Shown piece after piece: positions 1 through 64,000 of a stretch of 64,000 nucleotides of DNA (positions are counted from its first letter, which is position 1; each line of letters begins with the position of its first letter). Source of the DNA: an uncultured Clostridia bacterium (GTDB lineage: Bacteria; Bacillota; Clostridia; Lachnospirales; Lachnospiraceae). The stretch lies in NCBI GenBank assembly GCA_947643415.1, contig CANRWA010000004.1, positions 43,322-107,321 on the forward strand, read 5' to 3'. The position numbers and the translations under genes were made by a program. The notes under the pieces were generated by a model that was not told the origin of the DNA, made no database searches, and saw only the letters and a program-made list of their open reading frames with translations.

Positions 1-2
1 AT

Positions 3-326
3 GGAATTCCGGTAAACCGCGCCGCTTATAATGCGGTATGTGAAGAGAAGCTGGATGCCCAGAATGTAAAAGACAAGAGCAGTGTGGGTGGCACAACAAA
101 GGATGGAAAGGATTTTGGGTTTGAGTATGTAAATCTAACCAAAGAGGATGAGGACCGATTTACGAAGATCGTTGAAAGCCTTACAAGGCCTGCCATGACA
201 AACCGTGTTATACAGGAAATGGTTTTGGAGCAGGGGGAAAAATATCTTCTTGGGGAACAAGAGCTTGAGAGCGCTGTGGATGCGATACAGAAGAAAGTGA
301 ATCTGTATCTGGCGGAGAGAATGTGA
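3..326 (+). CDS. Sugar ABC transporter solute-binding protein, C-terminal part (5' end outside window)
   Basis: The reading frame is open from the first bases of the window, so this is the tail of a longer gene. It begins with residues GIPVNRAAYN, a pattern typical of the C-terminal lobe of family 1 extracellular sugar-binding proteins, and ends in a helical, charged stretch (DAIQKKVNLYLAERM) usual for the last helix of that family. Two binding-protein-dependent permeases follow directly, which supports the assignment. It would be the lipid-anchored receptor delivering a sugar or oligosaccharide to the permeases. The N-terminus, lipobox and substrate pocket lie outside the window, so the substrate cannot be judged. 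Confidence 0.75.
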   Translation, partial: GIPVNRAAYNAVCEEKLDAQNVKDKSSVGGTTKDGKDFGFEYVNLTKEDEDRFTKIVESLTRPAMTNRVIQEMVLEQGEKYLLGEQELESAVDAIQKKVNLYLAERM

Positions 327-354
327 TGGACATGGACAGTTCAGGAGGATATTT

Positions 355-1200
355 ATGGCAAAGAAAAAGGTGGCTGCCTGGACGTTTATACTGCCAGGAC
401 TGGCAGGGGTATCAGTCTTTTACCTGATCCCCTTCGGAGATGTGGTGCGGCGTTCCTTCTGGCGCGCAGCGGGAAATGGTTTTGCCGGGCTTGACAATTA
501 CCGGCAGGTATTCGAAAATCAGGCTTTCCGTCTGGCAGCAGGCAATACAGCACGGTTTGTTCTGGTGTGCCTGCCGCTCCTGCTGGTGCTTTCACTGGGA
601 CTTGCGGTATTGCTTCAGAAGCTGGGGGCAGCCGGAGGGCTGCTGAAAAGTGCTTATCTTGTCCCACTGGCAATCCCGGCGGCAAGTGTGGTGCTGCTCT
701 GGCACATTGTATTTGACCAGGCAGGTGTTTTAAACAGTATACTCTCTGGCTTTCACCTGGATGGGAAGGACTGGATGGATTCTGATGCATCCTTTTGGGT
801 GTTGGTATTTAGTTATATATGGAAAAACCTTGGATATGATGTAATCTTGTGGCTGGCGGGACTTCTTGGTATTCCAGGGAGTGTTTATGAGGCGGCAAAG
901 GTAGATGGGGCAGGGGAGTGGAAATGTTTTCTCCATATTACGCTGCCGAATATCCGTCCGGTTGCATTTACCGTCATAATCCTGTCCTTCCTGAATTCTT
1001 TTAAGGTGTTCCGGGAGGCATATCTGGTGGCAGGCAACTATCCACAGAGAAAGATCTATCTGCTGCAGCATGTCTTTAACAACTGGTTCGCAGATCTGTC
1101 CGTGGATAAGATGGCGGCAGGCTCAGTGCTCCTGTGTATGGTGATCACAGTATTTGTACTGCTTCTGCAGCGTAGCTGGGGGGGATTGGATGAAAAATAA
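355..1200 (+). CDS. ABC sugar transporter permease, MalF/UgpA-like
   Basis: A 281-residue polytopic membrane protein with about six hydrophobic segments. The cytoplasmic EAA loop that contacts the ATPase is clear near residue 177 (YEAAKVDGAGEWKCF). ATG start with AGGAGG seven bases upstream. It lies 28 bp after the binding-protein gene and overlaps the second permease by 11 bp, the usual order of a carbohydrate importer operon. No ATPase gene is seen here; many Firmicute sugar importers borrow a shared MsiK-type ATPase. The sugar is unknown. Confidence 0.88.
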   Translation: MAKKKVAAWTFILPGLAGVSVFYLIPFGDVVRRSFWRAAGNGFAGLDNYRQVFENQAFRLAAGNTARFVLVCLPLLLVLSLGLAVLLQKLGAAGGLLKSAYLVPLAIPAASVVLLWHIVFDQAGVLNSILSGFHLDGKDWMDSDASFWVLVFSYIWKNLGYDVILWLAGLLGIPGSVYEAAKVDGAGEWKCFLHITLPNIRPVAFTVIILSFLNSFKVFREAYLVAGNYPQRKIYLLQHVFNNWFADLSVDKMAAGSVLLCMVITVFVLLLQRSWGGLDEK

Positions 1201-2050
1201 ATGGAAGAAGGTGATCTGCTTTCTGCCACTGGCAGTATTTGCCCTTCTGGAAGTGAGCCCGCTTTTATTTTTGCTGGCAGGCACTTTTATGGGAGATCAG
1301 GAGATCATGGAGCAGATCGCCCCGGTATTGGGACAGGCAGAGGGATATGCCTCCTGGCGCCTGATCCCGCAATATCCCACAGGAAAAAATATTGCAGGAC
1401 TATTGTTTAATTCCCCGGAATTCTTTCAAATGTTCTGGAATTCGGTTAAGATCACAGTCGGAATCCTGGCAGGACAGCTTGTCTTTGGGATGCCGGCAGC
1501 ATGGGGGCTGGCAAGGTATTCCTTTCGTGGCAAAAAGATCATATACATGCTTTATATCATTATGATGATGATGCCATTCCAGGTAACGATGCTGTCAGAA
1601 TATCTGGTACTTGACCAGTTAAATCTGCTGGACACCAGTGCTGCGGTGATACTTCCGGGAATGTTTTCTACCTTTTCGGTATTTATCATGTATCGGTTTT
1701 TCTGTGGGATCCCGGAAAGCGTTTCAGAGGCAGCACGGATCGATGGAGCAGGGGAATGGCAGATATTCTTACGGATCGGGATTCCACTGGGAGCATCTGG
1801 TATCATTTCAGCAATGGTGCTTTCTTTTCTGGAGTGCTGGAGTATGATCGAGCAGTCTATGACATTTCTGGAGACAAAAAGCCTCTGGCCGTTTTCCATG
1901 TTTATGCCAGAGATAAACAGCAGCAATGCAGGCCTGTCTCTTTGTGCATCTTTTGTGGCGCTGTTACCCGCATTATTTGTGTTTATGTCAGGGCAGGATT
2001 ATCTGGAACAGGGAATTGCCTATTCGGCAGGCGGGACAGATTCTGGCTGA
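1190..2050 (+). CDS. ABC sugar transporter permease, MalG/UgpE-like
   Basis: A 286-residue inner-membrane permease with the EAA loop near residue 179 (SEAARIDGAGEWQIF). I place the start at the ATG at 1190 (MKNKWKK), preceded by a G-rich ribosome site, rather than the in-frame TTG upstream. The 11-bp overlap with the first permease implies translational coupling. It should form the heterodimeric membrane channel with the preceding protein. Confidence 0.87.
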   Translation: MKNKWKKVICFLPLAVFALLEVSPLLFLLAGTFMGDQEIMEQIAPVLGQAEGYASWRLIPQYPTGKNIAGLLFNSPEFFQMFWNSVKITVGILAGQLVFGMPAAWGLARYSFRGKKIIYMLYIIMMMMPFQVTMLSEYLVLDQLNLLDTSAAVILPGMFSTFSVFIMYRFFCGIPESVSEAARIDGAGEWQIFLRIGIPLGASGIISAMVLSFLECWSMIEQSMTFLETKSLWPFSMFMPEINSSNAGLSLCASFVALLPALFVFMSGQDYLEQGIAYSAGGTDSG

Positions 2051-2097
2051 TGCCTGTGCATCACCATATTTTGTAATGATGGGAAGGAGGTTCATAG

Positions 2098-3399
2098 ATG
2101 AAACAGATACGGAAAATCATGGAGAAGGGGAAGCACTCATTCTGGCTGAAAGGTTTTATCTGGCTGTTCTGCATAATGTTTCTTTTTACAGTTATTTCTA
2201 AGGTCACGGATTCCTTTTCAGTGGCAAAGGTAACAGTCACCAGCCCATCTGCCAGAAAGCTTCAATATACGGTAACGGCGGAAGGGCAGATCGAGAAAAA
2301 CAGGGAGCTCTCTGTACTGACCCAGCCAGAGCTTCTGGTGAAATCAGTGCTGGTCAGTGAGGGACAGCGCGTGGAAAAGGGAGATGTGCTGGCGAAACTG
2401 GATCTGGATCAATTAGGGGAACGAATCCAGAGCATCAATGGGGAGAAAAAGGCATTGGAGCTTCAGAACCAGGCAATAGAGACAAACAGGAACAGGGCGG
2501 AGCAGAGGAGAAGAAAAGCGTTGTCACAGGCGAAGGAAGATTACAGTCGGCTCAGGAAAGAAAACAAGGCTGCCCTGGCGAATGCCAGAAAGAGTCTGTC
2601 AAAGGCAAAAAAGAAACAAGATGTGGCAGAGCAGAAAAAAGCATTGGAGGAGCTTCAGGCAGCGGCGGCAAAAGAGGAAAAGGAGGCAAAGAGGGCCATC
2701 GAAGAAGCCAGAGCGGAACCAGAGGCGGATAATAGTGTAGAGGTGAATAATATTTCCATCCGGTCCCTGCAGGGGCAGGTTGATAAACTGCTGGAAATAA
2801 AGAGGCAAAAAGGGCAGATCCTGGCTCCGGAGACAGGCGTTATAACCGGGGTTCTGGTAAATGTAGGACAGCGTACACAGGATTCGGGGGTTTTTACTAT
2901 GACAGATGACAGTGCAGGGCTTAAGTTTGCAGGGCAGATCTCTGTTCCAGATGCAAAATATGTTTCTGTGGGAGATGGGATCGTGCTGGAGTCAGCAGAC
3001 CAGAAACAGGAGGACATATCTGTTACCTCACTGGAGATGGATGCAAGCAAAGAGTTTATGAATATTACAGCACTGCTTCCGGCGGGTACATTTTCACTGG
3101 GAGAGACAGTCACTATGACAGCCACGCAGGAATCCGAGAATTATCCCTGTACAGTTCCGGTGACATCGCTGCGGCAGGAATCTGGCAGAAGCTTTATCCT
3201 TATGGTACAGTCAGAGGATACTGTGCTGGGTGAACAGGAGGTGGCAAGACAGGTGGAGGTGACTGTACTGGAAAAGAATGACTCCTATGCTGCGCTGAAG
3301 ACAGGAACCCTGGATGAGGAGAGCCAGGTTATCACAGAAAGTGACAAATTTGTGCAGACAGGGGAACGGGTGCGAAGCTCAACGACGCCGTTGAGCTAG
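2098..3399 (+). CDS. Membrane-fusion / efflux adaptor protein (HlyD/MacA-like)
   Basis: 433 residues. One N-terminal membrane anchor (about residues 17-36) is followed by the two halves of a biotinyl-lipoyl-like fold: VSEGQRVEKGDVLAKLDL near 80-97 and APETGVITGVLVNVGQRT near 242-260. Between them lies a long Lys/Glu/Ala-rich coiled-coil hairpin (about 110-210), then beta-barrel-like sequence. This is the adaptor of an efflux or secretion complex. Start ATG with AAGGAGG. The next gene encodes a MacB-like periplasmic-core protein, so the pair resembles a MacAB-type unit, though no ATPase is present. Confidence 0.8.
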   Translation: MKQIRKIMEKGKHSFWLKGFIWLFCIMFLFTVISKVTDSFSVAKVTVTSPSARKLQYTVTAEGQIEKNRELSVLTQPELLVKSVLVSEGQRVEKGDVLAKLDLDQLGERIQSINGEKKALELQNQAIETNRNRAEQRRRKALSQAKEDYSRLRKENKAALANARKSLSKAKKKQDVAEQKKALEELQAAAAKEEKEAKRAIEEARAEPEADNSVEVNNISIRSLQGQVDKLLEIKRQKGQILAPETGVITGVLVNVGQRTQDSGVFTMTDDSAGLKFAGQISVPDAKYVSVGDGIVLESADQKQEDISVTSLEMDASKEFMNITALLPAGTFSLGETVTMTATQESENYPCTVPVTSLRQESGRSFILMVQSEDTVLGEQEVARQVEVTVLEKNDSYAALKTGTLDEESQVITESDKFVQTGERVRSSTTPLS

Positions 3400-3420
3400 T
3401 ATGAAGGAAGAGGGAGACAG

Positions 3421-4308
3421 TTGAGAGATAAGAGAATAAGAAAAGCAATTGTGGCGGCAGCTGGCGTGCTGCTCATCGCCGTTCTGCTGGCAGTGGGGAG
3501 ATATCAGGACAGAAAGGGAAGCATTTACCTGAAAAACCTTACATTGCAGTCAGAGGAAGAAGGCTTTGATACCGTATGGCTGAAAGAGGCACTTCGGCAG
3601 ATGCCGGAACAGGAAGGCGATAAGGAGAACAGGGATACAAATACACGAAAATATTCCTTCGCAGCATGGACACAGCGAAGGCAGGAATCGGTCCGTCCCG
3701 AATCCGGTGGCAGGGAATGCCCGGCAGATATCATTGCGGTGTATGGGGCATCCGGTTGTGTATTCCCTGTCGGAAAAAGTATACCGGCCAGTGATCCGGC
3801 TGGATGCATCCTTGGTAAGAAACTCTCAGAAGAATTATTTGGCAGCAGCCATGCCGAGGGGCAAAAACTGGTCTGGCAGGATTGTGAGTGGACGGTTCGG
3901 GGGATCGTGGAGGAACCATCAGAATTGTGCCTCCTGCAGGCAGGAGGCCTGGCAGACCAGCTTGTCTTTGACCGGATCAGCCTGGTCATGAAAGCCGGGG
4001 AGGACCGACGGCGGGTGGGGGAGGAATTCATCCTTCGGCAAGGTCTCAGCGCCCATACCCTCCGCTTTGACCATCTGTATGGGCTGAGCTGGCTGAAGGA
4101 GATGATACCTTCTGATTGGTCGGACTTTGATGGCTGGAAACAGAATCTGGAAGGGCATGGTGAGGCAGTAAAGCTGGCAAAGGCAACAGAAAGGACTGTT
4201 ATCGAGGAAACGGGATTGGAACATCAGAGGAGGGGGATGATATGTATTGTAGCGGGAATTGTACTTAGTATAATAGGGCTGGGGGTGATAGGACGGCATT
4301 GGAGATAA
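3421..4308 (+). CDS. MacB-like periplasmic-core domain protein (short ABC permease-like)
   Basis: 295 residues from a TTG start with a good ribosome site. It has an N-terminal membrane segment (about 9-27), a soluble region with the MacB-PCD-like stretch GKKLSEELFGSSHAEGQ followed by a WTVRGIVEEPSE-type strand (about 135-175), and one C-terminal membrane segment (about 270-290). A normal MacB/FtsX permease has three C-terminal helices after the core, so this is a reduced version. It follows the adaptor gene by 21 bp and the operon ends just after it. Function is inferred from the domain only. Confidence 0.5.
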   Translation: MRDKRIRKAIVAAAGVLLIAVLLAVGRYQDRKGSIYLKNLTLQSEEEGFDTVWLKEALRQMPEQEGDKENRDTNTRKYSFAAWTQRRQESVRPESGGRECPADIIAVYGASGCVFPVGKSIPASDPAGCILGKKLSEELFGSSHAEGQKLVWQDCEWTVRGIVEEPSELCLLQAGGLADQLVFDRISLVMKAGEDRRRVGEEFILRQGLSAHTLRFDHLYGLSWLKEMIPSDWSDFDGWKQNLEGHGEAVKLAKATERTVIEETGLEHQRRGMICIVAGIVLSIIGLGVIGRHWR

Positions 4309-4326
4309 TTAGACATTTATAGACAA

Positions 4327-4373
4327 AAAAATCCGTGTAAAATAATGTTATCGGTTATTTTACACGGATTTTT
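4327..4373. terminator. Rho-independent terminator, probably bidirectional
   Basis: Perfect 19-bp inverted repeat: arms 4327-4345 and 4355-4373 around a 9-base loop, with an A-run on the left and a T-run on the right. It sits 18 bp after the MacB-like gene and closes the leftmost operon. Confidence 0.92.
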
Positions 4374-4423
4374 GATTGATAATAATACAAATGCCAGGTA
4401 GTATATAAAGCCCAATCATATCC

Positions 4424-4451
4424 TTGAATATAATATATCCATACATAATAT
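4424..4451 (+). promoter_or_regulatory. Candidate promoter of the first XRE/kinase operon
   Basis: TTGAAT at 4424 and TAATAT at 4446 with a 16-bp spacer. The same block, including the following GAAAAATAGTTGATATGATATA, recurs at 6988-7036 before the second kinase copy, which argues that it is functional. Confidence 0.5.
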
Positions 4452-4497
4452 GAAAAATAGTTGATATGATATAGAAAAAAACAAGAGGTGTCAATAA

Positions 4498-4857
4498 ATG
4501 GGCAAAGGTGCTAAAAATAGCAAAAATCCGTCAAATGTATTAGCTGGCAGGAATCTTCGGTATTTTATTGAATCAATCGGTATGTCCAGGGATGAGCTTG
4601 CCGAATTACTTGGGATTGAGAGAGATGCTGTCAACAAGATCCTGAATGGCACCAATGCCATCTCTGGTCCTTATAATGAGATCCTGCTGAACGAATTGAA
4701 CTGTGACCTGAATTTTATATATGGCGGCGTTGCCCGAAGTGACAGGCTGATCAATGAGATTGGAATGCTGGAGAAAAAGGGTTCCAGAAAGCAGTTGAAG
4801 CATTCGGCAATCCGTATGATCCAGTATCTGGTGGATATTCTGGATTCTATGGAATAG
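4498..4857 (+). CDS. XRE-family helix-turn-helix regulator
   Basis: 119 residues. An HTH_3-type DNA-binding domain spans about residues 17-75 (MSRDELAELLGIERDAVNKIL reads as the turn and recognition helix). The tail is helical and may dimerise. ATG with AAGAGG upstream. It is followed 20 bp later by the first AgrC-like kinase. The last codons of this gene reappear, detached, before the second kinase copy (7037-7066), so an ancestral duplication included this gene. Target unknown. Confidence 0.82.
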   Translation: MGKGAKNSKNPSNVLAGRNLRYFIESIGMSRDELAELLGIERDAVNKILNGTNAISGPYNEILLNELNCDLNFIYGGVARSDRLINEIGMLEKKGSRKQLKHSAIRMIQYLVDILDSME

Positions 4858-4877
4858 GTAATGGGAGGGATCGGGTT

Positions 4878-6155
4878 ATGCTCCTGCTTGTGGGCGGATT
4901 TTTTGACATTCTTTTTATCTTTCTGGCGGTCAATTATATCTGTGCTGAAAGGTATCGGTTCCGTCTTTATGATCTGGTGTTTTTTGTGGTTATCTTGATT
5001 ATTCCTGAACTTATAAATTCCGGCTTAATAGAAAATCCCTATATGATCCTGGGCTATGTGCTGCTTGGAATCTATGTGAAAGTGAAATTCCATCTGGGAT
5101 TGTGGGAATTTATTGTGGACTTTACGATTCTTTTTGCCTATATGGTGGCCACCCAGTTATTTTTCTCGGTCCCCATATATTTTCTGAATGATCCGGATCT
5201 GGTGGAGATTATGGCACCGGTCGTAAATATCTGTTCCTGTCTTATTACAGTTTATATGGGAAGGAAGCATCTCTTGTGGAAGCTATCGGGTTTTATGAAC
5301 CGGAATGGCTGGGTGACAAGAGGCATCCTGATCTGTTGTGGCATGGGAATATTTTACCTGGTCGTGGTGGTCAAATTTACCTATTCTCTCCGCATCATGG
5401 ACCACATTATTTTTGGAGCATGGACAGTACTGATCTGTTTCCTGGCAGTGATGTGGCAGAAGAGCAGGAATGAGGTTGAGGCAAAGGACCGGGAGATGGA
5501 GCTGCAGAAGACATATGAAGATGTCTATCAGAATCTGGTACAGTCCATCCGAAGAAGGCAGCATGAATTTGATAACCATATTATGGCATTGTGCGGGATA
5601 TACAAAACAGTAGATACAATAGAAGAACTGATCCAACAGCAGAGCCTGTACTGCGAAGATATTGCCAGAGACAACCATTATAATAAATTATTGTCTGCCA
5701 GTTCCCCTGTATTTATTGGTTTTCTCTATTCGAAATTTACCTTGGCAGAAGAAAAGGGATGCGAGGTAGATTACAGCGTCAATATAGCGGAAAGTGACAG
5801 TCCGGTCATTCCCGAATACTATATTGTGGAGATCTTAGGGATTCTTCTGGACAATGCACTGGAAGCATTGGAAGAAGCAGATTCCAGGAAAATTTATGTA
5901 GAGGTGCTGGGAACAGGGGAGGATCTGAGGATTACAGTAAAGAATATATCCAGTTACATCCCCCAGTCACAGATAGCGAATTTTACGAGACATGGCTTTA
6001 GCACCAAAGGAAAAGGACGGGGAATCGGCTTGTACTCCCTCAGGGTGATCGTAGACAAATTTGGAGGTAAGCTGGCGATATATAATGAGAAAAGAGGGGA
6101 AGAGAACTGGCTCGTGTTTAATATCGAGATAACGGACAAGGCAGCATCCAAGTGA
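4878..6155 (+). CDS. AgrC-like GHKL sensor histidine kinase, copy 1
   Basis: 425 residues. About six hydrophobic segments fill residues 1-195, as in peptide-sensing AgrC kinases. A coiled linker leads to the phospho-acceptor region RRRQHEFDNH with His229. The N box (DNALEALEEA) begins near 324 and the G box (KGKGRGIGLYS) near 378, so the ATPase domain is complete. ATG with GGAGG nine bases upstream. It is nearly identical to 7090-8367. No response regulator follows directly; the LytTR regulator at 8677 is the likely partner. Ligand inferred to be the peptide from 8393-8521. Confidence 0.88.
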   Translation: MLLLVGGFFDILFIFLAVNYICAERYRFRLYDLVFFVVILIIPELINSGLIENPYMILGYVLLGIYVKVKFHLGLWEFIVDFTILFAYMVATQLFFSVPIYFLNDPDLVEIMAPVVNICSCLITVYMGRKHLLWKLSGFMNRNGWVTRGILICCGMGIFYLVVVVKFTYSLRIMDHIIFGAWTVLICFLAVMWQKSRNEVEAKDREMELQKTYEDVYQNLVQSIRRRQHEFDNHIMALCGIYKTVDTIEELIQQQSLYCEDIARDNHYNKLLSASSPVFIGFLYSKFTLAEEKGCEVDYSVNIAESDSPVIPEYYIVEILGILLDNALEALEEADSRKIYVEVLGTGEDLRITVKNISSYIPQSQIANFTRHGFSTKGKGRGIGLYSLRVIVDKFGGKLAIYNEKRGEENWLVFNIEITDKAASK

Positions 6156-6162
6156 AATCAGA
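4896..6162 (+). repeat. Long direct repeat, copy A (kinase)
   Basis: About 1.27 kb almost identical to 7108-8374, offset exactly 2,212 bp. Differences I saw are few and cluster at the 3' end (for example Phe to Leu near the C-terminus, and the stop TGA versus TAA). Sequence outside the block diverges sharply, including the first ten codons. Confidence 0.9.
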
Positions 6163-6180
6163 TAAGTTTTTTGTGATTTC

Positions 6181-6411
6181 TCATGCGGCTGTAGTATAAT
6201 CTAAAATGAAAATTTTACTTGCGATTTTTTCAATACTATCTAAAATATCATCAATTTTTTCAGAGACGGAGGAGACTAAGAATTCTTCGCCACATTGCGT
6301 GCACTTTAAACATGGAACATTTTCGATGATTACATAGCAATTATTTAATTGTGCGAAATATGTTGTAACGGCCTCCTGCATTTCGCCATATTTACAACTC
6401 ATACATACCAT
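6181..6411 (-). CDS. YgiT-type zinc-finger protein (MqsA-like antitoxin)
   Basis: 76 residues with two CxxC pairs (CMSCK near residue 3, CLKCTQCGEE near 34-41), the zinc-binding pattern of the YgiT/MqsA N-terminal domain; a full MqsA would also have an HTH domain, which is absent here. It starts two bases after the stop of the DUF4258 gene, so the two are co-transcribed. Toxin-antitoxin pairing of DUF4258 and YgiT-type proteins is common; neutralisation by this protein is inferred. Confidence 0.75.
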   Translation of the reverse strand: MVCMSCKYGEMQEAVTTYFAQLNNCYVIIENVPCLKCTQCGEEFLVSSVSEKIDDILDSIEKIASKIFILDYTTAA

Positions 6412-6413
6412 AT

Positions 6414-6728
6414 TTATCGCTCCTTTCTAGTCTTAAAATCATTCTCAAATTTGTCATTGTCAGGAAAATATGCTGTAATTATTCGTGATATAGTGCCTTC
6501 ATCACTAGCTACAACATGTAATATTTTATTGTTGATTGTATATCCAAATATCAGACAACTTGGAAATGGGAAATCATCGGGATATTGTTCTATAATTTCA
6601 CCAGTCGCAATACAATTTTTAATATCTTTTTGTTTTATGCCTCTTTGCCTCAATCGCTCCTGTGCGTGAATACTAATAATAACCCTATCTTGTTTATAGT
6701 ATTCTTGCAATTTTTCGATTTTAATCAA
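6414..6728 (-). CDS. DUF4258 protein, probable toxin of a toxin-antitoxin pair
   Basis: 104 residues. ISIHAQERLRQRGIKQKDI at about 18-37 and the later ILHVVASDE strand are typical of DUF4258, a small RelE/MqsR-like fold often paired with a YgiT-type antitoxin. TTG start with a GAGAG ribosome site. The pair is inserted, in opposite orientation, between the two kinase copies. Activity is inferred from family and pairing. Confidence 0.72.
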   Translation of the reverse strand: MIKIEKLQEYYKQDRVIISIHAQERLRQRGIKQKDIKNCIATGEIIEQYPDDFPFPSCLIFGYTINNKILHVVASDEGTISRIITAYFPDNDKFENDFKTRKER

Positions 6729-6773
6729 TAACTTTCTCTCTTTCTTTTTTACAAATATTCACCGCCCTTGTTG

Positions 6774-6790
6774 GATTGTGTGATACAATC
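6774..6790. promoter_or_regulatory. Inverted repeat, possible operator of the toxin-antitoxin operon
   Basis: GATTGT-GTGAT-ACAATC, six-base arms with a five-base centre, 46 bp before the toxin start. Palindromes here commonly serve autoregulation by antitoxins; this is position-based inference. Confidence 0.3.
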
Positions 6791-6987
6791 TTTAAAGGGA
6801 AAAGAAATAACCGCCAATTACCACAAATAGTTGACGGCTGTCCATTCGGGTAGTTACTCAATGTTTGAGGATAGACTTTTTTATGGTTTCCCTCTTTTGT
6901 AATTACAATATAACATATAATGTAATGTATATCAAGTGTCAGAATCTGCTCTTGAGGGAAAACCTCAGGAGAATCCCAATCAGATTT

Positions 6988-7015
6988 TTGAATATAATTT
7001 AGCTATATATAGTAT
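6988..7015 (+). promoter_or_regulatory. Candidate promoter of kinase copy 2
   Basis: TTGAAT at 6988, 16-bp spacer, TAGTAT at 7010. Homologous to 4424-4451, and followed by the same GAAAAATAGTTGATATGATATA stretch. Confidence 0.45.
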
Positions 7016-7036
7016 GAAAAATAGTTGATATGATAT

Positions 7037-7066
7037 ATGATGGATATTCTGGATTCCATGAAATAG
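7037..7066 (+). pseudogene. Remnant of a duplicated XRE gene (last codons only)
   Basis: ATGATGGATATTCTGGATTC and following bases give MMDILDSMK-stop, matching the VDILDSME end of the 4498-4857 regulator. In this copy the promoter block is joined directly to the 3' end of the gene, so almost the entire XRE body was deleted after duplication. Confidence 0.65.
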
Positions 7067-7089
7067 ATAATTGGAGGAATAAGAGTATT

Positions 7090-8367
7090 ATGTTCTTGCT
7101 TATAAGAGGATTTTTTGACATTCTTTTTATCTTTCTGGCGGTCAATTATATCTGTGCTGAAAGGTATCGGTTCCGTCTTTATGATCTGGTGTTTTTTGTG
7201 GTTATCTTGATTATTCCTGAACTTATAAATTCCGGCTTAATAGAAAATCCCTATATGATCCTGGGCTATGTGCTGCTTGGAATCTATGTGAAAGTGAAAT
7301 TCCATCTGGGATTGTGGGAATTTATTGTGGACTTTACGATTCTTTTTGCCTATATGGTGGCCACCCAGTTATTTTTCTCGGTCCCCATATATTTTCTGAA
7401 TGATCCGGATCTGGTGGAGATTATGGCACCGGTCGTAAATATCTGTTCCTGTCTTATTACAGTTTATATGGGAAGGAAGCATCTCTTGTGGAAGCTATCG
7501 GGTTTTATGAACCGGAATGGCTGGGTGACAAGAGGCATCCTGATCTGTTGTGGCATGGGAATATTTTACCTGGTCGTGGTGGTCAAATTTACCTATTCTC
7601 TCCGCATCATGGACCACATTATTTTTGGAGCATGGACAGTACTGATCTGTTTCCTGGCAGTGATGTGGCAGAAGAGCAGGAATGAGGTTGAGGCAAAGGA
7701 CCGGGAGATGGAGCTGCAGAAGACATATGAAGATGTCTATCAGAATCTGGTACAGTCCATCCGAAGAAGGCAGCATGAATTTGATAACCATATTATGGCA
7801 TTGTGCGGGATATACAAAACAGTAGATACAATAGAAGAACTGATCCAACAGCAGAGCCTGTACTGCGAAGATATTGCCAGAGACAACCATTATAATAAAT
7901 TATTGTCTGCCAGTTCCCCTGTATTTATTGGTTTTCTCTATTCGAAATTTACCTTGGCAGAAGAAAAGGGATGCGAGGTAGATTACAGCGTCAATATAGC
8001 GGAAAGTGACAGTCCGGTCATTCCCGAATACTATATTGTGGAGATCTTAGGGATTCTTCTGGACAATGCACTGGAAGCATTGGAAGAAGCAGATTCCAGG
8101 AAAATTTATGTAGAGGTGCTGGGAACAGGGGAGGATCTGAGGATTACAGTAAAGAATATATCCAGTTACATCCCCCAGTCACAGATAGCGAATTTTACGA
8201 GACATGGCTTTAGCACCAAAGGAAAAGGACGGGGAATCGGCTTGTATTCCCTCAGGGTGATCGTAGACAAATTTGGTGGTAAGCTGGCGATATATAATGA
8301 GAAAAGAGGGGAAGAGAACTGGCTCGTGCTTAATATCGAGATAACGGACAAGGCAGCGTCCAAGTAA
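7090..8367 (+). CDS. AgrC-like GHKL sensor histidine kinase, copy 2
   Basis: 425 residues from the ATG at 7090, aligned with the start of copy 1; a longer frame from 7030 is open but its first 20 codons have no counterpart. Membrane region, phospho-acceptor His229, N box and G box are the same as copy 1. Visible protein differences are in the first residues (MFLLIRG versus MLLLVGG) and one Phe-to-Leu near the C-terminus. It lies next to the AgrD-like peptide gene and the LytTR regulator, so this copy is more likely the working sensor. GGAGG stands 12 bases before the ATG, a little far. Confidence 0.86.
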   Translation: MFLLIRGFFDILFIFLAVNYICAERYRFRLYDLVFFVVILIIPELINSGLIENPYMILGYVLLGIYVKVKFHLGLWEFIVDFTILFAYMVATQLFFSVPIYFLNDPDLVEIMAPVVNICSCLITVYMGRKHLLWKLSGFMNRNGWVTRGILICCGMGIFYLVVVVKFTYSLRIMDHIIFGAWTVLICFLAVMWQKSRNEVEAKDREMELQKTYEDVYQNLVQSIRRRQHEFDNHIMALCGIYKTVDTIEELIQQQSLYCEDIARDNHYNKLLSASSPVFIGFLYSKFTLAEEKGCEVDYSVNIAESDSPVIPEYYIVEILGILLDNALEALEEADSRKIYVEVLGTGEDLRITVKNISSYIPQSQIANFTRHGFSTKGKGRGIGLYSLRVIVDKFGGKLAIYNEKRGEENWLVLNIEITDKAASK

Positions 8368-8374
8368 AATCAGA
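7108..8374 (+). repeat. Long direct repeat, copy B (kinase)
   Basis: Near-identical partner of 4896-6162. The direct repeats flank 6163-7107, so recombination between them would delete the toxin-antitoxin pair and one kinase. Confidence 0.9.
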
Positions 8375-8382
8375 CGCTGCCT
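8351..8382. terminator. Hairpin at the end of kinase copy 2
   Basis: Perfect 10-bp arms AGGCAGCGTC (8351-8360) and GACGCTGCCT (8373-8382) around a 12-base loop that holds the kinase stop codon. No T-run follows, so it may be an attenuating or convergent-transcription hairpin rather than a classic terminator. Copy 1 lacks it. Confidence 0.4.
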
Positions 8383-8392
8383 ATGACAAGAA

Positions 8393-8521
8393 TCAGTATT
8401 CTGTAGGATAGGGCAGTTCGCCGAACAGGACATAACTCACATGACGCCAGTAGAAAAAAACAGAGAATGCGATACATAGATTGCAGATTTTATACAGGCA
8501 TGCTTTTCCTAAGTGTTTCAT
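8393..8521 (-). CDS. AgrD-like autoinducing peptide precursor (candidate)
   Basis: 42 residues, ATG at 8521 with AGCGGGGG six bases upstream. It has an N-terminal amphipathic part with three Cys (KACLYKICNLC), a hydrophobic middle and the C-terminus HVSYVLFGELPYPTEY. The last part resembles AgrD precursors, where a five-residue ring closed by Cys or Ser is followed by an acidic, proline-containing recognition tail; here Ser-Tyr-Val-Leu-Phe then GELPYP would fit a lactone-type ring. It has its own strong promoter and a LytTR direct repeat upstream, and lies between the AgrC-like kinase and the LytTR regulator. No AgrB protease gene is seen nearby. The assignment is inferred from size, motif and context. 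Confidence 0.6.
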   Translation of the reverse strand: MKHLGKACLYKICNLCIAFSVFFYWRHVSYVLFGELPYPTEY

Positions 8522-8581
8522 GGTATTCCCCCGCTTTCTGTAATAAATTTGCAGCATATAACTGCAGTGGTTATAATAAAG

Positions 8582-8610
8582 ATTATACCAGTTTAGAAAT
8601 TGTGTGCCAA
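8582..8610 (-). promoter_or_regulatory. Promoter of the AgrD-like gene
   Basis: On the minus strand, TTGGCA (8605-8610) and TATAAT (8582-8587) separated by exactly 17 bp; transcription would start about 50 bases before the peptide ATG. Confidence 0.75.
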
Positions 8611-8620
8611 CATATATTTG

Positions 8621-8650
8621 CTGAACTGTATTATTTTTGAAACAAACGCA
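8621..8650 (-). promoter_or_regulatory. LytTR/AgrA-type direct repeat before the AgrD-like promoter
   Basis: On the minus strand, TGCGTTTGT (8642-8650) and ACAGTTCAG (8621-8629) with a 12-bp spacer. The known AgrA/LytTR half-site is WMMGTTNRK with 12-13 bp between halves; the proximal half matches 9/9 and the distal 8/9. The pair ends 10 bp before the -35 box, as expected for an activator site. Confidence 0.7.
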
Positions 8651-8676
8651 TTTCGCCAGGAAAAGAGAGGACAGAT

Positions 8677-9402
8677 ATGACAAAAGTACTGATTATAGAA
8701 GATAGATGGGAGTCAAGAGAGGTGCTGAGCCGGATGGTGAAAGAAATTGACGCCAGCGCGGATGTGTACGCAGTAGACAATGAGGATGCGGCATATGCTA
8801 TTGCCATGAAGAAGACAATCGATGTATTTTTAGTTGATATTATACTTCATCCGGAGAAGCCGGGAGACCAGTCAGGCGCTGTTTTTGTCATGAATATAAG
8901 GAATATTGAAAAATATCTGTTCACTCCGGTTATTTTTATTACTGCATTGTATGATACGAAAATGTGTATGTTCAGCACCGTTCAGTGTTATGGATTTATT
9001 GAGAAACCATTTGATATGGATGAAACAAGAAACTTAATTGAAACAGCCATGCGCTACCATACAACAGAGATACGTGAAAAAAATTTTATTTTTTATTTAG
9101 AGGGACTGATTGGTACTGTCCCAGTCAAAGATATCATTTACATACAGAGCCAAAGGCATAAATTACATATATATACCACGGAAGAGGAAATAGTACTTCC
9201 ATACAGGACATGTAAGAAGGTGCTGGAAGAAATTGATTCTGATGATTTTGAGATGTGCAGCAGGGGAACGATCGTTAATATGTCTTATATTGAGCAGATT
9301 GATTCACCCGACCGCTATCTCTATCTAAAGGGTGTGGAGGAAGCCATTGAAATTGGTTCGTCCATGAAGAAAAAATTTATGGAAAGGTTTTTAAACAGAT
9401 AA
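8677..9402 (+). CDS. LytTR-family response regulator (AgrA-like)
   Basis: 241 residues. Receiver domain about 1-125 with the acidic pocket after VLIIED, phospho-acceptor Asp54 (VFLVDI) and the conserved Lys in IEKPFD near 109. A LytTR DNA-binding domain fills about 135-240 (VKDIIYIQSQRHKLHIYT, then CSRGTIVNMSYIEQID). GAGAGGA before the ATG. It is divergent from the AgrD-like gene and most likely takes phosphate from the AgrC-like kinases, then binds the GTT-core repeats at 8621-8650 and 9400-9429. Confidence 0.9.
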   Translation: MTKVLIIEDRWESREVLSRMVKEIDASADVYAVDNEDAAYAIAMKKTIDVFLVDIILHPEKPGDQSGAVFVMNIRNIEKYLFTPVIFITALYDTKMCMFSTVQCYGFIEKPFDMDETRNLIETAMRYHTTEIREKNFIFYLEGLIGTVPVKDIIYIQSQRHKLHIYTTEEEIVLPYRTCKKVLEEIDSDDFEMCSRGTIVNMSYIEQIDSPDRYLYLKGVEEAIEIGSSMKKKFMERFLNR

Positions 9403-9429
9403 GTTCAGTTAGTAAATTACCCCGTTCAG
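9400..9429 (+). promoter_or_regulatory. LytTR-type direct repeat before the second XRE gene
   Basis: TAAGTTCAG (9400-9408, 9/9 to WMMGTTNRK) and CCCGTTCAG (9421-9429, 8/9) with a 12-bp spacer. The first half overlaps the TAA stop of the response-regulator gene. Both this site and that at 8621-8650 continue as GTTCAGCAAA, and the distance from the proximal half to the -10 box is 31 here and 33 there. Confidence 0.68.
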
Positions 9430-9460
9430 CAAAAATTATGTCGAATTTTGTCGCAAATGG

Positions 9461-9466
9461 TATAAT
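9461..9466 (+). promoter_or_regulatory. -10 box of the second XRE gene
   Basis: TATAAT preceded by TGG. There is no good -35 hexamer at 17 bp (ATGTCG), consistent with dependence on an activator bound at 9400-9429. Confidence 0.6.
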
Positions 9467-9501
9467 ATGTTTAGGAAAATTACAGCAGGGGGTGATGGAT
9501 C

Positions 9502-9828
9502 ATGGTCGATATGGAAGAAAAAGATGCAGGAACAAGGATTATGCTCTTACGGAATGATAAAGGCTATTCCAGAGAGTATTTATCAGAGAAAGCAGGTATA
9601 TCGAGTAAATTTTTATATGAGATAGAAACCCGGGGAAAAGGGTTTTCCGCTAAAACGCTGCTGCATTTGGCTTCTGCACTGGAGGTGACGACGGATTACA
9701 TAATGGTTGGCGAGGGGAATCCAAAGTACGATGAAAAACTTGCCAATATGATCGAGATGTTTGAACCGAATGTTTTGGAGACAGTAAAGAGATTGCTGGA
9801 AGTTGCATATGAGCTGGCGAGGAAGTAG
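9502..9828 (+). CDS. XRE-family helix-turn-helix regulator
   Basis: 108 residues; HTH_3 domain about 10-68 (RNDKGYSREYLSEKAGISSKF, then TLLHLASALEVTTDYIM), with a short helical tail. ATG with GGGGGTGATGG upstream. It is the last gene before the biosynthetic cluster, on the same strand, 300 bp ahead of it, and under a LytTR-type site, so it is a good candidate for a cluster-specific regulator relaying the peptide signal. Confidence 0.82.
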   Translation: MVDMEEKDAGTRIMLLRNDKGYSREYLSEKAGISSKFLYEIETRGKGFSAKTLLHLASALEVTTDYIMVGEGNPKYDEKLANMIEMFEPNVLETVKRLLEVAYELARK

Positions 9829-10128
9829 GGGTCAATGGTTCTTATCAGAGATAAGTCAGATAAATGTGTAGGTGTATTTATATGACTTTTTTTGTAAAGA
9901 GTGATCCTTGTAAGTGTTAAAATAAGTAATTGGATACTTACCTTTAGTTCATTGATGTTAATAAATTTTACTGATATTATATTCTTAAATTTTTAATTAA
10001 GTCTTAATCAATAGTGATAGCAGGATACATTTAGAAGTGTCAAATTAGTATATTTAAAATGTAATTTTGGTTTTGTTGGTGTGGGGATGAGATGTTTGGA
10101 AAGTATTTTTTGGGATTGAGGAAATGAA
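9829..10128 (+). other. Leader region of the biosynthetic cluster
   Basis: 300 bp, strongly A+T-rich, no gene. It contains a candidate promoter (9952-9980) and a degenerate LytTR-like pair (9923-9931 and 9944-9952, 12-bp spacer). The implied 5' leader is about 140 nt; I see no riboswitch. Confidence 0.5.
9952..9980 (+). promoter_or_regulatory. Candidate promoter of the biosynthetic cluster
   Basis: TTGATG at 9952-9957 and TATTAT at 9975-9980 with a 17-bp spacer. It is the best sigma-70-type match in the leader, but the region is A+T-rich, so chance matches are likely. Confidence 0.4.
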
Positions 10129-10902
10129 ATGTTTACAATTGTTGCATGTATGAAATACATAAATTCGAGATTGCTTTCGGGAGATGTACAATTAGAAGGC
10201 GGTTACGTTATCAATCCATATGATCTATTTATGTTGGAGCAACTGCTAAAATTCAAAAAAAATACATCTTGTCGTATTGTTGGTCTGACAATGGGACCAT
10301 TGGCTTGTGTTGAGGTTATTCAGAGATGTATTGCTTATGGATTAGATGATATCTTTCTGGTCTGTGATAAGACCTTTTCTGGGTCGGATACATATGCTAC
10401 ATCCTACATTTTAACAGAGGCTTTGAAATATATTGGTCGGGCAGATATATATGCATTTGGAGAAAAGGCAACAGATGGAGAAACTGGGCAGGTTTCGATA
10501 GAAGTTGCCAGTCGCTTAGATTTGCTTTGCGTAATGGGAGTGCACAAATTTTGGATGAATAGTGCAAATGAGATACTTTTGGAACGCAAGTTTGCAGATA
10601 GATTAGAAGAGTTGATTCTTCCTATACCTTGTGCCCTTGGTTTTCGAGGATTTACCGTTAAAGAACCACAAATAAATTTACTAAAAATAAAAAAAGCCAG
10701 GAATTATACTCCTAATGTATTGACAGCAGAGACTCTTAAAGTCAAGAGTTATTATTGTGGAAATTTAGGCTCAAAAACTGCAGTAAAAGAAACTGAATTC
10801 ATTATTACAAAAAGAAATAATGAGGTTATAGAGGGAACATCTAAGAATAAAGCGGACATATTAAAGAAGTTGATTTCAGGATTTGGAAAGGAAAAAACAT
10901 GA
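10129..10902 (+). CDS. etfB: Electron transfer flavoprotein, beta subunit
   Basis: 257 residues, the usual EtfB length. Family stretches include KYINSRL near the start, NPYDLFMLEQLLKF at about 30-45, the GLDDIFLVCDKTFSGSDTYATSYIL nucleotide-binding region near 80-100 and the DGETGQV motif near 120. It should pair with EtfA (12370-13344) and carry electrons from the acyl-CoA-dehydrogenase homologue at 57507-58634. Its stop overlaps the start of the following ACP (ATGA), so they are coupled. A dedicated ETF within a cluster suggests the dehydrogenase is essential to product formation. Confidence 0.88.
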   Translation: MFTIVACMKYINSRLLSGDVQLEGGYVINPYDLFMLEQLLKFKKNTSCRIVGLTMGPLACVEVIQRCIAYGLDDIFLVCDKTFSGSDTYATSYILTEALKYIGRADIYAFGEKATDGETGQVSIEVASRLDLLCVMGVHKFWMNSANEILLERKFADRLEELILPIPCALGFRGFTVKEPQINLLKIKKARNYTPNVLTAETLKVKSYYCGNLGSKTAVKETEFIITKRNNEVIEGTSKNKADILKKLISGFGKEKT

Positions 10903-11144
10903 ATAAAGAAGAAGTATATAGTAAAGTAGAAGAATTGTTGCAGGAAATAACAAAGGATCAAGAGAAAAGACCAATGTTAGTTGACACTTCGATGAATAGC
11001 CTGGGGCTGGATTCTATCGCAATTATTCATTTTGTCATTTCTCTTGAAGAACAATTTGGTATCGAACTTGAGGATGAGGATCTTTTATCCGAAAATTATG
11101 AATCTATTGAGCGAATTGTTCAAATGCTAGATAAATATATTTAG
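10899..11144 (+). CDS. Stand-alone acyl carrier protein
   Basis: 81 residues with the phosphopantetheine site LGLDSIAI (Ser39) and the acidic helix LEEQFGIELEDEDL typical of ACPs. It overlaps etfB by four bases. It could carry the substrate oxidised by the dehydrogenase/ETF system or a building block for a stand-alone condensation domain; the sequence alone does not decide. Confidence 0.9.
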   Translation: MNKEEVYSKVEELLQEITKDQEKRPMLVDTSMNSLGLDSIAIIHFVISLEEQFGIELEDEDLLSENYESIERIVQMLDKYI

Positions 11145-11263
11145 TTTTAAGTATTATTGTTATTTAGATTTGTCAATTTCAATCAATATACATTACTATG
11201 CAAGGAGAAGAAGGGCGGGAGAATTTTTTTACTTTGGAAGCATGTGCGAGAATGGAGGAAAAT

Positions 11264-12205
11264 ATGAGATTAACTATTTCTGTTATAATATACAATGTAG
11301 AAGAGTATTTAGATAGTTGTTTAGAAAGCATTAAACAACAAATCACAAATGATGTTCAAATTCTATTAATAGATGATGGATCTACCGATTATAGTGGAAT
11401 TATTGCTAATCATTATGCGGAAATGGATGAGAGATTTAAAGTAATTCATAAAGAAAATGGAGGACCAGGTTCTGCGAGAAATACGGCTATAGATAATGCA
11501 ATAGGTGACTACATATGGTTTGTGGACGGAGATGATATTATAGCTGAAAATTCTGTGCATAAGCTATTATTATATTTAAATGAAGAACAGATATTACCAG
11601 AAATTTTAATTTGCGATTATTTTTCGTTTGATAAAGATGAAATTAAATTAGAAGCCATGGATAATATAATGCCTAATAAGGGGGAATGCTTGAATGGAAG
11701 CCAATGCGCATTCCTATGGGGAAATAGTCTTTTTGGAGCTGTATGGCATTGTTTGTTTCAACGCCAATTTATTTTAAATACACATCAGAGATTTGATGAA
11801 GATTTATACTGCAATGAGGATGAGGATTGGTTTATTTCTGTTTTGACCTATGCTAAGTCAATCTCCATTTTTAATGAGCCTATTTACAAATACAGAAAGG
11901 CCAGAGCAGGATCAATTCTGCATGATTCTAATTGTTTTAAGAGGTTTATAAGCAGATATAATGTGTATACAAGGTGGTTTGATTATTTTATTAATCTTCA
12001 AATTCAAAATGAGAGTACGAGACACATGATTGCATATTTTTCTGAATCGTATTTAGGTTTGGCTAGAGATATAAGTGTTTTAGATATTCAGGAGAAAAGA
12101 AAGGCAATAAAAATTTATAAAAAAAGGTTGGATATTTCTTCTAACGAATTATGCTGTTCGTCGGATTACAAATTCATGTGGTGGTCAGCAACTGACATAA
12201 TATAA
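11264..12205 (+). CDS. Family 2 glycosyltransferase
   Basis: 313 residues from the ATG at 11264, which has GGAGG six bases ahead; an in-frame start at 11198 lacks a ribosome site and adds residues unlike the family. GT-A motifs: ISVIIYNVEEYL at the N-terminus, LLIDDGSTD near 40, GGPGSARNTAI near 73 and the metal-binding WFVDGDD near 95. It would transfer a sugar from a nucleotide donor. With the GT4 gene and the PIG-L deacetylase, it suggests a glycosylated, perhaps amino-sugar-bearing, product. Confidence 0.88.
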   Translation: MRLTISVIIYNVEEYLDSCLESIKQQITNDVQILLIDDGSTDYSGIIANHYAEMDERFKVIHKENGGPGSARNTAIDNAIGDYIWFVDGDDIIAENSVHKLLLYLNEEQILPEILICDYFSFDKDEIKLEAMDNIMPNKGECLNGSQCAFLWGNSLFGAVWHCLFQRQFILNTHQRFDEDLYCNEDEDWFISVLTYAKSISIFNEPIYKYRKARAGSILHDSNCFKRFISRYNVYTRWFDYFINLQIQNESTRHMIAYFSESYLGLARDISVLDIQEKRKAIKIYKKRLDISSNELCCSSDYKFMWWSATDII

Positions 12206-12369
12206 AGCATATTTTAAATTATCTAATAATTGAAAGGAGTGTATATTGAAAAATATACATAATGTGTCATGAAATAATAAGTGCCATTTGTTATGCCAGT
12301 TGTTTCAAGTGTAGTCAAATGAGGCAATTGATTATTATGATTTTTATTATAATTTGCGGAGGAGAGCAA

Positions 12370-13344
12370 GTGAAAACTGTGATATGGGTTGTGTGCTTTG
12401 AAACTCCAAATAAATTAGGAGATTATTGTAAACAAATACTTTATAAGGCGAGCAAACTAATTACTAAGAATGATGTTACGGTTTCTGCAGTATGTATTGG
12501 AGATTATGAACCAGGCAAATTACAAGCGTTGTCTAAGTATGGTGCTGATAAAGTGATCTTTTCCCAAGAGGTTTGCTCTAATTATAGACAGGTTGCTTCT
12601 ATTTTGTTTCATATGTATCAAAGTGAAAACGATAGCCCTAATCTTATTATGTTTCTGGCATCAGAATGGGGAAAATGTATTGCTGCAGATTTGGCAGTTA
12701 GAGTTGGAGCTGGTTTAATTGCAGAATGTATAGATATTAAGGCACAAAAAGAAAATAATAAATATAAATTTATTTTTACAAGATCGGCAGTTGCTTCAAC
12801 TGTTTTAGCACAAATATATTGTAAAAATACGAAGCTTAGCATGTGTACATGTAAAAAAAATGTTTTTATGGGGATTGATGCATATCCTTTCAAACATATA
12901 TCTGTTCAGAGTTGGTATGGCAACTACAGAGAGAAAACTCAACCATGGCGTATAATAAAATCGGAGTTGCAAGTATATGAAAGTACTAATGTTGAGTTAG
13001 AGACGGCAAGGCTTGTTTTTGGCATTGGCCGAGGGGTATGTAATAAAAATGATTTAATAGAGATCAGACAGGCTGCTGGAAAATATAACGCTGCTATAGT
13101 TTGTACAAGGGCTATTGTAGAAGAAGGAATTCTTGAGAAAGAACGGCAGGTGGGGCAGTCTGGTATCAGTATATCTCCGGAAATGTATATAGCAATTGGT
13201 ATTTCTGGGGCAGTACAGCATATGGTTGGGATAAAAAAGGTAAAGAAAATTATTGCCATAAATACGGATGAAAGTGCCCCCATCTTTTCATATGCTGATT
13301 ATTGTATTATAGATGACTATAAAAATATAATTAGAGAACTATAA
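12370..13344 (+). CDS. etfA: Electron transfer flavoprotein, alpha subunit
   Basis: 324 residues from the GTG at 12370 (VKTVIWVVC), chosen because GGAGGAG sits just before it; the upstream open frame from 12262 encodes a Cys-rich stretch not found in EtfA. The C-terminal FAD-binding half is clear: FGIGRGV, TRAIVEEG, RQVGQSG, YIAIGISGAVQHMVG and NTDESAPIF. Partner of EtfB. The two subunits are split by an ACP and a glycosyltransferase gene, unlike the usual adjacent etfBA order. Confidence 0.88.
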   Translation: MKTVIWVVCFETPNKLGDYCKQILYKASKLITKNDVTVSAVCIGDYEPGKLQALSKYGADKVIFSQEVCSNYRQVASILFHMYQSENDSPNLIMFLASEWGKCIAADLAVRVGAGLIAECIDIKAQKENNKYKFIFTRSAVASTVLAQIYCKNTKLSMCTCKKNVFMGIDAYPFKHISVQSWYGNYREKTQPWRIIKSELQVYESTNVELETARLVFGIGRGVCNKNDLIEIRQAAGKYNAAIVCTRAIVEEGILEKERQVGQSGISISPEMYIAIGISGAVQHMVGIKKVKKIIAINTDESAPIFSYADYCIIDDYKNIIREL

Positions 13345-13426
13345 GTTAAAGCTGGTTTCTTGTTAACTGCCTTAATATACTCGAAACTTTAGGAACATAA
13401 TATGTATGAACAATATGTAATAGAAA

Positions 13427-14137
13427 ATGGTGCTTTTTATGGTTGAAGTATATTCGTTGAAATGTGATGATGAAATTAATAAAGAACAATATGATTTTTT
13501 ACTTTCTTTAATATCACATCAGAGATTGGAACAAATAAAAAAGTTTCATTTTGTTGAGGATGCCAAAAGAACTTTATTTGGAGAAGCAATGATAAGATAC
13601 TTAGCATGTAGTCGTATGAATCTGCAGAATGAAAATATATGTTTCGGAAAAAACCAATATGGGAAACCGTTTTTGTATAATAAACCTCGATTTTTCTTTA
13701 ATGTTTCACATTCTGCAAATTGGGTGGTTTGCGCAATTAGCACTAAAGAAGTGGGAGTTGATATTGAGAAATTAAAACCAATTGATATGAAAATTGCAAA
13801 ACGGTTTTTTGATAAAAGAGAGTATCATTATATAATGAGTGCTGCAGATTTCGCGACACAGGTTGAGTGCTTTTACGATATATGGACATTAAAAGAAAGT
13901 TATGTCAAATATATAGGTAAAGGACTGCACATACCTTTAAACTCATTTTGTGTATATAAAGAAGAACAGGATTATAAATTATTATCTAATAGGCTAGGGA
14001 ATAGACAGGATATATGTTTTTCAAAGTTTGATTTTAATAATAATTATAAATTGTCAGTATGTTCAGGAAAAATTAGGCATAATAAAATTATTAATCAAAT
14101 TAAACTTGTGGATATAGTAGGCAGATTGTGTAAATAA
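13427..14137 (+). CDS. 4'-phosphopantetheinyl transferase, Sfp-type
   Basis: 236 residues. The Sfp-family motifs are present: GKPFLYN and FFNVSHSANWVVCA (about 75-100), GVDIEKL near 107-113 and WTLKESYVKYIGKGL near 148-162. It would convert the T/ACP domains of the cluster to their holo forms using CoA. Start at 13427 or the in-frame ATG at 13439; neither has a strong ribosome site. 35 bp before the first NRPS. Confidence 0.9.
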   Translation: MVLFMVEVYSLKCDDEINKEQYDFLLSLISHQRLEQIKKFHFVEDAKRTLFGEAMIRYLACSRMNLQNENICFGKNQYGKPFLYNKPRFFFNVSHSANWVVCAISTKEVGVDIEKLKPIDMKIAKRFFDKREYHYIMSAADFATQVECFYDIWTLKESYVKYIGKGLHIPLNSFCVYKEEQDYKLLSNRLGNRQDICFSKFDFNNNYKLSVCSGKIRHNKIINQIKLVDIVGRLCK

Positions 14138-14172
14138 GCAATTATAAATAATACATATGAGGTGTTCTGTTT

Positions 14173-17100
14173 ATGTCATACAAATTTTTTTCACTATCAC
14201 AACCACAACAACGTATTTTTCTAACTCAAAATATATATCCCTTTTCATCTTTATATAATATTGGAGGTTCAGTCTTAATAAATGGATATGTTGATACGAG
14301 TATACTGCAACAGGCTATTAAAATGTTTATTCATGAGAATGATTCATTTCAAATTCGTTTAGTGTATAAGGGACATATTCCTATGCAGTTTTTTTGCATG
14401 GAGGAGTCCAATGTGGATTTCTTAGATTTTAGCAGAATCAATGGAGAAGCAGAAAAACATTATAGAAAATGGGAGGCTAGACAGGCTCGAACTCCATTTG
14501 AAATGATGAATGAACCTTTATATCAGTTTGCTGTCATAAAGATAAGTGATCATTTATATGGCTATTTTGTAAAGCTGCATCATATAATTGCTGACGGGTG
14601 GTCTATTCAATTGTTGACAAAAAGAATTCATGAAAATTACATGGAACTAAAATATGGTACAATAGTGGATAAGGAGAGTAACTGTCAATATAAGAACTAT
14701 CTTGTTGACGAACAGAAATATTTAGCATCGGCTAGTTACGATAAGGATAAGCAATACTGGTTGAACTTGCTTAAAAACGTTGATTGCAATAGCAATAACA
14801 TGGATTGTTTTATAGATGGAATCAGGACTACATTTTTTTTAACAGGAGATGTAGTTGTGTTGGTTCGATCCTTGTGTAAAGCATATAATATTTCTTTGAA
14901 CATTTTTTTTATTAGTATATATTCTTTGTATACATATAAGAAGCGTGGATTAAAAAAATTTATAATAGGAATACCTGTTTTGGGTCGAAAAGGAAAAATG
15001 CAGCATAGTATTTTTGGAATGATGGTTAATACTGTGCCGTTGCTGATTCAGATTGAACCATCACAGTCATTTATAGAGTTGGCACGCAACATAAATAAGA
15101 GTTTTTATGACTGCTACAAACATCAAAGGTATCCATACAATCATATGGTTCGAGGGAAAGGTTGGCAAGTTCAATCTTTATACAATGAATGTATGAATTA
15201 TTATGGAACTAAATTAGATCAGACGTTTGATGGTTTTCCGGTTACAAATACAGAGTTTTATAATGGGCAGCAATCATATATGTTTCAAATGATAGTCAGA
15301 GAATGGCAGGGAGAGGAGAAGGTTCAGTTGGATATTGATGCAGCGAATAGTGTATATAGCCAATTGCAGATTAATGATTTGATTAGTGAATTTATAGAAC
15401 TTGTTAATTGCTTTGCTGCTGACCCAACAAAGTGTGTTAATATGTTAGGAAGAAGTATAGAGGAAGAATTATCTTCGAAAGTAAAAAAAGGTTATAATGA
15501 CACAAAAAGAAAGCTGGAGACAGAGATAACAATAGTTGATTTGTTTGAAAGGGCTGTTAAACGGTATGCGGACTGTGTTGCGGTAGAGTGTGAAGGTGAA
15601 ACTTTTACATATGCACAATTTCATGAAAAAATATTGAAATTTTGCGCCCTTTTGGCTGAAAGGGGTATCAAATCAGGAAGTATAATTGGGGTTATAGCAA
15701 CACATTCTGTTGATATGCTGACTGCTATATGGGGAATATTGGCTTATGGATGTGTCATTTTACCGATAGATCCTAAAACTCCAGTTACAAGACAAAGATA
15801 TTTATTGGAGAATGTTTCCGCAAAAATACTTTTTTCAAACATTCCAGATTTAGATATACCGGGTTTTGGTGGAGCTATTTATGCTATTCAGGACATTGAA
15901 ATGGCTCGGTTAGGTGAAATAAATAGGCGGAGCAATCCTGAAAGGCTTGCATATATCATGTATACATCAGGATCGACTGGACAACCAAAAGGTGTACAAG
16001 TATCACATAAGAATCTATTAAATTATATTTGTTGGGCAAAAAAACAATATGTAGTAGGGAATAATAATCAGGAGGCAGAAGTATTTCCGTTATTTACCTC
16101 CATTTCGTTTGATCTTACCGTAACGACATTGTTTACACCATTAATCAGTGGGAGCAAAATAATTATTTATCCGGAATATGATAACGAATGTTCATTGTTT
16201 CGTATTTTGAATGAAAACCGATGTACAGTTGTTAAATTAACACCATCGCATTTGTCTTTAATTCGAGACCGAATAGGGCTAAACTCTTCAATTCGCCGGT
16301 TTATTGTTGGAGGAGAAGCATTACAAACTTCTTTGGCCGGCAATATTTATAGAAACTGGGGAGGAAAAATAGAAATTATTAATGAGTATGGACCGACAGA
16401 AGCGACAGTTGGCTGTATGAGTCATAGATTTGACTTCCATAAAGATGTATTTGATTCTGTTCCTATTGGAAAGCCAATCTGGAATACAAAAATTTATATT
16501 TTAGATAAAGATATGCAGGAAGTTCCCATAGGTAAAACAGGAGAAATATATATAGCTGGTGATTGTGTTACGCAAGGATATGTGAACTGTCCCGAATTAA
16601 CAGATAAAAGATTTATATTTCATGATATGGAAGAAGGCAGAGAACAGCTATATCGGACTGGTGATAGAGCTAAATTTTTAGATCATGATACGATGCTTTA
16701 TTGTGGTCGTTTAGATTCTCAAGTAAAAATACAGGGACATAGGATCGAATTGCAGGAGATAGAGTCGGAAATATTAAAAAATTCTGCTGTTGATGAGGTT
16801 CATGTAATGGCGTTGGATAATTTTAGCGGAGTAAAACAATTATGTGGGTATTATACTTCTGTAAAAGGCCTTCGTCAGGAAGAATTACGATTGTTTTTAC
16901 AGGAAAATGTACAACAATATATGATACCAACCTGGCTTATACATATGAATAACTTCCCGCTAAGTAATAATGGAAAGTTAGATTCGGATTTATTGCCTAA
17001 ACCGCAGAGTGGTATTTCCTCGAAAGATTATGACCATTCTCCTTTACTGGATATAAGTGCAAAGATATTAGGCGTTGATGGAATTGTTTTAGATGACGAT

Positions 17101-18546
17101 TTTTACAGTTTGGGGGGTAGTTCTATTTCTGCTATACAGATATCATCCAAATTACGAGAAAATAAGCTTTTATTGTCAGTGAAGTCAATTTTAGAAAATC
17201 CAGTTTTCAGGGATATGGAGACTTGCATAGAAAGACAGGAAGATACATTATTCGATCAGGGTCTATGTTCTGGGGAAATCGAACCAACACCAATAGTAAA
17301 ATGGTTTTTTGCGCAACCTTTCAAAAATTTAAATACTTACTATCAAGAGTTGCAGTTAATGTTAACCCGGCCGATTGATATCGTTACATTAGAAAAAGCT
17401 TTGACAGCTATTGTTAGATATCATGATATACTCAGAGTTAACGTAAGGGAGGATAGGCGATTATTTTATAATAATGAACATCTAAAAAGACAGGTTAAAA
17501 TAGAAGAAATAGGATGTGAAGAACGGACAAGAGAAGCTTTTGAACATATTATTGAGAAAAGTAAACAGAAGTTATTAAGTGAAATGAACATAACTTCAGG
17601 ACTTTTGGTGCGTTCCTGCTTAGTGAGTATGGGAGAAGTAAAGGTATGGTGTATATTAATACATCATTTAGTTGTGGATGGAATCTCATTAAGAGTGCTG
17701 CTTGATGATATTACAACAAGCTTGCGGTGTTTATTGCAAGGGCAGGATGTTAAATTACCAATGAAAACATTATCCTACAAAGCATATGCAGAGGATTTTA
17801 AGAAGGGAGATGATAGGAATTGTTCAAAACGTGTTCCTGCTATCCAGAACGCAGTACGTGAAGAACAACAAAATGCAATTTTGGAGTTGGATCAAGAAAC
17901 TACACAGATTCTTCTTCAAGATGCAAATCGACGATATTCTACAAAACCTGTGGAACTGTTGCTGGCAGGATTATTATATACATTATATGAAAATGTACAG
18001 AATCAATGGGAACTTCAATTAGAAGGTCATGGACGTGATAATGATAAGTATAATATTTCCAGAACAGTAGGATGGTTTACTTATCTGGCGTCAAAGAACA
18101 TTAATCATATTCCTGATAATATGGAGGAACTTATTATATATGCCAAAGAAACCTACCGAAGTATGATAAATACTGCTAATGAACATAGTTCAGAGATGTT
18201 TAATAGATCCAGAGGGGAGAGATCCATCCGATTTAATTATATGGGAGATTTTAGGACAAAGTATGATTTTTTTATAGTCGAACCAGTCTTTTCGTTACAG
18301 AATGAATTGCTTGAAACAATGGAACTAGATATGGTAGTTGTGAACCGAAAAATTATGATGTGCTTACGTATGCGCAATAGCATACTTTGTGGTGTTAAGG
18401 AAGCAGATGATTTTCTTGCAAAATACAAGCAAAATATTGAGAATATAGTAGGATTTTGTTGTCAGACAGGTGAGAGACATTTTTCACCATCTGATTTTGG
18501 ACTTGCGCATATTTCTCAGATAGAACTAGATCATCTTTTTGTATAA
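14173..18546 (+). CDS. NRPS, C-A(Asn)-T-E, predicted N-acyl-D-Asn loading module
   Basis: 1,457 residues. Condensation domain about 1-430 (HHIIADGWS near 135); adenylation about 450-930 (YTSGSTGQPKGVQ near 596, NEYGPTEATVG near 735); carrier domain with LGGSS near 980; epimerase about 1030-1450 (HHLVVDGIS near 1165, EGHGR near 1284 with SRTVGWFT, NYMGDF near 1354). Aligned by eye to GrsA, the specificity residues read D-L-T-K-I-G-E-V-G, the code known for Asn. The leading C domain with nothing before it suggests acylation of Asn by a fatty acyl donor, and the E domain gives D-Asn. This is the prodrug cap logic of colibactin, zwittermicin and xenocoumacin. The matching peptidase is at 21466-24591. 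Confidence 0.9.
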   Translation: MSYKFFSLSQPQQRIFLTQNIYPFSSLYNIGGSVLINGYVDTSILQQAIKMFIHENDSFQIRLVYKGHIPMQFFCMEESNVDFLDFSRINGEAEKHYRKWEARQARTPFEMMNEPLYQFAVIKISDHLYGYFVKLHHIIADGWSIQLLTKRIHENYMELKYGTIVDKESNCQYKNYLVDEQKYLASASYDKDKQYWLNLLKNVDCNSNNMDCFIDGIRTTFFLTGDVVVLVRSLCKAYNISLNIFFISIYSLYTYKKRGLKKFIIGIPVLGRKGKMQHSIFGMMVNTVPLLIQIEPSQSFIELARNINKSFYDCYKHQRYPYNHMVRGKGWQVQSLYNECMNYYGTKLDQTFDGFPVTNTEFYNGQQSYMFQMIVREWQGEEKVQLDIDAANSVYSQLQINDLISEFIELVNCFAADPTKCVNMLGRSIEEELSSKVKKGYNDTKRKLETEITIVDLFERAVKRYADCVAVECEGETFTYAQFHEKILKFCALLAERGIKSGSIIGVIATHSVDMLTAIWGILAYGCVILPIDPKTPVTRQRYLLENVSAKILFSNIPDLDIPGFGGAIYAIQDIEMARLGEINRRSNPERLAYIMYTSGSTGQPKGVQVSHKNLLNYICWAKKQYVVGNNNQEAEVFPLFTSISFDLTVTTLFTPLISGSKIIIYPEYDNECSLFRILNENRCTVVKLTPSHLSLIRDRIGLNSSIRRFIVGGEALQTSLAGNIYRNWGGKIEIINEYGPTEATVGCMSHRFDFHKDVFDSVPIGKPIWNTKIYILDKDMQEVPIGKTGEIYIAGDCVTQGYVNCPELTDKRFIFHDMEEGREQLYRTGDRAKFLDHDTMLYCGRLDSQVKIQGHRIELQEIESEILKNSAVDEVHVMALDNFSGVKQLCGYYTSVKGLRQEELRLFLQENVQQYMIPTWLIHMNNFPLSNNGKLDSDLLPKPQSGISSKDYDHSPLLDISAKILGVDGIVLDDDFYSLGGSSISAIQISSKLRENKLLLSVKSILENPVFRDMETCIERQEDTLFDQGLCSGEIEPTPIVKWFFAQPFKNLNTYYQELQLMLTRPIDIVTLEKALTAIVRYHDILRVNVREDRRLFYNNEHLKRQVKIEEIGCEERTREAFEHIIEKSKQKLLSEMNITSGLLVRSCLVSMGEVKVWCILIHHLVVDGISLRVLLDDITTSLRCLLQGQDVKLPMKTLSYKAYAEDFKKGDDRNCSKRVPAIQNAVREEQQNAILELDQETTQILLQDANRRYSTKPVELLLAGLLYTLYENVQNQWELQLEGHGRDNDKYNISRTVGWFTYLASKNINHIPDNMEELIIYAKETYRSMINTANEHSSEMFNRSRGERSIRFNYMGDFRTKYDFFIVEPVFSLQNELLETMELDMVVVNRKIMMCLRMRNSILCGVKEADDFLAKYKQNIENIVGFCCQTGERHFSPSDFGLAHISQIELDHLFV

Positions 18547-18618
18547 GATTAAATTTAACAGGCTGCAATTTAATCGGACATGTCCAAAATTATTAGATAC
18601 TTTTTTGGAGGGATTTGT

Positions 18619-19461
18619 ATGGATATAATTGGTGTTGTTGGAGCCGGTACCATGGGGAAAGGAATAGCATTAGCTTTACTGCTTTCGGGACATGGTGTAA
18701 CGGTAATAGAGAACAACAAGCTAAAAAGGATGAAATTTATTCAGGAGATAGAGAAAGAATATAGAATTTTAAGTATGATGAATGCTGACAAATATTTAGA
18801 GTGGGATCAAATTGAGAATAAAATACAGATATCGGAAGACTTGGAACTTTTAAGGAATTCTTCAATTATTATAGAATGCATCAATGAAGATATCAATAGA
18901 AAAAAGGAACTTTTTGAGAGGTTAGATCAAATTGCTGATAAACAGTGTATCTTTTATTCGAATACATCATGCATTAGTATTACGATGCTGGCTTCGTATA
19001 CACAGCGTCCGGAAAAGGTAATTGGAACACACTTTATGAATCCAGTTAATCAAATCCATAGTGTGGAAGTTATAAAAGGCATTCATACATCAGCAGAGAC
19101 AATAGAAAGAACTCAGCATCTATTAGAAGTAATGGGGAAACAGGCAATCATTATTAATGACATGGCAGGTTTTGTTTCTAATCGAATATCACATCTCATG
19201 ATGAATGAGGCAGCTTTTATTTTACAGGATAGAATTGCGGATGCAGCAACTATAGATGAAATATTTAAAAAGTGTTATGGGCATAAGATGGGGCCTTTAG
19301 AAACGGCTGATTTGATTGGAATAGATACAGTAGTAGATTCGCTTAACGTATTATATGAATTTTATCAGGACTTCAAGTATAGGTGCTGTCCGCTTTTAAA
19401 ACAAATGGTCGCATCAGGATATTGTGGGAAGAAGACAGGAAAAGGTTTTTATATATATTAA
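18619..19461 (+). CDS. 3-hydroxyacyl-CoA dehydrogenase family enzyme (ZmaG/ClbD-like role)
   Basis: 280 residues from the ATG at 18619, preceded by TTGGAGGG; the frame open from 18580 lacks such a site. NAD-binding GVVGAGTMGKGIA at the N-terminus, then ECINED, the catalytic GTHFMNPV near 137, and NRISHLMMNEA in the C-terminal helical domain. In zwittermicin and colibactin pathways such enzymes oxidise a glyceryl- or seryl-ACP hydroxyl to the aldehyde for a hydroxymalonyl or aminomalonyl extender. Here, with FkbH, the glyceryl route is favoured. Confidence 0.88.
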   Translation: MDIIGVVGAGTMGKGIALALLLSGHGVTVIENNKLKRMKFIQEIEKEYRILSMMNADKYLEWDQIENKIQISEDLELLRNSSIIIECINEDINRKKELFERLDQIADKQCIFYSNTSCISITMLASYTQRPEKVIGTHFMNPVNQIHSVEVIKGIHTSAETIERTQHLLEVMGKQAIIINDMAGFVSNRISHLMMNEAAFILQDRIADAATIDEIFKKCYGHKMGPLETADLIGIDTVVDSLNVLYEFYQDFKYRCCPLLKQMVASGYCGKKTGKGFYIY

Positions 19462-19535
19462 GAACAAAAAAACAAACATGATTAAAAAATTTTGTAATTG
19501 TACTATACGAAATAAATACATTGAATGGGGAAAAA

Positions 19536-20459
19536 ATGAGACAGAGATTATATGTTCACTTATATGTGACAACAAAATGTAATTTAGCATGTAAGCATTG
19601 TTATTCAGCTTATTCAGAAAAAAGCACAAAAGAATTATCTGTTGAGCAAATTGTTTTTTTGATTCGTTGGTTAGAAAGAAAGTATGATGCATTTTTTGAT
19701 GTTGAGGGTGGAGAAATTTTTCTTCGGCAAGATATTAATAGAATTCTATCTATGCTGACAGAATCAGAACGTCAGAAAATCACAATAACTACAAATGGAA
19801 CTATATTACCTAAAGTAGATCCACTTTATTTGAGGCAACTGGACGAATTCCGTGTATCAGTTGAGGGTCATACCACAGAGCTTCAAGAAAACATTCGTGG
19901 TGTTGCGCTTATGCCAATAATGAAGAATTGTGAAGAATGGTTAAAGCAAAATATTCCTGTTGAAATTCGCATGACAATTCATAAAAAGAATTACCAATAT
20001 CTTCAGGAAGCCTGTCAATATTTTATTCGACTTGGCTTTCAACGTTTTAGTTTTTATGAGTTTCAGGCTGTTGGCAGGGGGAAGGATTTTGCGGAAGAAT
20101 ATATCTTAGATGCAGGAGCCTTTGAAGTAGTGTTAAAGCAACTTTCCAGTCTTGCCCAAACGAGACCTGTGGTTGACTGGATTAAGCTTAATATTACAAA
20201 TCAGCGTAGAGATTTACTAGAGAAAAATCAAAACCAGTTGGAAAACACCAAATTTGAGATATTGGATGTATGCGATATACCAACACTTACGATAAGCAGT
20301 GCTGGAAAGCTTGGAACATGTCCTTGGAATGTGTCAGATCAGACTATAGATATAACTAATCTTAAAGAATTTGAAGATAAAGTTGATGAGATAGTTGACT
20401 TACAAGGCGGCAGACATGCTTGTGATCATTGTAGTTCGTTTAGGATACTTTATAAATGA
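19536..20459 (+). CDS. Radical SAM protein 1 (SPASM/twitch-like)
   Basis: 307 residues from the ATG at 19536. The SAM-binding cluster motif CNLACKHC lies near residue 16, the GGE motif (EGGEIFL) near 60. The C-terminus has further Cys in TCPWN and CDHCSSF, suggesting an auxiliary Fe-S cluster. The substrate is unknown; it may modify a carrier-bound amino acid or the finished peptide. It sits between the hydroxyacyl dehydrogenase and the cysteine-synthase-like gene. Confidence 0.82.
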   Translation: MRQRLYVHLYVTTKCNLACKHCYSAYSEKSTKELSVEQIVFLIRWLERKYDAFFDVEGGEIFLRQDINRILSMLTESERQKITITTNGTILPKVDPLYLRQLDEFRVSVEGHTTELQENIRGVALMPIMKNCEEWLKQNIPVEIRMTIHKKNYQYLQEACQYFIRLGFQRFSFYEFQAVGRGKDFAEEYILDAGAFEVVLKQLSSLAQTRPVVDWIKLNITNQRRDLLEKNQNQLENTKFEILDVCDIPTLTISSAGKLGTCPWNVSDQTIDITNLKEFEDKVDEIVDLQGGRHACDHCSSFRILYK

Positions 20460-20477
20460 AAGAGAGGGGGGATCTCT

Positions 20478-21485
20478 TTGGCATTAAAATTTGACAACAA
20501 ATTTCATTTTGTTAAAACGCCAGTTTTACAATGTAGAAAATTTGCGAAAAACAATAATGTATTTGTAAAATTAGAAGGCAAAAATATAAATAATAGTGTT
20601 AAATGCCGTTCAGCATATTTTATGATACAGGATTTAGTTACTAATTATTCTGTGTCAAATATCGTTGAGTCTTCAAGTGGCAATTTAGGATTAAGTCTTG
20701 GTTATTTTGCAAAAGAAGCAAATCTTAATTTTTTGTGTCTAGTAGATCCTACGGTACCAGAAAGTAAAATTCAAAAATTAAGGGATTATGGTATAAATTA
20801 CTATTCGGTTCCGCTATCTGGCAAAGCGGATTATCGAACGGCAAGGATTGATTATGCAAAAGAATTGGACAAGAGAAAAGAATGGAAATGGACGAATCAA
20901 TATAGTAATCCGGCAAATGCCAAAGGACACTATTTAACAACGGCACCAGAATTATATGAACAGATGGATAAACGTATTGATATCTTTGTTTGCTCTGTAG
21001 GGTCTGGGGGGACCATATCCGGTGTAGGAAAATATTTAAAAGAGCACAATGAAAACATAATAATTGTGGCGGTTGAGCCAAAGGGGTCAACTATATTTGG
21101 TGGTACTGATGCTTCTTACCTGACTGTTGGAGCTGGTCTAGTCGGACCATCTGGATTAATTAAACATAATTGGGACTTGATCGATTATGCAGTCAAGGTT
21201 AATGATGATGATGCTATCAGTATTTCGATTGAGTTTGAAATAATGGAAAAAGAATCGGTCGGAATAACATCAGGAAGTGTATTATATGTTGCTCGTTATC
21301 TTTCGGAACTATTTCCGAATCAGCGCATTGCATGTATATCGCCAGATGGTGGGGAGAATTATCGGCATATATATGATGATCATGTCGAAAAGGAGAGAGA
21401 AGCGTTGGATATATTTTCATTGCGAAAGAATGGTAACATAAAGATTAGTAATAATGGGAGGATGCATGAGAAAATCAATAATTAG
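20478..21485 (+). CDS. PLP-dependent cysteine synthase-like enzyme (possible diaminopropionate pathway)
   Basis: 335 residues from a TTG with GAGAGGGGGG upstream. Fold type II PLP family: the PLP Lys is in NSVKCR near 41, the substrate loop in SSSGNLGLSLG near 68, the phosphate-binding GSGGTISGVG near 178 and a C-terminal GITSGS motif near 262. CysK and SbnA/ZmaU-type enzymes share this architecture. In zwittermicin and siderophore clusters a CysK-like enzyme makes a precursor of 2,3-diaminopropionate, but the usual ornithine-cyclodeaminase-like partner is not present here. Plain cysteine supply is an alternative. Confidence 0.75.
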   Translation: MALKFDNKFHFVKTPVLQCRKFAKNNNVFVKLEGKNINNSVKCRSAYFMIQDLVTNYSVSNIVESSSGNLGLSLGYFAKEANLNFLCLVDPTVPESKIQKLRDYGINYYSVPLSGKADYRTARIDYAKELDKRKEWKWTNQYSNPANAKGHYLTTAPELYEQMDKRIDIFVCSVGSGGTISGVGKYLKEHNENIIIVAVEPKGSTIFGGTDASYLTVGAGLVGPSGLIKHNWDLIDYAVKVNDDDAISISIEFEIMEKESVGITSGSVLYVARYLSELFPNQRIACISPDGGENYRHIYDDHVEKEREALDIFSLRKNGNIKISNNGRMHEKINN

Positions 21486-24400
21486 GATAATATCATTTTT
21501 ATTAATTATATTGATTGTAATTTTGTCTCCAATAACTTATATTGATGCAAAGCAATCGGCAGATCTTTATCAATTGGAAGATTTAAATGAGAATAAAGTT
21601 ACTAAATTAGTTGAAAATGTAATGGAGAAATCTGATGTCCCAGGAATATCAATTACAATTATCAGTGGTGATGAAACGAAGTTTTTAAATTATGGATATG
21701 CTGATAAGGAATCCCAAATAGCCGTAACGGACGAAACGTTGTTTGAATTGGGTTCGATGAGTAAGGCGTACACTGCTTTAGCAATATTTTTGCTTGTAGA
21801 GGAAGGAAAGTTATCCTTAGATGATAACGTATCAGATTATCTACCATGGTTTACCGCTCATTATAAAGGAAAATATAAAAGAAAGCGTATAGATGAAGAT
21901 GTAGATATTAAACTGCGTGACTTAGTATATCATACAAGTGGTATGCCATTTGAAAGCCTAGGCTACATTCCAGAGGGAAATGGGGACAATATGCTGGAAC
22001 AGACTGTTCGCAATATAAATGGGATCTCGTTGGATTTTTATCCTAATGAGAAATTTCAATATGCTACAGTGAATTATGACATTTTAGGTCTTATAATCCA
22101 AGAAATTACGGGACTATCATATGAAGAATATATGTACAAGAATATTCTGGGACCATTGGGTTTAGAACATACCTACTTATTTCAGGATGATGCAAAAGAA
22201 ACTGGTCTTTTGGCCAAAGGCTATAAGATGAAATTTTTTCAGTCACATCCGTATGAAGCTCCCGTTTATCGAGGAAATGCGCCAGCTGGTTATGTAATTT
22301 CAAATGCAAAAGATATGGAACGATGGATTCGTTTTCAAATGGGCAATATAAGGGTGGGAAGCATATTAAATACTGCAATGGAGAAAACGCATGTTGGAGA
22401 CTATACAGTACCATCACAGGACAATCAGTTGTATGCTGGTGGTTGGCATGTAGACTTAAAAGAAGATTTAATAGAGCATGGTGGTGAGAATCCCAATTTT
22501 TCTTCTATGCTGACAATAAATAGGGATAAGCAATTTGCTGTATGCGTACTTTCAAATATGAATTCTAATGCGGCCGGATATATTTGTAGTGAAATAGTTG
22601 CAATGTTTGAAAATACCACTTCTACGAAATATACAGAGCATCAATATCATATGATGGATAAGGTTTTTAGTCTTATATTGATCTTTTCTGGTTTGTTATT
22701 TATTATTTTCATATTTTTGATTGTGCGGGCGCTTATGGAAATTATAAAAGGGGAGAGACGATATACGAAGTTGAATGAGGTAAGAGTTGCAGGGGAACCT
22801 TTGGCGTTTTTCATGACCTTTCTTTTAGGTGTATGTGTATATTATATTCCAAATGTTTTGTTTTACCGTCTTCCCTGGAGAGTGGTTTCGGTTTGGGGAA
22901 GCTCGAATGTTGTATTAGGTTGCATCACAGCCTTTATCATGTTTGTAGTTTTTATGATATATATGCTTTTAACATTTAATTTTAGCAAAGAAAATGAGAA
23001 AAATTATCTATCTCTGGTAGTATTAAGTATTATAAATGGTGCAGCAAGTGCATTAATTATATTCTCAATCAATGAATCATTTAATAGAAATTTACAATAT
23101 ACAAAAGAATTACTATTTTATTTTCTTTGTGCTTTAATATATCTTGTTTATACCAAGAAATTGATGGAGGGTAGACTGATTGTAATTGTAAATGAAATTA
23201 TTTATCAAAAAAGGACAGGATTGATCACAAAAATTAGTGATTCACGATATCAGGCCATTGAAACCATCGGCAATGAGCGAATTTATTCTGCATTAAATAA
23301 TGATATAGAACAGATATCCAGAATTCCTGATATGTTGGTTAGCTTTGCTTCTAACTTATTAACATTGATATTTTGTTTGGCGTTTCTATATTTTAAAAGT
23401 AAAGTAGCATTTGTAGTATCATTTTTCGTAATAGTTTTAAATGGATTGATTGGGTATATAACCGGGAAAAAAGCCTCAAAATATTGGGAAAAGAATAGAA
23501 CAATTCAGGATACATATTTTAAGCAATTAGCTGATTTAGTTTATGGATTTAAGGAACTAAAATTGAATGTTTTGAGAAAAGTTGATTTTTTACTTGATAT
23601 CAAACGATATTCACGTTCCTCCTCGGAATTAAAAAAGACGTCATCAATAAAATTTCTTAATTATGATATTTATAATATGTTAATGTACAATGTTATTTTT
23701 GGTGTAGTTGTTTTTTTCTTTCCCCTGATCATATCAGATATTAATGTAAATGATTTACGAGAAAATTTGTTTCTGGTTTTCTATTTAATAGGTCCGTTTT
23801 TATCAGTTTCTGGTTTTATTGGAGGCATTTTAGAAATGAAAGTTCATTTAAAGCGGGTTGATCAAATAAGGAAAGAATTGGATGATGGTCAGACTGAAGG
23901 ACTAGAGGGAAGGATTGGGTTAGGAATAGAATCATCTGAGCAAATGTGTATTAAATTGAATTCAGTTACTTACCAGTACAAATCACGGAACGAAGGGGAT
24001 GCTGATGTTGAGAATGTCTTTGAACTGGGACCACTGAATTTTGAGTTTCAAAAAGGAAAGGTTGTATTTATAACAGGAGGGAATGGAAGTGGTAAATCCA
24101 CACTTGGCAAATTGATTACGGGATTATACTCCCCCTTGAATGGGAGCATTCAGATTAATGGAAAGGAAGCGTTACCGGAGGAATTGAATGAATTGTTTTC
24201 GGCGGTCTATAGCGATTTCCATTTATTTGATAAATTATACGGTATTGATGTAAAGAGCAGAAAAGATGAAATTGATAAACTAATAGAAATGATGGGGCTG
24301 CAAAATGTCATTTCATATAGTCAAAATGGAGAAATTGAAAGTACTAAACTCTCAACTGGACAAAAGAAGAGGCTTGCATTTGTTGTTAGCTGTCTGGATG

Positions 24401-24591
24401 ATAAGCCAATGGTTTTGTTTGATGAATGGGCGGCTGAGCAAGATCCAGTTTTTCGAAAGTATTTTTATGAAGAGTTAATTCCTATGTTAGCTGCTCTTGG
24501 TAAAGGCGTTGTGGTTATTACACACGATGATCGTTATTTTAATTGTGCAGATGTCTTGTTAAAGCTCGAACGAGGACAAACATTGAGTTAA
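21466..24591 (+). CDS. ClbP-like D-asparaginyl peptidase fused to ABC exporter
   Basis: 1,041 residues from the ATG at 21466 (GGGAGG upstream; 20-bp overlap with the preceding gene). Signal-anchor at about 4-24; serine hydrolase of the beta-lactamase/ClbP type at about 40-390 with SMSK near 98-101, YATVNY near 205 and HGGENPN near 337; three membrane segments as in ClbP; then a SyrD/PvdE-type exporter with further membrane helices (about 520-790) and an ATPase (GGNGSGKST near 873, LSTGQKKR near 965, VLFDEWAAEQDP near 984, ITHDD). ClbP-type peptidases cut N-acyl-D-Asn from prodrugs in the periplasm; fused peptidase-ABC forms are known in related pathways. The Asn-E module at 14173 makes this pairing compelling. 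Confidence 0.88.
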   Translation: MRKSIIRIISFLLIILIVILSPITYIDAKQSADLYQLEDLNENKVTKLVENVMEKSDVPGISITIISGDETKFLNYGYADKESQIAVTDETLFELGSMSKAYTALAIFLLVEEGKLSLDDNVSDYLPWFTAHYKGKYKRKRIDEDVDIKLRDLVYHTSGMPFESLGYIPEGNGDNMLEQTVRNINGISLDFYPNEKFQYATVNYDILGLIIQEITGLSYEEYMYKNILGPLGLEHTYLFQDDAKETGLLAKGYKMKFFQSHPYEAPVYRGNAPAGYVISNAKDMERWIRFQMGNIRVGSILNTAMEKTHVGDYTVPSQDNQLYAGGWHVDLKEDLIEHGGENPNFSSMLTINRDKQFAVCVLSNMNSNAAGYICSEIVAMFENTTSTKYTEHQYHMMDKVFSLILIFSGLLFIIFIFLIVRALMEIIKGERRYTKLNEVRVAGEPLAFFMTFLLGVCVYYIPNVLFYRLPWRVVSVWGSSNVVLGCITAFIMFVVFMIYMLLTFNFSKENEKNYLSLVVLSIINGAASALIIFSINESFNRNLQYTKELLFYFLCALIYLVYTKKLMEGRLIVIVNEIIYQKRTGLITKISDSRYQAIETIGNERIYSALNNDIEQISRIPDMLVSFASNLLTLIFCLAFLYFKSKVAFVVSFFVIVLNGLIGYITGKKASKYWEKNRTIQDTYFKQLADLVYGFKELKLNVLRKVDFLLDIKRYSRSSSELKKTSSIKFLNYDIYNMLMYNVIFGVVVFFFPLIISDINVNDLRENLFLVFYLIGPFLSVSGFIGGILEMKVHLKRVDQIRKELDDGQTEGLEGRIGLGIESSEQMCIKLNSVTYQYKSRNEGDADVENVFELGPLNFEFQKGKVVFITGGNGSGKSTLGKLITGLYSPLNGSIQINGKEALPEELNELFSAVYSDFHLFDKLYGIDVKSRKDEIDKLIEMMGLQNVISYSQNGEIESTKLSTGQKKRLAFVVSCLDDKPMVLFDEWAAEQDPVFRKYFYEELIPMLAALGKGVVVITHDDRYFNCADVLLKLERGQTLS

Positions 24592-24615
24592 AGAAGAGAT
24601 AGGAGTTTGATTGGT

Positions 24616-25548
24616 TTGAATCTTTTTATGTTACCTTATGCAGGTGGATTTTCAAGTTATTACAATAGTTGGAAACCTTTATTTTCAAAGGATATTACAC
24701 CAATTGCAATAGAGCCTAAGGGAAGAGGAACTCGTCATAGGGAAGTGTTTTATGATAATTTTACAGATGCGATCAAAGATTACATTAACCAGATTGAGAC
24801 AAGGAAAACGTCAAAGCAATATGCTATTTATGGTCATAGTATGGGAGCATTTGCAGCATATGAAATTTGTGCGTTTTTACTGAGAAACCATGAAACATTA
24901 CCTATTCATTTATTTTTGTCTGGTCGGTTGCCGCCATCTGTTTTGGTAAAGAAAAAGTCGGAAGAATTTTCTGAAGAGAGTATCATGAAACAGATGGAAA
25001 GACTTGGTGGGACTCCAGAATGGCTTTTACAGGATAAAAAGAGTATTGCTTTTTTTGTCTCAAAATTAAGAGATGATCTTAATTTGTTTTATAATTATGT
25101 ACCAGTTGCCATGCCGACTATTTTACCAATACCAATAACGGTTATGAATGGCAAAGAGGATTGTAATGAACAGATAATGAAAGAGTGGGAAGAATTCAGT
25201 AATGGAGATTTCGCATATTACGAGTTTGATGGTGGTCATTTTTTTATTAATCAGTTTAAGAAGGAGATTGTTCAGATTATTCAACAACGTTTAAAGGAAA
25301 GAAAGGATATGACGGTGAAGAGTAAAATAAAAGATTTTGTTTTAAGATATGTATCTAGTGCAGCATTGAAAGATGATGATAATTTTATTGAGTTAGGTCT
25401 TGTAAATTCGTTGTTTTTTATGCAGCTTGTCATTTTTTTGGAAAAAGAATTTTCAATTACAATTGAAAATGATGAGCTAAAACAAGATAATTTTAGTTCA
25501 ATTAATGCTATTACTATGTTCATAGATCGAAAAGTGTTAGGGGCATAA
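24616..25548 (+). CDS. Type II thioesterase fused to FkbJ-like acyl carrier protein
   Basis: About 310 residues. I prefer the TTG at 24616, since the GGAG at 24602 is too close to the TTG at 24607. The first 220 residues are a GrsT-like thioesterase (LPYAGG at the start, GHSMGAFAAYE near 73, DGGHFF near 205). The last 80 residues are a carrier domain whose site reads LGLVNSLFFMQLVIFLEKEF followed by QDNFSSINAI; this FVNSLF/NFxSI pattern is characteristic of ACPs that carry the FkbH-derived glyceryl/hydroxymalonyl unit. The fusion of editing thioesterase with an extender ACP is unusual. The AT follows one base later. Confidence 0.82.
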   Translation: MNLFMLPYAGGFSSYYNSWKPLFSKDITPIAIEPKGRGTRHREVFYDNFTDAIKDYINQIETRKTSKQYAIYGHSMGAFAAYEICAFLLRNHETLPIHLFLSGRLPPSVLVKKKSEEFSEESIMKQMERLGGTPEWLLQDKKSIAFFVSKLRDDLNLFYNYVPVAMPTILPIPITVMNGKEDCNEQIMKEWEEFSNGDFAYYEFDGGHFFINQFKKEIVQIIQQRLKERKDMTVKSKIKDFVLRYVSSAALKDDDNFIELGLVNSLFFMQLVIFLEKEFSITIENDELKQDNFSSINAITMFIDRKVLGA

Positions 25549-25549
25549 A

Positions 25550-26761
25550 ATGGGAGAACAAGTAAGGTTGGCTGCTTTATTTCCCGGACAAGGTTCCCAA
25601 TATATTGGGATGGGAAAAAAGTTGTGTCAATATAGTGAGGCGGCCAGAAGCATTTTTAATCAGGCGGATGAAATATTAGAATATCCACTAAGCCATATTT
25701 GCTTTGAGGGAAGTGTCAGAGAAATTAACAAATTGCAGATTATGTTTGCTGCAATTTTAACGTGTGATGTTGCTGTTTATCATGCTTATATGGAGAGGAT
25801 AGGAATTCAACCTATTATTGGTGCCGGACATAGCTTAGGAGAATATGCTGCACTCGTTTGTGCAGGAATAATGAAGTTTGAGGACGCATTAAAATTAGTA
25901 ACCTTGAGAGCAGAACTGGCAATAGAGGAAGCGAAAGGGAAAAGTTGCTCGATTATTATAGGTTTAAACAAAGAGCAGGTTGAATCACTATTAGAGGAAT
26001 ATCAGGGGATTGAAATTGGCTGTTTTAATGCTGAAAGACAAATATTAATTGCAGGAGTTACAGAAGAATTATACAGATTTGAAAAACAGGTATTAAAGCA
26101 AGGCGTGGAAGTAACTCCTTTACCCTTTAGTCCGCCTATTCATACCTTTTATATGAAGCAGACAATTTCGAAGCTTAGGAAAGCTCTGGAACGCTGCGAT
26201 TTTGGTATCCCTAAATGGAACATCATTAGTAATTTTGATAGTGAATTCTATACAGGAAATAAGAAAACGGTGTTAAATAAATTATTACAACAGATGGTGT
26301 CGCCTGTATTGTGGACAAAAGCACTGGAATATCTTAATGAATATGATATTGATTTAGTAGTGGAGATGAGTACTAGAAATATTTTGACAAATCTTTTAGA
26401 TTCCGAAAAGGCAGACTATTCTTCACTTTCTTATGGAAAGGCATATATACAGGAGTTGCAACAGAATGAAAATACATTAAGCAATCAAACATTTCAAAAA
26501 GAAATAGTTAATAGGAGTTTGAAGATAGCGGCAAGTACAAGAAATAGAAATTGGGACGAGAAAAGTTATGAGGAGAAAGTTAGAATTCCTTGGCTAAATC
26601 TTGAAGCTATGGATAGGAAGCTTCAAGAGGAGAACACGGTATCTATATCACCAAATGAAATATTAGGTAACTTAAAAGAAATACTTGTATCAAAGCAAGT
26701 GGAGCGTAAATTAGTTTCACGGAAGCTGTTTCATGCTGTATTTCAAAGGGATGGCAATTGA
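25550..26761 (+). CDS. Discrete acyltransferase (trans-AT)
   Basis: 403 residues. FabD/AT motifs: FPGQGSQYIGMG at 10-21, active-site GHSLGEYAAL near 88-97, and the substrate-binding PFSPPIHTFYM stretch near 190-200. About 100 extra C-terminal residues follow the normal AT fold and have no recognisable domain. The PKS at 38775 has no AT, so this enzyme should load its ACP, with hydroxymalonyl from the fused ACP, or malonyl. ClbG plays the analogous role for aminomalonyl in colibactin. Confidence 0.88.
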   Translation: MGEQVRLAALFPGQGSQYIGMGKKLCQYSEAARSIFNQADEILEYPLSHICFEGSVREINKLQIMFAAILTCDVAVYHAYMERIGIQPIIGAGHSLGEYAALVCAGIMKFEDALKLVTLRAELAIEEAKGKSCSIIIGLNKEQVESLLEEYQGIEIGCFNAERQILIAGVTEELYRFEKQVLKQGVEVTPLPFSPPIHTFYMKQTISKLRKALERCDFGIPKWNIISNFDSEFYTGNKKTVLNKLLQQMVSPVLWTKALEYLNEYDIDLVVEMSTRNILTNLLDSEKADYSSLSYGKAYIQELQQNENTLSNQTFQKEIVNRSLKIAASTRNRNWDEKSYEEKVRIPWLNLEAMDRKLQEENTVSISPNEILGNLKEILVSKQVERKLVSRKLFHAVFQRDGN

Positions 26762-26780
26762 TAAGAGGAGGGATGCTATA

Positions 26781-28181
26781 TTGAAGAAAATATCCAAGGA
26801 GCAGGTGGAGGATATATTTGAATTAACACCAATGCAGACTTCCATGCTTGTAGCATATTTGAATGATTCTACCCACCAAGCTTATCATGAGCAAACTCGC
26901 TATAGGTTGACTGGACCGATTATGTCAGAGTATCTTTGTGAAGCACTTCGAATTGTTGTAAAGATGCACCCAATGCTTAGGGCTGTTTACAGGTGGAAGC
27001 AATTATCGGTTCCACTGCAAATCATTTTGGATGATCAGAAAGAGCCAGTGGAGTTTTATGATGTATCGGATGGGACAATGGATGAGGCAGTGAGATTTTC
27101 TGATGATATTGATCAACAGGTATTTACTCAAAAACTGGATCTTGAAGAACAGGCAGTTCGGTTTATTGTTATAAAGTTAAAAAAGGAATTATTTCACTTA
27201 ATTATTGTAAATCATCATATTATATTTGATGGTTGGAGCAATGGAATACTATTAAAAGATTTATTGGAAGTTTATTGTACTTTAAAAAATAGAAAAGCTC
27301 AATCTTTAAATATAATAAGACGCAAAGGGTATAAGAAATTTGTTAATATGCAAAACAATACTGATACCGCATCAAGAGAATTATTTTGGAAAGAGTATTT
27401 CAAAGATTATCAAAGTAAAGAAATATTACCATTTGCAAAACCTAATGAAAATGTTTCAGGCGTTGGGCATTTAGAGTTTCCTTTAGATACTGGGTTAATA
27501 CAGAAGATACATCGACAGGCTGCACAGTTAGGAGTTACAATTGCAACAATGCTGTATGGTGTCCTTGCAGCATTGTTTTATCAGAAAACAAAGATTAGTG
27601 ATATTGTTTTCGGGGCTACATTATCTTGTCGTCCGTTGAATCTGGATTGCTTTCAACAGGTCATCGGAATGTTTATTAATACGTTACCATTAAGAATAAT
27701 GGTATCTCCCCAGAGAACGTTACAGGAGTTTTTGCAAACTGTTGCGGAAAGCTATATATGTATTGAGGAGTTTAAGGATACACCAAAGGAATACATAGCA
27801 TCGTTTTTGAACTCCCAAACAAGATTGCGGTTATACAATATTGCTGTTACAATCCAGAATTATCCGATGTCAAATATTGTTTTACAAGGGAATGAAGAAT
27901 TAAAAATGGAGCTTTATTCCCGCCATATTGCTACAGATTTACCGTTAACAATTGGTATAAGAACATATGATAGCATGACTTTTGATTTTATTTATCAAAA
28001 GGAATGGTATGATGAAGAGAAAATTCAGCAGTTTATGTATCAATTTTGTAAATTGTTGGAAAAGTTCTTAGAAGATAATGTTCATAATCAAACGTTAGAT
28101 AAGTTATTGCAACCAAATATAAGAAACACACAGTCAGTAATTTTGCAGTTTGAGGAGGCGGAGTTTAATGATGTATTTTAG
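26781..28181 (+). CDS. Stand-alone NRPS condensation domain
   Basis: 466 residues from the TTG at 26781, which has GAGGAGGG nine bases before it; an ATG at 26751 is also in frame. Core motifs: FELTPMQTSM near 15, RAVYRW, NHHIIFDGWSNG near 140-150 (HHxxxDG intact), GMFINTLPLR near 300. A complete free-standing C domain is needed here because the A-T protein at 36311 has only half a C domain. It may accept the D-Asn unit or attach an ACP-bound group. Overlaps the next gene by 14 bp. Confidence 0.87.
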   Translation: MKKISKEQVEDIFELTPMQTSMLVAYLNDSTHQAYHEQTRYRLTGPIMSEYLCEALRIVVKMHPMLRAVYRWKQLSVPLQIILDDQKEPVEFYDVSDGTMDEAVRFSDDIDQQVFTQKLDLEEQAVRFIVIKLKKELFHLIIVNHHIIFDGWSNGILLKDLLEVYCTLKNRKAQSLNIIRRKGYKKFVNMQNNTDTASRELFWKEYFKDYQSKEILPFAKPNENVSGVGHLEFPLDTGLIQKIHRQAAQLGVTIATMLYGVLAALFYQKTKISDIVFGATLSCRPLNLDCFQQVIGMFINTLPLRIMVSPQRTLQEFLQTVAESYICIEEFKDTPKEYIASFLNSQTRLRLYNIAVTIQNYPMSNIVLQGNEELKMELYSRHIATDLPLTIGIRTYDSMTFDFIYQKEWYDEEKIQQFMYQFCKLLEKFLEDNVHNQTLDKLLQPNIRNTQSVILQFEEAEFNDVF

Positions 28182-29307
28182 TATTCCTAGTGACTTTAAC
28201 TTAGATACATTGGAAAAACTGGATGAATTAAATAGAACTAGTAACAACAAAAAAGTAATTGAAACATATGGACAGGCTACAAGGGGAATACTACATAATT
28301 CGGGAAGGGATATTAATGCGTTGCCTGATATTTCTATGCAGGAGTTGGAAAAATATATTGAAAGTTCGAAGACTAAGGGGATAGATTTTAATTATACCAT
28401 AAATCCTTCCTGTTTTGGGAACTTAGAATTCACGAAGGACGGAATTAGAAAGATTACAGGTTTATTGAAAGAATTATATCAGATTGGTGTGAGATCCCTG
28501 ACTGTAACATCCCCATCGATTTTTGAAGTTATTCATTCCAGTGGTCTTGATTTTAGTATAAAGGCATCTGCTATCTGCGAGATTGCATCACCAAACAGGG
28601 CGTTGTTCTATAAAGATTTGGGTGCTAATAGATTAGTAATTGATCCTGATGTAACAAGAGATTTTAGGACAATTAGAAATATATGCAGAGTGGTTGGAGC
28701 AGGTTGTGAGATGATTATTAATAATGTTTGTCTCAAAAATTGCGGGTATAAAATGTTCCATTATAATCATGATGCCCATATAGATTCCGCTGATAGCTCC
28801 AACGTAATAACAGATTTCTATACCAATCGATGTGCTATGCAAAAAGCTTCAAATCCGGAGAATTTGATAAAACTGAACTGGATTCGGCCGGAAGATTTAA
28901 GCAAATATTATGATGCAGGTGTACAGTATTTTAAGATTCAGGGAAGACAGAATGTTTTGAAGGGAGATATAATTCGTACTCTTCAAATATATTTTGCAGA
29001 AGACTATGATGGCGATCTGTTTTCTCTTATTACGATTTTCGCACCATATAATTCATTTCAGCCATATATTGAAAATAAAAAACTGAATGGCTATGTGGAT
29101 CGATTTTTAAAAGAGCCTTGTAATAATATCTGTGAGGAATGTGGATATTGTAAAAAATTTGCAGATAAAGCAATTAATGCTATTGACGGTAACTATCTAA
29201 ATAATCAGGCAAAAACATTTTATAAAATGTACGATCAATTTGGAAAGGAAATAAAAAAAGATAATAAAACGGATGTCATTTCAAATTTTGAAATTGGCTT
29301 TTCTTAG
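28168..29307 (+). CDS. U32-family protein A (possible oxygen-independent hydroxylase)
   Basis: 379 residues from the ATG at 28168, with GAGGAGG upstream. U32-type TIM-barrel sequence with a conserved Cys set: NNVCLKNCGYKMFHYNH near 185-205, RCAMQ near 223, and a C-terminal CNNICEECGYC near 315-325. U32 members UbiU/UbiV, RlhA and TrhP bind Fe-S clusters and hydroxylate substrates without O2; others were annotated as peptidases. The close homologue at 32328-33428 in the same cluster resembles the UbiU-UbiV pairing. The substrate is unknown. Confidence 0.78.
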   Translation: MMYFSIPSDFNLDTLEKLDELNRTSNNKKVIETYGQATRGILHNSGRDINALPDISMQELEKYIESSKTKGIDFNYTINPSCFGNLEFTKDGIRKITGLLKELYQIGVRSLTVTSPSIFEVIHSSGLDFSIKASAICEIASPNRALFYKDLGANRLVIDPDVTRDFRTIRNICRVVGAGCEMIINNVCLKNCGYKMFHYNHDAHIDSADSSNVITDFYTNRCAMQKASNPENLIKLNWIRPEDLSKYYDAGVQYFKIQGRQNVLKGDIIRTLQIYFAEDYDGDLFSLITIFAPYNSFQPYIENKKLNGYVDRFLKEPCNNICEECGYCKKFADKAINAIDGNYLNNQAKTFYKMYDQFGKEIKKDNKTDVISNFEIGFS

Positions 29308-29330
29308 AAAAAGTAATTAGGAGGTATGTT

Positions 29331-30347
29331 TTGAATAAGAAAATGTTTACAAGGTTAGGACTTACTATTACGAATATATGCAATCAACGCTGTCCATGGT
29401 GTTTTGAAGGAGATTGGAAGAAAACACAAGAAAAACATATGTCGTTAGATGACGTTGAAAAGTTATTAAAGTGGAAAGATTGGACGGACGGATTTAACCC
29501 AGTAATTTATCTTTTAGGAGGAGAGCCGACGCTTCATCCCCAACTAATAGAAATGATTGATATGATTCAGAACTACAATAGAAAAATATCAATCATGCTG
29601 TTAACCAACATGACTTGTAACCGTGATATGTTGGAGAAGTTGCTGGAACATAGAGTAATTATTTTTGCGAACATTGACCAGTTCGAAGAAAGTAATAATC
29701 AGGCAAACTGGCCTATTATTCGTCAAAATCTACATTACTTAAATAATAATACCCCGTTGGGATTTCGCTATAATATTAGTGCGACAGTTTCCCGTCCGGA
29801 CAAAGATTTTACATTTTTATATGAAATTTTGGAACAAGGTAAGTCCCAAATATATAATCTGCGCTTGGCGCCATCATGTATTGGCTTAGGATATAAAAAT
29901 GAATTTCCAAAATTTGCAGGAGAGGACTACTATATAACTGTCAAAAACGTATTAGACCGGTGTTTGAAAATTAAACCTGACCTACACTTATCTACGGAGT
30001 GTGCAGTTAATGGATGTACGATTTCCAAAGAGCTTTTTAATACATTAAAAGAAATGGGATATCACTTGAGATACACATGTGGGGTACCAGAACCAAATGC
30101 TGATATTCTCCCGGATCTATCAAGTCATTGGTGCTTTGCTTTTGAAGATGTTGCTGAGATGAAAGTCTCTAATGTTTTAGATTATCCAAGTTATAATGCA
30201 ATGCTGGAAGCATTGAAGGAAAAATATTGTAAATTAAATCAACAGGTGGGTTTATCTTGTCATCGAAAAGACTGTAGTAATACCGAATGTCAAGGACCTT
30301 GTGCAGCACTTAATTATTATTACAACAAAATCAAGGAGAGGAAGTAA
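29331..30347 (+). CDS. Radical SAM protein 2
   Basis: 338 residues from a TTG with AGGAGG ten bases upstream. Cluster motif CNQRCPWCFEGDW near 17-29, followed by a clear GGEPTLHP near 63. C-terminal Cys (SCHRKDCSNTECQGPC near 305-320) suggest an added Fe-S site. It lies between U32 protein A and the carbamoyltransferase, five bases from the latter. The reaction is not predictable from the sequence. Confidence 0.84.
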   Translation: MNKKMFTRLGLTITNICNQRCPWCFEGDWKKTQEKHMSLDDVEKLLKWKDWTDGFNPVIYLLGGEPTLHPQLIEMIDMIQNYNRKISIMLLTNMTCNRDMLEKLLEHRVIIFANIDQFEESNNQANWPIIRQNLHYLNNNTPLGFRYNISATVSRPDKDFTFLYEILEQGKSQIYNLRLAPSCIGLGYKNEFPKFAGEDYYITVKNVLDRCLKIKPDLHLSTECAVNGCTISKELFNTLKEMGYHLRYTCGVPEPNADILPDLSSHWCFAFEDVAEMKVSNVLDYPSYNAMLEALKEKYCKLNQQVGLSCHRKDCSNTECQGPCAALNYYYNKIKERK

Positions 30348-30351
30348 TATA

Positions 30352-32313
30352 GTGAATTTAAAAGATGGTTTCTATTTATCCGCCTATTTACATATTGATC
30401 CATTAGCACATATGACCGAGACATCGGTTCGTCATGACCAAAATATATCCCTATGGAAGAAAGATGGAGAAAACCTTAAATTAATAACATATTGGGAGCT
30501 TGAACGGATAACTGGAAAAAAACAGCATGATCAATCATTTTATTGTTTAGATCATGCAAGGAAATTTATAAATAAGCTGCTGGCAGATCATCATCTAAGC
30601 TTAGATGATATTGAGGAAGTATGGGGAACACCAGGGTTAGAAAAGCAGTATCCAACTGTCGTCAGAGATGAATATGAAGCATTTACTTTTCATTGTCTTG
30701 GTCATCTTTTCTCAGCATTATTGATGGACAGTCGGATTTTTTACCAAGAAACGGTTATTTGTTTGGCAATAGATGCAGGACCGGATTTTGCTGTGAAAAA
30801 TGATAATTCAAGATATCTTTATTGTGGCAGTGTATCAAAAGCGGGAAAAATAATTGATATGTTTCCTGTTGCTTCACCAGGGATCATTTGGGAGCTTGCC
30901 AGGAACTTTTTTGGACTTCGGGAAGGGACACTAATGGCGCTTGCCAATGCTAGCACAAGCGAGATATTTGACTTTAATTATCCCCATCTGGTGCTTATAT
31001 ATGATGAAAACTCTAGTGAAGAGCAAGTGAGTAGGTATTTTTTTAGTCTGGTAACAGCAGTGAATAGTTTGCAGGAAGAAGATGAGGGAGTACGGTTTAG
31101 CGGTTTTGATAAAAGATTTACCAAGCGGGATAATAGGATTAGTATGGTTATGAAAGAGATACAGAAACAAACAAATTATATTATGCAAAATAATCTGGAT
31201 CAAATTATTACCAGATACCATCTGGAACCTAAAAAAGTATATTTGGCTATGGCTGGCGGTAGTGTGCTTAATTGTCCAACTAATAGTAGTATAATGCGTA
31301 GATATAGATTTAAGGGCTTTTTGGCGCCGCCTTGTGTCAGCGACACGGGACTGTCTTTGGGGATTGCTTTATATTCATTTTATCATAATATGAATCATAT
31401 ATGCTTTACTTTAAAGAACGCATATTATGGGGAATGCGATAATGCTTTAGATGAAATTACTAACAGTGAAGAATTTAAACCTTTTATTAAAAAGGTGGAT
31501 TGTGTGTCTTTAGAAAGGGTTATTAAGGATTTACAAAACGAGCCTATTATTTGGTTCAATGGAGCTTCAGAAATAGGGCCAAGGTCATTAGGAAACAGAA
31601 GTATATTAGGTAACCCAGCAAATTCTAAAACAAAAGTTATTCTTAATACGATAAAGCAGCGACAGTGGTGGCGGCCTGTTGCTCCCATTATAATAGAGGA
31701 AGATGTTTACGAATGGTTTCAAGATTCATATCCGACACACTATATGCTGCATACATTCAGAATCAGAAAAAGCAAAAGGGATTTGGTGCCATCTATTCTT
31801 CATTTAGATGATACTGCTAGAGTGCAAACAATGTCCCGCATTGATAACCCTGATTTGTATGAGGTTCTTCAGGAATGGAAACACCAGACAAAAATTCCGA
31901 TTATCTGTAATACTTCTTTAAATGATCGGGGAGAACCTATTGTTAATACAATTAAAGAAGCTTTAAATTTTGCTTTACGGAAGGGAATACATATTGCATA
32001 CATAAATTGCAAAAGAGTTGAATTGCAGATGCATGAGGAATATGCTTTTAAAACTCCTTATAAGAGACGGGAATTCATAAAAGCGGGCACTAATGATGTT
32101 AATAAATATAATCCGGATAATTTGCAACCAGAAGAAATTGGATTATATTATTCCTCTGGAAATATAAATAGAATGCTTGACTTGAATAATAGTATTGACA
32201 GAAGAACACTTCGTAAAATTGCTAGAAAGATTCGCGGAAAAACAAATGACTTATTTGCGTCTTTACAAGAAGAGTTATTTAATGAAGAAAATGAGCAAGG
32301 AAGCGAAATATGA
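30352..32313 (+). CDS. NodU/CmcH-type carbamoyltransferase
   Basis: 653 residues from the GTG at 30352, preceded by AGGAGAGGAAG and just after the preceding stop. The N-terminal Kae1-like half has AIDAGPDF near 139 and a conserved FHCLGHLFSAL near 108; the YrdC-like C-terminal half has NGASEIGPRSLGNRSIL near 403 and CNTSLNDRGEPI near 520. This family makes carbamoyl-adenylate from carbamoyl phosphate and ATP, then carbamoylates a hydroxyl or amine. Zwittermicin uses one for a ureido group. The target here could be a sugar, a PK hydroxyl or a diamino acid. Confidence 0.9.
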   Translation: MNLKDGFYLSAYLHIDPLAHMTETSVRHDQNISLWKKDGENLKLITYWELERITGKKQHDQSFYCLDHARKFINKLLADHHLSLDDIEEVWGTPGLEKQYPTVVRDEYEAFTFHCLGHLFSALLMDSRIFYQETVICLAIDAGPDFAVKNDNSRYLYCGSVSKAGKIIDMFPVASPGIIWELARNFFGLREGTLMALANASTSEIFDFNYPHLVLIYDENSSEEQVSRYFFSLVTAVNSLQEEDEGVRFSGFDKRFTKRDNRISMVMKEIQKQTNYIMQNNLDQIITRYHLEPKKVYLAMAGGSVLNCPTNSSIMRRYRFKGFLAPPCVSDTGLSLGIALYSFYHNMNHICFTLKNAYYGECDNALDEITNSEEFKPFIKKVDCVSLERVIKDLQNEPIIWFNGASEIGPRSLGNRSILGNPANSKTKVILNTIKQRQWWRPVAPIIIEEDVYEWFQDSYPTHYMLHTFRIRKSKRDLVPSILHLDDTARVQTMSRIDNPDLYEVLQEWKHQTKIPIICNTSLNDRGEPIVNTIKEALNFALRKGIHIAYINCKRVELQMHEEYAFKTPYKRREFIKAGTNDVNKYNPDNLQPEEIGLYYSSGNINRMLDLNNSIDRRTLRKIARKIRGKTNDLFASLQEELFNEENEQGSEI

Positions 32314-32327
32314 GGAGGATTATCAAT

Positions 32328-33428
32328 ATGAAATCATTTAGTATGCCAGCTGATTTTAAAAATGAAACAATTGATGCATATGTTGGTCTAAACTGCGAAT
32401 TCGCAGACTCAAAGGTCACAGAAACATATGGTCAGATAACAGATGGATTTGTCTTGGGGTCAGGACGTTCTTATAATTTAATTCCGCATATAAACTTACA
32501 TAAATTAGCTCAATATGTTGAGTACTCTAAACAGAATGAAATTGATTTCAATTATACTTTTAATTCTACATGCTTAGGTAATCAAGAGTTTTCAAGTCAG
32601 GGAATTAAGCATCTAAAAGAATTTCTTAAGGAGTTGGAATACATTGGAATAGATTCTGTAACGGTGGCTCAACCATCACTGATGGAATTGATTTCAGAAA
32701 ATTTTGATTTTCATATTAAAGCGTCTACATTATGCAATATTGATTCAGTGAATAAAGCCTTGGCATATGAACAAATGAACGTCAAACGTTTTGTTGTGGA
32801 AGAAGCTATTAACCGTCGATTTGATATTTTGACACAAATGACTCAGGCTGTTAAAGAGGCAGATGTTGAGATTATAGTAAATGCTATTTGCCATAAAGAT
32901 TGTATATATAGAATGTTTCATTATAACTATACCTCCCATGATGCGCAAGATGCGACGGAAAATCCAAGTGGCTCATATTACTCACATAGATGCATGATGC
33001 AAAGATGTAAAGAGGCATCAAATATACTAAAGCTGTCATGGGTACGTCCGGAAGATATATACCATTATGTGGATGCAGGTGTTACCCACTTTAAATTACA
33101 GGGCAGACAAGCTGTTATGGATGGCAATCCTGTACGAACTGTACGGGCTTATATGGAAGAATCCTATGATGGAGATTTGTTTGATTTGCTTGATATGTTT
33201 GCTAAAACAAATGCTTTTCAACCGAAGATTGATAATAAGAAATTGGATCACTTCCTTGATCCATATTTAAAGAATCCGCAGTTTTGCAGCAATAATTGTA
33301 AACAGTGTTATTATTGTGAGAATTACTTAAAATCTGTTGAAGATTACGATACAATTCAAAAGGTGTATTGTGAGGCAAGTGTGTTTTACAATCAGTTTGA
33401 CGAATTTAAGCAGAATATAAGGAAGTAA
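32328..33428 (+). CDS. U32-family protein B (possible oxygen-independent hydroxylase)
   Basis: 366 residues from the ATG at 32328 (GAGGAGG upstream). Homologous along its length to U32 protein A: same start (SFSMPADF versus YFSIPSDF), NAICHKDCIYRMFHYNY near 187, RCMMQRC near 223, YFKLQGRQ-type strand near 255 and CSNNCKQCYYC near 322. The paired Cys motifs match those binding Fe-S in the U32 hydroxylases. The two may act as a heterodimer or on two positions. Confidence 0.77.
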   Translation: MKSFSMPADFKNETIDAYVGLNCEFADSKVTETYGQITDGFVLGSGRSYNLIPHINLHKLAQYVEYSKQNEIDFNYTFNSTCLGNQEFSSQGIKHLKEFLKELEYIGIDSVTVAQPSLMELISENFDFHIKASTLCNIDSVNKALAYEQMNVKRFVVEEAINRRFDILTQMTQAVKEADVEIIVNAICHKDCIYRMFHYNYTSHDAQDATENPSGSYYSHRCMMQRCKEASNILKLSWVRPEDIYHYVDAGVTHFKLQGRQAVMDGNPVRTVRAYMEESYDGDLFDLLDMFAKTNAFQPKIDNKKLDHFLDPYLKNPQFCSNNCKQCYYCENYLKSVEDYDTIQKVYCEASVFYNQFDEFKQNIRK

Positions 33429-33431
33429 CCT

Positions 33432-34292
33432 ATGCAAACAAAAGGCAAGAGTATTGAAAGTGGTACTAAAAAGAGATATATTAATCCACATTATCAAAGT
33501 GTCTGTATAGATACGGAGAATATTTCCAGATTGCAGCGGAATAAAGGATATGTTATTGAAGTTACTGATGTAAATGTAGTAGCTAATGATAAAAATGTAT
33601 TGGTGCTTGAAGCACATTCAGATGATGCCGTGCTTTCGGTGGGAGGAGTTTTATCTAAATTGGCAAATGAGGGCTGGAGAATTAATTCCTATTGTCTTTT
33701 TTCAGATTATGGCATTGAACAGTCTGAAATAAGAAAGCTGGAAAATCAGTTTGTATTTCGTGATATATTTCATGGAAGAGTTGAATTTGGTGGGTTCCAG
33801 GATTCAAGTCAGCGTTCCGGTTTGGATATGAATCTTTCATATTTAGGAGCAATTAGAAAGAAAATTACTAATATGATTAAACAGATTAAGCCGGATATGA
33901 TATTGGCTCCAATGGCGATAGGAGCACATATTGATCATGTATTTGTACGGAATGCAGTGATTAGTATAGCCAACAAAATTAATTCACAGATATATTTTTA
34001 TGAGGATTACCCTTATGTAGACAATGAAAGGTTTTTTTATATTGATGCAGTGATGCAAATAAAAAATTGTTTACCAATAGCATCCACTTATTGGGATATA
34101 AGTAACAGCATGCAGGATAAGTGTGAAATGGCAATGATTTATCTGTCACAACATCAATATTTGTTGAATGAAATAATGGACAAAATGCAAAGATTTGCAA
34201 TAGCAGTCCGATTAGAGGGGCAGTATACGAAGTCTCTATCAATTGAAGAAAGAGGTTATTATGAACGCCTTTGGAGAATGGAAAAGTTTTAA
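33432..34292 (+). CDS. PIG-L/LmbE-family deacetylase
   Basis: 286 residues. The zinc site is recognisable as EAHSDDAVLS near 58 (AHPDD in most members) and GAHIDHVFV near 163. The family removes N-acetyl groups from GlcNAc-containing conjugates (for example mycothiol, bacillithiol and teicoplanin-type pathways). With two glycosyltransferases in the cluster, the likely job is to uncover an amino sugar after GlcNAc transfer. It starts 4 bp after U32 protein B. Confidence 0.83.
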   Translation: MQTKGKSIESGTKKRYINPHYQSVCIDTENISRLQRNKGYVIEVTDVNVVANDKNVLVLEAHSDDAVLSVGGVLSKLANEGWRINSYCLFSDYGIEQSEIRKLENQFVFRDIFHGRVEFGGFQDSSQRSGLDMNLSYLGAIRKKITNMIKQIKPDMILAPMAIGAHIDHVFVRNAVISIANKINSQIYFYEDYPYVDNERFFYIDAVMQIKNCLPIASTYWDISNSMQDKCEMAMIYLSQHQYLLNEIMDKMQRFAIAVRLEGQYTKSLSIEERGYYERLWRMEKF

Positions 34293-34315
34293 CGTAGTGA
34301 ATAAAGGAGTAAAAT

Positions 34316-35149
34316 ATGTGTATTAGAAATTATAAGGATATTGTAATAATGGGTTCGTGCAATTTAAAGTGCTTTTACTGTGGTGGATTTCATAGTTCTG
34401 TTGATGAAGATGGTACAATTAAAAATCTGGAAAAGATAATGAATCAGTTTGAAATGAAAGACACCGCTTACAGGGTAGAATGCCGTGGAGAAATTAGTCT
34501 TTATCCCAAGATTATGGGGTATTTGGAGAGTAAGGCAGAATCAGGATATCGTATTGAGATTTTGTCCAATGGTCTTGGGCTGGAGCATGTTTGTAAACCA
34601 GATACTAAGCTTCATGTAATTGTATCTTTAGATGGGCATACAAAAAAAATGAATAACCAACGCGGATTGACACAAGCTGAAGTAGATAAAATATTAGAAG
34701 TAGTGTTCTTATTAAATGCTGAAATACAATGCGTTTATTTCAAGCAAAAAAACAGTGAAATGAATGATTTTATACAATATCTTCAAAATAGAGGATTTCA
34801 ACAACTTTTACATATATTTCCTTGTATCATACATGGTGAACATGCTACGTTGCCAATACAATACAATGAACTGATCCATGCGGATTTTTTGGCACCAAAG
34901 GAGTATTTTGAACATTGGACTCAGTTGTATCAGAATAAAAAACGTGATTTTATATGTGATTATTTTATGAATGGATATACTTACTATATAAACGCAGACA
35001 AACTGTATATGATGAAGTGTGATGGAGGAAAGAATGCTAATAAGTATATAAGTGAATTTGGTGATGAACAAACGCCAGTAGAGTTTGAGTGCGGTATGTG
35101 TATAAATCATAATGACTATAATAACAGTCGTAGCTTTTTGCATATATAA
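34316..35149 (+). CDS. Radical SAM protein 3
   Basis: 277 residues, ATG with AAAGGAG. Cluster motif CNLKCFYCGGFH near 15-26, followed by VECRGEISLYP near 58, a variant of the GGE motif. C-terminal Cys (CDGGK, CGMCIN) suggest a second cluster. Shorter than most SPASM proteins. Function unknown; it is the third radical SAM protein in the cluster. Confidence 0.82.
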   Translation: MCIRNYKDIVIMGSCNLKCFYCGGFHSSVDEDGTIKNLEKIMNQFEMKDTAYRVECRGEISLYPKIMGYLESKAESGYRIEILSNGLGLEHVCKPDTKLHVIVSLDGHTKKMNNQRGLTQAEVDKILEVVFLLNAEIQCVYFKQKNSEMNDFIQYLQNRGFQQLLHIFPCIIHGEHATLPIQYNELIHADFLAPKEYFEHWTQLYQNKKRDFICDYFMNGYTYYINADKLYMMKCDGGKNANKYISEFGDEQTPVEFECGMCINHNDYNNSRSFLHI

Positions 35150-35171
35150 ATTCAGATGAGGAGATTTAACA

Positions 35172-36311
35172 ATGCGAATATTACATTTTATCCGCTGCTT
35201 TACTGATGATTGCGGGGCATATATTTATTTGTCAAAGCTGAGACAGGCATGCAATGATATTTCTCATTACTTTTTAGCATATGAGCGAATCCCACACTAT
35301 GATGATGGTGGAATCTCAATTCTTTCAGAAATAGATGTTGCTGCTTTTCTGAAAGAAATTCAACCTGATATTGTTCATTTTCACGACAATTACACGGCTT
35401 ATATGGATAGTGATGCAGATAGTTTTTGGCACTTTTTTCATCAATGTGCAGATAGAATAAGAGTAAGGACAATTCATGATTATAGTCAGGCAATTTGTCC
35501 AAATTATCTTAGAAAAAATTATGGCGATTGTCATACTGCTTTAAATAAGCAATGCCTAATATCTAATTGTATTGATTTAAAAAGCTATGAAAAATACCAG
35601 TTTTTTATTCAGTCTCTCAAAGACTATGATGCACTTATTGTATTTTCGGAGTTAACCAAAGAACGATTAGAGCATTATAACATTAAACTGCCGAGAGTTT
35701 TCAAAACACCGCCATTATTGCATCAATCTGAATGTTATTCACAGGGTAGCGAGAACATAATTGTATTCGCGGGGCGTTTGGTGCAGCAAAAAGGTATTGA
35801 CTATTTATTTCGTGCAGCTGCTAAAATATCAAAAGGAAATTGGAGAATATGCCTTGCCGGTAAAGGGGATGTAAACTATATAAAACAATTAATATCATTA
35901 GCAGCAGAGTTGAAAATTGAAAATCACATTGAGTTTATGGGACATTTTGATCATAATAAAATGGAAAAACTTTATTGTTCAGCAAAGATTATGGCATTTC
36001 CCTCTATCAGTCATGAAACATATGGATTCTGTGGAGCGGAGGCGATATCTCATGGAGTACCAGTAGTTGCATTTTCGATTGATGGAATAGGTGAATGGTT
36101 AATAAACGATTATAATGGTTATGTAGTGCCGCTATTGGATATTGATGCATATGCTGAAAAACTTGAAAATCTATTGAACGATAAGGCAGAATATGAACGG
36201 TTACGAAATAACTGCATTACATGGAGTCAGCGCCTAAATTATAAAGAACAGGTAGATATCATTTATAACTTTTATTATGATTTATTATTACACAATCAAG
36301 GAGGAAAATAG
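35172..36311 (+). CDS. Family 4 glycosyltransferase
   Basis: 379 residues, GT-B fold. C-terminal half shows VFAGRLVQQKGIDYLFRAA near 197 and the E-x7-E motif HETYGFCGAEAISHGVPVV near 280, with the donor-binding glutamates. The N-terminal half has HFHDNYTA and RTIHDYSQAICPN, an acceptor-region pattern shared with some GT4 enzymes. Stop overlaps the GTG of the next gene by one base. Confidence 0.88.
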   Translation: MRILHFIRCFTDDCGAYIYLSKLRQACNDISHYFLAYERIPHYDDGGISILSEIDVAAFLKEIQPDIVHFHDNYTAYMDSDADSFWHFFHQCADRIRVRTIHDYSQAICPNYLRKNYGDCHTALNKQCLISNCIDLKSYEKYQFFIQSLKDYDALIVFSELTKERLEHYNIKLPRVFKTPPLLHQSECYSQGSENIIVFAGRLVQQKGIDYLFRAAAKISKGNWRICLAGKGDVNYIKQLISLAAELKIENHIEFMGHFDHNKMEKLYCSAKIMAFPSISHETYGFCGAEAISHGVPVVAFSIDGIGEWLINDYNGYVVPLLDIDAYAEKLENLLNDKAEYERLRNNCITWSQRLNYKEQVDIIYNFYYDLLLHNQGGK

Positions 36312-38719
36312 TGCACAAAAACAAAATTCGCCATATTAGTATTCACGATGAATTGGCAAAAGAGATTAGAAAAAAAACAAACGGTAATGAGCTTTTAGAT
36401 TTTATATATTTATTTGCCGTTGTACAACTATTAATGGATGAAGCTTTTGATACATTTTTGTGTGCGGTGCCGATGTATCAAACTGAGTTAACGGGACAAG
36501 AACAAAAATTAATACCAGTGACCGTTCCTGTAGAGAAGAACGACAGCTTTACGGAATTACTAAAGCATACTCGTGATATAGTAACAAATGAATATAAAAA
36601 TAGAATTATGGAATGCGAAAATGATTCTCATATAATAAATACGTCATGGGATTATACTTGTATCGTATGGCATAAGGGGATTCATGATGGAGATGCTGAA
36701 AATATAATAAATATGCATCCGGCACCAATAAAAATATGTATTAGTACAAATAATTCTGAGATAAATATTGATATAGAATATGATTGTATTATAATAAAGG
36801 AATTTTTTATCACAGAATTTGTACAACGGTTTAGAGATATTTTATACATATGTGTCCATGATACTTTTATCCCTTTACAAAGTTTATTAGTTAAAGGTTC
36901 AAAATTAGAGTATAGGGTGGAACAGGAAAAATTCTATGATATGGATTTGCGGTTGCACAAATTATTTGAATTACAGGTTCAAAAAACACCAAATCGGTCA
37001 GCAGTAATTTGTGGGGAAAAAATGCTCACTTATATGCAGTTAAATGAACTTGCAAATGTAATTGCAAACTATTTGATTGCGACTGGAGTGAAAGTAGGGG
37101 GTATTGTGGGAATTTGTTCCGGTTACCAAGTTGAACTGGCAGCTGGAATTTTAGGTATATTAAAAGCGGGAGCAGTTTATGTACCAATAGACCCGACATA
37201 TCCCGATGAAAGAATCAATCAAATGATAAATGATTGTCGGATGCAGTGGCTGTTACATGATGATAGTTTTTACTGTTCGTCACCGACAATACAGCTATTA
37301 GCCCTTTCTGATATTAAAGGGGATGACACATTTAATCCGGTTACTTCCAAGTCATCAATGCAGCCAGCATATATTATTTATACTTCAGGAACAGAAGGGC
37401 ATCCCAAAGGTGTTATGGTTTGCCATGATGGTGTAGTGAATTATATTCAGTGGCGTAATAAAGAATATGAATTAGGTACGGAAGATCGGATTCTACAATT
37501 AGTACCCATATCCTTTGATGGATTTGGATCAAACTTTTTTTCAGCATTGTTGTCTGGCGGCTGTCTAGTAATGCCCAAAGAAAAAGAACGCAAAGATTTA
37601 CAATATATTGTGGATTTGATTGTTTCACATAAGATAACTCATATGAGTGTTGTGCCAGCAATGTTCCAGATGATTTATACACAAGCCGCTGATAAAAGAG
37701 ATTTACAAGTGCTTCGAAGTGTTGTGCTTGGCGGGGAAAGTGCTTCATCACAACTTATTAAGGAATATTCCCAAATACTGCCTGAAGTACGACTGATAAA
37801 TGAATACGGTCCGACGGAAGCCTCAATTGCCGTTTCTGCCGGAGAACTGCATTATAATAATACAAAAAATATCGGCAAACCGATTGATAATATAGGGTTC
37901 CATATTATGGATGAAAATGGAAATTTTTCCAGGGATGGTGAACCGGGCGAACTTTATATTTATGGTATTGGTGTTTCAAATAATTCATATTATAACGATA
38001 AAAAAATGACTGCAGAATATTTTATTCAATATCCTGCACTTTTAGGTAATCCGCTGTATCGAACAAGGGATATTGTGCGCAGATTACATGATGGTAGTTT
38101 GGAGTTCCTGGGAAGGATTGACCGTCAAGTAAAAATACATGGTAATCGTATAGAATTAAATGAGATAGAACATGCTTTCTTATCCTTGTCCACAGTTGCC
38201 CAGGTTCGTGTTGGCATAGTGGAAACAGAGCAGGGCTTTAAGGAATTATGTGCCTATATTGTTTCATCAGTTGAAATAGATACGGCAAATATACGACAAC
38301 AATTAAAAGGGTTATTACCGGATTATATGATTCCAAATAGGATGTTACAGATGGAAACATTTCCTTTGCTGCCAAATGGAAAAATTGATGAACATAAATT
38401 ATTTTCAATAACTGGGAAGAATGAAATTGATTCTACTATTATAGTAGAAGAATTAACTTCAACGCAAAAATTTCTAACTAATATTTGGCGTGAGGTATTG
38501 AAGCGGGTGGATATTCCATTAGATAAGGAGTTTTTTGATTTGGGAGGGAATTCTTTATTGTTAATGCAGATGTATTCAAAGATTGAACTGCAATTCCCAA
38601 ATTTGATCAGTGTGCCTGACTTATTCTCCTATCCTACTATTCACGGACTGGCTCAGTATTTGGATAAGTGCAAGGACAAAAGCGATTCTTTCTTTCCTGC
38701 TGATAAACTGCAAGACTAG
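36311..38719 (+). CDS. NRPS, partial C-A-T
   Basis: 802 residues from a GTG with AAGGAGG. Residues 1-205 look like only the C-terminal half of a condensation domain; no HHxxxDG motif is seen. Adenylation about 210-690 with YTSGTEGHPKGVM near 357, SFDGFGSNFF near 400, NEYGPTEAS near 497, and YRTRD, GRIDRQVKIHGNRIEL. Carrier domain with DLGGNSLL near 742. The specificity residues read by eye as D-G-S-S-V-G-E-I-A; I cannot match this to a known amino acid. The free C domain at 26781 may supply the missing condensation. Confidence 0.86.
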   Translation: MHKNKIRHISIHDELAKEIRKKTNGNELLDFIYLFAVVQLLMDEAFDTFLCAVPMYQTELTGQEQKLIPVTVPVEKNDSFTELLKHTRDIVTNEYKNRIMECENDSHIINTSWDYTCIVWHKGIHDGDAENIINMHPAPIKICISTNNSEINIDIEYDCIIIKEFFITEFVQRFRDILYICVHDTFIPLQSLLVKGSKLEYRVEQEKFYDMDLRLHKLFELQVQKTPNRSAVICGEKMLTYMQLNELANVIANYLIATGVKVGGIVGICSGYQVELAAGILGILKAGAVYVPIDPTYPDERINQMINDCRMQWLLHDDSFYCSSPTIQLLALSDIKGDDTFNPVTSKSSMQPAYIIYTSGTEGHPKGVMVCHDGVVNYIQWRNKEYELGTEDRILQLVPISFDGFGSNFFSALLSGGCLVMPKEKERKDLQYIVDLIVSHKITHMSVVPAMFQMIYTQAADKRDLQVLRSVVLGGESASSQLIKEYSQILPEVRLINEYGPTEASIAVSAGELHYNNTKNIGKPIDNIGFHIMDENGNFSRDGEPGELYIYGIGVSNNSYYNDKKMTAEYFIQYPALLGNPLYRTRDIVRRLHDGSLEFLGRIDRQVKIHGNRIELNEIEHAFLSLSTVAQVRVGIVETEQGFKELCAYIVSSVEIDTANIRQQLKGLLPDYMIPNRMLQMETFPLLPNGKIDEHKLFSITGKNEIDSTIIVEELTSTQKFLTNIWREVLKRVDIPLDKEFFDLGGNSLLLMQMYSKIELQFPNLISVPDLFSYPTIHGLAQYLDKCKDKSDSFFPADKLQD

Positions 38720-38774
38720 TTGGAGGACATGAGGACATGGAGTTTTTATAAATAAACATAAGGAGGTAAATTTC

Positions 38775-41700
38775 GTGAATAAAACTACGGATGCTTACTT
38801 ATCCTCAGGCAATAAAAAGAAATATTTAAACGATTATGAAAATAATTATGATATTGCTGTTACGGGGATAGGAATTAAGACTTCAAATGCGGAAGATATC
38901 CATGAATTTTGGAAATTAATTAAAACAGAATATTGTTTTATTCAGGAAATACCTGAAAGTAGAAAGCAGTTGACGGATGATTACTTAAACCATCAAGGAT
39001 ACTGCGAAGATCAGTATCATTATGAAAAAGCAGCTTATATGGATAGTATATCTGAGTTTGATTATGAGTATTTTCATATTTCTCCCAAAGAAGCCTCATT
39101 GATGGATCCAGCACAAAGGATATTTTTACAAACTGCTTATCATGCAATTCAACATGCTGGTTTTTCATCCCGAATAACTGGTAGTGACACAGGTGTTTTT
39201 TTAGGATATGCCGGTGAGTCAGAATATAAGAAAATGATATTAGATATGGAGCCTCAGAACTATAGTATTGGTACTGTTGGGAATATTGCAGGAATTTCTA
39301 TTGGAAGATTATCACATATGCTCAACTTACATGGACCTGCAATTTTGTACAACACGGCTTGTTCTTCTTCGCTGGTGGCACTACACTATGCCTGCCAGGC
39401 TATACGAAATAATGAATGTAGTCAGGCTCTAGTGGGTGGAATCCAAGTATATCCTTTACCAGTACGATACTCAGAAATAGGCATTGAATCAGCAGATGGT
39501 AAAACTAGGGCATTTGATGATAATGCTTCAGGGACTGGTGGTGGAGAGGGATGTGCTGTCGTGTTATTAAGGAGATTAAAGGATGCAGTACAAGATGGTG
39601 ATTCAATCTATGCAGTCGTAAAGGGGAGTGCTGTAAACCATGATGGTACTTCCAATGGCTTGACTTCTCCTAACCCTCTTGCTCAAGAAAAGGTTATTTG
39701 TAAAGCATGGGAAAATGCTAAAATTAATCCGACAACACTTTCATATATTGAGGCTCATGGGACGGCAACCCAAATTGGTGATCCAATTGAAATAGATGGG
39801 CTTACACGCGCTTTTCGCAAATATACAAAAAGAAAGGGTTTTTGTGCAATCGGAACAATAAAGTCAAATCTAGGACATACAGATGCAGCATCAGGAATTA
39901 TGGGATTTGTGAAAGTGGTATTAGCACTGTACCATAAAATAATACCCGCAACTTTGCATTTTCAAAAACCCAACCGTTCCATTAATTTTATGGATTCTCC
40001 ATTTTATGTAGCGGCTGAAACAGAACAATGGATTTGTGACAATACGCCTAGAAGATGTGGTGTTAATTCATTTAGTATTATGGGTACCAACTGTCATGTT
40101 GTGTTAGAAGAATATATAAATACCTGCCAGAGAGAAATGCCTGATATGCAGCAATACATATTACCTTTATCAGCTAAAAGCAGGCAGTCATTGTTTACAT
40201 TACTTGAAAAGTATGAAACATTTCCTTTTTATGATCAAAGTATTGACGATATATGTTTTACAGCGGCCTGTGGCAGAACACATCATCAATATAGAATTGC
40301 TATAATATGTTCCTCTATAGAAGATTTAAGAGATAAAATATGCAGGATTAAAACAGTTGAGGATTTATCAAAAGGGTATCCTTGGTGTTTTTCTACATTT
40401 CATGACAACCAGTTCGAATTTACAGAAAAACCGGAGTTGGGGACAATTTGTCTCTGCTACATTTCTGGAAAAGCTTATGATTGGAGACGTTTATACCAGG
40501 CAGAAACCTTCAAATATGTGGATATTCCAGTATATCCATTTGAGAAGAAGAACTGTTGGTTAGATATTTTACCAAAAGAAAAGGATAATTTTTTTCATAT
40601 ACAGGAGTGGGTGGAGAAGCAACAACATTCTTCCCCTGCTACTAGCAGTAAAATTGCAATAGTAGCATCTGTTGGTGCAGTAGCGGAGTCTTTAAAACAG
40701 GCTTTTATGAATCATGGGGATGAAGCTGTTATATTTAATCAGGAAAGGGACAATCTGTCTTTGAATTGTGATCAGCAGTTCTATTTGAACCTGGGAAGAG
40801 AATTATGTATTGGTGGATTTACAAAAATAGTCTTTTCTGTACTGAGAGATAAGTCTGGGCATTCCCTTTCATTAGATGAAATAGCAAACATTTCCCAACA
40901 ATATGCAAGGCAGTTGATGTTATTAATAAGGGCACTAAGGCAAAATAGTTGTAAGGCTATGGATATAGTGATTCTTACCGAAAATCTCCATTGTGTGACT
41001 GGGGAGGAGCAAGACATTTTACCTGTTAGTTCAATGATGGAAGGGATTGGAAAGGCGATATTTTATGAACAGACAAGTTATCGTTGTCGCATCATTGATT
41101 TGGATAAGTATACCGATTTTACATCTGTTTTGTACGATGTATTGTGTGACTATCAGGAGTATATGACAGCCTTCCGAAGGAATGTTCGATATGTTCCAGT
41201 TATTAAGCAGATAAAGCTGATGCAGAGTGAGTCTGAGCGAACATTGTTTAGAACGAATGGAACCTATGTCGTTGCAGGTGGTCTTGGTGACATAGGAATA
41301 GAGGTTGCAAAAGCGATTGCCGAGAAAATGCCTGTTAATCTTGTATTAATTAGCCGGAGTAAGTTTCCAGAACGGCAATTATGGGAAGAGAAACAACATA
41401 AAGAACAATTTGATTCTATTATAAAGCAATTATTGCTTATTGAGAATATGGGAAGTCAAATTCTACATTTAACAGCAGACATTGCAGATAAAAAATCTTT
41501 AGCTGCTGCGCTGAATGAAGTACGACTGCGGTTTGGAAAAATTGATGGTATTATAAATAGTGCAGGAATAGGTTCTGGAATGTCAGGAAGTTCTTTGCTT
41601 CAAATGACAGATGAAGAGATGAATGAGGTGTGCAAGACAAAGGTGGCTGGTATCTGTAATTTGCATGAGTTGACATTAGAGGATTCCCTTTCCTTCTTTG

Positions 41701-43703
41701 TAATGTTTTCATCGCCGATAACGATTACAGGAGGGATTCAATCGGGGAGCTATATTGCTGCTAATTCATTTGTAGACGCATTTACGAGATATCGTCAACA
41801 GAAGTTCAGTAATACTTACTGTATTAGTTGGGCTCCCTGGCTTAAAACAATTAAACGATACAATAATCAGTTTGATTCGAAATATCATTTATTTTTTCCT
41901 TTAGATGAGAAACGAGCTATGTCTGCGATGATGGAAGTGTTAGGAAGAAATATTCATTATGTATATATTGGCGAAATGAATTATTGTAGTAGAATATTTG
42001 ATGTTATGAATAATATGCCTTTTTTTATTGATATGGATATGAAGCATGCTGTATCATCACAGGAAATTAATACGCTAACAAATATCATAAATCATGTTGT
42101 ATTAGAGGGAAGAGACAATCATACATACACTGCAACGGAAGAAAAGGCGGCTCAAATATTAGCAAATACTTTAGGGTATTCAAAGTTAAATGTTAATGCT
42201 AGCATCTATGATTTGGGAATAGATTCTATTTTGGCCATTAAAATTATCAATGATGTTGCCTCATGTTTAGGTTGTGATATTCGGATTGATGAATTGTTGC
42301 AAAATCCTATATTAGACGATTTCCTCAAAATAGTGGAACAAAAGTGTGTGTTTAATCATGCATTAGTTCAGGTTGAAAGAAGTGACGAAAGATTATTTTA
42401 TCCGCTCTCATCAGCTCAACAAAGATTATATATGATTCATCAAAGGGCAGATGCACGGGGCGATTGGCATATTTCCTATCAGTTTGAAATAGAGGGTGAG
42501 CTGGATATTCAGAGGTTGCAGACAGCTTTTGAAAAAGTAATTAATTGTCATGAAATTTTAAGAACAAGTTTTCATTTTATAGAAGGCAATGCTGTTCAGA
42601 AGATACATGAGACGTTATATTTTAAGATTGAGACATTAGATTCACACCTAAATATATTGCCAGATATAGTTTTTCAACTGGATAAACCACCTCTTTTTAA
42701 GGTATACATTCTTAATCTACAAGGTAGGAACAAAATATTATATTTTGCTATTCACCATATTATTGCAGATGAAGTGTCAATGTTGTATATGTTTCAGTAT
42801 TTATCGGATGCCTATAGAGGAAAAGTGTTGGAACAGCCTGAAATTCAGTATCGAGACTATGCTGTTTGGCAGAAACAAAAATTAAGTGAAGGTTATTTTC
42901 AAGTTCAGGAAAGATATTGGATAAGTCAGTTTGAGGGAGAAATTCCATGTTTGGATTACCCCCTTGATTATGAGCGTCCAAAGCGCCAAACATTTAGAGG
43001 AAAAGTAGAATATTTTCATTTTAATGCTGACATAACAAAGGATTTGAAACAGTTGGCGCAGGAACATTGCAGTTCCGCCTACTGGGTGTTGATGGCAGTA
43101 CTTTACACGGTATTATTTAAAGTAACAAGTAATGATGATATTGTGATCGGAATGCCGGTATATGGTCGGGAAAATCCTGCTTATCAATCCCTTTTAGGGA
43201 TGTTTGTAAATGTATTGCCGTTACGTAATAATATTTCAAATCTGATGCGCTTTTCTGATTTTTTTAATCAGGTAAAAGATAGTATTCTTTCAGCATTTAA
43301 AAATCAACAGTATCCTTTTGACACACTTGTTGAAAAATTAAAGGTAAAACAAAGACCTGGAAGAAATCTATTTTTTGACATTTCTTTTCAGAAATTACAG
43401 GGGAAAATGCAACAGATGGCATTAGATGAAAAGGTAACCTTGGTGGAAAAGCAGCATGATAACTTAGTTGCCAATCAGGATATCATGCTGGAACTGATCA
43501 GTGAAAACGAAATAATGGAATTTAGAATTGTTTATAATTGTGAAATATTACATGTGGACTCAATACAGAATTTAATCACATTTTTTGAAACAGTTACTAA
43601 ACAGATCATAAAAAAATTTGATAGTAAAATTAGTGATTTACAATTAGTGAATATCAATAAGAATGAATATTTATATCAAAGTGTCATGAAGAGATTGAAA
43701 TAA
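38775..43703 (+). CDS. AT-less PKS-NRPS hybrid, KS-KR-ACP-C
   Basis: 1,642 residues from a GTG with AAGGAGG. Ketosynthase about 25-450 with active Cys in NTACSSSL near 197, EAHGTATQIGDP near 330 and NLGHTDAASG near 368. Residues about 450-610 are a KS-AT-linker-like region ending in IPVYPFEKKNCW, with no AT. Ketoreductase about 815-1080 (VVAGGLGDIGIEVA near 828, SYIAANSFV near 992). ACP with YDLGIDSI near 1144. Terminal C domain about 1200-1640 with HHIIADEVSM near 1325. The discrete AT at 25550 must load it. The KR should give a beta-hydroxy unit, next to an alpha-hydroxyl if hydroxymalonyl is used. Confidence 0.92.
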   Translation: MNKTTDAYLSSGNKKKYLNDYENNYDIAVTGIGIKTSNAEDIHEFWKLIKTEYCFIQEIPESRKQLTDDYLNHQGYCEDQYHYEKAAYMDSISEFDYEYFHISPKEASLMDPAQRIFLQTAYHAIQHAGFSSRITGSDTGVFLGYAGESEYKKMILDMEPQNYSIGTVGNIAGISIGRLSHMLNLHGPAILYNTACSSSLVALHYACQAIRNNECSQALVGGIQVYPLPVRYSEIGIESADGKTRAFDDNASGTGGGEGCAVVLLRRLKDAVQDGDSIYAVVKGSAVNHDGTSNGLTSPNPLAQEKVICKAWENAKINPTTLSYIEAHGTATQIGDPIEIDGLTRAFRKYTKRKGFCAIGTIKSNLGHTDAASGIMGFVKVVLALYHKIIPATLHFQKPNRSINFMDSPFYVAAETEQWICDNTPRRCGVNSFSIMGTNCHVVLEEYINTCQREMPDMQQYILPLSAKSRQSLFTLLEKYETFPFYDQSIDDICFTAACGRTHHQYRIAIICSSIEDLRDKICRIKTVEDLSKGYPWCFSTFHDNQFEFTEKPELGTICLCYISGKAYDWRRLYQAETFKYVDIPVYPFEKKNCWLDILPKEKDNFFHIQEWVEKQQHSSPATSSKIAIVASVGAVAESLKQAFMNHGDEAVIFNQERDNLSLNCDQQFYLNLGRELCIGGFTKIVFSVLRDKSGHSLSLDEIANISQQYARQLMLLIRALRQNSCKAMDIVILTENLHCVTGEEQDILPVSSMMEGIGKAIFYEQTSYRCRIIDLDKYTDFTSVLYDVLCDYQEYMTAFRRNVRYVPVIKQIKLMQSESERTLFRTNGTYVVAGGLGDIGIEVAKAIAEKMPVNLVLISRSKFPERQLWEEKQHKEQFDSIIKQLLLIENMGSQILHLTADIADKKSLAAALNEVRLRFGKIDGIINSAGIGSGMSGSSLLQMTDEEMNEVCKTKVAGICNLHELTLEDSLSFFVMFSSPITITGGIQSGSYIAANSFVDAFTRYRQQKFSNTYCISWAPWLKTIKRYNNQFDSKYHLFFPLDEKRAMSAMMEVLGRNIHYVYIGEMNYCSRIFDVMNNMPFFIDMDMKHAVSSQEINTLTNIINHVVLEGRDNHTYTATEEKAAQILANTLGYSKLNVNASIYDLGIDSILAIKIINDVASCLGCDIRIDELLQNPILDDFLKIVEQKCVFNHALVQVERSDERLFYPLSSAQQRLYMIHQRADARGDWHISYQFEIEGELDIQRLQTAFEKVINCHEILRTSFHFIEGNAVQKIHETLYFKIETLDSHLNILPDIVFQLDKPPLFKVYILNLQGRNKILYFAIHHIIADEVSMLYMFQYLSDAYRGKVLEQPEIQYRDYAVWQKQKLSEGYFQVQERYWISQFEGEIPCLDYPLDYERPKRQTFRGKVEYFHFNADITKDLKQLAQEHCSSAYWVLMAVLYTVLFKVTSNDDIVIGMPVYGRENPAYQSLLGMFVNVLPLRNNISNLMRFSDFFNQVKDSILSAFKNQQYPFDTLVEKLKVKQRPGRNLFFDISFQKLQGKMQQMALDEKVTLVEKQHDNLVANQDIMLELISENEIMEFRIVYNCEILHVDSIQNLITFFETVTKQIIKKFDSKISDLQLVNINKNEYLYQSVMKRLK

Positions 43704-43720
43704 AGGAGAAGAAAAACAAT

Positions 43721-45577
43721 ATGTGTGGAATATGTGGTATTTATTCATTTAACTCTCGGCATAGTTCTATACAGGGCATAGTTAGAAAGATGATGAAAGT
43801 TCTTGTCCATCGTGGTCCAGATGAGTCAAATTTTTTACAAAAGGGACCTTTATCAGTTGGCTTTACTCGTTTAAAAATAAATGATTTAAAAAATGGGATG
43901 CAGCCAATTTTAAATGAGGATAAGACAATCACCCTAATATGTAATGGTGAAATATATAATCACAATGAATTACGAAATGAACTATTGAATGCTGGTCATA
44001 TATTTGGATCTAATGTTGATGTTGAGGTAATTGTACATTTATATGAAGAGTATGGTGAACAATTATTGAATAGATTAAATGGACAATTTGCATTTGTATT
44101 ATATGATGAGCGCTCTAAAAAGCTATTTTGTGCGAGAGACCAGGTTGGTATTTGTCCTTTTTTTTACACATTTATAAACGGTTCGTTTGTTTTTGCATCT
44201 GAGATAAAGGCTATTTTAGAACATCCCAGAGCAGTCAGGAATATTGATCTTGAAACGTTGGATCAGATAATGACATTTCCTGGAGCAGTAGCACCAAATA
44301 CAATGTTTGAAGGAATTAGTAGTCTTGAGAATGGTCATTACTTAATAATAGAAGATAATAAATTTTTTGTGAAAGAATACTGGGACCTAAAATATCCGTC
44401 TATAGATGAGCAAGTGGAAGTCCATGGTGAAAATTATTATATTGAAAAGTTGGATTATTTATTAGATCAAGCTGTAAAAATGCGATTAAAGGCTGAAATA
44501 CCCGTTGGCTTCTATATAAGCGGAGGACTAGATTCGGCACTTATTGCGTCAAAAGTGACAAAATTTGAAAATATTCATGAGATTCCCTCCTTTTCTTTGG
44601 ATGTGGAGGGAAAGGGGTTTTCAGAAAGAAAATATCAGCAACTAGTTCAAGATAGAATAAAATCTAAACATTATGAACAGATATTTTCAGTTCAAAACTT
44701 ATGTGATTATATGGAACAAGTTATTTATCATTCAGAAACAATGCTAAAGGAAAGCTATAATACGGCTTCTTTTATGCTTTCCAATCTGGTTCATGAAAAA
44801 CATATCAAGGCTGTACTTACAGGAGAGGGGGCGGATGAATTATTTGCGGGCTATGTAGGATATCGGTTTGATCAAATACGAAGTAGACAGAACATAGCAT
44901 GTAGAGATTGTGAAAAACTTTTACGTGAGAGGATTTGGGGGGACTCTGAATTTTATTATGAAAAAGATTACTCAACTTACACGGAGATAAAAAAGCAAAT
45001 GTATTCTCGTAATATGAAACAACAATTTGATGAATTCAATTGTTTGAGAAAACCTGTCATCAACAAGGACAGAATTCGAAAAATTGACTTAGTGCATAAA
45101 CGTTCCTATGTAGATTACAAACTGCGTTTACCAGAACATTTGCTTGCCAATCATGGAGATCGTATGGCAATGGCTCATTCAGTAGAATGCCGCTATCCTT
45201 TTTTGGATAAAGAGGTAATGGAATTTAGTCGTTTTATACCAGCAAATTTGAAACTGAAAAACTTAACAGAGAAGTACATTCTTAAGCAAATAGCAAAGGG
45301 TCATGTTCCTCAGGAAGTGGTAAATCGTCCAAAGTTTCCTTTTGTTACACCAGGAAGCGTAAATATACTAAAGCAAAATAATGAGTACATCCATGATATG
45401 TTGTCATATGAAAAGATAAAAAAAGATGGATATTTTGATGCGGATAAGGTTGAAAATTTAAAAGTACAATATTTACAGGATGGTTTCCAACTAAACCTGC
45501 CATATGACACAGATTATTTGATTCTGGTTTTAACATTTAGTATTTTTAAAGATATATTTAAGATTTCTAGTTTATAA
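43721..45577 (+). CDS. Asparagine synthetase (glutamine-hydrolysing) family enzyme
   Basis: 618 residues, near the usual AsnB length. MCGICGIY at the N-terminus keeps the Cys2 glutaminase nucleophile; NGEIYNH near 75 and GSNVDVEV near 95 complete the glutaminase. Synthetase PP-loop FYISGGLDSALIAS near 267; TGEGADELFAGY near 367. Two roles are plausible: supplying Asn to the first NRPS, or forming an amide on the product, as AsnB homologues do in several natural-product pathways. It stands between the PKS and the PP-loop-containing NRPS, which may favour a role on the assembly line. Confidence 0.88.
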   Translation: MCGICGIYSFNSRHSSIQGIVRKMMKVLVHRGPDESNFLQKGPLSVGFTRLKINDLKNGMQPILNEDKTITLICNGEIYNHNELRNELLNAGHIFGSNVDVEVIVHLYEEYGEQLLNRLNGQFAFVLYDERSKKLFCARDQVGICPFFYTFINGSFVFASEIKAILEHPRAVRNIDLETLDQIMTFPGAVAPNTMFEGISSLENGHYLIIEDNKFFVKEYWDLKYPSIDEQVEVHGENYYIEKLDYLLDQAVKMRLKAEIPVGFYISGGLDSALIASKVTKFENIHEIPSFSLDVEGKGFSERKYQQLVQDRIKSKHYEQIFSVQNLCDYMEQVIYHSETMLKESYNTASFMLSNLVHEKHIKAVLTGEGADELFAGYVGYRFDQIRSRQNIACRDCEKLLRERIWGDSEFYYEKDYSTYTEIKKQMYSRNMKQQFDEFNCLRKPVINKDRIRKIDLVHKRSYVDYKLRLPEHLLANHGDRMAMAHSVECRYPFLDKEVMEFSRFIPANLKLKNLTEKYILKQIAKGHVPQEVVNRPKFPFVTPGSVNILKQNNEYIHDMLSYEKIKKDGYFDADKVENLKVQYLQDGFQLNLPYDTDYLILVLTFSIFKDIFKISSL

Positions 45578-45605
45578 TACAAATAACGAAAGAAGGGATT
45601 TATTT

Positions 45606-48600
45606 ATGAAACTCAAAACGATACAACAAAACTTAACAGATTCATTTGAATATTTTTCTGATAATATTGCTATATCTATTGGGAATAGATCCATCAGTTA
45701 TGGTGAATTGAAAGAAATGAGCGACCATATTGCTGAATATTTATCTGCACAAGGTGTCAGAGAAAATGATCATGTGGGAATTTTCTTGTCAGATCGAGAA
45801 AAAGTAATTGCTTCTATCATTGCAATTTTGAAACTGAAGGCAGTTTTCATACCATTAGATACGGAATATCCGGAGCAAAGGCTTGTAAAGATGATAAAAA
45901 TAAGTGACACACATTTTCTATTGACAAGTCATACTGCAAAATTTCAGGCAGCAGATAGCTGCAAGACTGTGTTCTGGGAAAATATCAATTTTGAGAAAAG
46001 CAATTTAAAACTGCCGGTAGTTGATTACAGTGTAGATGATAAGATATATATATATTTTACTTCAGGAGGTACAGGGAATCCGAATGCCGTGCTGGGACGA
46101 AACGGCTCTTTATCACAATTTGTGGAATGGGAGATTGAGACTTTTGCAGTGGATCAAGAGTATAAAATAAGTCAAGTTACTTTCTCTTCACATGATCCAT
46201 TTCTAAGAGAAATGTTTGTTGCACTATTTTCAGGAGCAACGTTATGTATTCCACCTGCTAAGGAAATTATATTATCTGGCATACATTTAATAAAATGGCT
46301 GGAAGATAATCAAATATCGCTATTTCATGTAACACCTAGTTTGTTTCAACTGGTAAATACCAAAGTTTTATCAGAAAGAAATTTCCCTGACCTAAAGTAT
46401 GTAATGCTGGCGGGAGAAAAAGTGGTTCCAAGCAGTCTGGCGAATTGGTACAGAATCTTTAATTGCCGCATCCAGTTGGTGAATCTTTATGGACCGACAG
46501 AAACAACCTTGGCAAAACTGTATTATCTCATTCAGCCAGAGGATGTAAATAGACGTATCATGCCAGTTGGAAAGCCTATAAGCGGTGCGACAGTATTTAT
46601 TGCAGATGATAATTTATCCCTTTGTGGAGTACATGAAAAAGGTGAGATTATGATACGGACTGCATATGATTCCTTTGGGTACTATAATAATCTGGAATTG
46701 ACTAATAGCAAATGGATAAAAAATCCTTATTTAGAGGATGAAAATGACAAAATATATCGCACAGGGGATTATGGGTGCTTGTTAGAAGATGGTAATATCG
46801 AATTTCATGGCAGAAAAGATAATCAAATCAAGTTGCGTGGGCAACGGATCGAATTGGATGAAATAGAGGCAGAAATAGCCACATATTCAGAAATATCTAA
46901 TTGTTGTGTAGTAGCGAAGCAACAAAGTGCACAAATGCAAAGCAATAAAAAGGTTGAAAAATGTATTGTTTGTGGTTTGCCAGCTAATTATCCAGGGGTG
47001 TCGTTGAATGAGCAGGGGGTGTGCAACGTCTGTGTTATGTATAATGATAATAAAGATGCTATAGATGGATATTTTAGAACATTAGATGATTTAAAGGCTC
47101 ACTTTACAAGAAAAAGAAAAGAAAAAGTATCGAAATACGATTGTATGCTATTGTTTAGTGGTGGGAAGGATAGTACATATGCCTTAATGGAATTAGTGGA
47201 TATGGGGCTAAATGTTCTGGCTTATTCATTTGATAATGGCTACATATCAAATACAGCAATGGAAAATATTAAGCGAATCACTGATGAATTAGATGTAGAT
47301 TTGTATGTCGATCACTATGATGATATGAATCACGTTTTTGCTGAGGGTCTAAAAAGAGAATGTAGTGTATGCAATGGTTGCTTTAAAGTATTACGAAACA
47401 GGAGCAGCCAGTTGGCATATGAAATGAAAATTAGTAGCATTGTAACAGGGTTTTCACGAGGACAGATATGTGAGCTGCGGCTAGAAGAGCCATATCAGCG
47501 TGGTATATTTCAAGTGGAGGAAATTGAAAAGCAAATATTAAATCAAAGAGAAATGTATCATACTAAAAATGACTATATTCTGAACTTTTTAGGGATAGAC
47601 AGAATGGTTAGACGTGATATGCTGGAAACTGTGGAATTGATAGATTTTTATCGGTATACGGATATAAAAAAAGATGAGATTGTAACAAAAATACAGAAAA
47701 ATTTATCAGAATGGAATCTGCCCACAGATACAGGATTCTGTTCAAGTAATTGTATGATTAATGATGTCGGCATTTATATGCAGAGGGAGAAATATGGATA
47801 TGATAATTATACCTGTTCGACATCCTGGGAGGTGCGTATAGGGCATATAAACAAACAGGAGATGAGTGATAAGGATGAAAATAATTTTGAGATTGAACGA
47901 ATACAATCAATTCTAAATAAAATCGGTTGTGAAACAGCGATTACAGATAAAACCAATGAAACAAGACTGATTGCATATTATACATCAAAAAATGATATTG
48001 ATGAGGAGTTATTGTGTAAGGAATTAAAAAGTGAACTGCCTGAATATATGCTGCCGTCCTGTTATGTAAAATTAGATTACATGCCGATGACGGCTAATGG
48101 AAAAATAGATAAAAATGCCCTTCCTTCTCCCGAACAGGTACAAAAAAAAGATATCATTGCTCCGCGCGATGCAGTTGAAGAAAAATTGCATGATATATGG
48201 TGTGAAATTCTGGGACTAGAAAAAATTAGTATTCATGATAGTTTTCTTAATATTGGAGGAAATTCCCTTAATGTGATGGCTCTAATTTCCCGTGTTTATT
48301 CTGAATTTGAGGTGGAACTAGTGTTGGCAGATTTATTTCAGGATGCAAGTATAGCGCAGATTGCAGATATTATTCGGAGAAACAAGCCACATGCCTATAG
48401 ACACATTAAACCGGCAGAAAAAATGGAGTACTATCCTGTCTCGTCTGTACAATATCGGATGTATACAATGGAGATGATGAAGCGAAGCGGTGTCTCATAC
48501 AATCTTCCTTTTGCTTTAATGATGGAAGGAAATATCAACATTAAGAAGATTGAGAGTGTTTTTCAGCAAATTGTAGAGCGACATGAAATTCTACGGACAA

Positions 48601-49706
48601 CTTTTCATATAAAGGATAATCGTGTTGTTCAAAAGGTTCATGATACATGGAAAGCCGAACTAGATTGTATAGAAATATCTGAGGATACAATTAAATATAA
48701 TATAGAAAAATTGATTCAGCCGTTTGTATTAGATAGCTTACCACTAATGCGAATTAAAATATTAAAAATAAAAAAAGATAAATATATTTTGTTTTTGGAC
48801 GCTCATCATGTTATAATGGATGGTGCTTCCTTCAATATTTTCATCTATGAGTTTAATTGCTTATATAATGGACAAAATCCGCCATTATTATTCTTACAAT
48901 ATAAGGATTATGCTGTCTGGCAGAATCAGTATTTGGTTTCAGAAGATATACGAAATAAGGAAAAGAGTTTGGTCGATTTATATAAAGATGCAGGACCATT
49001 CCTGAAGTTGCCTTATGATTATGAGAAAGTTAAGAAAAGCAGAGCACATGGTGATACACTTGATTTCTATTTTGACAATGAAATGACAAAGTGTATTGAA
49101 AAGATAGCGGAAGAAAATGATATGACTATCTTTATGCTGCTTTTCGCAACATATAATTTGTTTTTGTACCAATTGAGTGGTTGTGAGGATATTATAATAG
49201 GAGTACCTGTTTTGGGAAGACAACAAGTTGAACTTGAAAATATGTTAGGTGCATTTATTAATACAATAGCCGTAAGAAATCGGATTAATCCAATAATGTC
49301 ACTTAGTGATTATTTAAAAATAGTTCGGGAGAATATAATTAATCATCTTTCCTATCAGGATTACCCTATTGAAAGGCTGATGCAGCATCCAGATATAAAA
49401 AAGCAGTATAACTCAAAGTTGATTTATTCAACATTATTTACAATGCAGAATTTTAAAACAATTCCAAAGGCGGTTAATGATGTAAAGTTTACACCATATA
49501 AATATAATAGTAAGACGAATAAATTTGACTTAAGTCTATATGCAGAATACGAAGAGGACTCTTTGCATTTTTGGTTTGAATATGATACGAAATTATTTAG
49601 GCAGGAAACAATTGAACAGTATTCGAAACAGTATGCAGGCATTCTACATAGAGTACTTGATGACACATCAGCAGGCTTAGATTCTTTTATAAATACGAAT
49701 AAGTAA
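45606..49706 (+). CDS. NRPS with adenylation domain interrupted by zinc-ribbon/PP-loop ATP pyrophosphatase domain, then T-C
   Basis: 1,366 residues. Adenylation core about 1-440 (TSGGTGNPNAV near 151, with the usual PKG Lys replaced; SSHDPFLREMF near 195; NLYGPTETTLA near 293; GRKDNQIKLRGQRIEL near 402). Then an insertion of about 310 residues (445-755): CIVCG...CNVC zinc ribbon, PP-loop LLFSGGKDSTYAL near 515, CSVCNGC near 588 and VTGFSRGQICELRL near 612. The A domain resumes with PMTANGKIDKNALP near 825. Carrier domain NIGGNSLN near 881, then C domain (HHVIMDGAS near 1067). The insertion occupies the site where methyltransferases sit in known interrupted A domains. It resembles N-acetyl-sugar amidotransferase/AANH enzymes, suggesting amidine or thioamide-type chemistry. 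Code residues D-P-R-H-M-A-L-L-A: unassigned. Confidence 0.88.
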   Translation: MKLKTIQQNLTDSFEYFSDNIAISIGNRSISYGELKEMSDHIAEYLSAQGVRENDHVGIFLSDREKVIASIIAILKLKAVFIPLDTEYPEQRLVKMIKISDTHFLLTSHTAKFQAADSCKTVFWENINFEKSNLKLPVVDYSVDDKIYIYFTSGGTGNPNAVLGRNGSLSQFVEWEIETFAVDQEYKISQVTFSSHDPFLREMFVALFSGATLCIPPAKEIILSGIHLIKWLEDNQISLFHVTPSLFQLVNTKVLSERNFPDLKYVMLAGEKVVPSSLANWYRIFNCRIQLVNLYGPTETTLAKLYYLIQPEDVNRRIMPVGKPISGATVFIADDNLSLCGVHEKGEIMIRTAYDSFGYYNNLELTNSKWIKNPYLEDENDKIYRTGDYGCLLEDGNIEFHGRKDNQIKLRGQRIELDEIEAEIATYSEISNCCVVAKQQSAQMQSNKKVEKCIVCGLPANYPGVSLNEQGVCNVCVMYNDNKDAIDGYFRTLDDLKAHFTRKRKEKVSKYDCMLLFSGGKDSTYALMELVDMGLNVLAYSFDNGYISNTAMENIKRITDELDVDLYVDHYDDMNHVFAEGLKRECSVCNGCFKVLRNRSSQLAYEMKISSIVTGFSRGQICELRLEEPYQRGIFQVEEIEKQILNQREMYHTKNDYILNFLGIDRMVRRDMLETVELIDFYRYTDIKKDEIVTKIQKNLSEWNLPTDTGFCSSNCMINDVGIYMQREKYGYDNYTCSTSWEVRIGHINKQEMSDKDENNFEIERIQSILNKIGCETAITDKTNETRLIAYYTSKNDIDEELLCKELKSELPEYMLPSCYVKLDYMPMTANGKIDKNALPSPEQVQKKDIIAPRDAVEEKLHDIWCEILGLEKISIHDSFLNIGGNSLNVMALISRVYSEFEVELVLADLFQDASIAQIADIIRRNKPHAYRHIKPAEKMEYYPVSSVQYRMYTMEMMKRSGVSYNLPFALMMEGNINIKKIESVFQQIVERHEILRTTFHIKDNRVVQKVHDTWKAELDCIEISEDTIKYNIEKLIQPFVLDSLPLMRIKILKIKKDKYILFLDAHHVIMDGASFNIFIYEFNCLYNGQNPPLLFLQYKDYAVWQNQYLVSEDIRNKEKSLVDLYKDAGPFLKLPYDYEKVKKSRAHGDTLDFYFDNEMTKCIEKIAEENDMTIFMLLFATYNLFLYQLSGCEDIIIGVPVLGRQQVELENMLGAFINTIAVRNRINPIMSLSDYLKIVRENIINHLSYQDYPIERLMQHPDIKKQYNSKLIYSTLFTMQNFKTIPKAVNDVKFTPYKYNSKTNKFDLSLYAEYEEDSLHFWFEYDTKLFRQETIEQYSKQYAGILHRVLDDTSAGLDSFINTNK

Positions 49707-49748
49707 GGTGTATTATGATAGCATTTTATTGAGGAGGTGTAGAAAACG

Positions 49749-50726
49749 ATGATGCTTGCAATAAAACCTATTATTGAGCCGTATGGAGATTGTTTCGACA
49801 ACCTTATTCTAACTCTAAGTCATGCACAAAGTATAGAGTGTACATTGATGCATATAGAAGCATGGGGATTTACTTTTGAGCAGAAAAATTCTCATCTTTT
49901 AGGAGAAAGGATATATGCATTTAAAGGTAATGCCTATAGAATATTGGAAGAATGCCATGGAATTTCTGTACAGTTTGAATGTTGTTCAGATAAGAACTCT
50001 GCATATGACATCATTCGGAAAGAGCTTTTATCTGGTTATTCTGTAATGTTAGAAACAGATATGTACTATTTGCCATGGCAGACAGGCTTTCATAAAATAC
50101 ATAATCATCATTTTATATTGATTGTTGGAATGGAGAATGATGAATGGATTTGTCTTGAGACGAATCCATTAAATGAGAATCAGAGGTTTTCACTTCATGA
50201 ACTGGAAGATGGTCCTATATGCTTAGGGTGTATTCGCTTCAACTCTTCCAATATTCAAAATATAGATTGTCATGTTTTATTAAATCAAGTCTTACAGCGA
50301 ATTAATGGAAAAATTCCTTCTATTGACCGTTTTGGTGAAAATTATGGATTTGTTAATATGTTTGAAAAAATAAAGCAATGTGCAGAGACTATTCGTGATC
50401 AGTTGGACTTTGAAAAGGAAATGGAAGGTTATGGATATGAAAATATTAATATGGTTCCATTATTTTGGAGAATAAAAAGTATTGGCTGGTCTAGATTTCA
50501 GTTTGCAGAGGCGTTAGGGTACATGATAAAATTAGGGATTAATAATAATGGTGTTGTTGAATTGGTTAGAAATGCTGGTAATTCTTGGGATATGCTGGGA
50601 AACCGAATTTTAAAATATTTTATTGGAAACCGACCTGCGAATGTGAATGAAATAATATATGATAAGCTAATGTTTCTATGTGAAAAGGAGGAAATGATAG
50701 GGAAGCAAATTAGATTACTGGTTTAG
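49749..50726 (+). CDS. BtrH-like acyltransferase 1
   Basis: 325 residues; ATG at 49749 or 49752, with GAGGAGG upstream. The BtrH N-terminal-domain pattern is visible: GDCFDNLI near 13-20, LLSGYSVMLETDMYYLPW near 95-112, then HKIHNHHFILIVG with a Cys/His papain-like arrangement. BtrH transfers an acyl group from a carrier protein to an amine in butirosin biosynthesis. Since no thioesterase domain closes the assembly line, this enzyme may release the chain by aminolysis. It directly follows the last NRPS. Confidence 0.7.
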   Translation: MMLAIKPIIEPYGDCFDNLILTLSHAQSIECTLMHIEAWGFTFEQKNSHLLGERIYAFKGNAYRILEECHGISVQFECCSDKNSAYDIIRKELLSGYSVMLETDMYYLPWQTGFHKIHNHHFILIVGMENDEWICLETNPLNENQRFSLHELEDGPICLGCIRFNSSNIQNIDCHVLLNQVLQRINGKIPSIDRFGENYGFVNMFEKIKQCAETIRDQLDFEKEMEGYGYENINMVPLFWRIKSIGWSRFQFAEALGYMIKLGINNNGVVELVRNAGNSWDMLGNRILKYFIGNRPANVNEIIYDKLMFLCEKEEMIGKQIRLLV

Positions 50727-50738
50727 GAGGTAGTAAAT

Positions 50739-51659
50739 ATGAAGAGTGTGAAAGAACGTTATCAAAGTGCACTAGATGAATTTGTCAGTCAAGCTAAGGT
50801 GGATCGTTATGTTATTGCCGCTATTGTAGTAGGAAGTTATGCACAAGATGCTTTATGGGAAAAGTCCGATATAGATTTGGTCTTGATTGTTGATGATACC
50901 AAAAAACCCCTTCATTTTGAGTGCTATACAGTAGATGATATACAAATAAATACCTGGATCTATACGCGGCAACATTTTAAGCATGCATATGAAGCGATTC
51001 CGGGTAGCAATAATTTCCTGTCTTTCTTAACAAATGCGAATTTTTTGTTTTGTAAGGATTCTACGTTAGAAACCTATGTTAATGAGATGAATGTGCTTGA
51101 GGAAGAGCAAAAGAGTGGTTTGCTGTTAAACCAGGGGACCCTTGCTGTAGCACATTATGTAAAGTCTCAAAAATATATAATTGCTCAAAAAGATATGTAC
51201 AGTTGTTTTGTTGAATTACTCAGGCTGGCAGATATTTTAGCAAGAATTGAGATACTTTTACATGACCAGATTCCACAGAAGGATGTAATGAATGATGCTT
51301 TGCAATGGAATTTTGAATTATTTCATCAGCTAAGTATAAGTATGATAAATGAACCAAAAACGGAAAAACTTCTTTTGGACATTCTGAAAAGTTCATTCCA
51401 ATATATAAAGCTACATGAAAGGCAGTTATTTCAACCTATTTTAGAAATTTTATCAGAATTATCGGCGGAAGCTTCGTTATCGTATATTTATGAACAGATT
51501 TTAGGGGTATGTTATATAGAAAAAGATTTGTTTGTAGAGGCGATGGAATGGTTGGTGAATGAAGGTATTATAGAAAAATATGCTGCATCGGTACGAATTA
51601 CAACAAATAGTAAAATAATGGTAAATGAGGCTGCTTATAGTTATGAAGGAGGAGCGTGA
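50739..51659 (+). CDS. Nucleotidyltransferase-domain protein
   Basis: 306 residues; GGAGG before ATG. The minimal nucleotidyltransferase signature is VVGSYAQDALWEKSDIDLVLIVDD near 28-52, with two metal-binding Asp in SDIDL. The rest is helical (about 115-300), as in aminoglycoside adenylyltransferases. It could inactivate the product as self-resistance or adenylylate an intermediate. It lies beside the UvrA paralogue, supporting resistance, but this is inference. Confidence 0.68.
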   Translation: MKSVKERYQSALDEFVSQAKVDRYVIAAIVVGSYAQDALWEKSDIDLVLIVDDTKKPLHFECYTVDDIQINTWIYTRQHFKHAYEAIPGSNNFLSFLTNANFLFCKDSTLETYVNEMNVLEEEQKSGLLLNQGTLAVAHYVKSQKYIIAQKDMYSCFVELLRLADILARIEILLHDQIPQKDVMNDALQWNFELFHQLSISMINEPKTEKLLLDILKSSFQYIKLHERQLFQPILEILSELSAEASLSYIYEQILGVCYIEKDLFVEAMEWLVNEGIIEKYAASVRITTNSKIMVNEAAYSYEGGA

Positions 51660-51660
51660 G

Positions 51661-54528
51661 ATGATTCAGGAAATTCAAATTAAAGGAGCCAGACAAAATA
51701 ACTTAAAAAATTTTGATATAAATATTCCGAAAGATATGCTAACCGTAGTGACTGGAGTTAGTGGTTCTGGGAAATCTTCATTGGTATTTGACCTTCTTTA
51801 TAGCGAGGGACAACGGCGTTTTCTTAGTTCGTTGGACACATATGCAAGAAGCTTTACTTCTATGATGAAAAAACCAGATGTTGATTTTGTGTTTGGTCTT
51901 TCACCCGTGTTATCGGTTTCGCAAAAAAAAGGTATTCACAATCCCCGTTCTACGGTGGGAACGCTTACAGATATTTCTGATTATATGAGATTGTTATATT
52001 CATCTATTGCTACTGCGCAGTGTCCTTATTGTGAAAGTACATCTTCGGTAAAAAGTAATAGTCAAATTGCTGAACATATCTGCACATTGCCTAAAGGAAC
52101 AGTAGTGGAAATCTTTGCTCCCGTTATCCCTTTATTTGGTGAGAGCTATGCATATTTTTTGCGAGAAATTCGTAAAAAGGGAATTCGTCGGATGCGTATT
52201 GATGGAGATATCGTGGATATCAGTAAAAAAATTAAATTAGAGGATGAAAATAAGTATTCGTTTGAAGTTTTGGTCGATAGTTTTTGCGTATCAGATAATA
52301 TTTACAAGCAATTAACGAATTCTCTAGAGCATGGATTTATGATTGGAGAGGGATTTCTTTGTATTGATATTGCGGGGGAAAATGTGACGGAGAAGATTCG
52401 TGACGATTTCTATTCGTTTTTTTGCTGTGTAGAACATCATGTAATTGTAGGTCAACTTTTGCCGTATTATTTTACCCCAAATGAGTCAGACAGTGCATGT
52501 TATACTTGTAAGGGAACGGGGGTATATCGAATAGCAAAGCCTTGGCTTGTGGTAGATAATTGGAAAAAAAGTATTCGTAAGGGTGCTTTAACCAACACTT
52601 TTTTAAGTGTGAAGCATCCAGGTAAATATATGCTCTTGTATAGTTTGGCGGAACATTATGGTTTTGATTTAGATACTTCTTTTGAAGAGTTGCCACAGGA
52701 AGCACAAGACGTTATCTTTTATGGTACAGCGGGCAAAAAAATAAAAATGATAAAGCCGCCCGATGTAAAAAAGAGTATTCCGGATGAAGGTAAAATGAAA
52801 AGCTATGAAGGTATTCTGAACCAACTTAATACATCATATCGGCATGCTAGTAAAAATGGAGAATCGGAATATGCTGCAGATTTTATTTTTAAGAAGCATA
52901 TGGCTCAAACAGTTTGTCCTGAATGTAAAGGTGTAAAGCTAAAACCACAAAGGAAACTGATAAAAATTAATGGTAAAAATATACATGATTTAGGGGAGAT
53001 GCCGATTGATGAGTTGCTGGAATTTATGAAAAACATTGAATTGAATGAACAGCAAAAACAGGTAGGAAGTCAGATTTTAAAGGAGATTGTCGATCGTCTG
53101 GAATTGTTGGTTTCTGTTGGTGTTGAATATATAAATCTAAATCGGACATGCGATACATTATCTGGTGGGGAATTGCAGAGAATCAGATTAACAACACAAT
53201 TGAGTTCGGGCTTATCCGGAATGATATATATATTAGATGAACCAAGCATCGGACTTCATTCTAAAGACAGTAATAAAATTATTAACACCTTGAGACATTT
53301 GCAGCAGGCGGGCAATACTGTTATTGTTGTAGAGCATGATGCAGACACTATATTAAATGCCGATCATGTAATTGAGATTGGTCCGGGACCTGGTGAATAT
53401 GGTGGTGAGGTTGTTTTTCAGGGCGACTTGAAAAGCATGTTAAAATCTACAACATCAATTACAGGTGCATATCTAAGCGGGCGCAGTGAGATACCGATAC
53501 CAAGGGAGAGGAGAAAATCATCCATCGGAACACTTAAAATTGTTGGAGCAAGAGAAAACAATCTTAAAAATATTGATGTGGAGATTCCTCTGGGGATTTT
53601 TGTATGTGTGACAGGAGTATCTGGCTCAGGAAAAAGTAGCTTGATCAATGAAATATTGTACAAAAAACTCCGTCACATAATGTCAGATCCTCGTATCACT
53701 CCTGGAAAACATGATTTCTTAGAAGGCCATGAAAAAATTAGTAACGTAATTAATATAGACCAAAAACCAATTGGAAATAATGCAAGATCCAATCCTGCTA
53801 CATATGTCGGCTTTTTCAATCGAATTAGAGAACTATTTGCACAACAGGAAGAATCTCTTAGAAGAGGCTATGATCATACGTATTTTAGTTCTAATAATAT
53901 GTATGGACGTTGTGATGAATGTGCAGGGAATGGTATGATTCGTACAGAATTGAAGTTTATGCCTGATGTTGTGACAAGATGTAAGGCTTGTAGTGGAACT
54001 GGTTTCAGTGCAGAAGTTAGAGAGATTCAGTATCGTGGGAAAAATATTGCTGAAATTTTGAACCTTTCTGTGGAAGCTGCAATTGATTTTTTTTCGGATT
54101 ATCCATACATTTTGAACAAACTCAAAGTCATGGATGAGTTGGGGCTTGGGTATTTAAGGCTAGGTCAGTCGTCAAGTACGTTATCCGGTGGTGAAGCACA
54201 GAGAATTAAGTTAGCTACAGAGCTCAGCAAGGTAAAGAGAGGTGCTCACAACCTATATATTTTAGATGAACCTACAACGGGTTTACATATGGCGGATATA
54301 CAGAGACTTTTGGATTGTCTTAACAAACTGGTAGATTTGGGGCATACAGTTTTGGTCGTGGAACACAATCTTGAGATCGTGAAGTCAGCAGATTATATTA
54401 TTGACATTGGTCCAGGTGCGGGGAAACATGGGGGGTTATTGGTAGCGCAAGGAACCCCAGAGCAGGTATCACAGATTTCAGGTTCGTATACTGGTCAATT
54501 TTTAAAAAAGAAAATATTTAAAGAATAA
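51661..54528 (+). CDS. UvrA paralogue (drug-resistance type ABC excinuclease subunit)
   Basis: 955 residues from the ATG at 51661 (AAGGAGGAG upstream). Two ABC ATPase halves: Walker [10 protein letters not shown] near 34 and near 652, signatures [11 protein letters not shown] near 500 and [11 protein letters not shown] near 842, Walker [11 protein letters not shown] and [10 protein letters not shown]. Zinc-binding CxxC pairs are at CPYC, CYTC, CPEC and CDEC/CKAC. UvrA scans DNA for bulky lesions; UvrA-like paralogues inside natural-product clusters (DrrC in daunorubicin) protect the producer. Its presence suggests a DNA-binding or DNA-damaging product. The gene clearly belongs to the cluster by spacing and orientation. 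Confidence 0.88.
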
Positions 54529-54544
54529 AGAAAGAAGGAATAAA

Positions 54545-54796
54545 ATGGAAAAGGAAAAAATTATTGAGAGGATAAAAGAATTAATTATTTCTGTCGCTGA
54601 TTTTGATTTATGTAAAGATGAAATTAGTTGTGAGACAGATGGAATTGCAAAACTAGGACTAAACTCTTTAGCGACAATTCGTCTTTGTGCAGCATTGGAA
54701 AGGGAATATAATGTCGAAATTGATTTAGAGGATAACGCGGAAATATTAGCATCAGTAAATAGTTTGGTTGACTATATTATAGAAAATCAGAGTTGA
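54545..54796 (+). CDS. Stand-alone acyl carrier protein
   Basis: 83 residues, phosphopantetheine site LGLNSLAT (Ser41), acidic helix ALEREYNVEIDLED. GAAGGA before ATG. It is followed 17 bp later by an AMP-forming ligase, so ligase and ACP likely form a loading pair for a fatty acid or other carboxylic acid. It may supply the acyl group for the N-acyl-D-Asn start or the acceptor for the terminal C domain. Confidence 0.88.
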   Translation: MEKEKIIERIKELIISVADFDLCKDEISCETDGIAKLGLNSLATIRLCAALEREYNVEIDLEDNAEILASVNSLVDYIIENQS

Positions 54797-54813
54797 GATT
54801 GGAGATGAAGAAT

Positions 54814-56289
54814 ATGCGAAGTGAGCGTTTAATTAAGATAGTAACTGACAGCTTTAAAAAATTTAGCAATCATATTTGTTTTAAGTATAAGGATCTGGAA
54901 TATACATATGCCGATATAGATGCACAAATCACTCAGTTATCAGATGCAATTGCTGGTTTGGACATTAAAATAGAGATGCCAATAGGATTGTACTTCAAAA
55001 ATGTACCAGAGTTTCCAATTGGTTATTATGCTTTAGTTAAACAGAATATTGTTGCGATGTTAGTCGATCATAGTCTAAAAAGGGAAGAATTGGAAGTAAT
55101 TGTGAAAAGTTGTCATTTGGCTGGTTTTCTGGTACATAAAGATGAAAAGTTATTATTTTCATTAAAAGACAAATTTGAAATTCAACTGGAGATTGGCAAT
55201 TTTGTACTTTTTTATACTGTTCAGGACAAATACAACATTTCCTATGTTCCAGAAAAACTTGATAATATAACATCATGCCGTTTCTCATCTGGAACAACAG
55301 GAGAGCCTAAATGTATGATGTATACACAAGATAATATTATTGCCGCAGCCACTAACTGGAAAAATACGATTGATTTGACGCAAAACGATAAAATATTATG
55401 TGTTGCCAATTATACTCATGGATTAGCATTTAATACTTCTTTGCTTGCTCCGATAATGGTTGGAGCGCAGGTACATCTAATTGATACAAAGATGCCCAGG
55501 CGCTTGGCTAAGTATATTCAGGACTTTAAAATTACTAAGTTTGTTGCGTTTCCAGTACTTTACCAATTGATGGCGGATGAGGAATTGAAATCGAAATATG
55601 ATTTGACATCTCTTAGAATATGTGTATCTTCGGGAACCGTTCTGCATGAGGAAATTAAGCAACGATTTCAAGCGAATTGTGGGATATTTATATCTGACTT
55701 ATATGGGGTTGCTGAAACAGGCTTGTGTATTTTAAACATGGATAATCGGAAAGATTCTATTGGAAAACCGATTCAAGGACCAGAGGTAGAGATTATAGAT
55801 GAGCAAGGGAACATCTTACCCTGCTGTCATCAGGGGCAAATCGCTATCAAGAGTGCTTCAATGGCACAGGGATATTACAATTATCCAGGGCTTTTTGAAA
55901 AGAATATATTAAATGGATATTACGTTTCAGGAGATATTGCGGTAAAGGATAGTGAAGGATACTTTACAATTAAAGGAAGAAATCAAGATTTTGTAAATGT
56001 TGCAGGAAAGAAAGTAGATCCTAAAGAGGTTGAGGAGGTTATTCTGCACTATTCACAAATTGAAGATGTTGCCGTTTATGGAGTTATGAGCAAAAAAACT
56101 AATATGGAAGTTTTATGCTGCGCAATTGTTTCTGACAACGACATAAATATTGAAGAACTTAAAATATTTTTGCAAGAAAAGTTATCATCTTATAAATTAC
56201 CTCAAAGAATCTATAAGTTTAACCAGTTACCAAGAAATGCTTCAGGGAAAGTCTTACGCCGCCAATTAATTGAAATGACGGAATGTTGA
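54814..56289 (+). CDS. AMP-dependent acyl-CoA/acyl-ACP ligase
   Basis: 491 residues from the ATG at 54814 (GGAG nine bases ahead; in-frame starts upstream overlap the ACP). Adenylate-forming motifs: RFSSGTTGEPKCMMYT near 161, YTHGLAFNTS near 205, DLYGVAETG near 298, YVSGDIAVKD near 372, GRNQDFVNVAGKKVDPKEVE near 389 and SGKVLRRQL at the end. Overall it is closer to acyl/aryl-acid ligases than to NRPS A domains, and it lacks an A-type NEYGPTE motif. It probably loads the preceding ACP. Confidence 0.85.
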   Translation: MRSERLIKIVTDSFKKFSNHICFKYKDLEYTYADIDAQITQLSDAIAGLDIKIEMPIGLYFKNVPEFPIGYYALVKQNIVAMLVDHSLKREELEVIVKSCHLAGFLVHKDEKLLFSLKDKFEIQLEIGNFVLFYTVQDKYNISYVPEKLDNITSCRFSSGTTGEPKCMMYTQDNIIAAATNWKNTIDLTQNDKILCVANYTHGLAFNTSLLAPIMVGAQVHLIDTKMPRRLAKYIQDFKITKFVAFPVLYQLMADEELKSKYDLTSLRICVSSGTVLHEEIKQRFQANCGIFISDLYGVAETGLCILNMDNRKDSIGKPIQGPEVEIIDEQGNILPCCHQGQIAIKSASMAQGYYNYPGLFEKNILNGYYVSGDIAVKDSEGYFTIKGRNQDFVNVAGKKVDPKEVEEVILHYSQIEDVAVYGVMSKKTNMEVLCCAIVSDNDINIEELKIFLQEKLSSYKLPQRIYKFNQLPRNASGKVLRRQLIEMTEC

Positions 56290-56352
56290 ATGAGTGTAGA
56301 CCGGTTTCACATATTATGTACCATTTGATAATGGATTAGAAGGGAGTATGGT

Positions 56353-57381
56353 ATGAAATCAAACAAAATTAAGTGTGTGGTTTGGGATTTGGATAACACA
56401 ATTTGGAATGGTATTCTTTTGGAAGACAAAGAGGTTTCTGTCAGTGAAAATGCTTTAATGATTATTAAGGAACTAGATCGGCGTGGTATTCTTAATTCTA
56501 TTGCAAGTAAAAATGAAATAACTCTTGCTAAACAGGAGTTAAGAAAGAACGGTCTTTGGGATTATTTTGTCTATCCGCAAATTAACTGGTCTGCTAAATC
56601 AAATTCTATTCAAAAAATTGCTGAGATGCTGAATATTGGTATAGATACATTTGCCTTTGTAGATGATCAGAAGTTTGAATTGGATGAAGTACATTCTAAT
56701 TGTCCAGAAGTGAAGTTGATTTCCACAGACGAAATGGATACTATGCTAGATATGGAAGTATTTATACCAGAATATATTAGTATTGATGCCTGTATGCGCA
56801 GAAAAATGTATCAGACAGATGTTCTCCGGAAAGTCGATGAAGAGGCCTATCAGGGAACCAAGGAGGAATTTTTACAAACGCTCAATATTACATTAGAAGT
56901 TTCTATGGTGAAGCGGGATGATTTGGTACGAGTTGAAGAACTGGTGCAGAGGACCAATCAGATGAATACGGCAGGTTATTCGTTTTCGCATGAAGAATTA
57001 GAGAATTTTAGTAATAATTCAAATTATCGCTTATTTGTAGTTGATATGAAAGATATCTATGGAACTTATGGGAAAATAGGTGTGATTTTGCTTCATATTG
57101 ATGAAAAAGCATGGACTATTAAATTACTAATAACTTCCTGCCGTGTTATGTCAAGAGGTATTGGGGGTGTACTTATGCGATATTTGACTCAGATGGCTTG
57201 TAATAGTGGAGTACAATTATTTGCAGAATTTAAAGCGAACGATAAAAACCGTATCATGTATATGACTTATAAGATGGCAGGATTCGTTGAGAAGGGTGGC
57301 GAGGGAGAGCGTATTGTATTGGAGTATAAGGGGAATAAGAATCCAACAATTCCAAATTATATAAAGCTGATATCAGTATAA
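56353..57381 (+). CDS. FkbH-like HAD-IIIC protein (glyceryl-ACP synthase)
   Basis: 342 residues. HAD motif I VVWDLDNTIWNG near 9-20, SIASKNE near 49, and FVDDQKFE near 98; the C-terminal third is GNAT-like (RTNQMNTAGYSF near 196). FkbH-type enzymes dephosphorylate 1,3-bisphosphoglycerate and transfer the glyceryl group to a partner ACP, the first step to hydroxymalonyl- or methoxymalonyl-ACP. No O-methyltransferase is seen in the window, so hydroxymalonyl is favoured. The partner ACP is likely the fused domain at 24616-25548. Confidence 0.9.
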   Translation: MKSNKIKCVVWDLDNTIWNGILLEDKEVSVSENALMIIKELDRRGILNSIASKNEITLAKQELRKNGLWDYFVYPQINWSAKSNSIQKIAEMLNIGIDTFAFVDDQKFELDEVHSNCPEVKLISTDEMDTMLDMEVFIPEYISIDACMRRKMYQTDVLRKVDEEAYQGTKEEFLQTLNITLEVSMVKRDDLVRVEELVQRTNQMNTAGYSFSHEELENFSNNSNYRLFVVDMKDIYGTYGKIGVILLHIDEKAWTIKLLITSCRVMSRGIGGVLMRYLTQMACNSGVQLFAEFKANDKNRIMYMTYKMAGFVEKGGEGERIVLEYKGNKNPTIPNYIKLISV

Positions 57382-57506
57382 GTAATGGCAGGATTTTGGA
57401 TGATTTAAAAAAGGATGAAATTAATATTAGTTTATAACAATATAATATTTGAAAGGGGAATAAACCGATTATTCTAAAAATGAGGATGACTGGCTTATAG
57501 GTAGAT

Positions 57507-58634
57507 ATGGATTTTAAAATAACAAATGAACAAAAACAATATCAAAAGGAGCTTCGTTTATTTTGTAAAAATCAATTAAATGACGAAAAAGACATAACGC
57601 ATTTCTCGAAGGAGTTATGGGAAAAAATATCTGAGTTTGGAATTTTGGGGTTGACGGTAAGTGAGGAGTATGGTGGTTTAGAGGAAAGCTATTTAACAGC
57701 GTCAATAGCTATGGAAGCGCTAGGATATAATTGTATTAATAATGGTTTGATCTTTACTATTACTAATCATATGTGGGTAGCCTTAAATACTATTTACTTG
57801 TATGGTAATGATGCACAAAAAGATACATATCTTCGTTCTATGGTCTCTGGTGAAAAAATTGGTGCCTTTGCGCTTACGGAAGCGGAAGCTGGTTCAGATG
57901 CTACTTCTATAATGGCGTATGCTGAGAGTGATAACGGAGGATATCGACTCAGTGGCAGCAAAATGTTTATTTCAAATGGTCCGATTGCTGATGTTTTTAT
58001 AGTGATTGCACTAACGAAGCGGTCTGTCAAAGAATATACAGCATTCATTGTGGAAAAAGAATTTGCTGGAGTAAATATAGGAAAAGAGATCCCCAAAATG
58101 GGATTGGATGCTTGCCCGATATCGGAGGTAATATTTGAAAATTGTTTTATTCCGTTTGAAAATATATTGGGAAAAGTTGGAGCCGGTAATATTATTATGA
58201 ATGAAGTGATAACATGGGAGCGTTGTTATGAATTTGCTCCTCATGTGGGAGCAATGCAGAGAGTTATGGAACAATGTTTACGATATGTAAATGAAAGAAA
58301 GCAATCAGGTAGGTATATTAAGGAATTTCAAGCGGTATCTCATAAGATTGCAAATATGAAAGTTGCTGCTGAACTATCCCGAAATATGCTGTATAAAGTG
58401 GCATGGATGAAAGACCAAAACAAGAGGGCATATCAGGAAGCGGCTATTTTTAAGTTATTTGTCAGTGAAAATTATATTAAAATATGTCAGGATGCAATGC
58501 AGATAATGGGGGCATATGGATATTCAAAGGAATATGGTATTGAAAGAGAATTACGGGATGCGATGGCTTGCAGTATCTACTCTGGTACATCAGAGATTCA
58601 AAGAAATACAATCTTTCAATTAATGTCATTTTAA
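57507..58634 (+). CDS. Acyl-CoA dehydrogenase homologue (hydroxymalonyl-ACP route)
   Basis: 375 residues. ACAD fold: FALTEAEAGSDATSI near 117, KMFISNG near 151, WERCYEFAP near 232 and IYSGTSEIQRN near 355-365. The usual catalytic Glu in the YEGT motif is Ser here, so classical alpha-beta dehydrogenation is doubtful. In FkbI/ZmaE-type pathways an ACAD homologue oxidises the aldehyde on the ACP to the carboxylate, giving hydroxymalonyl-ACP. It should pass electrons to the EtfA/EtfB of this cluster. It is the last cluster gene before the IS element. Confidence 0.87.
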   Translation: MDFKITNEQKQYQKELRLFCKNQLNDEKDITHFSKELWEKISEFGILGLTVSEEYGGLEESYLTASIAMEALGYNCINNGLIFTITNHMWVALNTIYLYGNDAQKDTYLRSMVSGEKIGAFALTEAEAGSDATSIMAYAESDNGGYRLSGSKMFISNGPIADVFIVIALTKRSVKEYTAFIVEKEFAGVNIGKEIPKMGLDACPISEVIFENCFIPFENILGKVGAGNIIMNEVITWERCYEFAPHVGAMQRVMEQCLRYVNERKQSGRYIKEFQAVSHKIANMKVAAELSRNMLYKVAWMKDQNKRAYQEAAIFKLFVSENYIKICQDAMQIMGAYGYSKEYGIERELRDAMACSIYSGTSEIQRNTIFQLMSF

Positions 58635-58983
58635 ATAATTTATCGTGACTACATATTTTCAAAATTAAACAAAATTTTATCTAAAATCATCAGGGATTAT
58701 AGCCTTTTAATAAAATAGTACCATTAGAACATCCATGTTTTTTATGCAATACAATGTAAAATATGTGCCTTTTTAATAAGTCGTATACGACTGTTTTTAA
58801 TTATCTGGAAACAATTGCAAGTGCCGAAGAAGCGGTAATGGAGATCGCAGATACTTGTTGGCATAGGAAAAGTTGTTGCGGGGCTTATAGCCCACTATGA
58901 AGAATCTTTTACCAGAACAATAAGTAATGTTATTCGGCATTTTTTGGACTAGATTTATTCGGTTATAAGGAATACTATATTTC
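58635..58983. other. Gene-free region between dehydrogenase gene and IS element
   Basis: A+T-rich with no convincing gene. It holds the palindrome at 58779-58792. A short open stretch near 58800-58900 has no recognisable homology. The 9-mer TATAAGGAA at 58964-58972 recurs just outside the right IS end (60472-60480). Confidence 0.5.
58779..58792. terminator. Palindrome followed by T-run, weak terminator candidate
   Basis: AGTCGTATACGACT is a perfect palindrome, followed by GTTTTT. As RNA it gives only a five-base stem with a four-base loop, so termination would be weak. It lies 145 bp after the last cluster gene. Confidence 0.3.
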
Positions 58984-59009
58984 CTATAATAATTATACCA
59001 CTTTACAAG
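58984..59009. repeat. Left terminal inverted repeat of IS
   Basis: CTATAATAATTATACCACTT followed by TACAAG; 24 of 26 bases match the reverse complement of 60446-60471. Confidence 0.7.
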
Positions 59010-59016
59010 TTTTTGA

Positions 59017-60252
59017 TTAGCCCATTTGTTTTAAACACAAATAACTCAAGGCTTTGATAATAATGTTTGATTTTATATGGGTTTCGATGTTTTGCACCAA
59101 ATCCACATAAAATACCTGCTGGCGTATGCGCCCACTAAGGATAAGACGAAATTCCTGTACACTGACATTCCTGTATTTTGAGAATGATTCTTCCAGGTAT
59201 GGGAGCAGCTTCATGGAACAGTAACTGATGTTGATGAGATTCACCAGCATTTCAATCCCCTTGCGGCTGCGTACCATGTAACGGCACAGCGACCAGAAAG
59301 ATTTCTGTTCATAGTAGCTTACTTCAATGTTCCACCGGAACGAGTAAAGAAACAGGGGGATATACTGCATCCTGCTGCTCCCGGTCTGGTTTAGAGGTGA
59401 TTTTTCCTGTCATGCGCAGAATACCTGTAGCTGGCTCGGAAAAACCGTGCTAAAGAATAAACGCCTGGTTCCGCCCTCCCTGCTGGCAGATGTCACATAG
59501 GCCATGACTTCTTTTGTCCCGAAGATATTTGTCAGGACACGGCGGCAGCCTGTATAGTAATCCCCAATCTTTTCGTCAGAAAGGATGAAATCTGCATAAA
59601 TGGAAAGACGTTGCCCATGCTTTGCAGGTCTGCCCCTTTTCCCGGTTTTGGCAGGTGCAAGGTCGTATATGACAGAGTCCGACCTTGCTCTCCTAATCAG
59701 GTCGAGGTTCGGGTATTCATCCACTATGGATGCAAGGTTTTGTTTGACATACCAGCTGTCGCACAGGATGATGACATTCTTCTTTCCGCTGAATTCCGGC
59801 ATTACCTGTCGCACCATGGATGCCGCAAGCTTCAGTTTGGATTCCTTTTTCTGCCACAAACGGTATCCCAGCGGGACAGCAAGGTAAGTAATTTTCTGCC
59901 GGTTCCAGACAGGCACGCAGAGCATGATGCTGACAAAGCAGTGCCCATTCAGATAATTAGAGCCGTTGTGGGCGGCATGGTCAAAAAGTTTTGACACATC
60001 CTCGAATTTCTTCCCAAATTTTGGGACAACCGTGTCATCTATGCAGAGGAAAACCGGCTGTGTTTCAAGAAAATCAGGAATCAGCCGAAGGGCAAGCCTG
60101 GCTGTGACATTCATAAAGACGGCATAGTCAGCTTTTGCGTAGGAACAGGCATAATAAAAGGCGTTCAGCGACTTGAGTGTTATGCCGGATAAAAAGTGCC
60201 TGTAAAGGGAGCGGATGGAATCTGCGGATTCCATCGCCAACATAGACAGCAC
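59017..60252 (-). pseudogene. Transposase (DDE, IS4/IS701-like) with internal stop
   Basis: The minus-strand frame runs from about 60252 (GTG; the frame is open further upstream with FVTFPAPTAETL, but no standard start) to 59017. It is broken by an in-frame TGA at 59410-59412, where the context (FCA-stop-QEKSPL) suggests a former Trp codon. Catalytic residues fit a DDE enzyme: Asp in CIDDTVVPKFG, Asp in LCDSWYVK, and Glu in RWNIEVSYYEQKSFW. The Glu lies beyond the stop, so the truncated product would be inactive unless the stop is read through. Confidence 0.82.
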
Positions 60253-60346
60253 AAGCAGAAAAAGTGTTTCGGCAGTAGGAGCTGGGAATGTGACAAAATA
60301 TACAGAAAAAAATTTATAAAGCCTACCAATTATGTGTTTGTCGTTG

Positions 60347-60428
60347 TATAATAAGTTTGTCGTATGAGATCACTTCTTTCGTGTAATTTTGTTTGCAAAC
60401 TTATTATACACCTAAGTATCTCATACGA
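60347..60428. repeat. Two interleaved inverted repeats
   Basis: Arm A 60347-60359 (TATAATAAGTTTG) pairs with A' 60396-60408; arm B 60360-60370 (TCGTATGAGAT) pairs with B' 60418-60428. The order A-B-A'-B' cannot form two simple hairpins at once and would give a pseudoknot-like or alternative structure. It lies inside the IS, upstream of the transposase frame. Confidence 0.6.
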
Positions 60429-60445
60429 CATTTTTTACCAAAAAG

Positions 60446-60471
60446 CTTGTAAAGTGGTGTAATAATTATAG
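60446..60471. repeat. Right terminal inverted repeat of IS
   Basis: CTTGTAAAGTGGTGTAATAA followed by TTATAG; reverse complement matches the left end with two mismatches. Confidence 0.7.
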
Positions 60472-60526
60472 TATAAGGAAGAAAAAAGGGGAACTGGAAT
60501 GTTAATATTTAAAAGGCTGTTCGAAT

Positions 60527-60694
60527 TTGAAGTTATGGAATAGATTTCTTGATCTGGTCATCAACCGCAGGATAAATGGGGTGGTAGGTAAGAAGATCAA
60601 CGGTATCGGGAGGGTACCATATGTTCTGGGGTGGATTCTTGATTATACGCTTTTTAAGTATTTTGATCAACTAAGAGAAATGGAGAATTTATAG
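60527..60694 (+). CDS. Small open frame or gene remnant before BtrH-like gene 2
   Basis: About 55 codons, open from 60506, possible TTG start at 60527, ending in TAG whose last base is the first base of the next GTG (TAGTG). The predicted peptide is basic and hydrophobic (NRRINGVVGKKINGIG, then WILDYTLFKYFDQLREMENL). I do not recognise it. The start-stop overlap would fit translational coupling; a truncated gene left by the IS insertion is equally possible. Confidence 0.3.
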   Translation: MKLWNRFLDLVINRRINGVVGKKINGIGRVPYVLGWILDYTLFKYFDQLREMENL

Positions 60695-62241
60695 TGAATA
60701 GAATAAAGTTAAAAGTAAGAAATTTAAAAAGGGTAAAATTTTTTATTCCAGAGTGTATGGAATTTGCCGCTGTTGCTTATGGAGAGACAATGGGACTAGA
60801 TTTCACAAAAGCTTTTTCTAGGGGGTGGTATTTCAACTTAAAAGATAAAAGATTATCGAAAATATGTAGGTTGGGGGATTGCATAGAAGAAAAAATAATT
60901 TTCAACAGGGAATATCAGGAGTATAATGGAGTCCAATTTGATTTTATAGATGTACAGGATGTAGATGAGCTTCTCAAAGTGATTGATGCCAATCTTGCGA
61001 ATAATCTGCCAACAATCATACATATGGATACTTATTATTCTTATTGGGGTTTCTTATATCAAAAAGTTCATTCTGCCCATTTGGCGGTGGCAGTGGCAAT
61101 TGATCCAGATGAACATAAAGTGTGGATCGTTGATCCGGAATTTTCAGAGGAATCGTTTTCTGTAGATGTGGAATTGCTAGAGAAGGCCTCTCAGTTTTAT
61201 GCTGATGTAAAAGTAGAAAATGTAGATAAGTATTCCAATAATGAACTGATGGAACTGGTTTGCTCGAAGAGAGAAGATTATGAAAAACAATTTGATCAGA
61301 TGGAGCAATTTGCGAAGGGATTTAAGGATTATTTTGTTCCTTCTGTAGAATTTGGAAATGAGATGGATATAGACTGTGTATTGGATTCTGTATTGATTTC
61401 AAGAATTAGGGAATTAATAAAAGGAAGAAATCTGTTTATTGTTTTTCTGGAGCAGTTTCAGGAATCTGACGAAAAGATATCTCAGGTCATGGATTATCTT
61501 TATATTTCTATTGGAAAATGGAATACAGTAATGAATATGATGTTTAAGTCTGCAAGGACAAAGTGGAGACCAGGTTTTAATGAAAAAGTCTATCGTATCC
61601 TAATGTCTGCTGTTCAGGTTGAACGGGAGGCATATGAGGTTTTACAGTCCTATATAAGGGGCGGTGCAAACATAAAATGTGAACGATTAACAGAGACTGA
61701 AAAGATGAGATGTGTAGCGGTTGATATAGTGAGTGAATGCAATAATAAAGGATTTGCCTATCAGAAGGGGAAAGGGAATAACTGTGATCTGACGGGAGAC
61801 GGTGAATATGTTTTGTTAAATAATCCATACAAAAATATCACATATAATGGTGTAACATTTAGGACATGCTTTGGGTCTGAGAATGATAATATTGTGTGCA
61901 GAGGGCAGAATATTTCTATGGATAACAGCATTCCTGCCTGCTCTCTGGGTATTTTGCTTTGCGCTGAGTGGGGAGGATGTGAAGATTCAATTACAATTAT
62001 ATTCGAAAATGGATATGAGGAGATAAAGAAAATATCTGCTAATGACATTTCGGATTGCAGCACAGGGGATGTGATTGAGGTGGGATGTTCAGAAAAAGTC
62101 ACAGGTGAGATAGTTAATTCCAAAGTATTTATTACATATAATAAAATTGTTTTGGGACATAGGACAGAGAGGATTAAAGCTTTGCAGTTGCCTGTTAATC
62201 CGCATCTTCATATAGTGGCGGTAAGTAAGGTTATTGATTGA
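60694..62241 (+). CDS. BtrH-like acyltransferase 2
   Basis: 515 residues from a GTG with GGAG ten bases upstream. ECMEFAAVAYGETMGLDF near 16-33, NLPTIIHMDTYYSYWGF near 105-121, then HSAHLAVAVAI and WIVDPEFSEESF repeat the BtrH-type N-terminal pattern seen at 49749. The middle (about 190-320) is helical. The C-terminal 190 residues look like beta-rich, galactose-binding-like sequence and are not recognised. It may act on the same product, though the IS separates it from the main cluster. The end overlaps the convergent gene by 11 bp. Confidence 0.6.
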   Translation: MNRIKLKVRNLKRVKFFIPECMEFAAVAYGETMGLDFTKAFSRGWYFNLKDKRLSKICRLGDCIEEKIIFNREYQEYNGVQFDFIDVQDVDELLKVIDANLANNLPTIIHMDTYYSYWGFLYQKVHSAHLAVAVAIDPDEHKVWIVDPEFSEESFSVDVELLEKASQFYADVKVENVDKYSNNELMELVCSKREDYEKQFDQMEQFAKGFKDYFVPSVEFGNEMDIDCVLDSVLISRIRELIKGRNLFIVFLEQFQESDEKISQVMDYLYISIGKWNTVMNMMFKSARTKWRPGFNEKVYRILMSAVQVEREAYEVLQSYIRGGANIKCERLTETEKMRCVAVDIVSECNNKGFAYQKGKGNNCDLTGDGEYVLLNNPYKNITYNGVTFRTCFGSENDNIVCRGQNISMDNSIPACSLGILLCAEWGGCEDSITIIFENGYEEIKKISANDISDCSTGDVIEVGCSEKVTGEIVNSKVFITYNKIVLGHRTERIKALQLPVNPHLHIVAVSKVID

Positions 62242-62947
62242 ACAAGACAAATTTATCCAGTTTTTCTTTATAACAAAGAAGGCGCTGTGCCATCAGTGCT
62301 TGATCACGGTTTTGGGTTTCCAATCTGAAATTTTCTTTTTCAAAATAGAGGTCTGCACCAGAGGCGAGCAGATAAAGCATATCCTTTTTAGCACTCTCGC
62401 CTTTTCTGGATATGTTTTCCTTGCTGTGGATCTGCACGCTGTCTCCCGGCTGTAACTGGCCGGGGTCTTTCATGGCCTCCTGATAAGTGAAATCCCTGGG
62501 GGGTGTCCGGTATCGTTCAACTATGAGATTATCATTGCCACTGGTAAGGTTAGTACGGATCAGCCATTCAAAGCGGTCGTAATAGTCAAGGCCAACTGAC
62601 TGCATCAGTTCCCATAGGTCTTCCCTGTTCTCAGATGGAGTGCGTTCGGTAATAAAGACAGGCTGCATATTGACCCGGTAATATTTTTCCAGGCGAAGTT
62701 CCATTGCGATTCCCGGGATTCCCTGAAATACAGAGGTATCAAGTCCATCAATGACAGACCATTCCGGGGAGATGATATATTGGTATTCTTCATTAAAAAA
62801 AGACTGATATTCAATTTTTCCTACACAATACTTTTCACCCATGCTTCCCAGTGCCCGTATAATACCTGTGTTTGTGTAATCTGGTTCTCCCATAAGAGGG
62901 GTAGTATATTCATTCAGTGGTGTATGGTCATAGTTGACAGGTTTCAT
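62231..62947 (-). CDS. Hypothetical partner of HipA/CtkA-like kinase
   Basis: 238 residues; ATG at 62947 overlaps the stop of the kinase gene (ATGA). The protein is soluble with no clear motif; MKPVNYDHTPLNEYTTPLMG at the start and a Lys/Arg-rich C-terminus. Order kinase then small partner resembles HipA/CtkA-type operons, where the neighbour often has an unknown role. Similar GC to the left flank, unlike the A+T-rich cluster. Confidence 0.55.
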   Translation of the reverse strand: MKPVNYDHTPLNEYTTPLMGEPDYTNTGIIRALGSMGEKYCVGKIEYQSFFNEEYQYIISPEWSVIDGLDTSVFQGIPGIAMELRLEKYYRVNMQPVFITERTPSENREDLWELMQSVGLDYYDRFEWLIRTNLTSGNDNLIVERYRTPPRDFTYQEAMKDPGQLQPGDSVQIHSKENISRKGESAKKDMLYLLASGADLYFEKENFRLETQNRDQALMAQRLLCYKEKLDKFVLFNQ

Positions 62948-63801
62948 TGTCTCACCCCTCTTTCTAATGGTTGGCGAATCAGTATATCATAACGCATCTG
63001 GAGCATAAAGATAAGAAATTCCTTTCGTTTGCCACTCATTGTTTCGACACCCTGTATCAGTTCATATACTGTCTCCGGATTCAGCCGTTCGCCTATGCGC
63101 TTCAGTGCTTTGTCACAGGCAGGAAACTGGTGGCTGCTGATAACTTCATAATAAGAACTCTTTCTTCCATTTAACTGTATCTGTGAGGTGGGGAACTGAT
63201 AGATCCGTTTTCTCATCTCATCACCTGACTGCAGTACTTTCTGGCATTGGTCATCACTGGCAAGTCTGGGAAAAAGGCAGGATCCATTATCAAAGACAGG
63301 AGCCAGGCGGTATTGGTTATTGTTTTTTAGAAATCCCCAATTGCTGCCATGGCGGTCAAAATTCCCTATATAGGCATCCAAAATATACATATCCCAAAAA
63401 GCGCTTACTGTTTCTCCAACCGCTGTCAGTTTTCGGTTTGCCTCCAGTTGAGCCATAATATCAGAATAGCTGTAGCTCATTTTCTCCCGTTTAATATCCA
63501 GGGAACTGTCCCCTACATCATGGAATGGAACGAAAATATCTGTTGCCGAAGTGAAATCTTTCATTACCACGACTTCTTCACCCTGGTAGGTTCCAAGCCA
63601 GGTCTCCTGTGTCTGCATACCTGTTGCGGCAAAGATATGACAGCCGAGATATTCGGAAATGTGACTGAGAGTCGGACCGGTGGGGCAGTTTTTGGGGAAT
63701 TTAACGATGTAATCTTCATTCTCCAGACGGATTCCTGTCTTTCTCTCGGCACCGGTATAAAATTTTCCGCTCAGTCTGCAGTCCGAAAAATCCCTGATCA
63801 T
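62944..63801 (-). CDS. HipA/CtkA-like serine/threonine kinase
   Basis: 285 residues from the ATG at 63801 (AAGGAG upstream); a start at 63828 is possible but overlaps the promoter. Kinase motifs: YIVKFPKN near 29, then YILDAYIGNFDRHGSNWGFL near 140-158, the HipA catalytic Asp and Asn region, and APVFDNGSCLF near 168. HipA-type kinases phosphorylate proteins such as GltX in toxin-antitoxin systems; CtkA is a solo version. No HipB-like HTH partner is seen. Confidence 0.75.
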   Translation of the reverse strand: MIRDFSDCRLSGKFYTGAERKTGIRLENEDYIVKFPKNCPTGPTLSHISEYLGCHIFAATGMQTQETWLGTYQGEEVVVMKDFTSATDIFVPFHDVGDSSLDIKREKMSYSYSDIMAQLEANRKLTAVGETVSAFWDMYILDAYIGNFDRHGSNWGFLKNNNQYRLAPVFDNGSCLFPRLASDDQCQKVLQSGDEMRKRIYQFPTSQIQLNGRKSSYYEVISSHQFPACDKALKRIGERLNPETVYELIQGVETMSGKRKEFLIFMLQMRYDILIRQPLERGVRQ

Positions 63802-63823
63802 AATATTCCACTCCTTTATGGAC

Positions 63824-63852
63824 AGCATACCTTATGATCCTGTCTGTGTCAA
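63824..63852 (-). promoter_or_regulatory. Promoter of the HipA/CtkA-like operon
   Basis: On the minus strand, TTGACA (63847-63852) and TATGCT (63824-63829) with an exact 17-bp spacer, about 22 bp before the ATG at 63801. The remaining bases to 64000 hold no gene that I can see. Confidence 0.7.
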
Positions 63853-64000
63853 CAGTAACAGGTATAACTATTTTTTTAGTATGCATATTTGATTATTAAG
63901 CTATCCCCATCTTGACAATCCCACCTGATAATGTTAATATACAAACTCATCTTTGACAGTTGATTAGATAAATAAGTGCCACAATCCTTGCATTTACAAG

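Follow-up and report, generated by a model that had tools for sequence, protein, structure and literature searches.

Peptidases fused to an ABC exporter have already been described, as type II enzymes, in EdeA, PamJ and ZmaM (PMC9889268, PMC4234257), thus an exporter fusion as such is ruled out as a novelty. For ClbP, the residues given as D-Asn-specific in the cited section of PMC9889268 are E92, S/T188, N331 (strict), H/N257, W460 and W466; according to the same section, N331 and E92 determine D-Asn over D-Asp.

The window analyzed here, the whole stretch of 64,000 nucleotides, encodes a hybrid NRPS-PKS cluster from a Lachnospiraceae bacterium, a member of an oxygen-avoiding family. The cluster runs on a single strand (+ for every gene below) from about 10129 to 58634, exceeding the interval 14173..24591 covered by an earlier sequence-only reading, and 3 of the 28 intergenic gaps across the 29 listed cluster genes are longer than 100 bp (295, 264 and 125). 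What is new beyond that interval is a U32 cassette with a shared A-T code, in a cluster reaching to ~58.6 kb. Gene content, the Asn code, the D-Asn-pocket residues, domain architecture and the finding that loader, peptidase and U32 cassette recur in other genomes were obtained by computation.

A 4'-phosphopantetheinyl transferase (13427..14137; Pfam AASDHPPT_N, ACPS) would arm the carrier domains, and the loading NRPS, with a predicted N-acyl-D-Asn starter, is encoded at 14173..18546. The C-A-T-E order proposed for this first module in the sequence-only reading was recovered by Pfam as condensation (two stretches), AMP-binding and PP-binding domains in 1457 aa, with HHxxxDG motifs at residues 136 and 1164 and the carrier motif at 980. 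The A-domain code came out identical to the one read before, DLTKIGEVG (D647, L648, T651, K688, I711, G713, E738, V746 and G747), which we take to be an Asn code, and the domain is predicted to be specific for Asn. The HHLVVDG motif at 1164 marks the second condensation-family stretch, which has the feature of an E domain and would form D-Asn; residues 958-1456 can be aligned with chain 5isw_A of Gramicidin S synthase 1, a carrier-E construct.

The peptidase-exporter gene (21454..24591, 1045 aa; likely start at the alternative in-frame ATG 21466 behind GGAGG, giving 1041 aa) lies 2.9 kb downstream of the loading NRPS, in agreement with the distance of about 3 kb given earlier. The elements announced for it could all be located, namely the serine-hydrolase motifs SMSK (101), YATVN (203) and HGG (342), the ClbP-like membrane helices (397-432, 448-469 and 484-509, the fold match extending to residue 510) and a full ABC ATPase (Walker A 875, signature LSTGQ 966, Walker B 986, H-loop 1023). 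Pfam assigned Beta-lactamase (7e-64) and ABC_tran (1.8e-22), and the exporter half falls in the NCBIfam cyclic-peptide exporter family TIGR01194 with a score of 287.5 bits, above the cutoff of 286.2. With a C-terminal ABC exporter and a length in the range of about 1,000-1,100 residues the protein has the type II architecture of ZmaM and PamJ; its top solved relative is full-length ClbP (E 4.3e-68), in an alignment spanning the ClbP membrane domain.

The S12 catalytic triad, S101, K104 and Y203 (ClbP S95, K98 and Y186), is present in 120/120 sequences. The sequence-only reading had made its proposal depend on the D-Asn residues of the hydrolase, and the equivalents of E92 (E98), S188 (T205), N331 (N346), W460 (W475) and W466 (W481) were all found, the last two in the membrane domain, with N275 at the position of H257. 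The five equivalents from E98 to W481 named first are conserved in all 120 sequences, excepting that of W466 (119/120), and are also kept in the peptidases of 8 relatives checked; the two S12 controls were without the N331, S/T188 and E92 equivalents. The peptidase is predicted to remove an acyl-D-Asn cap. A peptidase half that takes off another N-terminal cap, the residue of the Asn module being retained, would be favored by the substitution of K235, which braces E92 in ClbP; it is replaced by L here, and Lys is found in 0/120 sequences, so that the network behind E92 differs from that of ClbP. Nevertheless, the N331 and E92 equivalents are found in 120/120 sequences and the E-domain loader recurs next to the peptidase, and we regard removal of another cap as very improbable.

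Of 14 named loci, 6 have an Asn-code loader in the vicinity of the peptidase; the stretches cover up to 10 kb per side, and two of the loci are shorter than 6 kb. In the other eight no Asn-code loader was present within the available stretch, the other A domains read having other codes. The loss of K235 in the peptidase and these eight loci are observations that run counter to the prodrug reading. When the U32 protein was used as the sole query, 4 of 392 genomes of the order were positive; across 398 genomes of the phylum, the query returned the window only. In each of the three other positive genomes, the NRPS cluster that holds the U32 gene also encodes a D-Asn-type peptidase and an Asn loader, and the Asn-code loader is thus present in 3/3 genomes retrieved via the U32 protein, a small number; the link between U32 and peptidase covers the genomes found in this way and excludes U32 relatives from Blautia, Clostridium estertheticum, Ruminiclostridium and Acidobacteria, which are among 343 U32 homologues listed. 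In genome G082 a U32 relative lies in an NRPS locus whose sole S12 protein is without the D-Asn residues, and the D-Asn-type peptidase is on a separate contig with no NRPS genes within the 20 kb read, while genome G443 has a loader split across three reading frames and one U32 only. Anaerosporobacter faecicola (L012/G166) carries a related cluster. Among 12 genomes that encode a ClbP-like peptidase and were inspected for U32, it was absent in 7, several of the seven being incomplete MAGs, and U32 is therefore dispensable for the prodrug logic.

The earlier proposal of an inactive acyl-D-Asn precursor cleaved on export is supported, the D-Asn residues being present and the code reading Asn, and from these features we infer the cap structure, its cleavage and the export. 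The product is very probably assembled on an N-acyl-D-Asn cap and likely uncapped outside the membrane by the ClbP-like peptidase fused to the ABC exporter, a confidence that applies to the prodrug reading alone, the U32 chemistry being graded apart. The loader would acylate Asn and then epimerise it; the U32-cassette residue, a ketide and additional units would then be appended by the assembly line. Transport of the still inactive precursor would fall to the exporter half, and the peptidase tethered to it would cleave after D-Asn on the outer face of the membrane, which would keep the active molecule from accumulating in the cell.

The U32 cassette is a conserved unit composed of a stand-alone condensation domain (26733..28181; Pfam Condensation 7.1e-68), U32a (28150..29307; Pfam Peptidase_U32 6e-13), U32b (32310..33428; Pfam Peptidase_U32 2.9e-12) and an A-T protein (36311..38719; Pfam). 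The unusual code of the latter, DGSSVGEIA, is alike in other U32 cassettes and may resemble a Tyr code (DGTITAEVA); no family was found for its N-terminal extension of ~210 residues. The same region encodes radical SAM protein 2 (29331..30347; Pfam Radical_SAM 7.2e-17), a NodU-like carbamoyltransferase (30301..32313; Pfam Carbam_trans_C 6.4e-53), a PIG-L deacetylase (33432..34292; Pfam 1.7e-14), radical SAM protein 3 (34316..35149), a weak match (Pfam Radical_SAM 22.4 bits, below the gathering score; CxxxCxxC by eye) with a 52% identical counterpart in the sister cluster of G478, and a GT4-type glycosyltransferase (35172..36311; Pfam Glycos_transf_1). Radical SAM protein 1 (19521..20459; Pfam Radical_SAM 9.9e-18) is found between the loader and the peptidase, together with a PLP enzyme (20478..21485) whose top NCBIfam match, the 2,3-diaminopropionate synthase SbnA, is below cutoff (TIGR03945, 197 bits vs 350).

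Both U32 proteins belong to PF01136 by Pfam and by a TIM-barrel model. The known U32 oxidases UbiU, TrhP and RlhA share the cluster motif CX6CX15CX3C in the cited section of PMC11574389; the proteins under analysis have seven invariant cysteines arranged as CX3CX29C plus a C-terminal CX3CX2CX2C, and membership among these oxidases was rejected on that account. Sequence similarity to solved U32 proteins is low even for the top match (E 3.6e-4). These two results, and the presence in the cluster of three radical SAM proteins, one of them immediately 3' of U32a, argue that the U32 pair is no oxidase and may instead have a structural role or act as another kind of redox partner, perhaps to the radical SAM proteins, with the D-Asn logic as the sole transferable mechanism; we hold this to be nearly an even matter, falling slightly on the doubtful side. 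Because the published motif is missing, it is an attractive suggestion only that a carrier-bound residue is oxidised in an O2-free reaction, and we propose tentatively, as a prospect well short of even, that the cassette may oxidise the carrier-bound residue following D-Asn without O2. In aerobic NRPS pathways such oxidations are performed by P450s or non-haem iron oxygenases. At a similarly guarded level, we put forward a wider reading of the cassette as dedicated to O2-independent oxidation in assembly-line biosynthesis, in which a heteromeric U32 Fe-S pair docked by the stand-alone C domain would hydroxylate the carrier-bound residue beside the D-Asn cap in strict anaerobes, and the unmasked molecule would represent a new Lachnospirales family of prodrugs that are glycosylated, carbamoylated and amidine-bearing. 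Among the matches listed from the open-licence literature, no U32 or PP-loop domain tied to an NRPS assembly line was evident.

The assembly line continues with a PKS-NRPS (38775..43703; KS-KR-ACP-C by Pfam), a glutamine-dependent asparagine-synthase-like amidotransferase (43721..45577; Pfam Asn_synthase 2.5e-78, GATase_7) and an A-T-C protein (45606..49706; Pfam) with code DPRHMALLA, whose alignment to a solved NRPS breaks at 441 and restarts at 787. The domain inserted there in the A domain (46938..47930) is a PP-loop domain with 1353 homologues, sugar-amidotransferase-like by TIGR03573 (E 6e-31, with 108 bits below the curated cutoff of 203) and by PDB 8wex (E 3e-4). They are followed by a BtrH-like protein (49749..50726; Pfam BtrH_N), a nucleotidyltransferase-fold protein (50739..51659; Pfam Polbeta, NTP_transf_2) and, at 54793..56289, a stand-alone acyl ligase/adenylation protein (Pfam AMP-binding; the top three solved relatives are acyl-CoA ligases/synthetases).

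The gene set expected of a hydroxymalonyl-ACP extender system like that of zwittermicin is present, comprising an FkbH-family protein (56353..57381; TIGR01686, 252.9 bits, above cutoff), a 3-hydroxyacyl-CoA dehydrogenase (3HCDH) family protein (18580..19461; Pfam 3HCDH_N 4.2e-48), an acyl-CoA dehydrogenase family protein (57507..58634; Pfam; NCBIfam PigA/RedW-like, below cutoff) and a carrier fused to a thioesterase (24607..25548; Pfam Thioesterase 8.1e-32, PP-binding). FkbH, 3HCDH, acyl-CoA dehydrogenase, carbamoyltransferase and peptidase-ABC genes resemble the zwittermicin set, in which a carbamoyl step is included, as would be expected if the product were a known D-Asn prodrug compound of the zwittermicin, edeine, paenilamicin or amicoumacin class from an unnoticed relative. 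However, a U32 pair, PP-loop A domain, PIG-L and GT4 are not known from those pathways, and the nearest peptidases (P0005-P0078) are 44-54% identical, two rows being from Anaerocolumna, with Paenibacillus rows at 40% or less. Moreover, the acyltransferases of ZmaA and ZmaF read GYSFG/GYSLG, with Y in the GHSxG motif, in the cited part of PMC4207774, whereas the stand-alone acyltransferase (25550..26761; Pfam Acyl_transf_1) has GHSLG, which weakens loading of hydroxymalonyl-ACP by this protein; a known compound is thus highly unlikely.

A diverged UvrA paralogue is encoded at 51625..54528 (Pfam). It is 44-47% identical to seven other UvrAs compared, while the second genomic copy, which adjoins uvrB (identity confirmed), is 60-78% identical to six UvrAs from other genomes. 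According to the cited part of PMC10413001, UvrA-like genes mark clusters for DNA-binding products, and clbS is counted among the colibactin resistance genes in that of PMC9854587. Both accounts, and the divergence of the cluster copy, would fit a product that acts on DNA, with the paralogue as a second layer of self-protection like clbS for colibactin. On the other hand, the paralogue retains PF17760 UvrA_inter (1.4e-20, at 144-249), the UvrB-interaction domain, and for this reason it was rejected as a DrrC/Ecm16-type protein, these being described without a UvrB-binding domain in the cited parts of PMC10192343 and PMC10413001; furthermore, no UvrA homologue was found in the available stretches of G166, G471, G478 and G443. 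We therefore consider action on DNA rather unlikely. In another locus, L009, the UvrA at the edge of the stretch is the genome's sole match at E 1e-100 or better and thus probably the housekeeping copy.

The prodrug half of the cluster carries a known self-protection logic into Lachnospiraceae. ClbP boronate inhibitors also block ZmaM, and the zwittermicin precursor accumulates, as stated in the cited part of PMC9889270; this offers an easy way to look for the hidden product that needs no genetics. If the U32 cassette does oxidise carrier-bound residues, it would show O2-free hydroxylation of nonribosomal peptides in strict anaerobes, and it would supply an NRPS-linked substrate for the U32 family, the mechanism of which is presented as open in the cited section of PMC11574389.

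Among known systems, ZmaM, PamJ and EdeA share with the fusion about 1,040 residues, an S12 peptidase, ClbP-type helices, an exporter half with an NBD and the D-Asn pocket residues, compared by published features rather than sequence alignment (PMC9889268, PMC4234257). The nearest kin of our peptidase are instead the 44-54% group, which includes Lachnospiraceae. Neither the U32 cassette nor these tailoring genes are known from the ZmaM, PamJ and EdeA pathways. The UvrA paralogue resembles DrrC and Ecm16 in its place within a biosynthetic cluster and differs in keeping the UvrB-interaction domain. The PP-loop domain follows a CxxC...CxxC stretch (by eye) as in the N-acetyl sugar amidotransferases WbuX and WbpG, but scores below the family cutoff and is embedded in an NRPS A domain. 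UbiU/UbiV, TrhP and RlhA share PF01136 and the TIM-barrel model, the two paralogues here recalling UbiU-UbiV, whereas the cysteine arrangement differs and the pair is NRPS-linked. The zwittermicin A pathway has the peptidase-ABC fusion, FkbH, 3HCDH, acyl-CoA dehydrogenase and Asn loader in common with this cluster, which is set apart by one PKS module, the GHSLG motif, the U32 pair, the PP-loop A domain, GT4 and PIG-L. ClbP is the top sequence and fold match across the peptidase and its three helices and shares the loader-plus-peptidase logic, but it has no ABC half, has S188 and H257 where T205 and N275 are found here (both within the published set), and keeps the K235 lost in our peptidase.

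The sequence-only reading had placed a C-A-T-E synthetase predicted to load an N-acyl-D-Asn starter at 14173-18546 and a ClbP-like peptidase joined to an ABC exporter at 21454-24591; gene calling, Pfam and motif reading found both open reading frames present, intact and with the identities claimed. The A-domain code proposed for the loader, DLTKIGEVG, was recovered by motif and alignment reading, and we take it to indicate Asn specificity. The peptidase-exporter probably starts at 21466, with GGAGG ahead of it, and its peptidase half matched full-length ClbP, membrane domain included, with an E value of 4.3e-68, so that chance resemblance is of no concern. The proposed acyl-D-Asn prodrug is supported at the level of sequence.

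Among 14 named loci, the loader-like A domain was read in the seven where a loader match reached 32% or more and covered 1,200 residues or more. An Asn-code loader lies near the peptidase in six of the 14, counting only the stretch available per locus: the code was DFTKIGEIG in L012 (from Anaerosporobacter faecicola, G166) and L052, DFTKIGEVG in L009 and L010, and DLTKIGEVG in L014 and L021. The seventh, L016, gave DILQFGMV, and this protein may not be the loader. A domains with other codes were present in L015, L017, L018 and L020, no A domain was scored within the stretch read for L013, and the stretches of L011 and L019 were shorter than 6 kb. The 842-aa protein G302_121, also searched for a code, is without an A domain.

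The host genome, G000 (4.6 Mb, 230 contigs, 94.6% complete), and A. faecicola both belong to the Lachnospiraceae, an anaerobic family. At E 1e-60 or better the peptidase was matched in 6 of 299 genomes of this family; the whole fusion was spanned in two of these, the window's and A. faecicola's, and the other four matches cover the ClbP-like part only, one of them with two internal stops. The nearest listed homologue (P0004) is 86% identical, followed by 74 listed at 44-54% (P0005-P0078), including two rows named Anaerocolumna cellulosilytica; Paenibacillus and other listed rows show 40% or less, except for the partial row P0079 (49%). GC content is 0.32-0.36 across the cluster (8001-56000) against 0.49 in the first 4 kb of the window, and the lower GC of the cluster may reflect transfer. 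A LytTR response regulator encoded upstream (8677-9402) is a candidate regulator.

The cluster also holds a cassette composed of a stand-alone C domain (26733), two Peptidase_U32 proteins, U32a (28150-29307) and U32b (32310-33428), and an A-T protein (36311) with an N-terminal extension of ~210 residues. In the window tailoring genes are scattered among these members, whereas in relatives they adjoin: C-U32a-U32b-A-T-Asn-synthase in G166, C-U32a-U32b-A on contig 171 and U32a-C-U32b on contig 121 of G302, C-U32a-U32b in G300, C-U32a-U32b-A-T in G471 and U32a-C-U32b-A-T in G478; G443 has a single U32, of the b type. The A-T codes are similar, being DGSSVGEIA (window), DGTSVAEIG (G166), DGSSVAEI (G302), DGASVREI (G471) and DGSSVAEVA (G478).

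A search with U32a only (E 1e-60 or better) retrieved four genomes out of 392 searched at order level, namely the window's, G471, G478 and G443, and across the phylum 1 of 398, the window itself. In all three of the other genomes the U32 gene lies inside an NRPS cluster together with a peptidase carrying the full set of published ClbP D-Asn-pocket residues and an Asn-code loader, DLTKIGEVG in 3/3, that of G443 being broken into three reading frames. The converse link fails: when 12 genomes encoding a ClbP-like peptidase were compared, five had a U32 match (G000, G166, G082, G300 and G302), and at the search thresholds used none was found in the other seven (G024, G038, G179, G299, G303, G304 and G305), several of which are incomplete. 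In the fragmented genomes G300 and G302 the U32 and the peptidase are on different contigs. In G082 the NRPS locus that contains the U32 gene encodes an S12 protein without the D-Asn residues, and the D-Asn-type peptidase is on a separate contig. That peptidase (contig 32, L145, 10877-12283) is 468 residues long and has the D-Asn residues, although W460 is replaced by Tyr; the 20 kb read around it showed no NRPS genes like those of the window. The point of interest is a U32-C-A-T cassette bound to D-Asn prodrug clusters in Lachnospirales, in the few genomes having it.

The sister cluster of G478 (L137-L139, joined positions 24676-54601) shares carbamoyltransferase, PIG-L and BtrH-like genes with the window, with 52% identity for radical SAM 3 and 41% for GT4. 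The A. faecicola cluster encodes an acyltransferase of the AAT family, an aminotransferase and two radical SAM proteins of the B12-binding type (at, in other order, L110:11764-12843, L110:13151-14803, L110:16680-17876 and L111:648-2285), and therefore the products probably differ within the cluster family.

Genes for electron-transfer flavoprotein (ETF) beta (10129-10902) and alpha (12262-13344) flank a GT2 gene at the cluster edge. In L017 the ClbP-ABC gene is immediately followed by a gene for an acyl-CoA dehydrogenase (56%) and those for both ETF subunits, beta and then alpha, which suggests that ETF could provide an O2-free electron route for the dehydrogenase. Further downstream, alignment of the A domain at 45606 to solved NRPS stops at residue 441 and restarts at 787. 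The insert is a PP-loop, sugar-amidotransferase-like domain (46938-47930); its score with the model for N-acetyl sugar amidotransferases is 108 bits, below the cutoff of 203. The insert is widespread, since it has 1353 homologues, the best 120 of which include rows named Streptomyces, Paenibacillus, Cyanobacteria and Bacteroidota; no paper on it was evident among those listed by a literature search. An Asn-synthase-like gene lies directly upstream of the interrupted A domain gene, and one might guess that its product and the insert form an amide or amidine. The cluster also encodes a diverged UvrA paralogue (51625-54528) which keeps the UvrB-interaction domain and is 44-47% identical to seven other UvrAs; the host's uvrB-adjacent UvrA (contig 32 of G000) has 60-78% identity to the six of these that come from other genomes. 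A DNA-directed product is possible.

With respect to known systems, two papers describe ZmaM-like sequences (EdeA, PamJ and ZmaM homologues) of ~1,100 residues with a fused ABC half (PMC9889268) and a type II architecture of nine helices (PMC4234257). Novelty of the peptidase-ABC fusion was thus not borne out, this fusion being already published. The window protein agrees with the type II fusions in every feature its sequence allowed us to compare, and D-Asn cleavage is predicted. G471 (L134-L136, joined position 33232-34764) has a U32 cluster that matches in other respects, but its ClbP-like peptidase, which carries all of the D-Asn residues, is 510 residues long; unlike the window's fusion, this form is without the ABC half, and the exporter fusion is variable between sister clusters.
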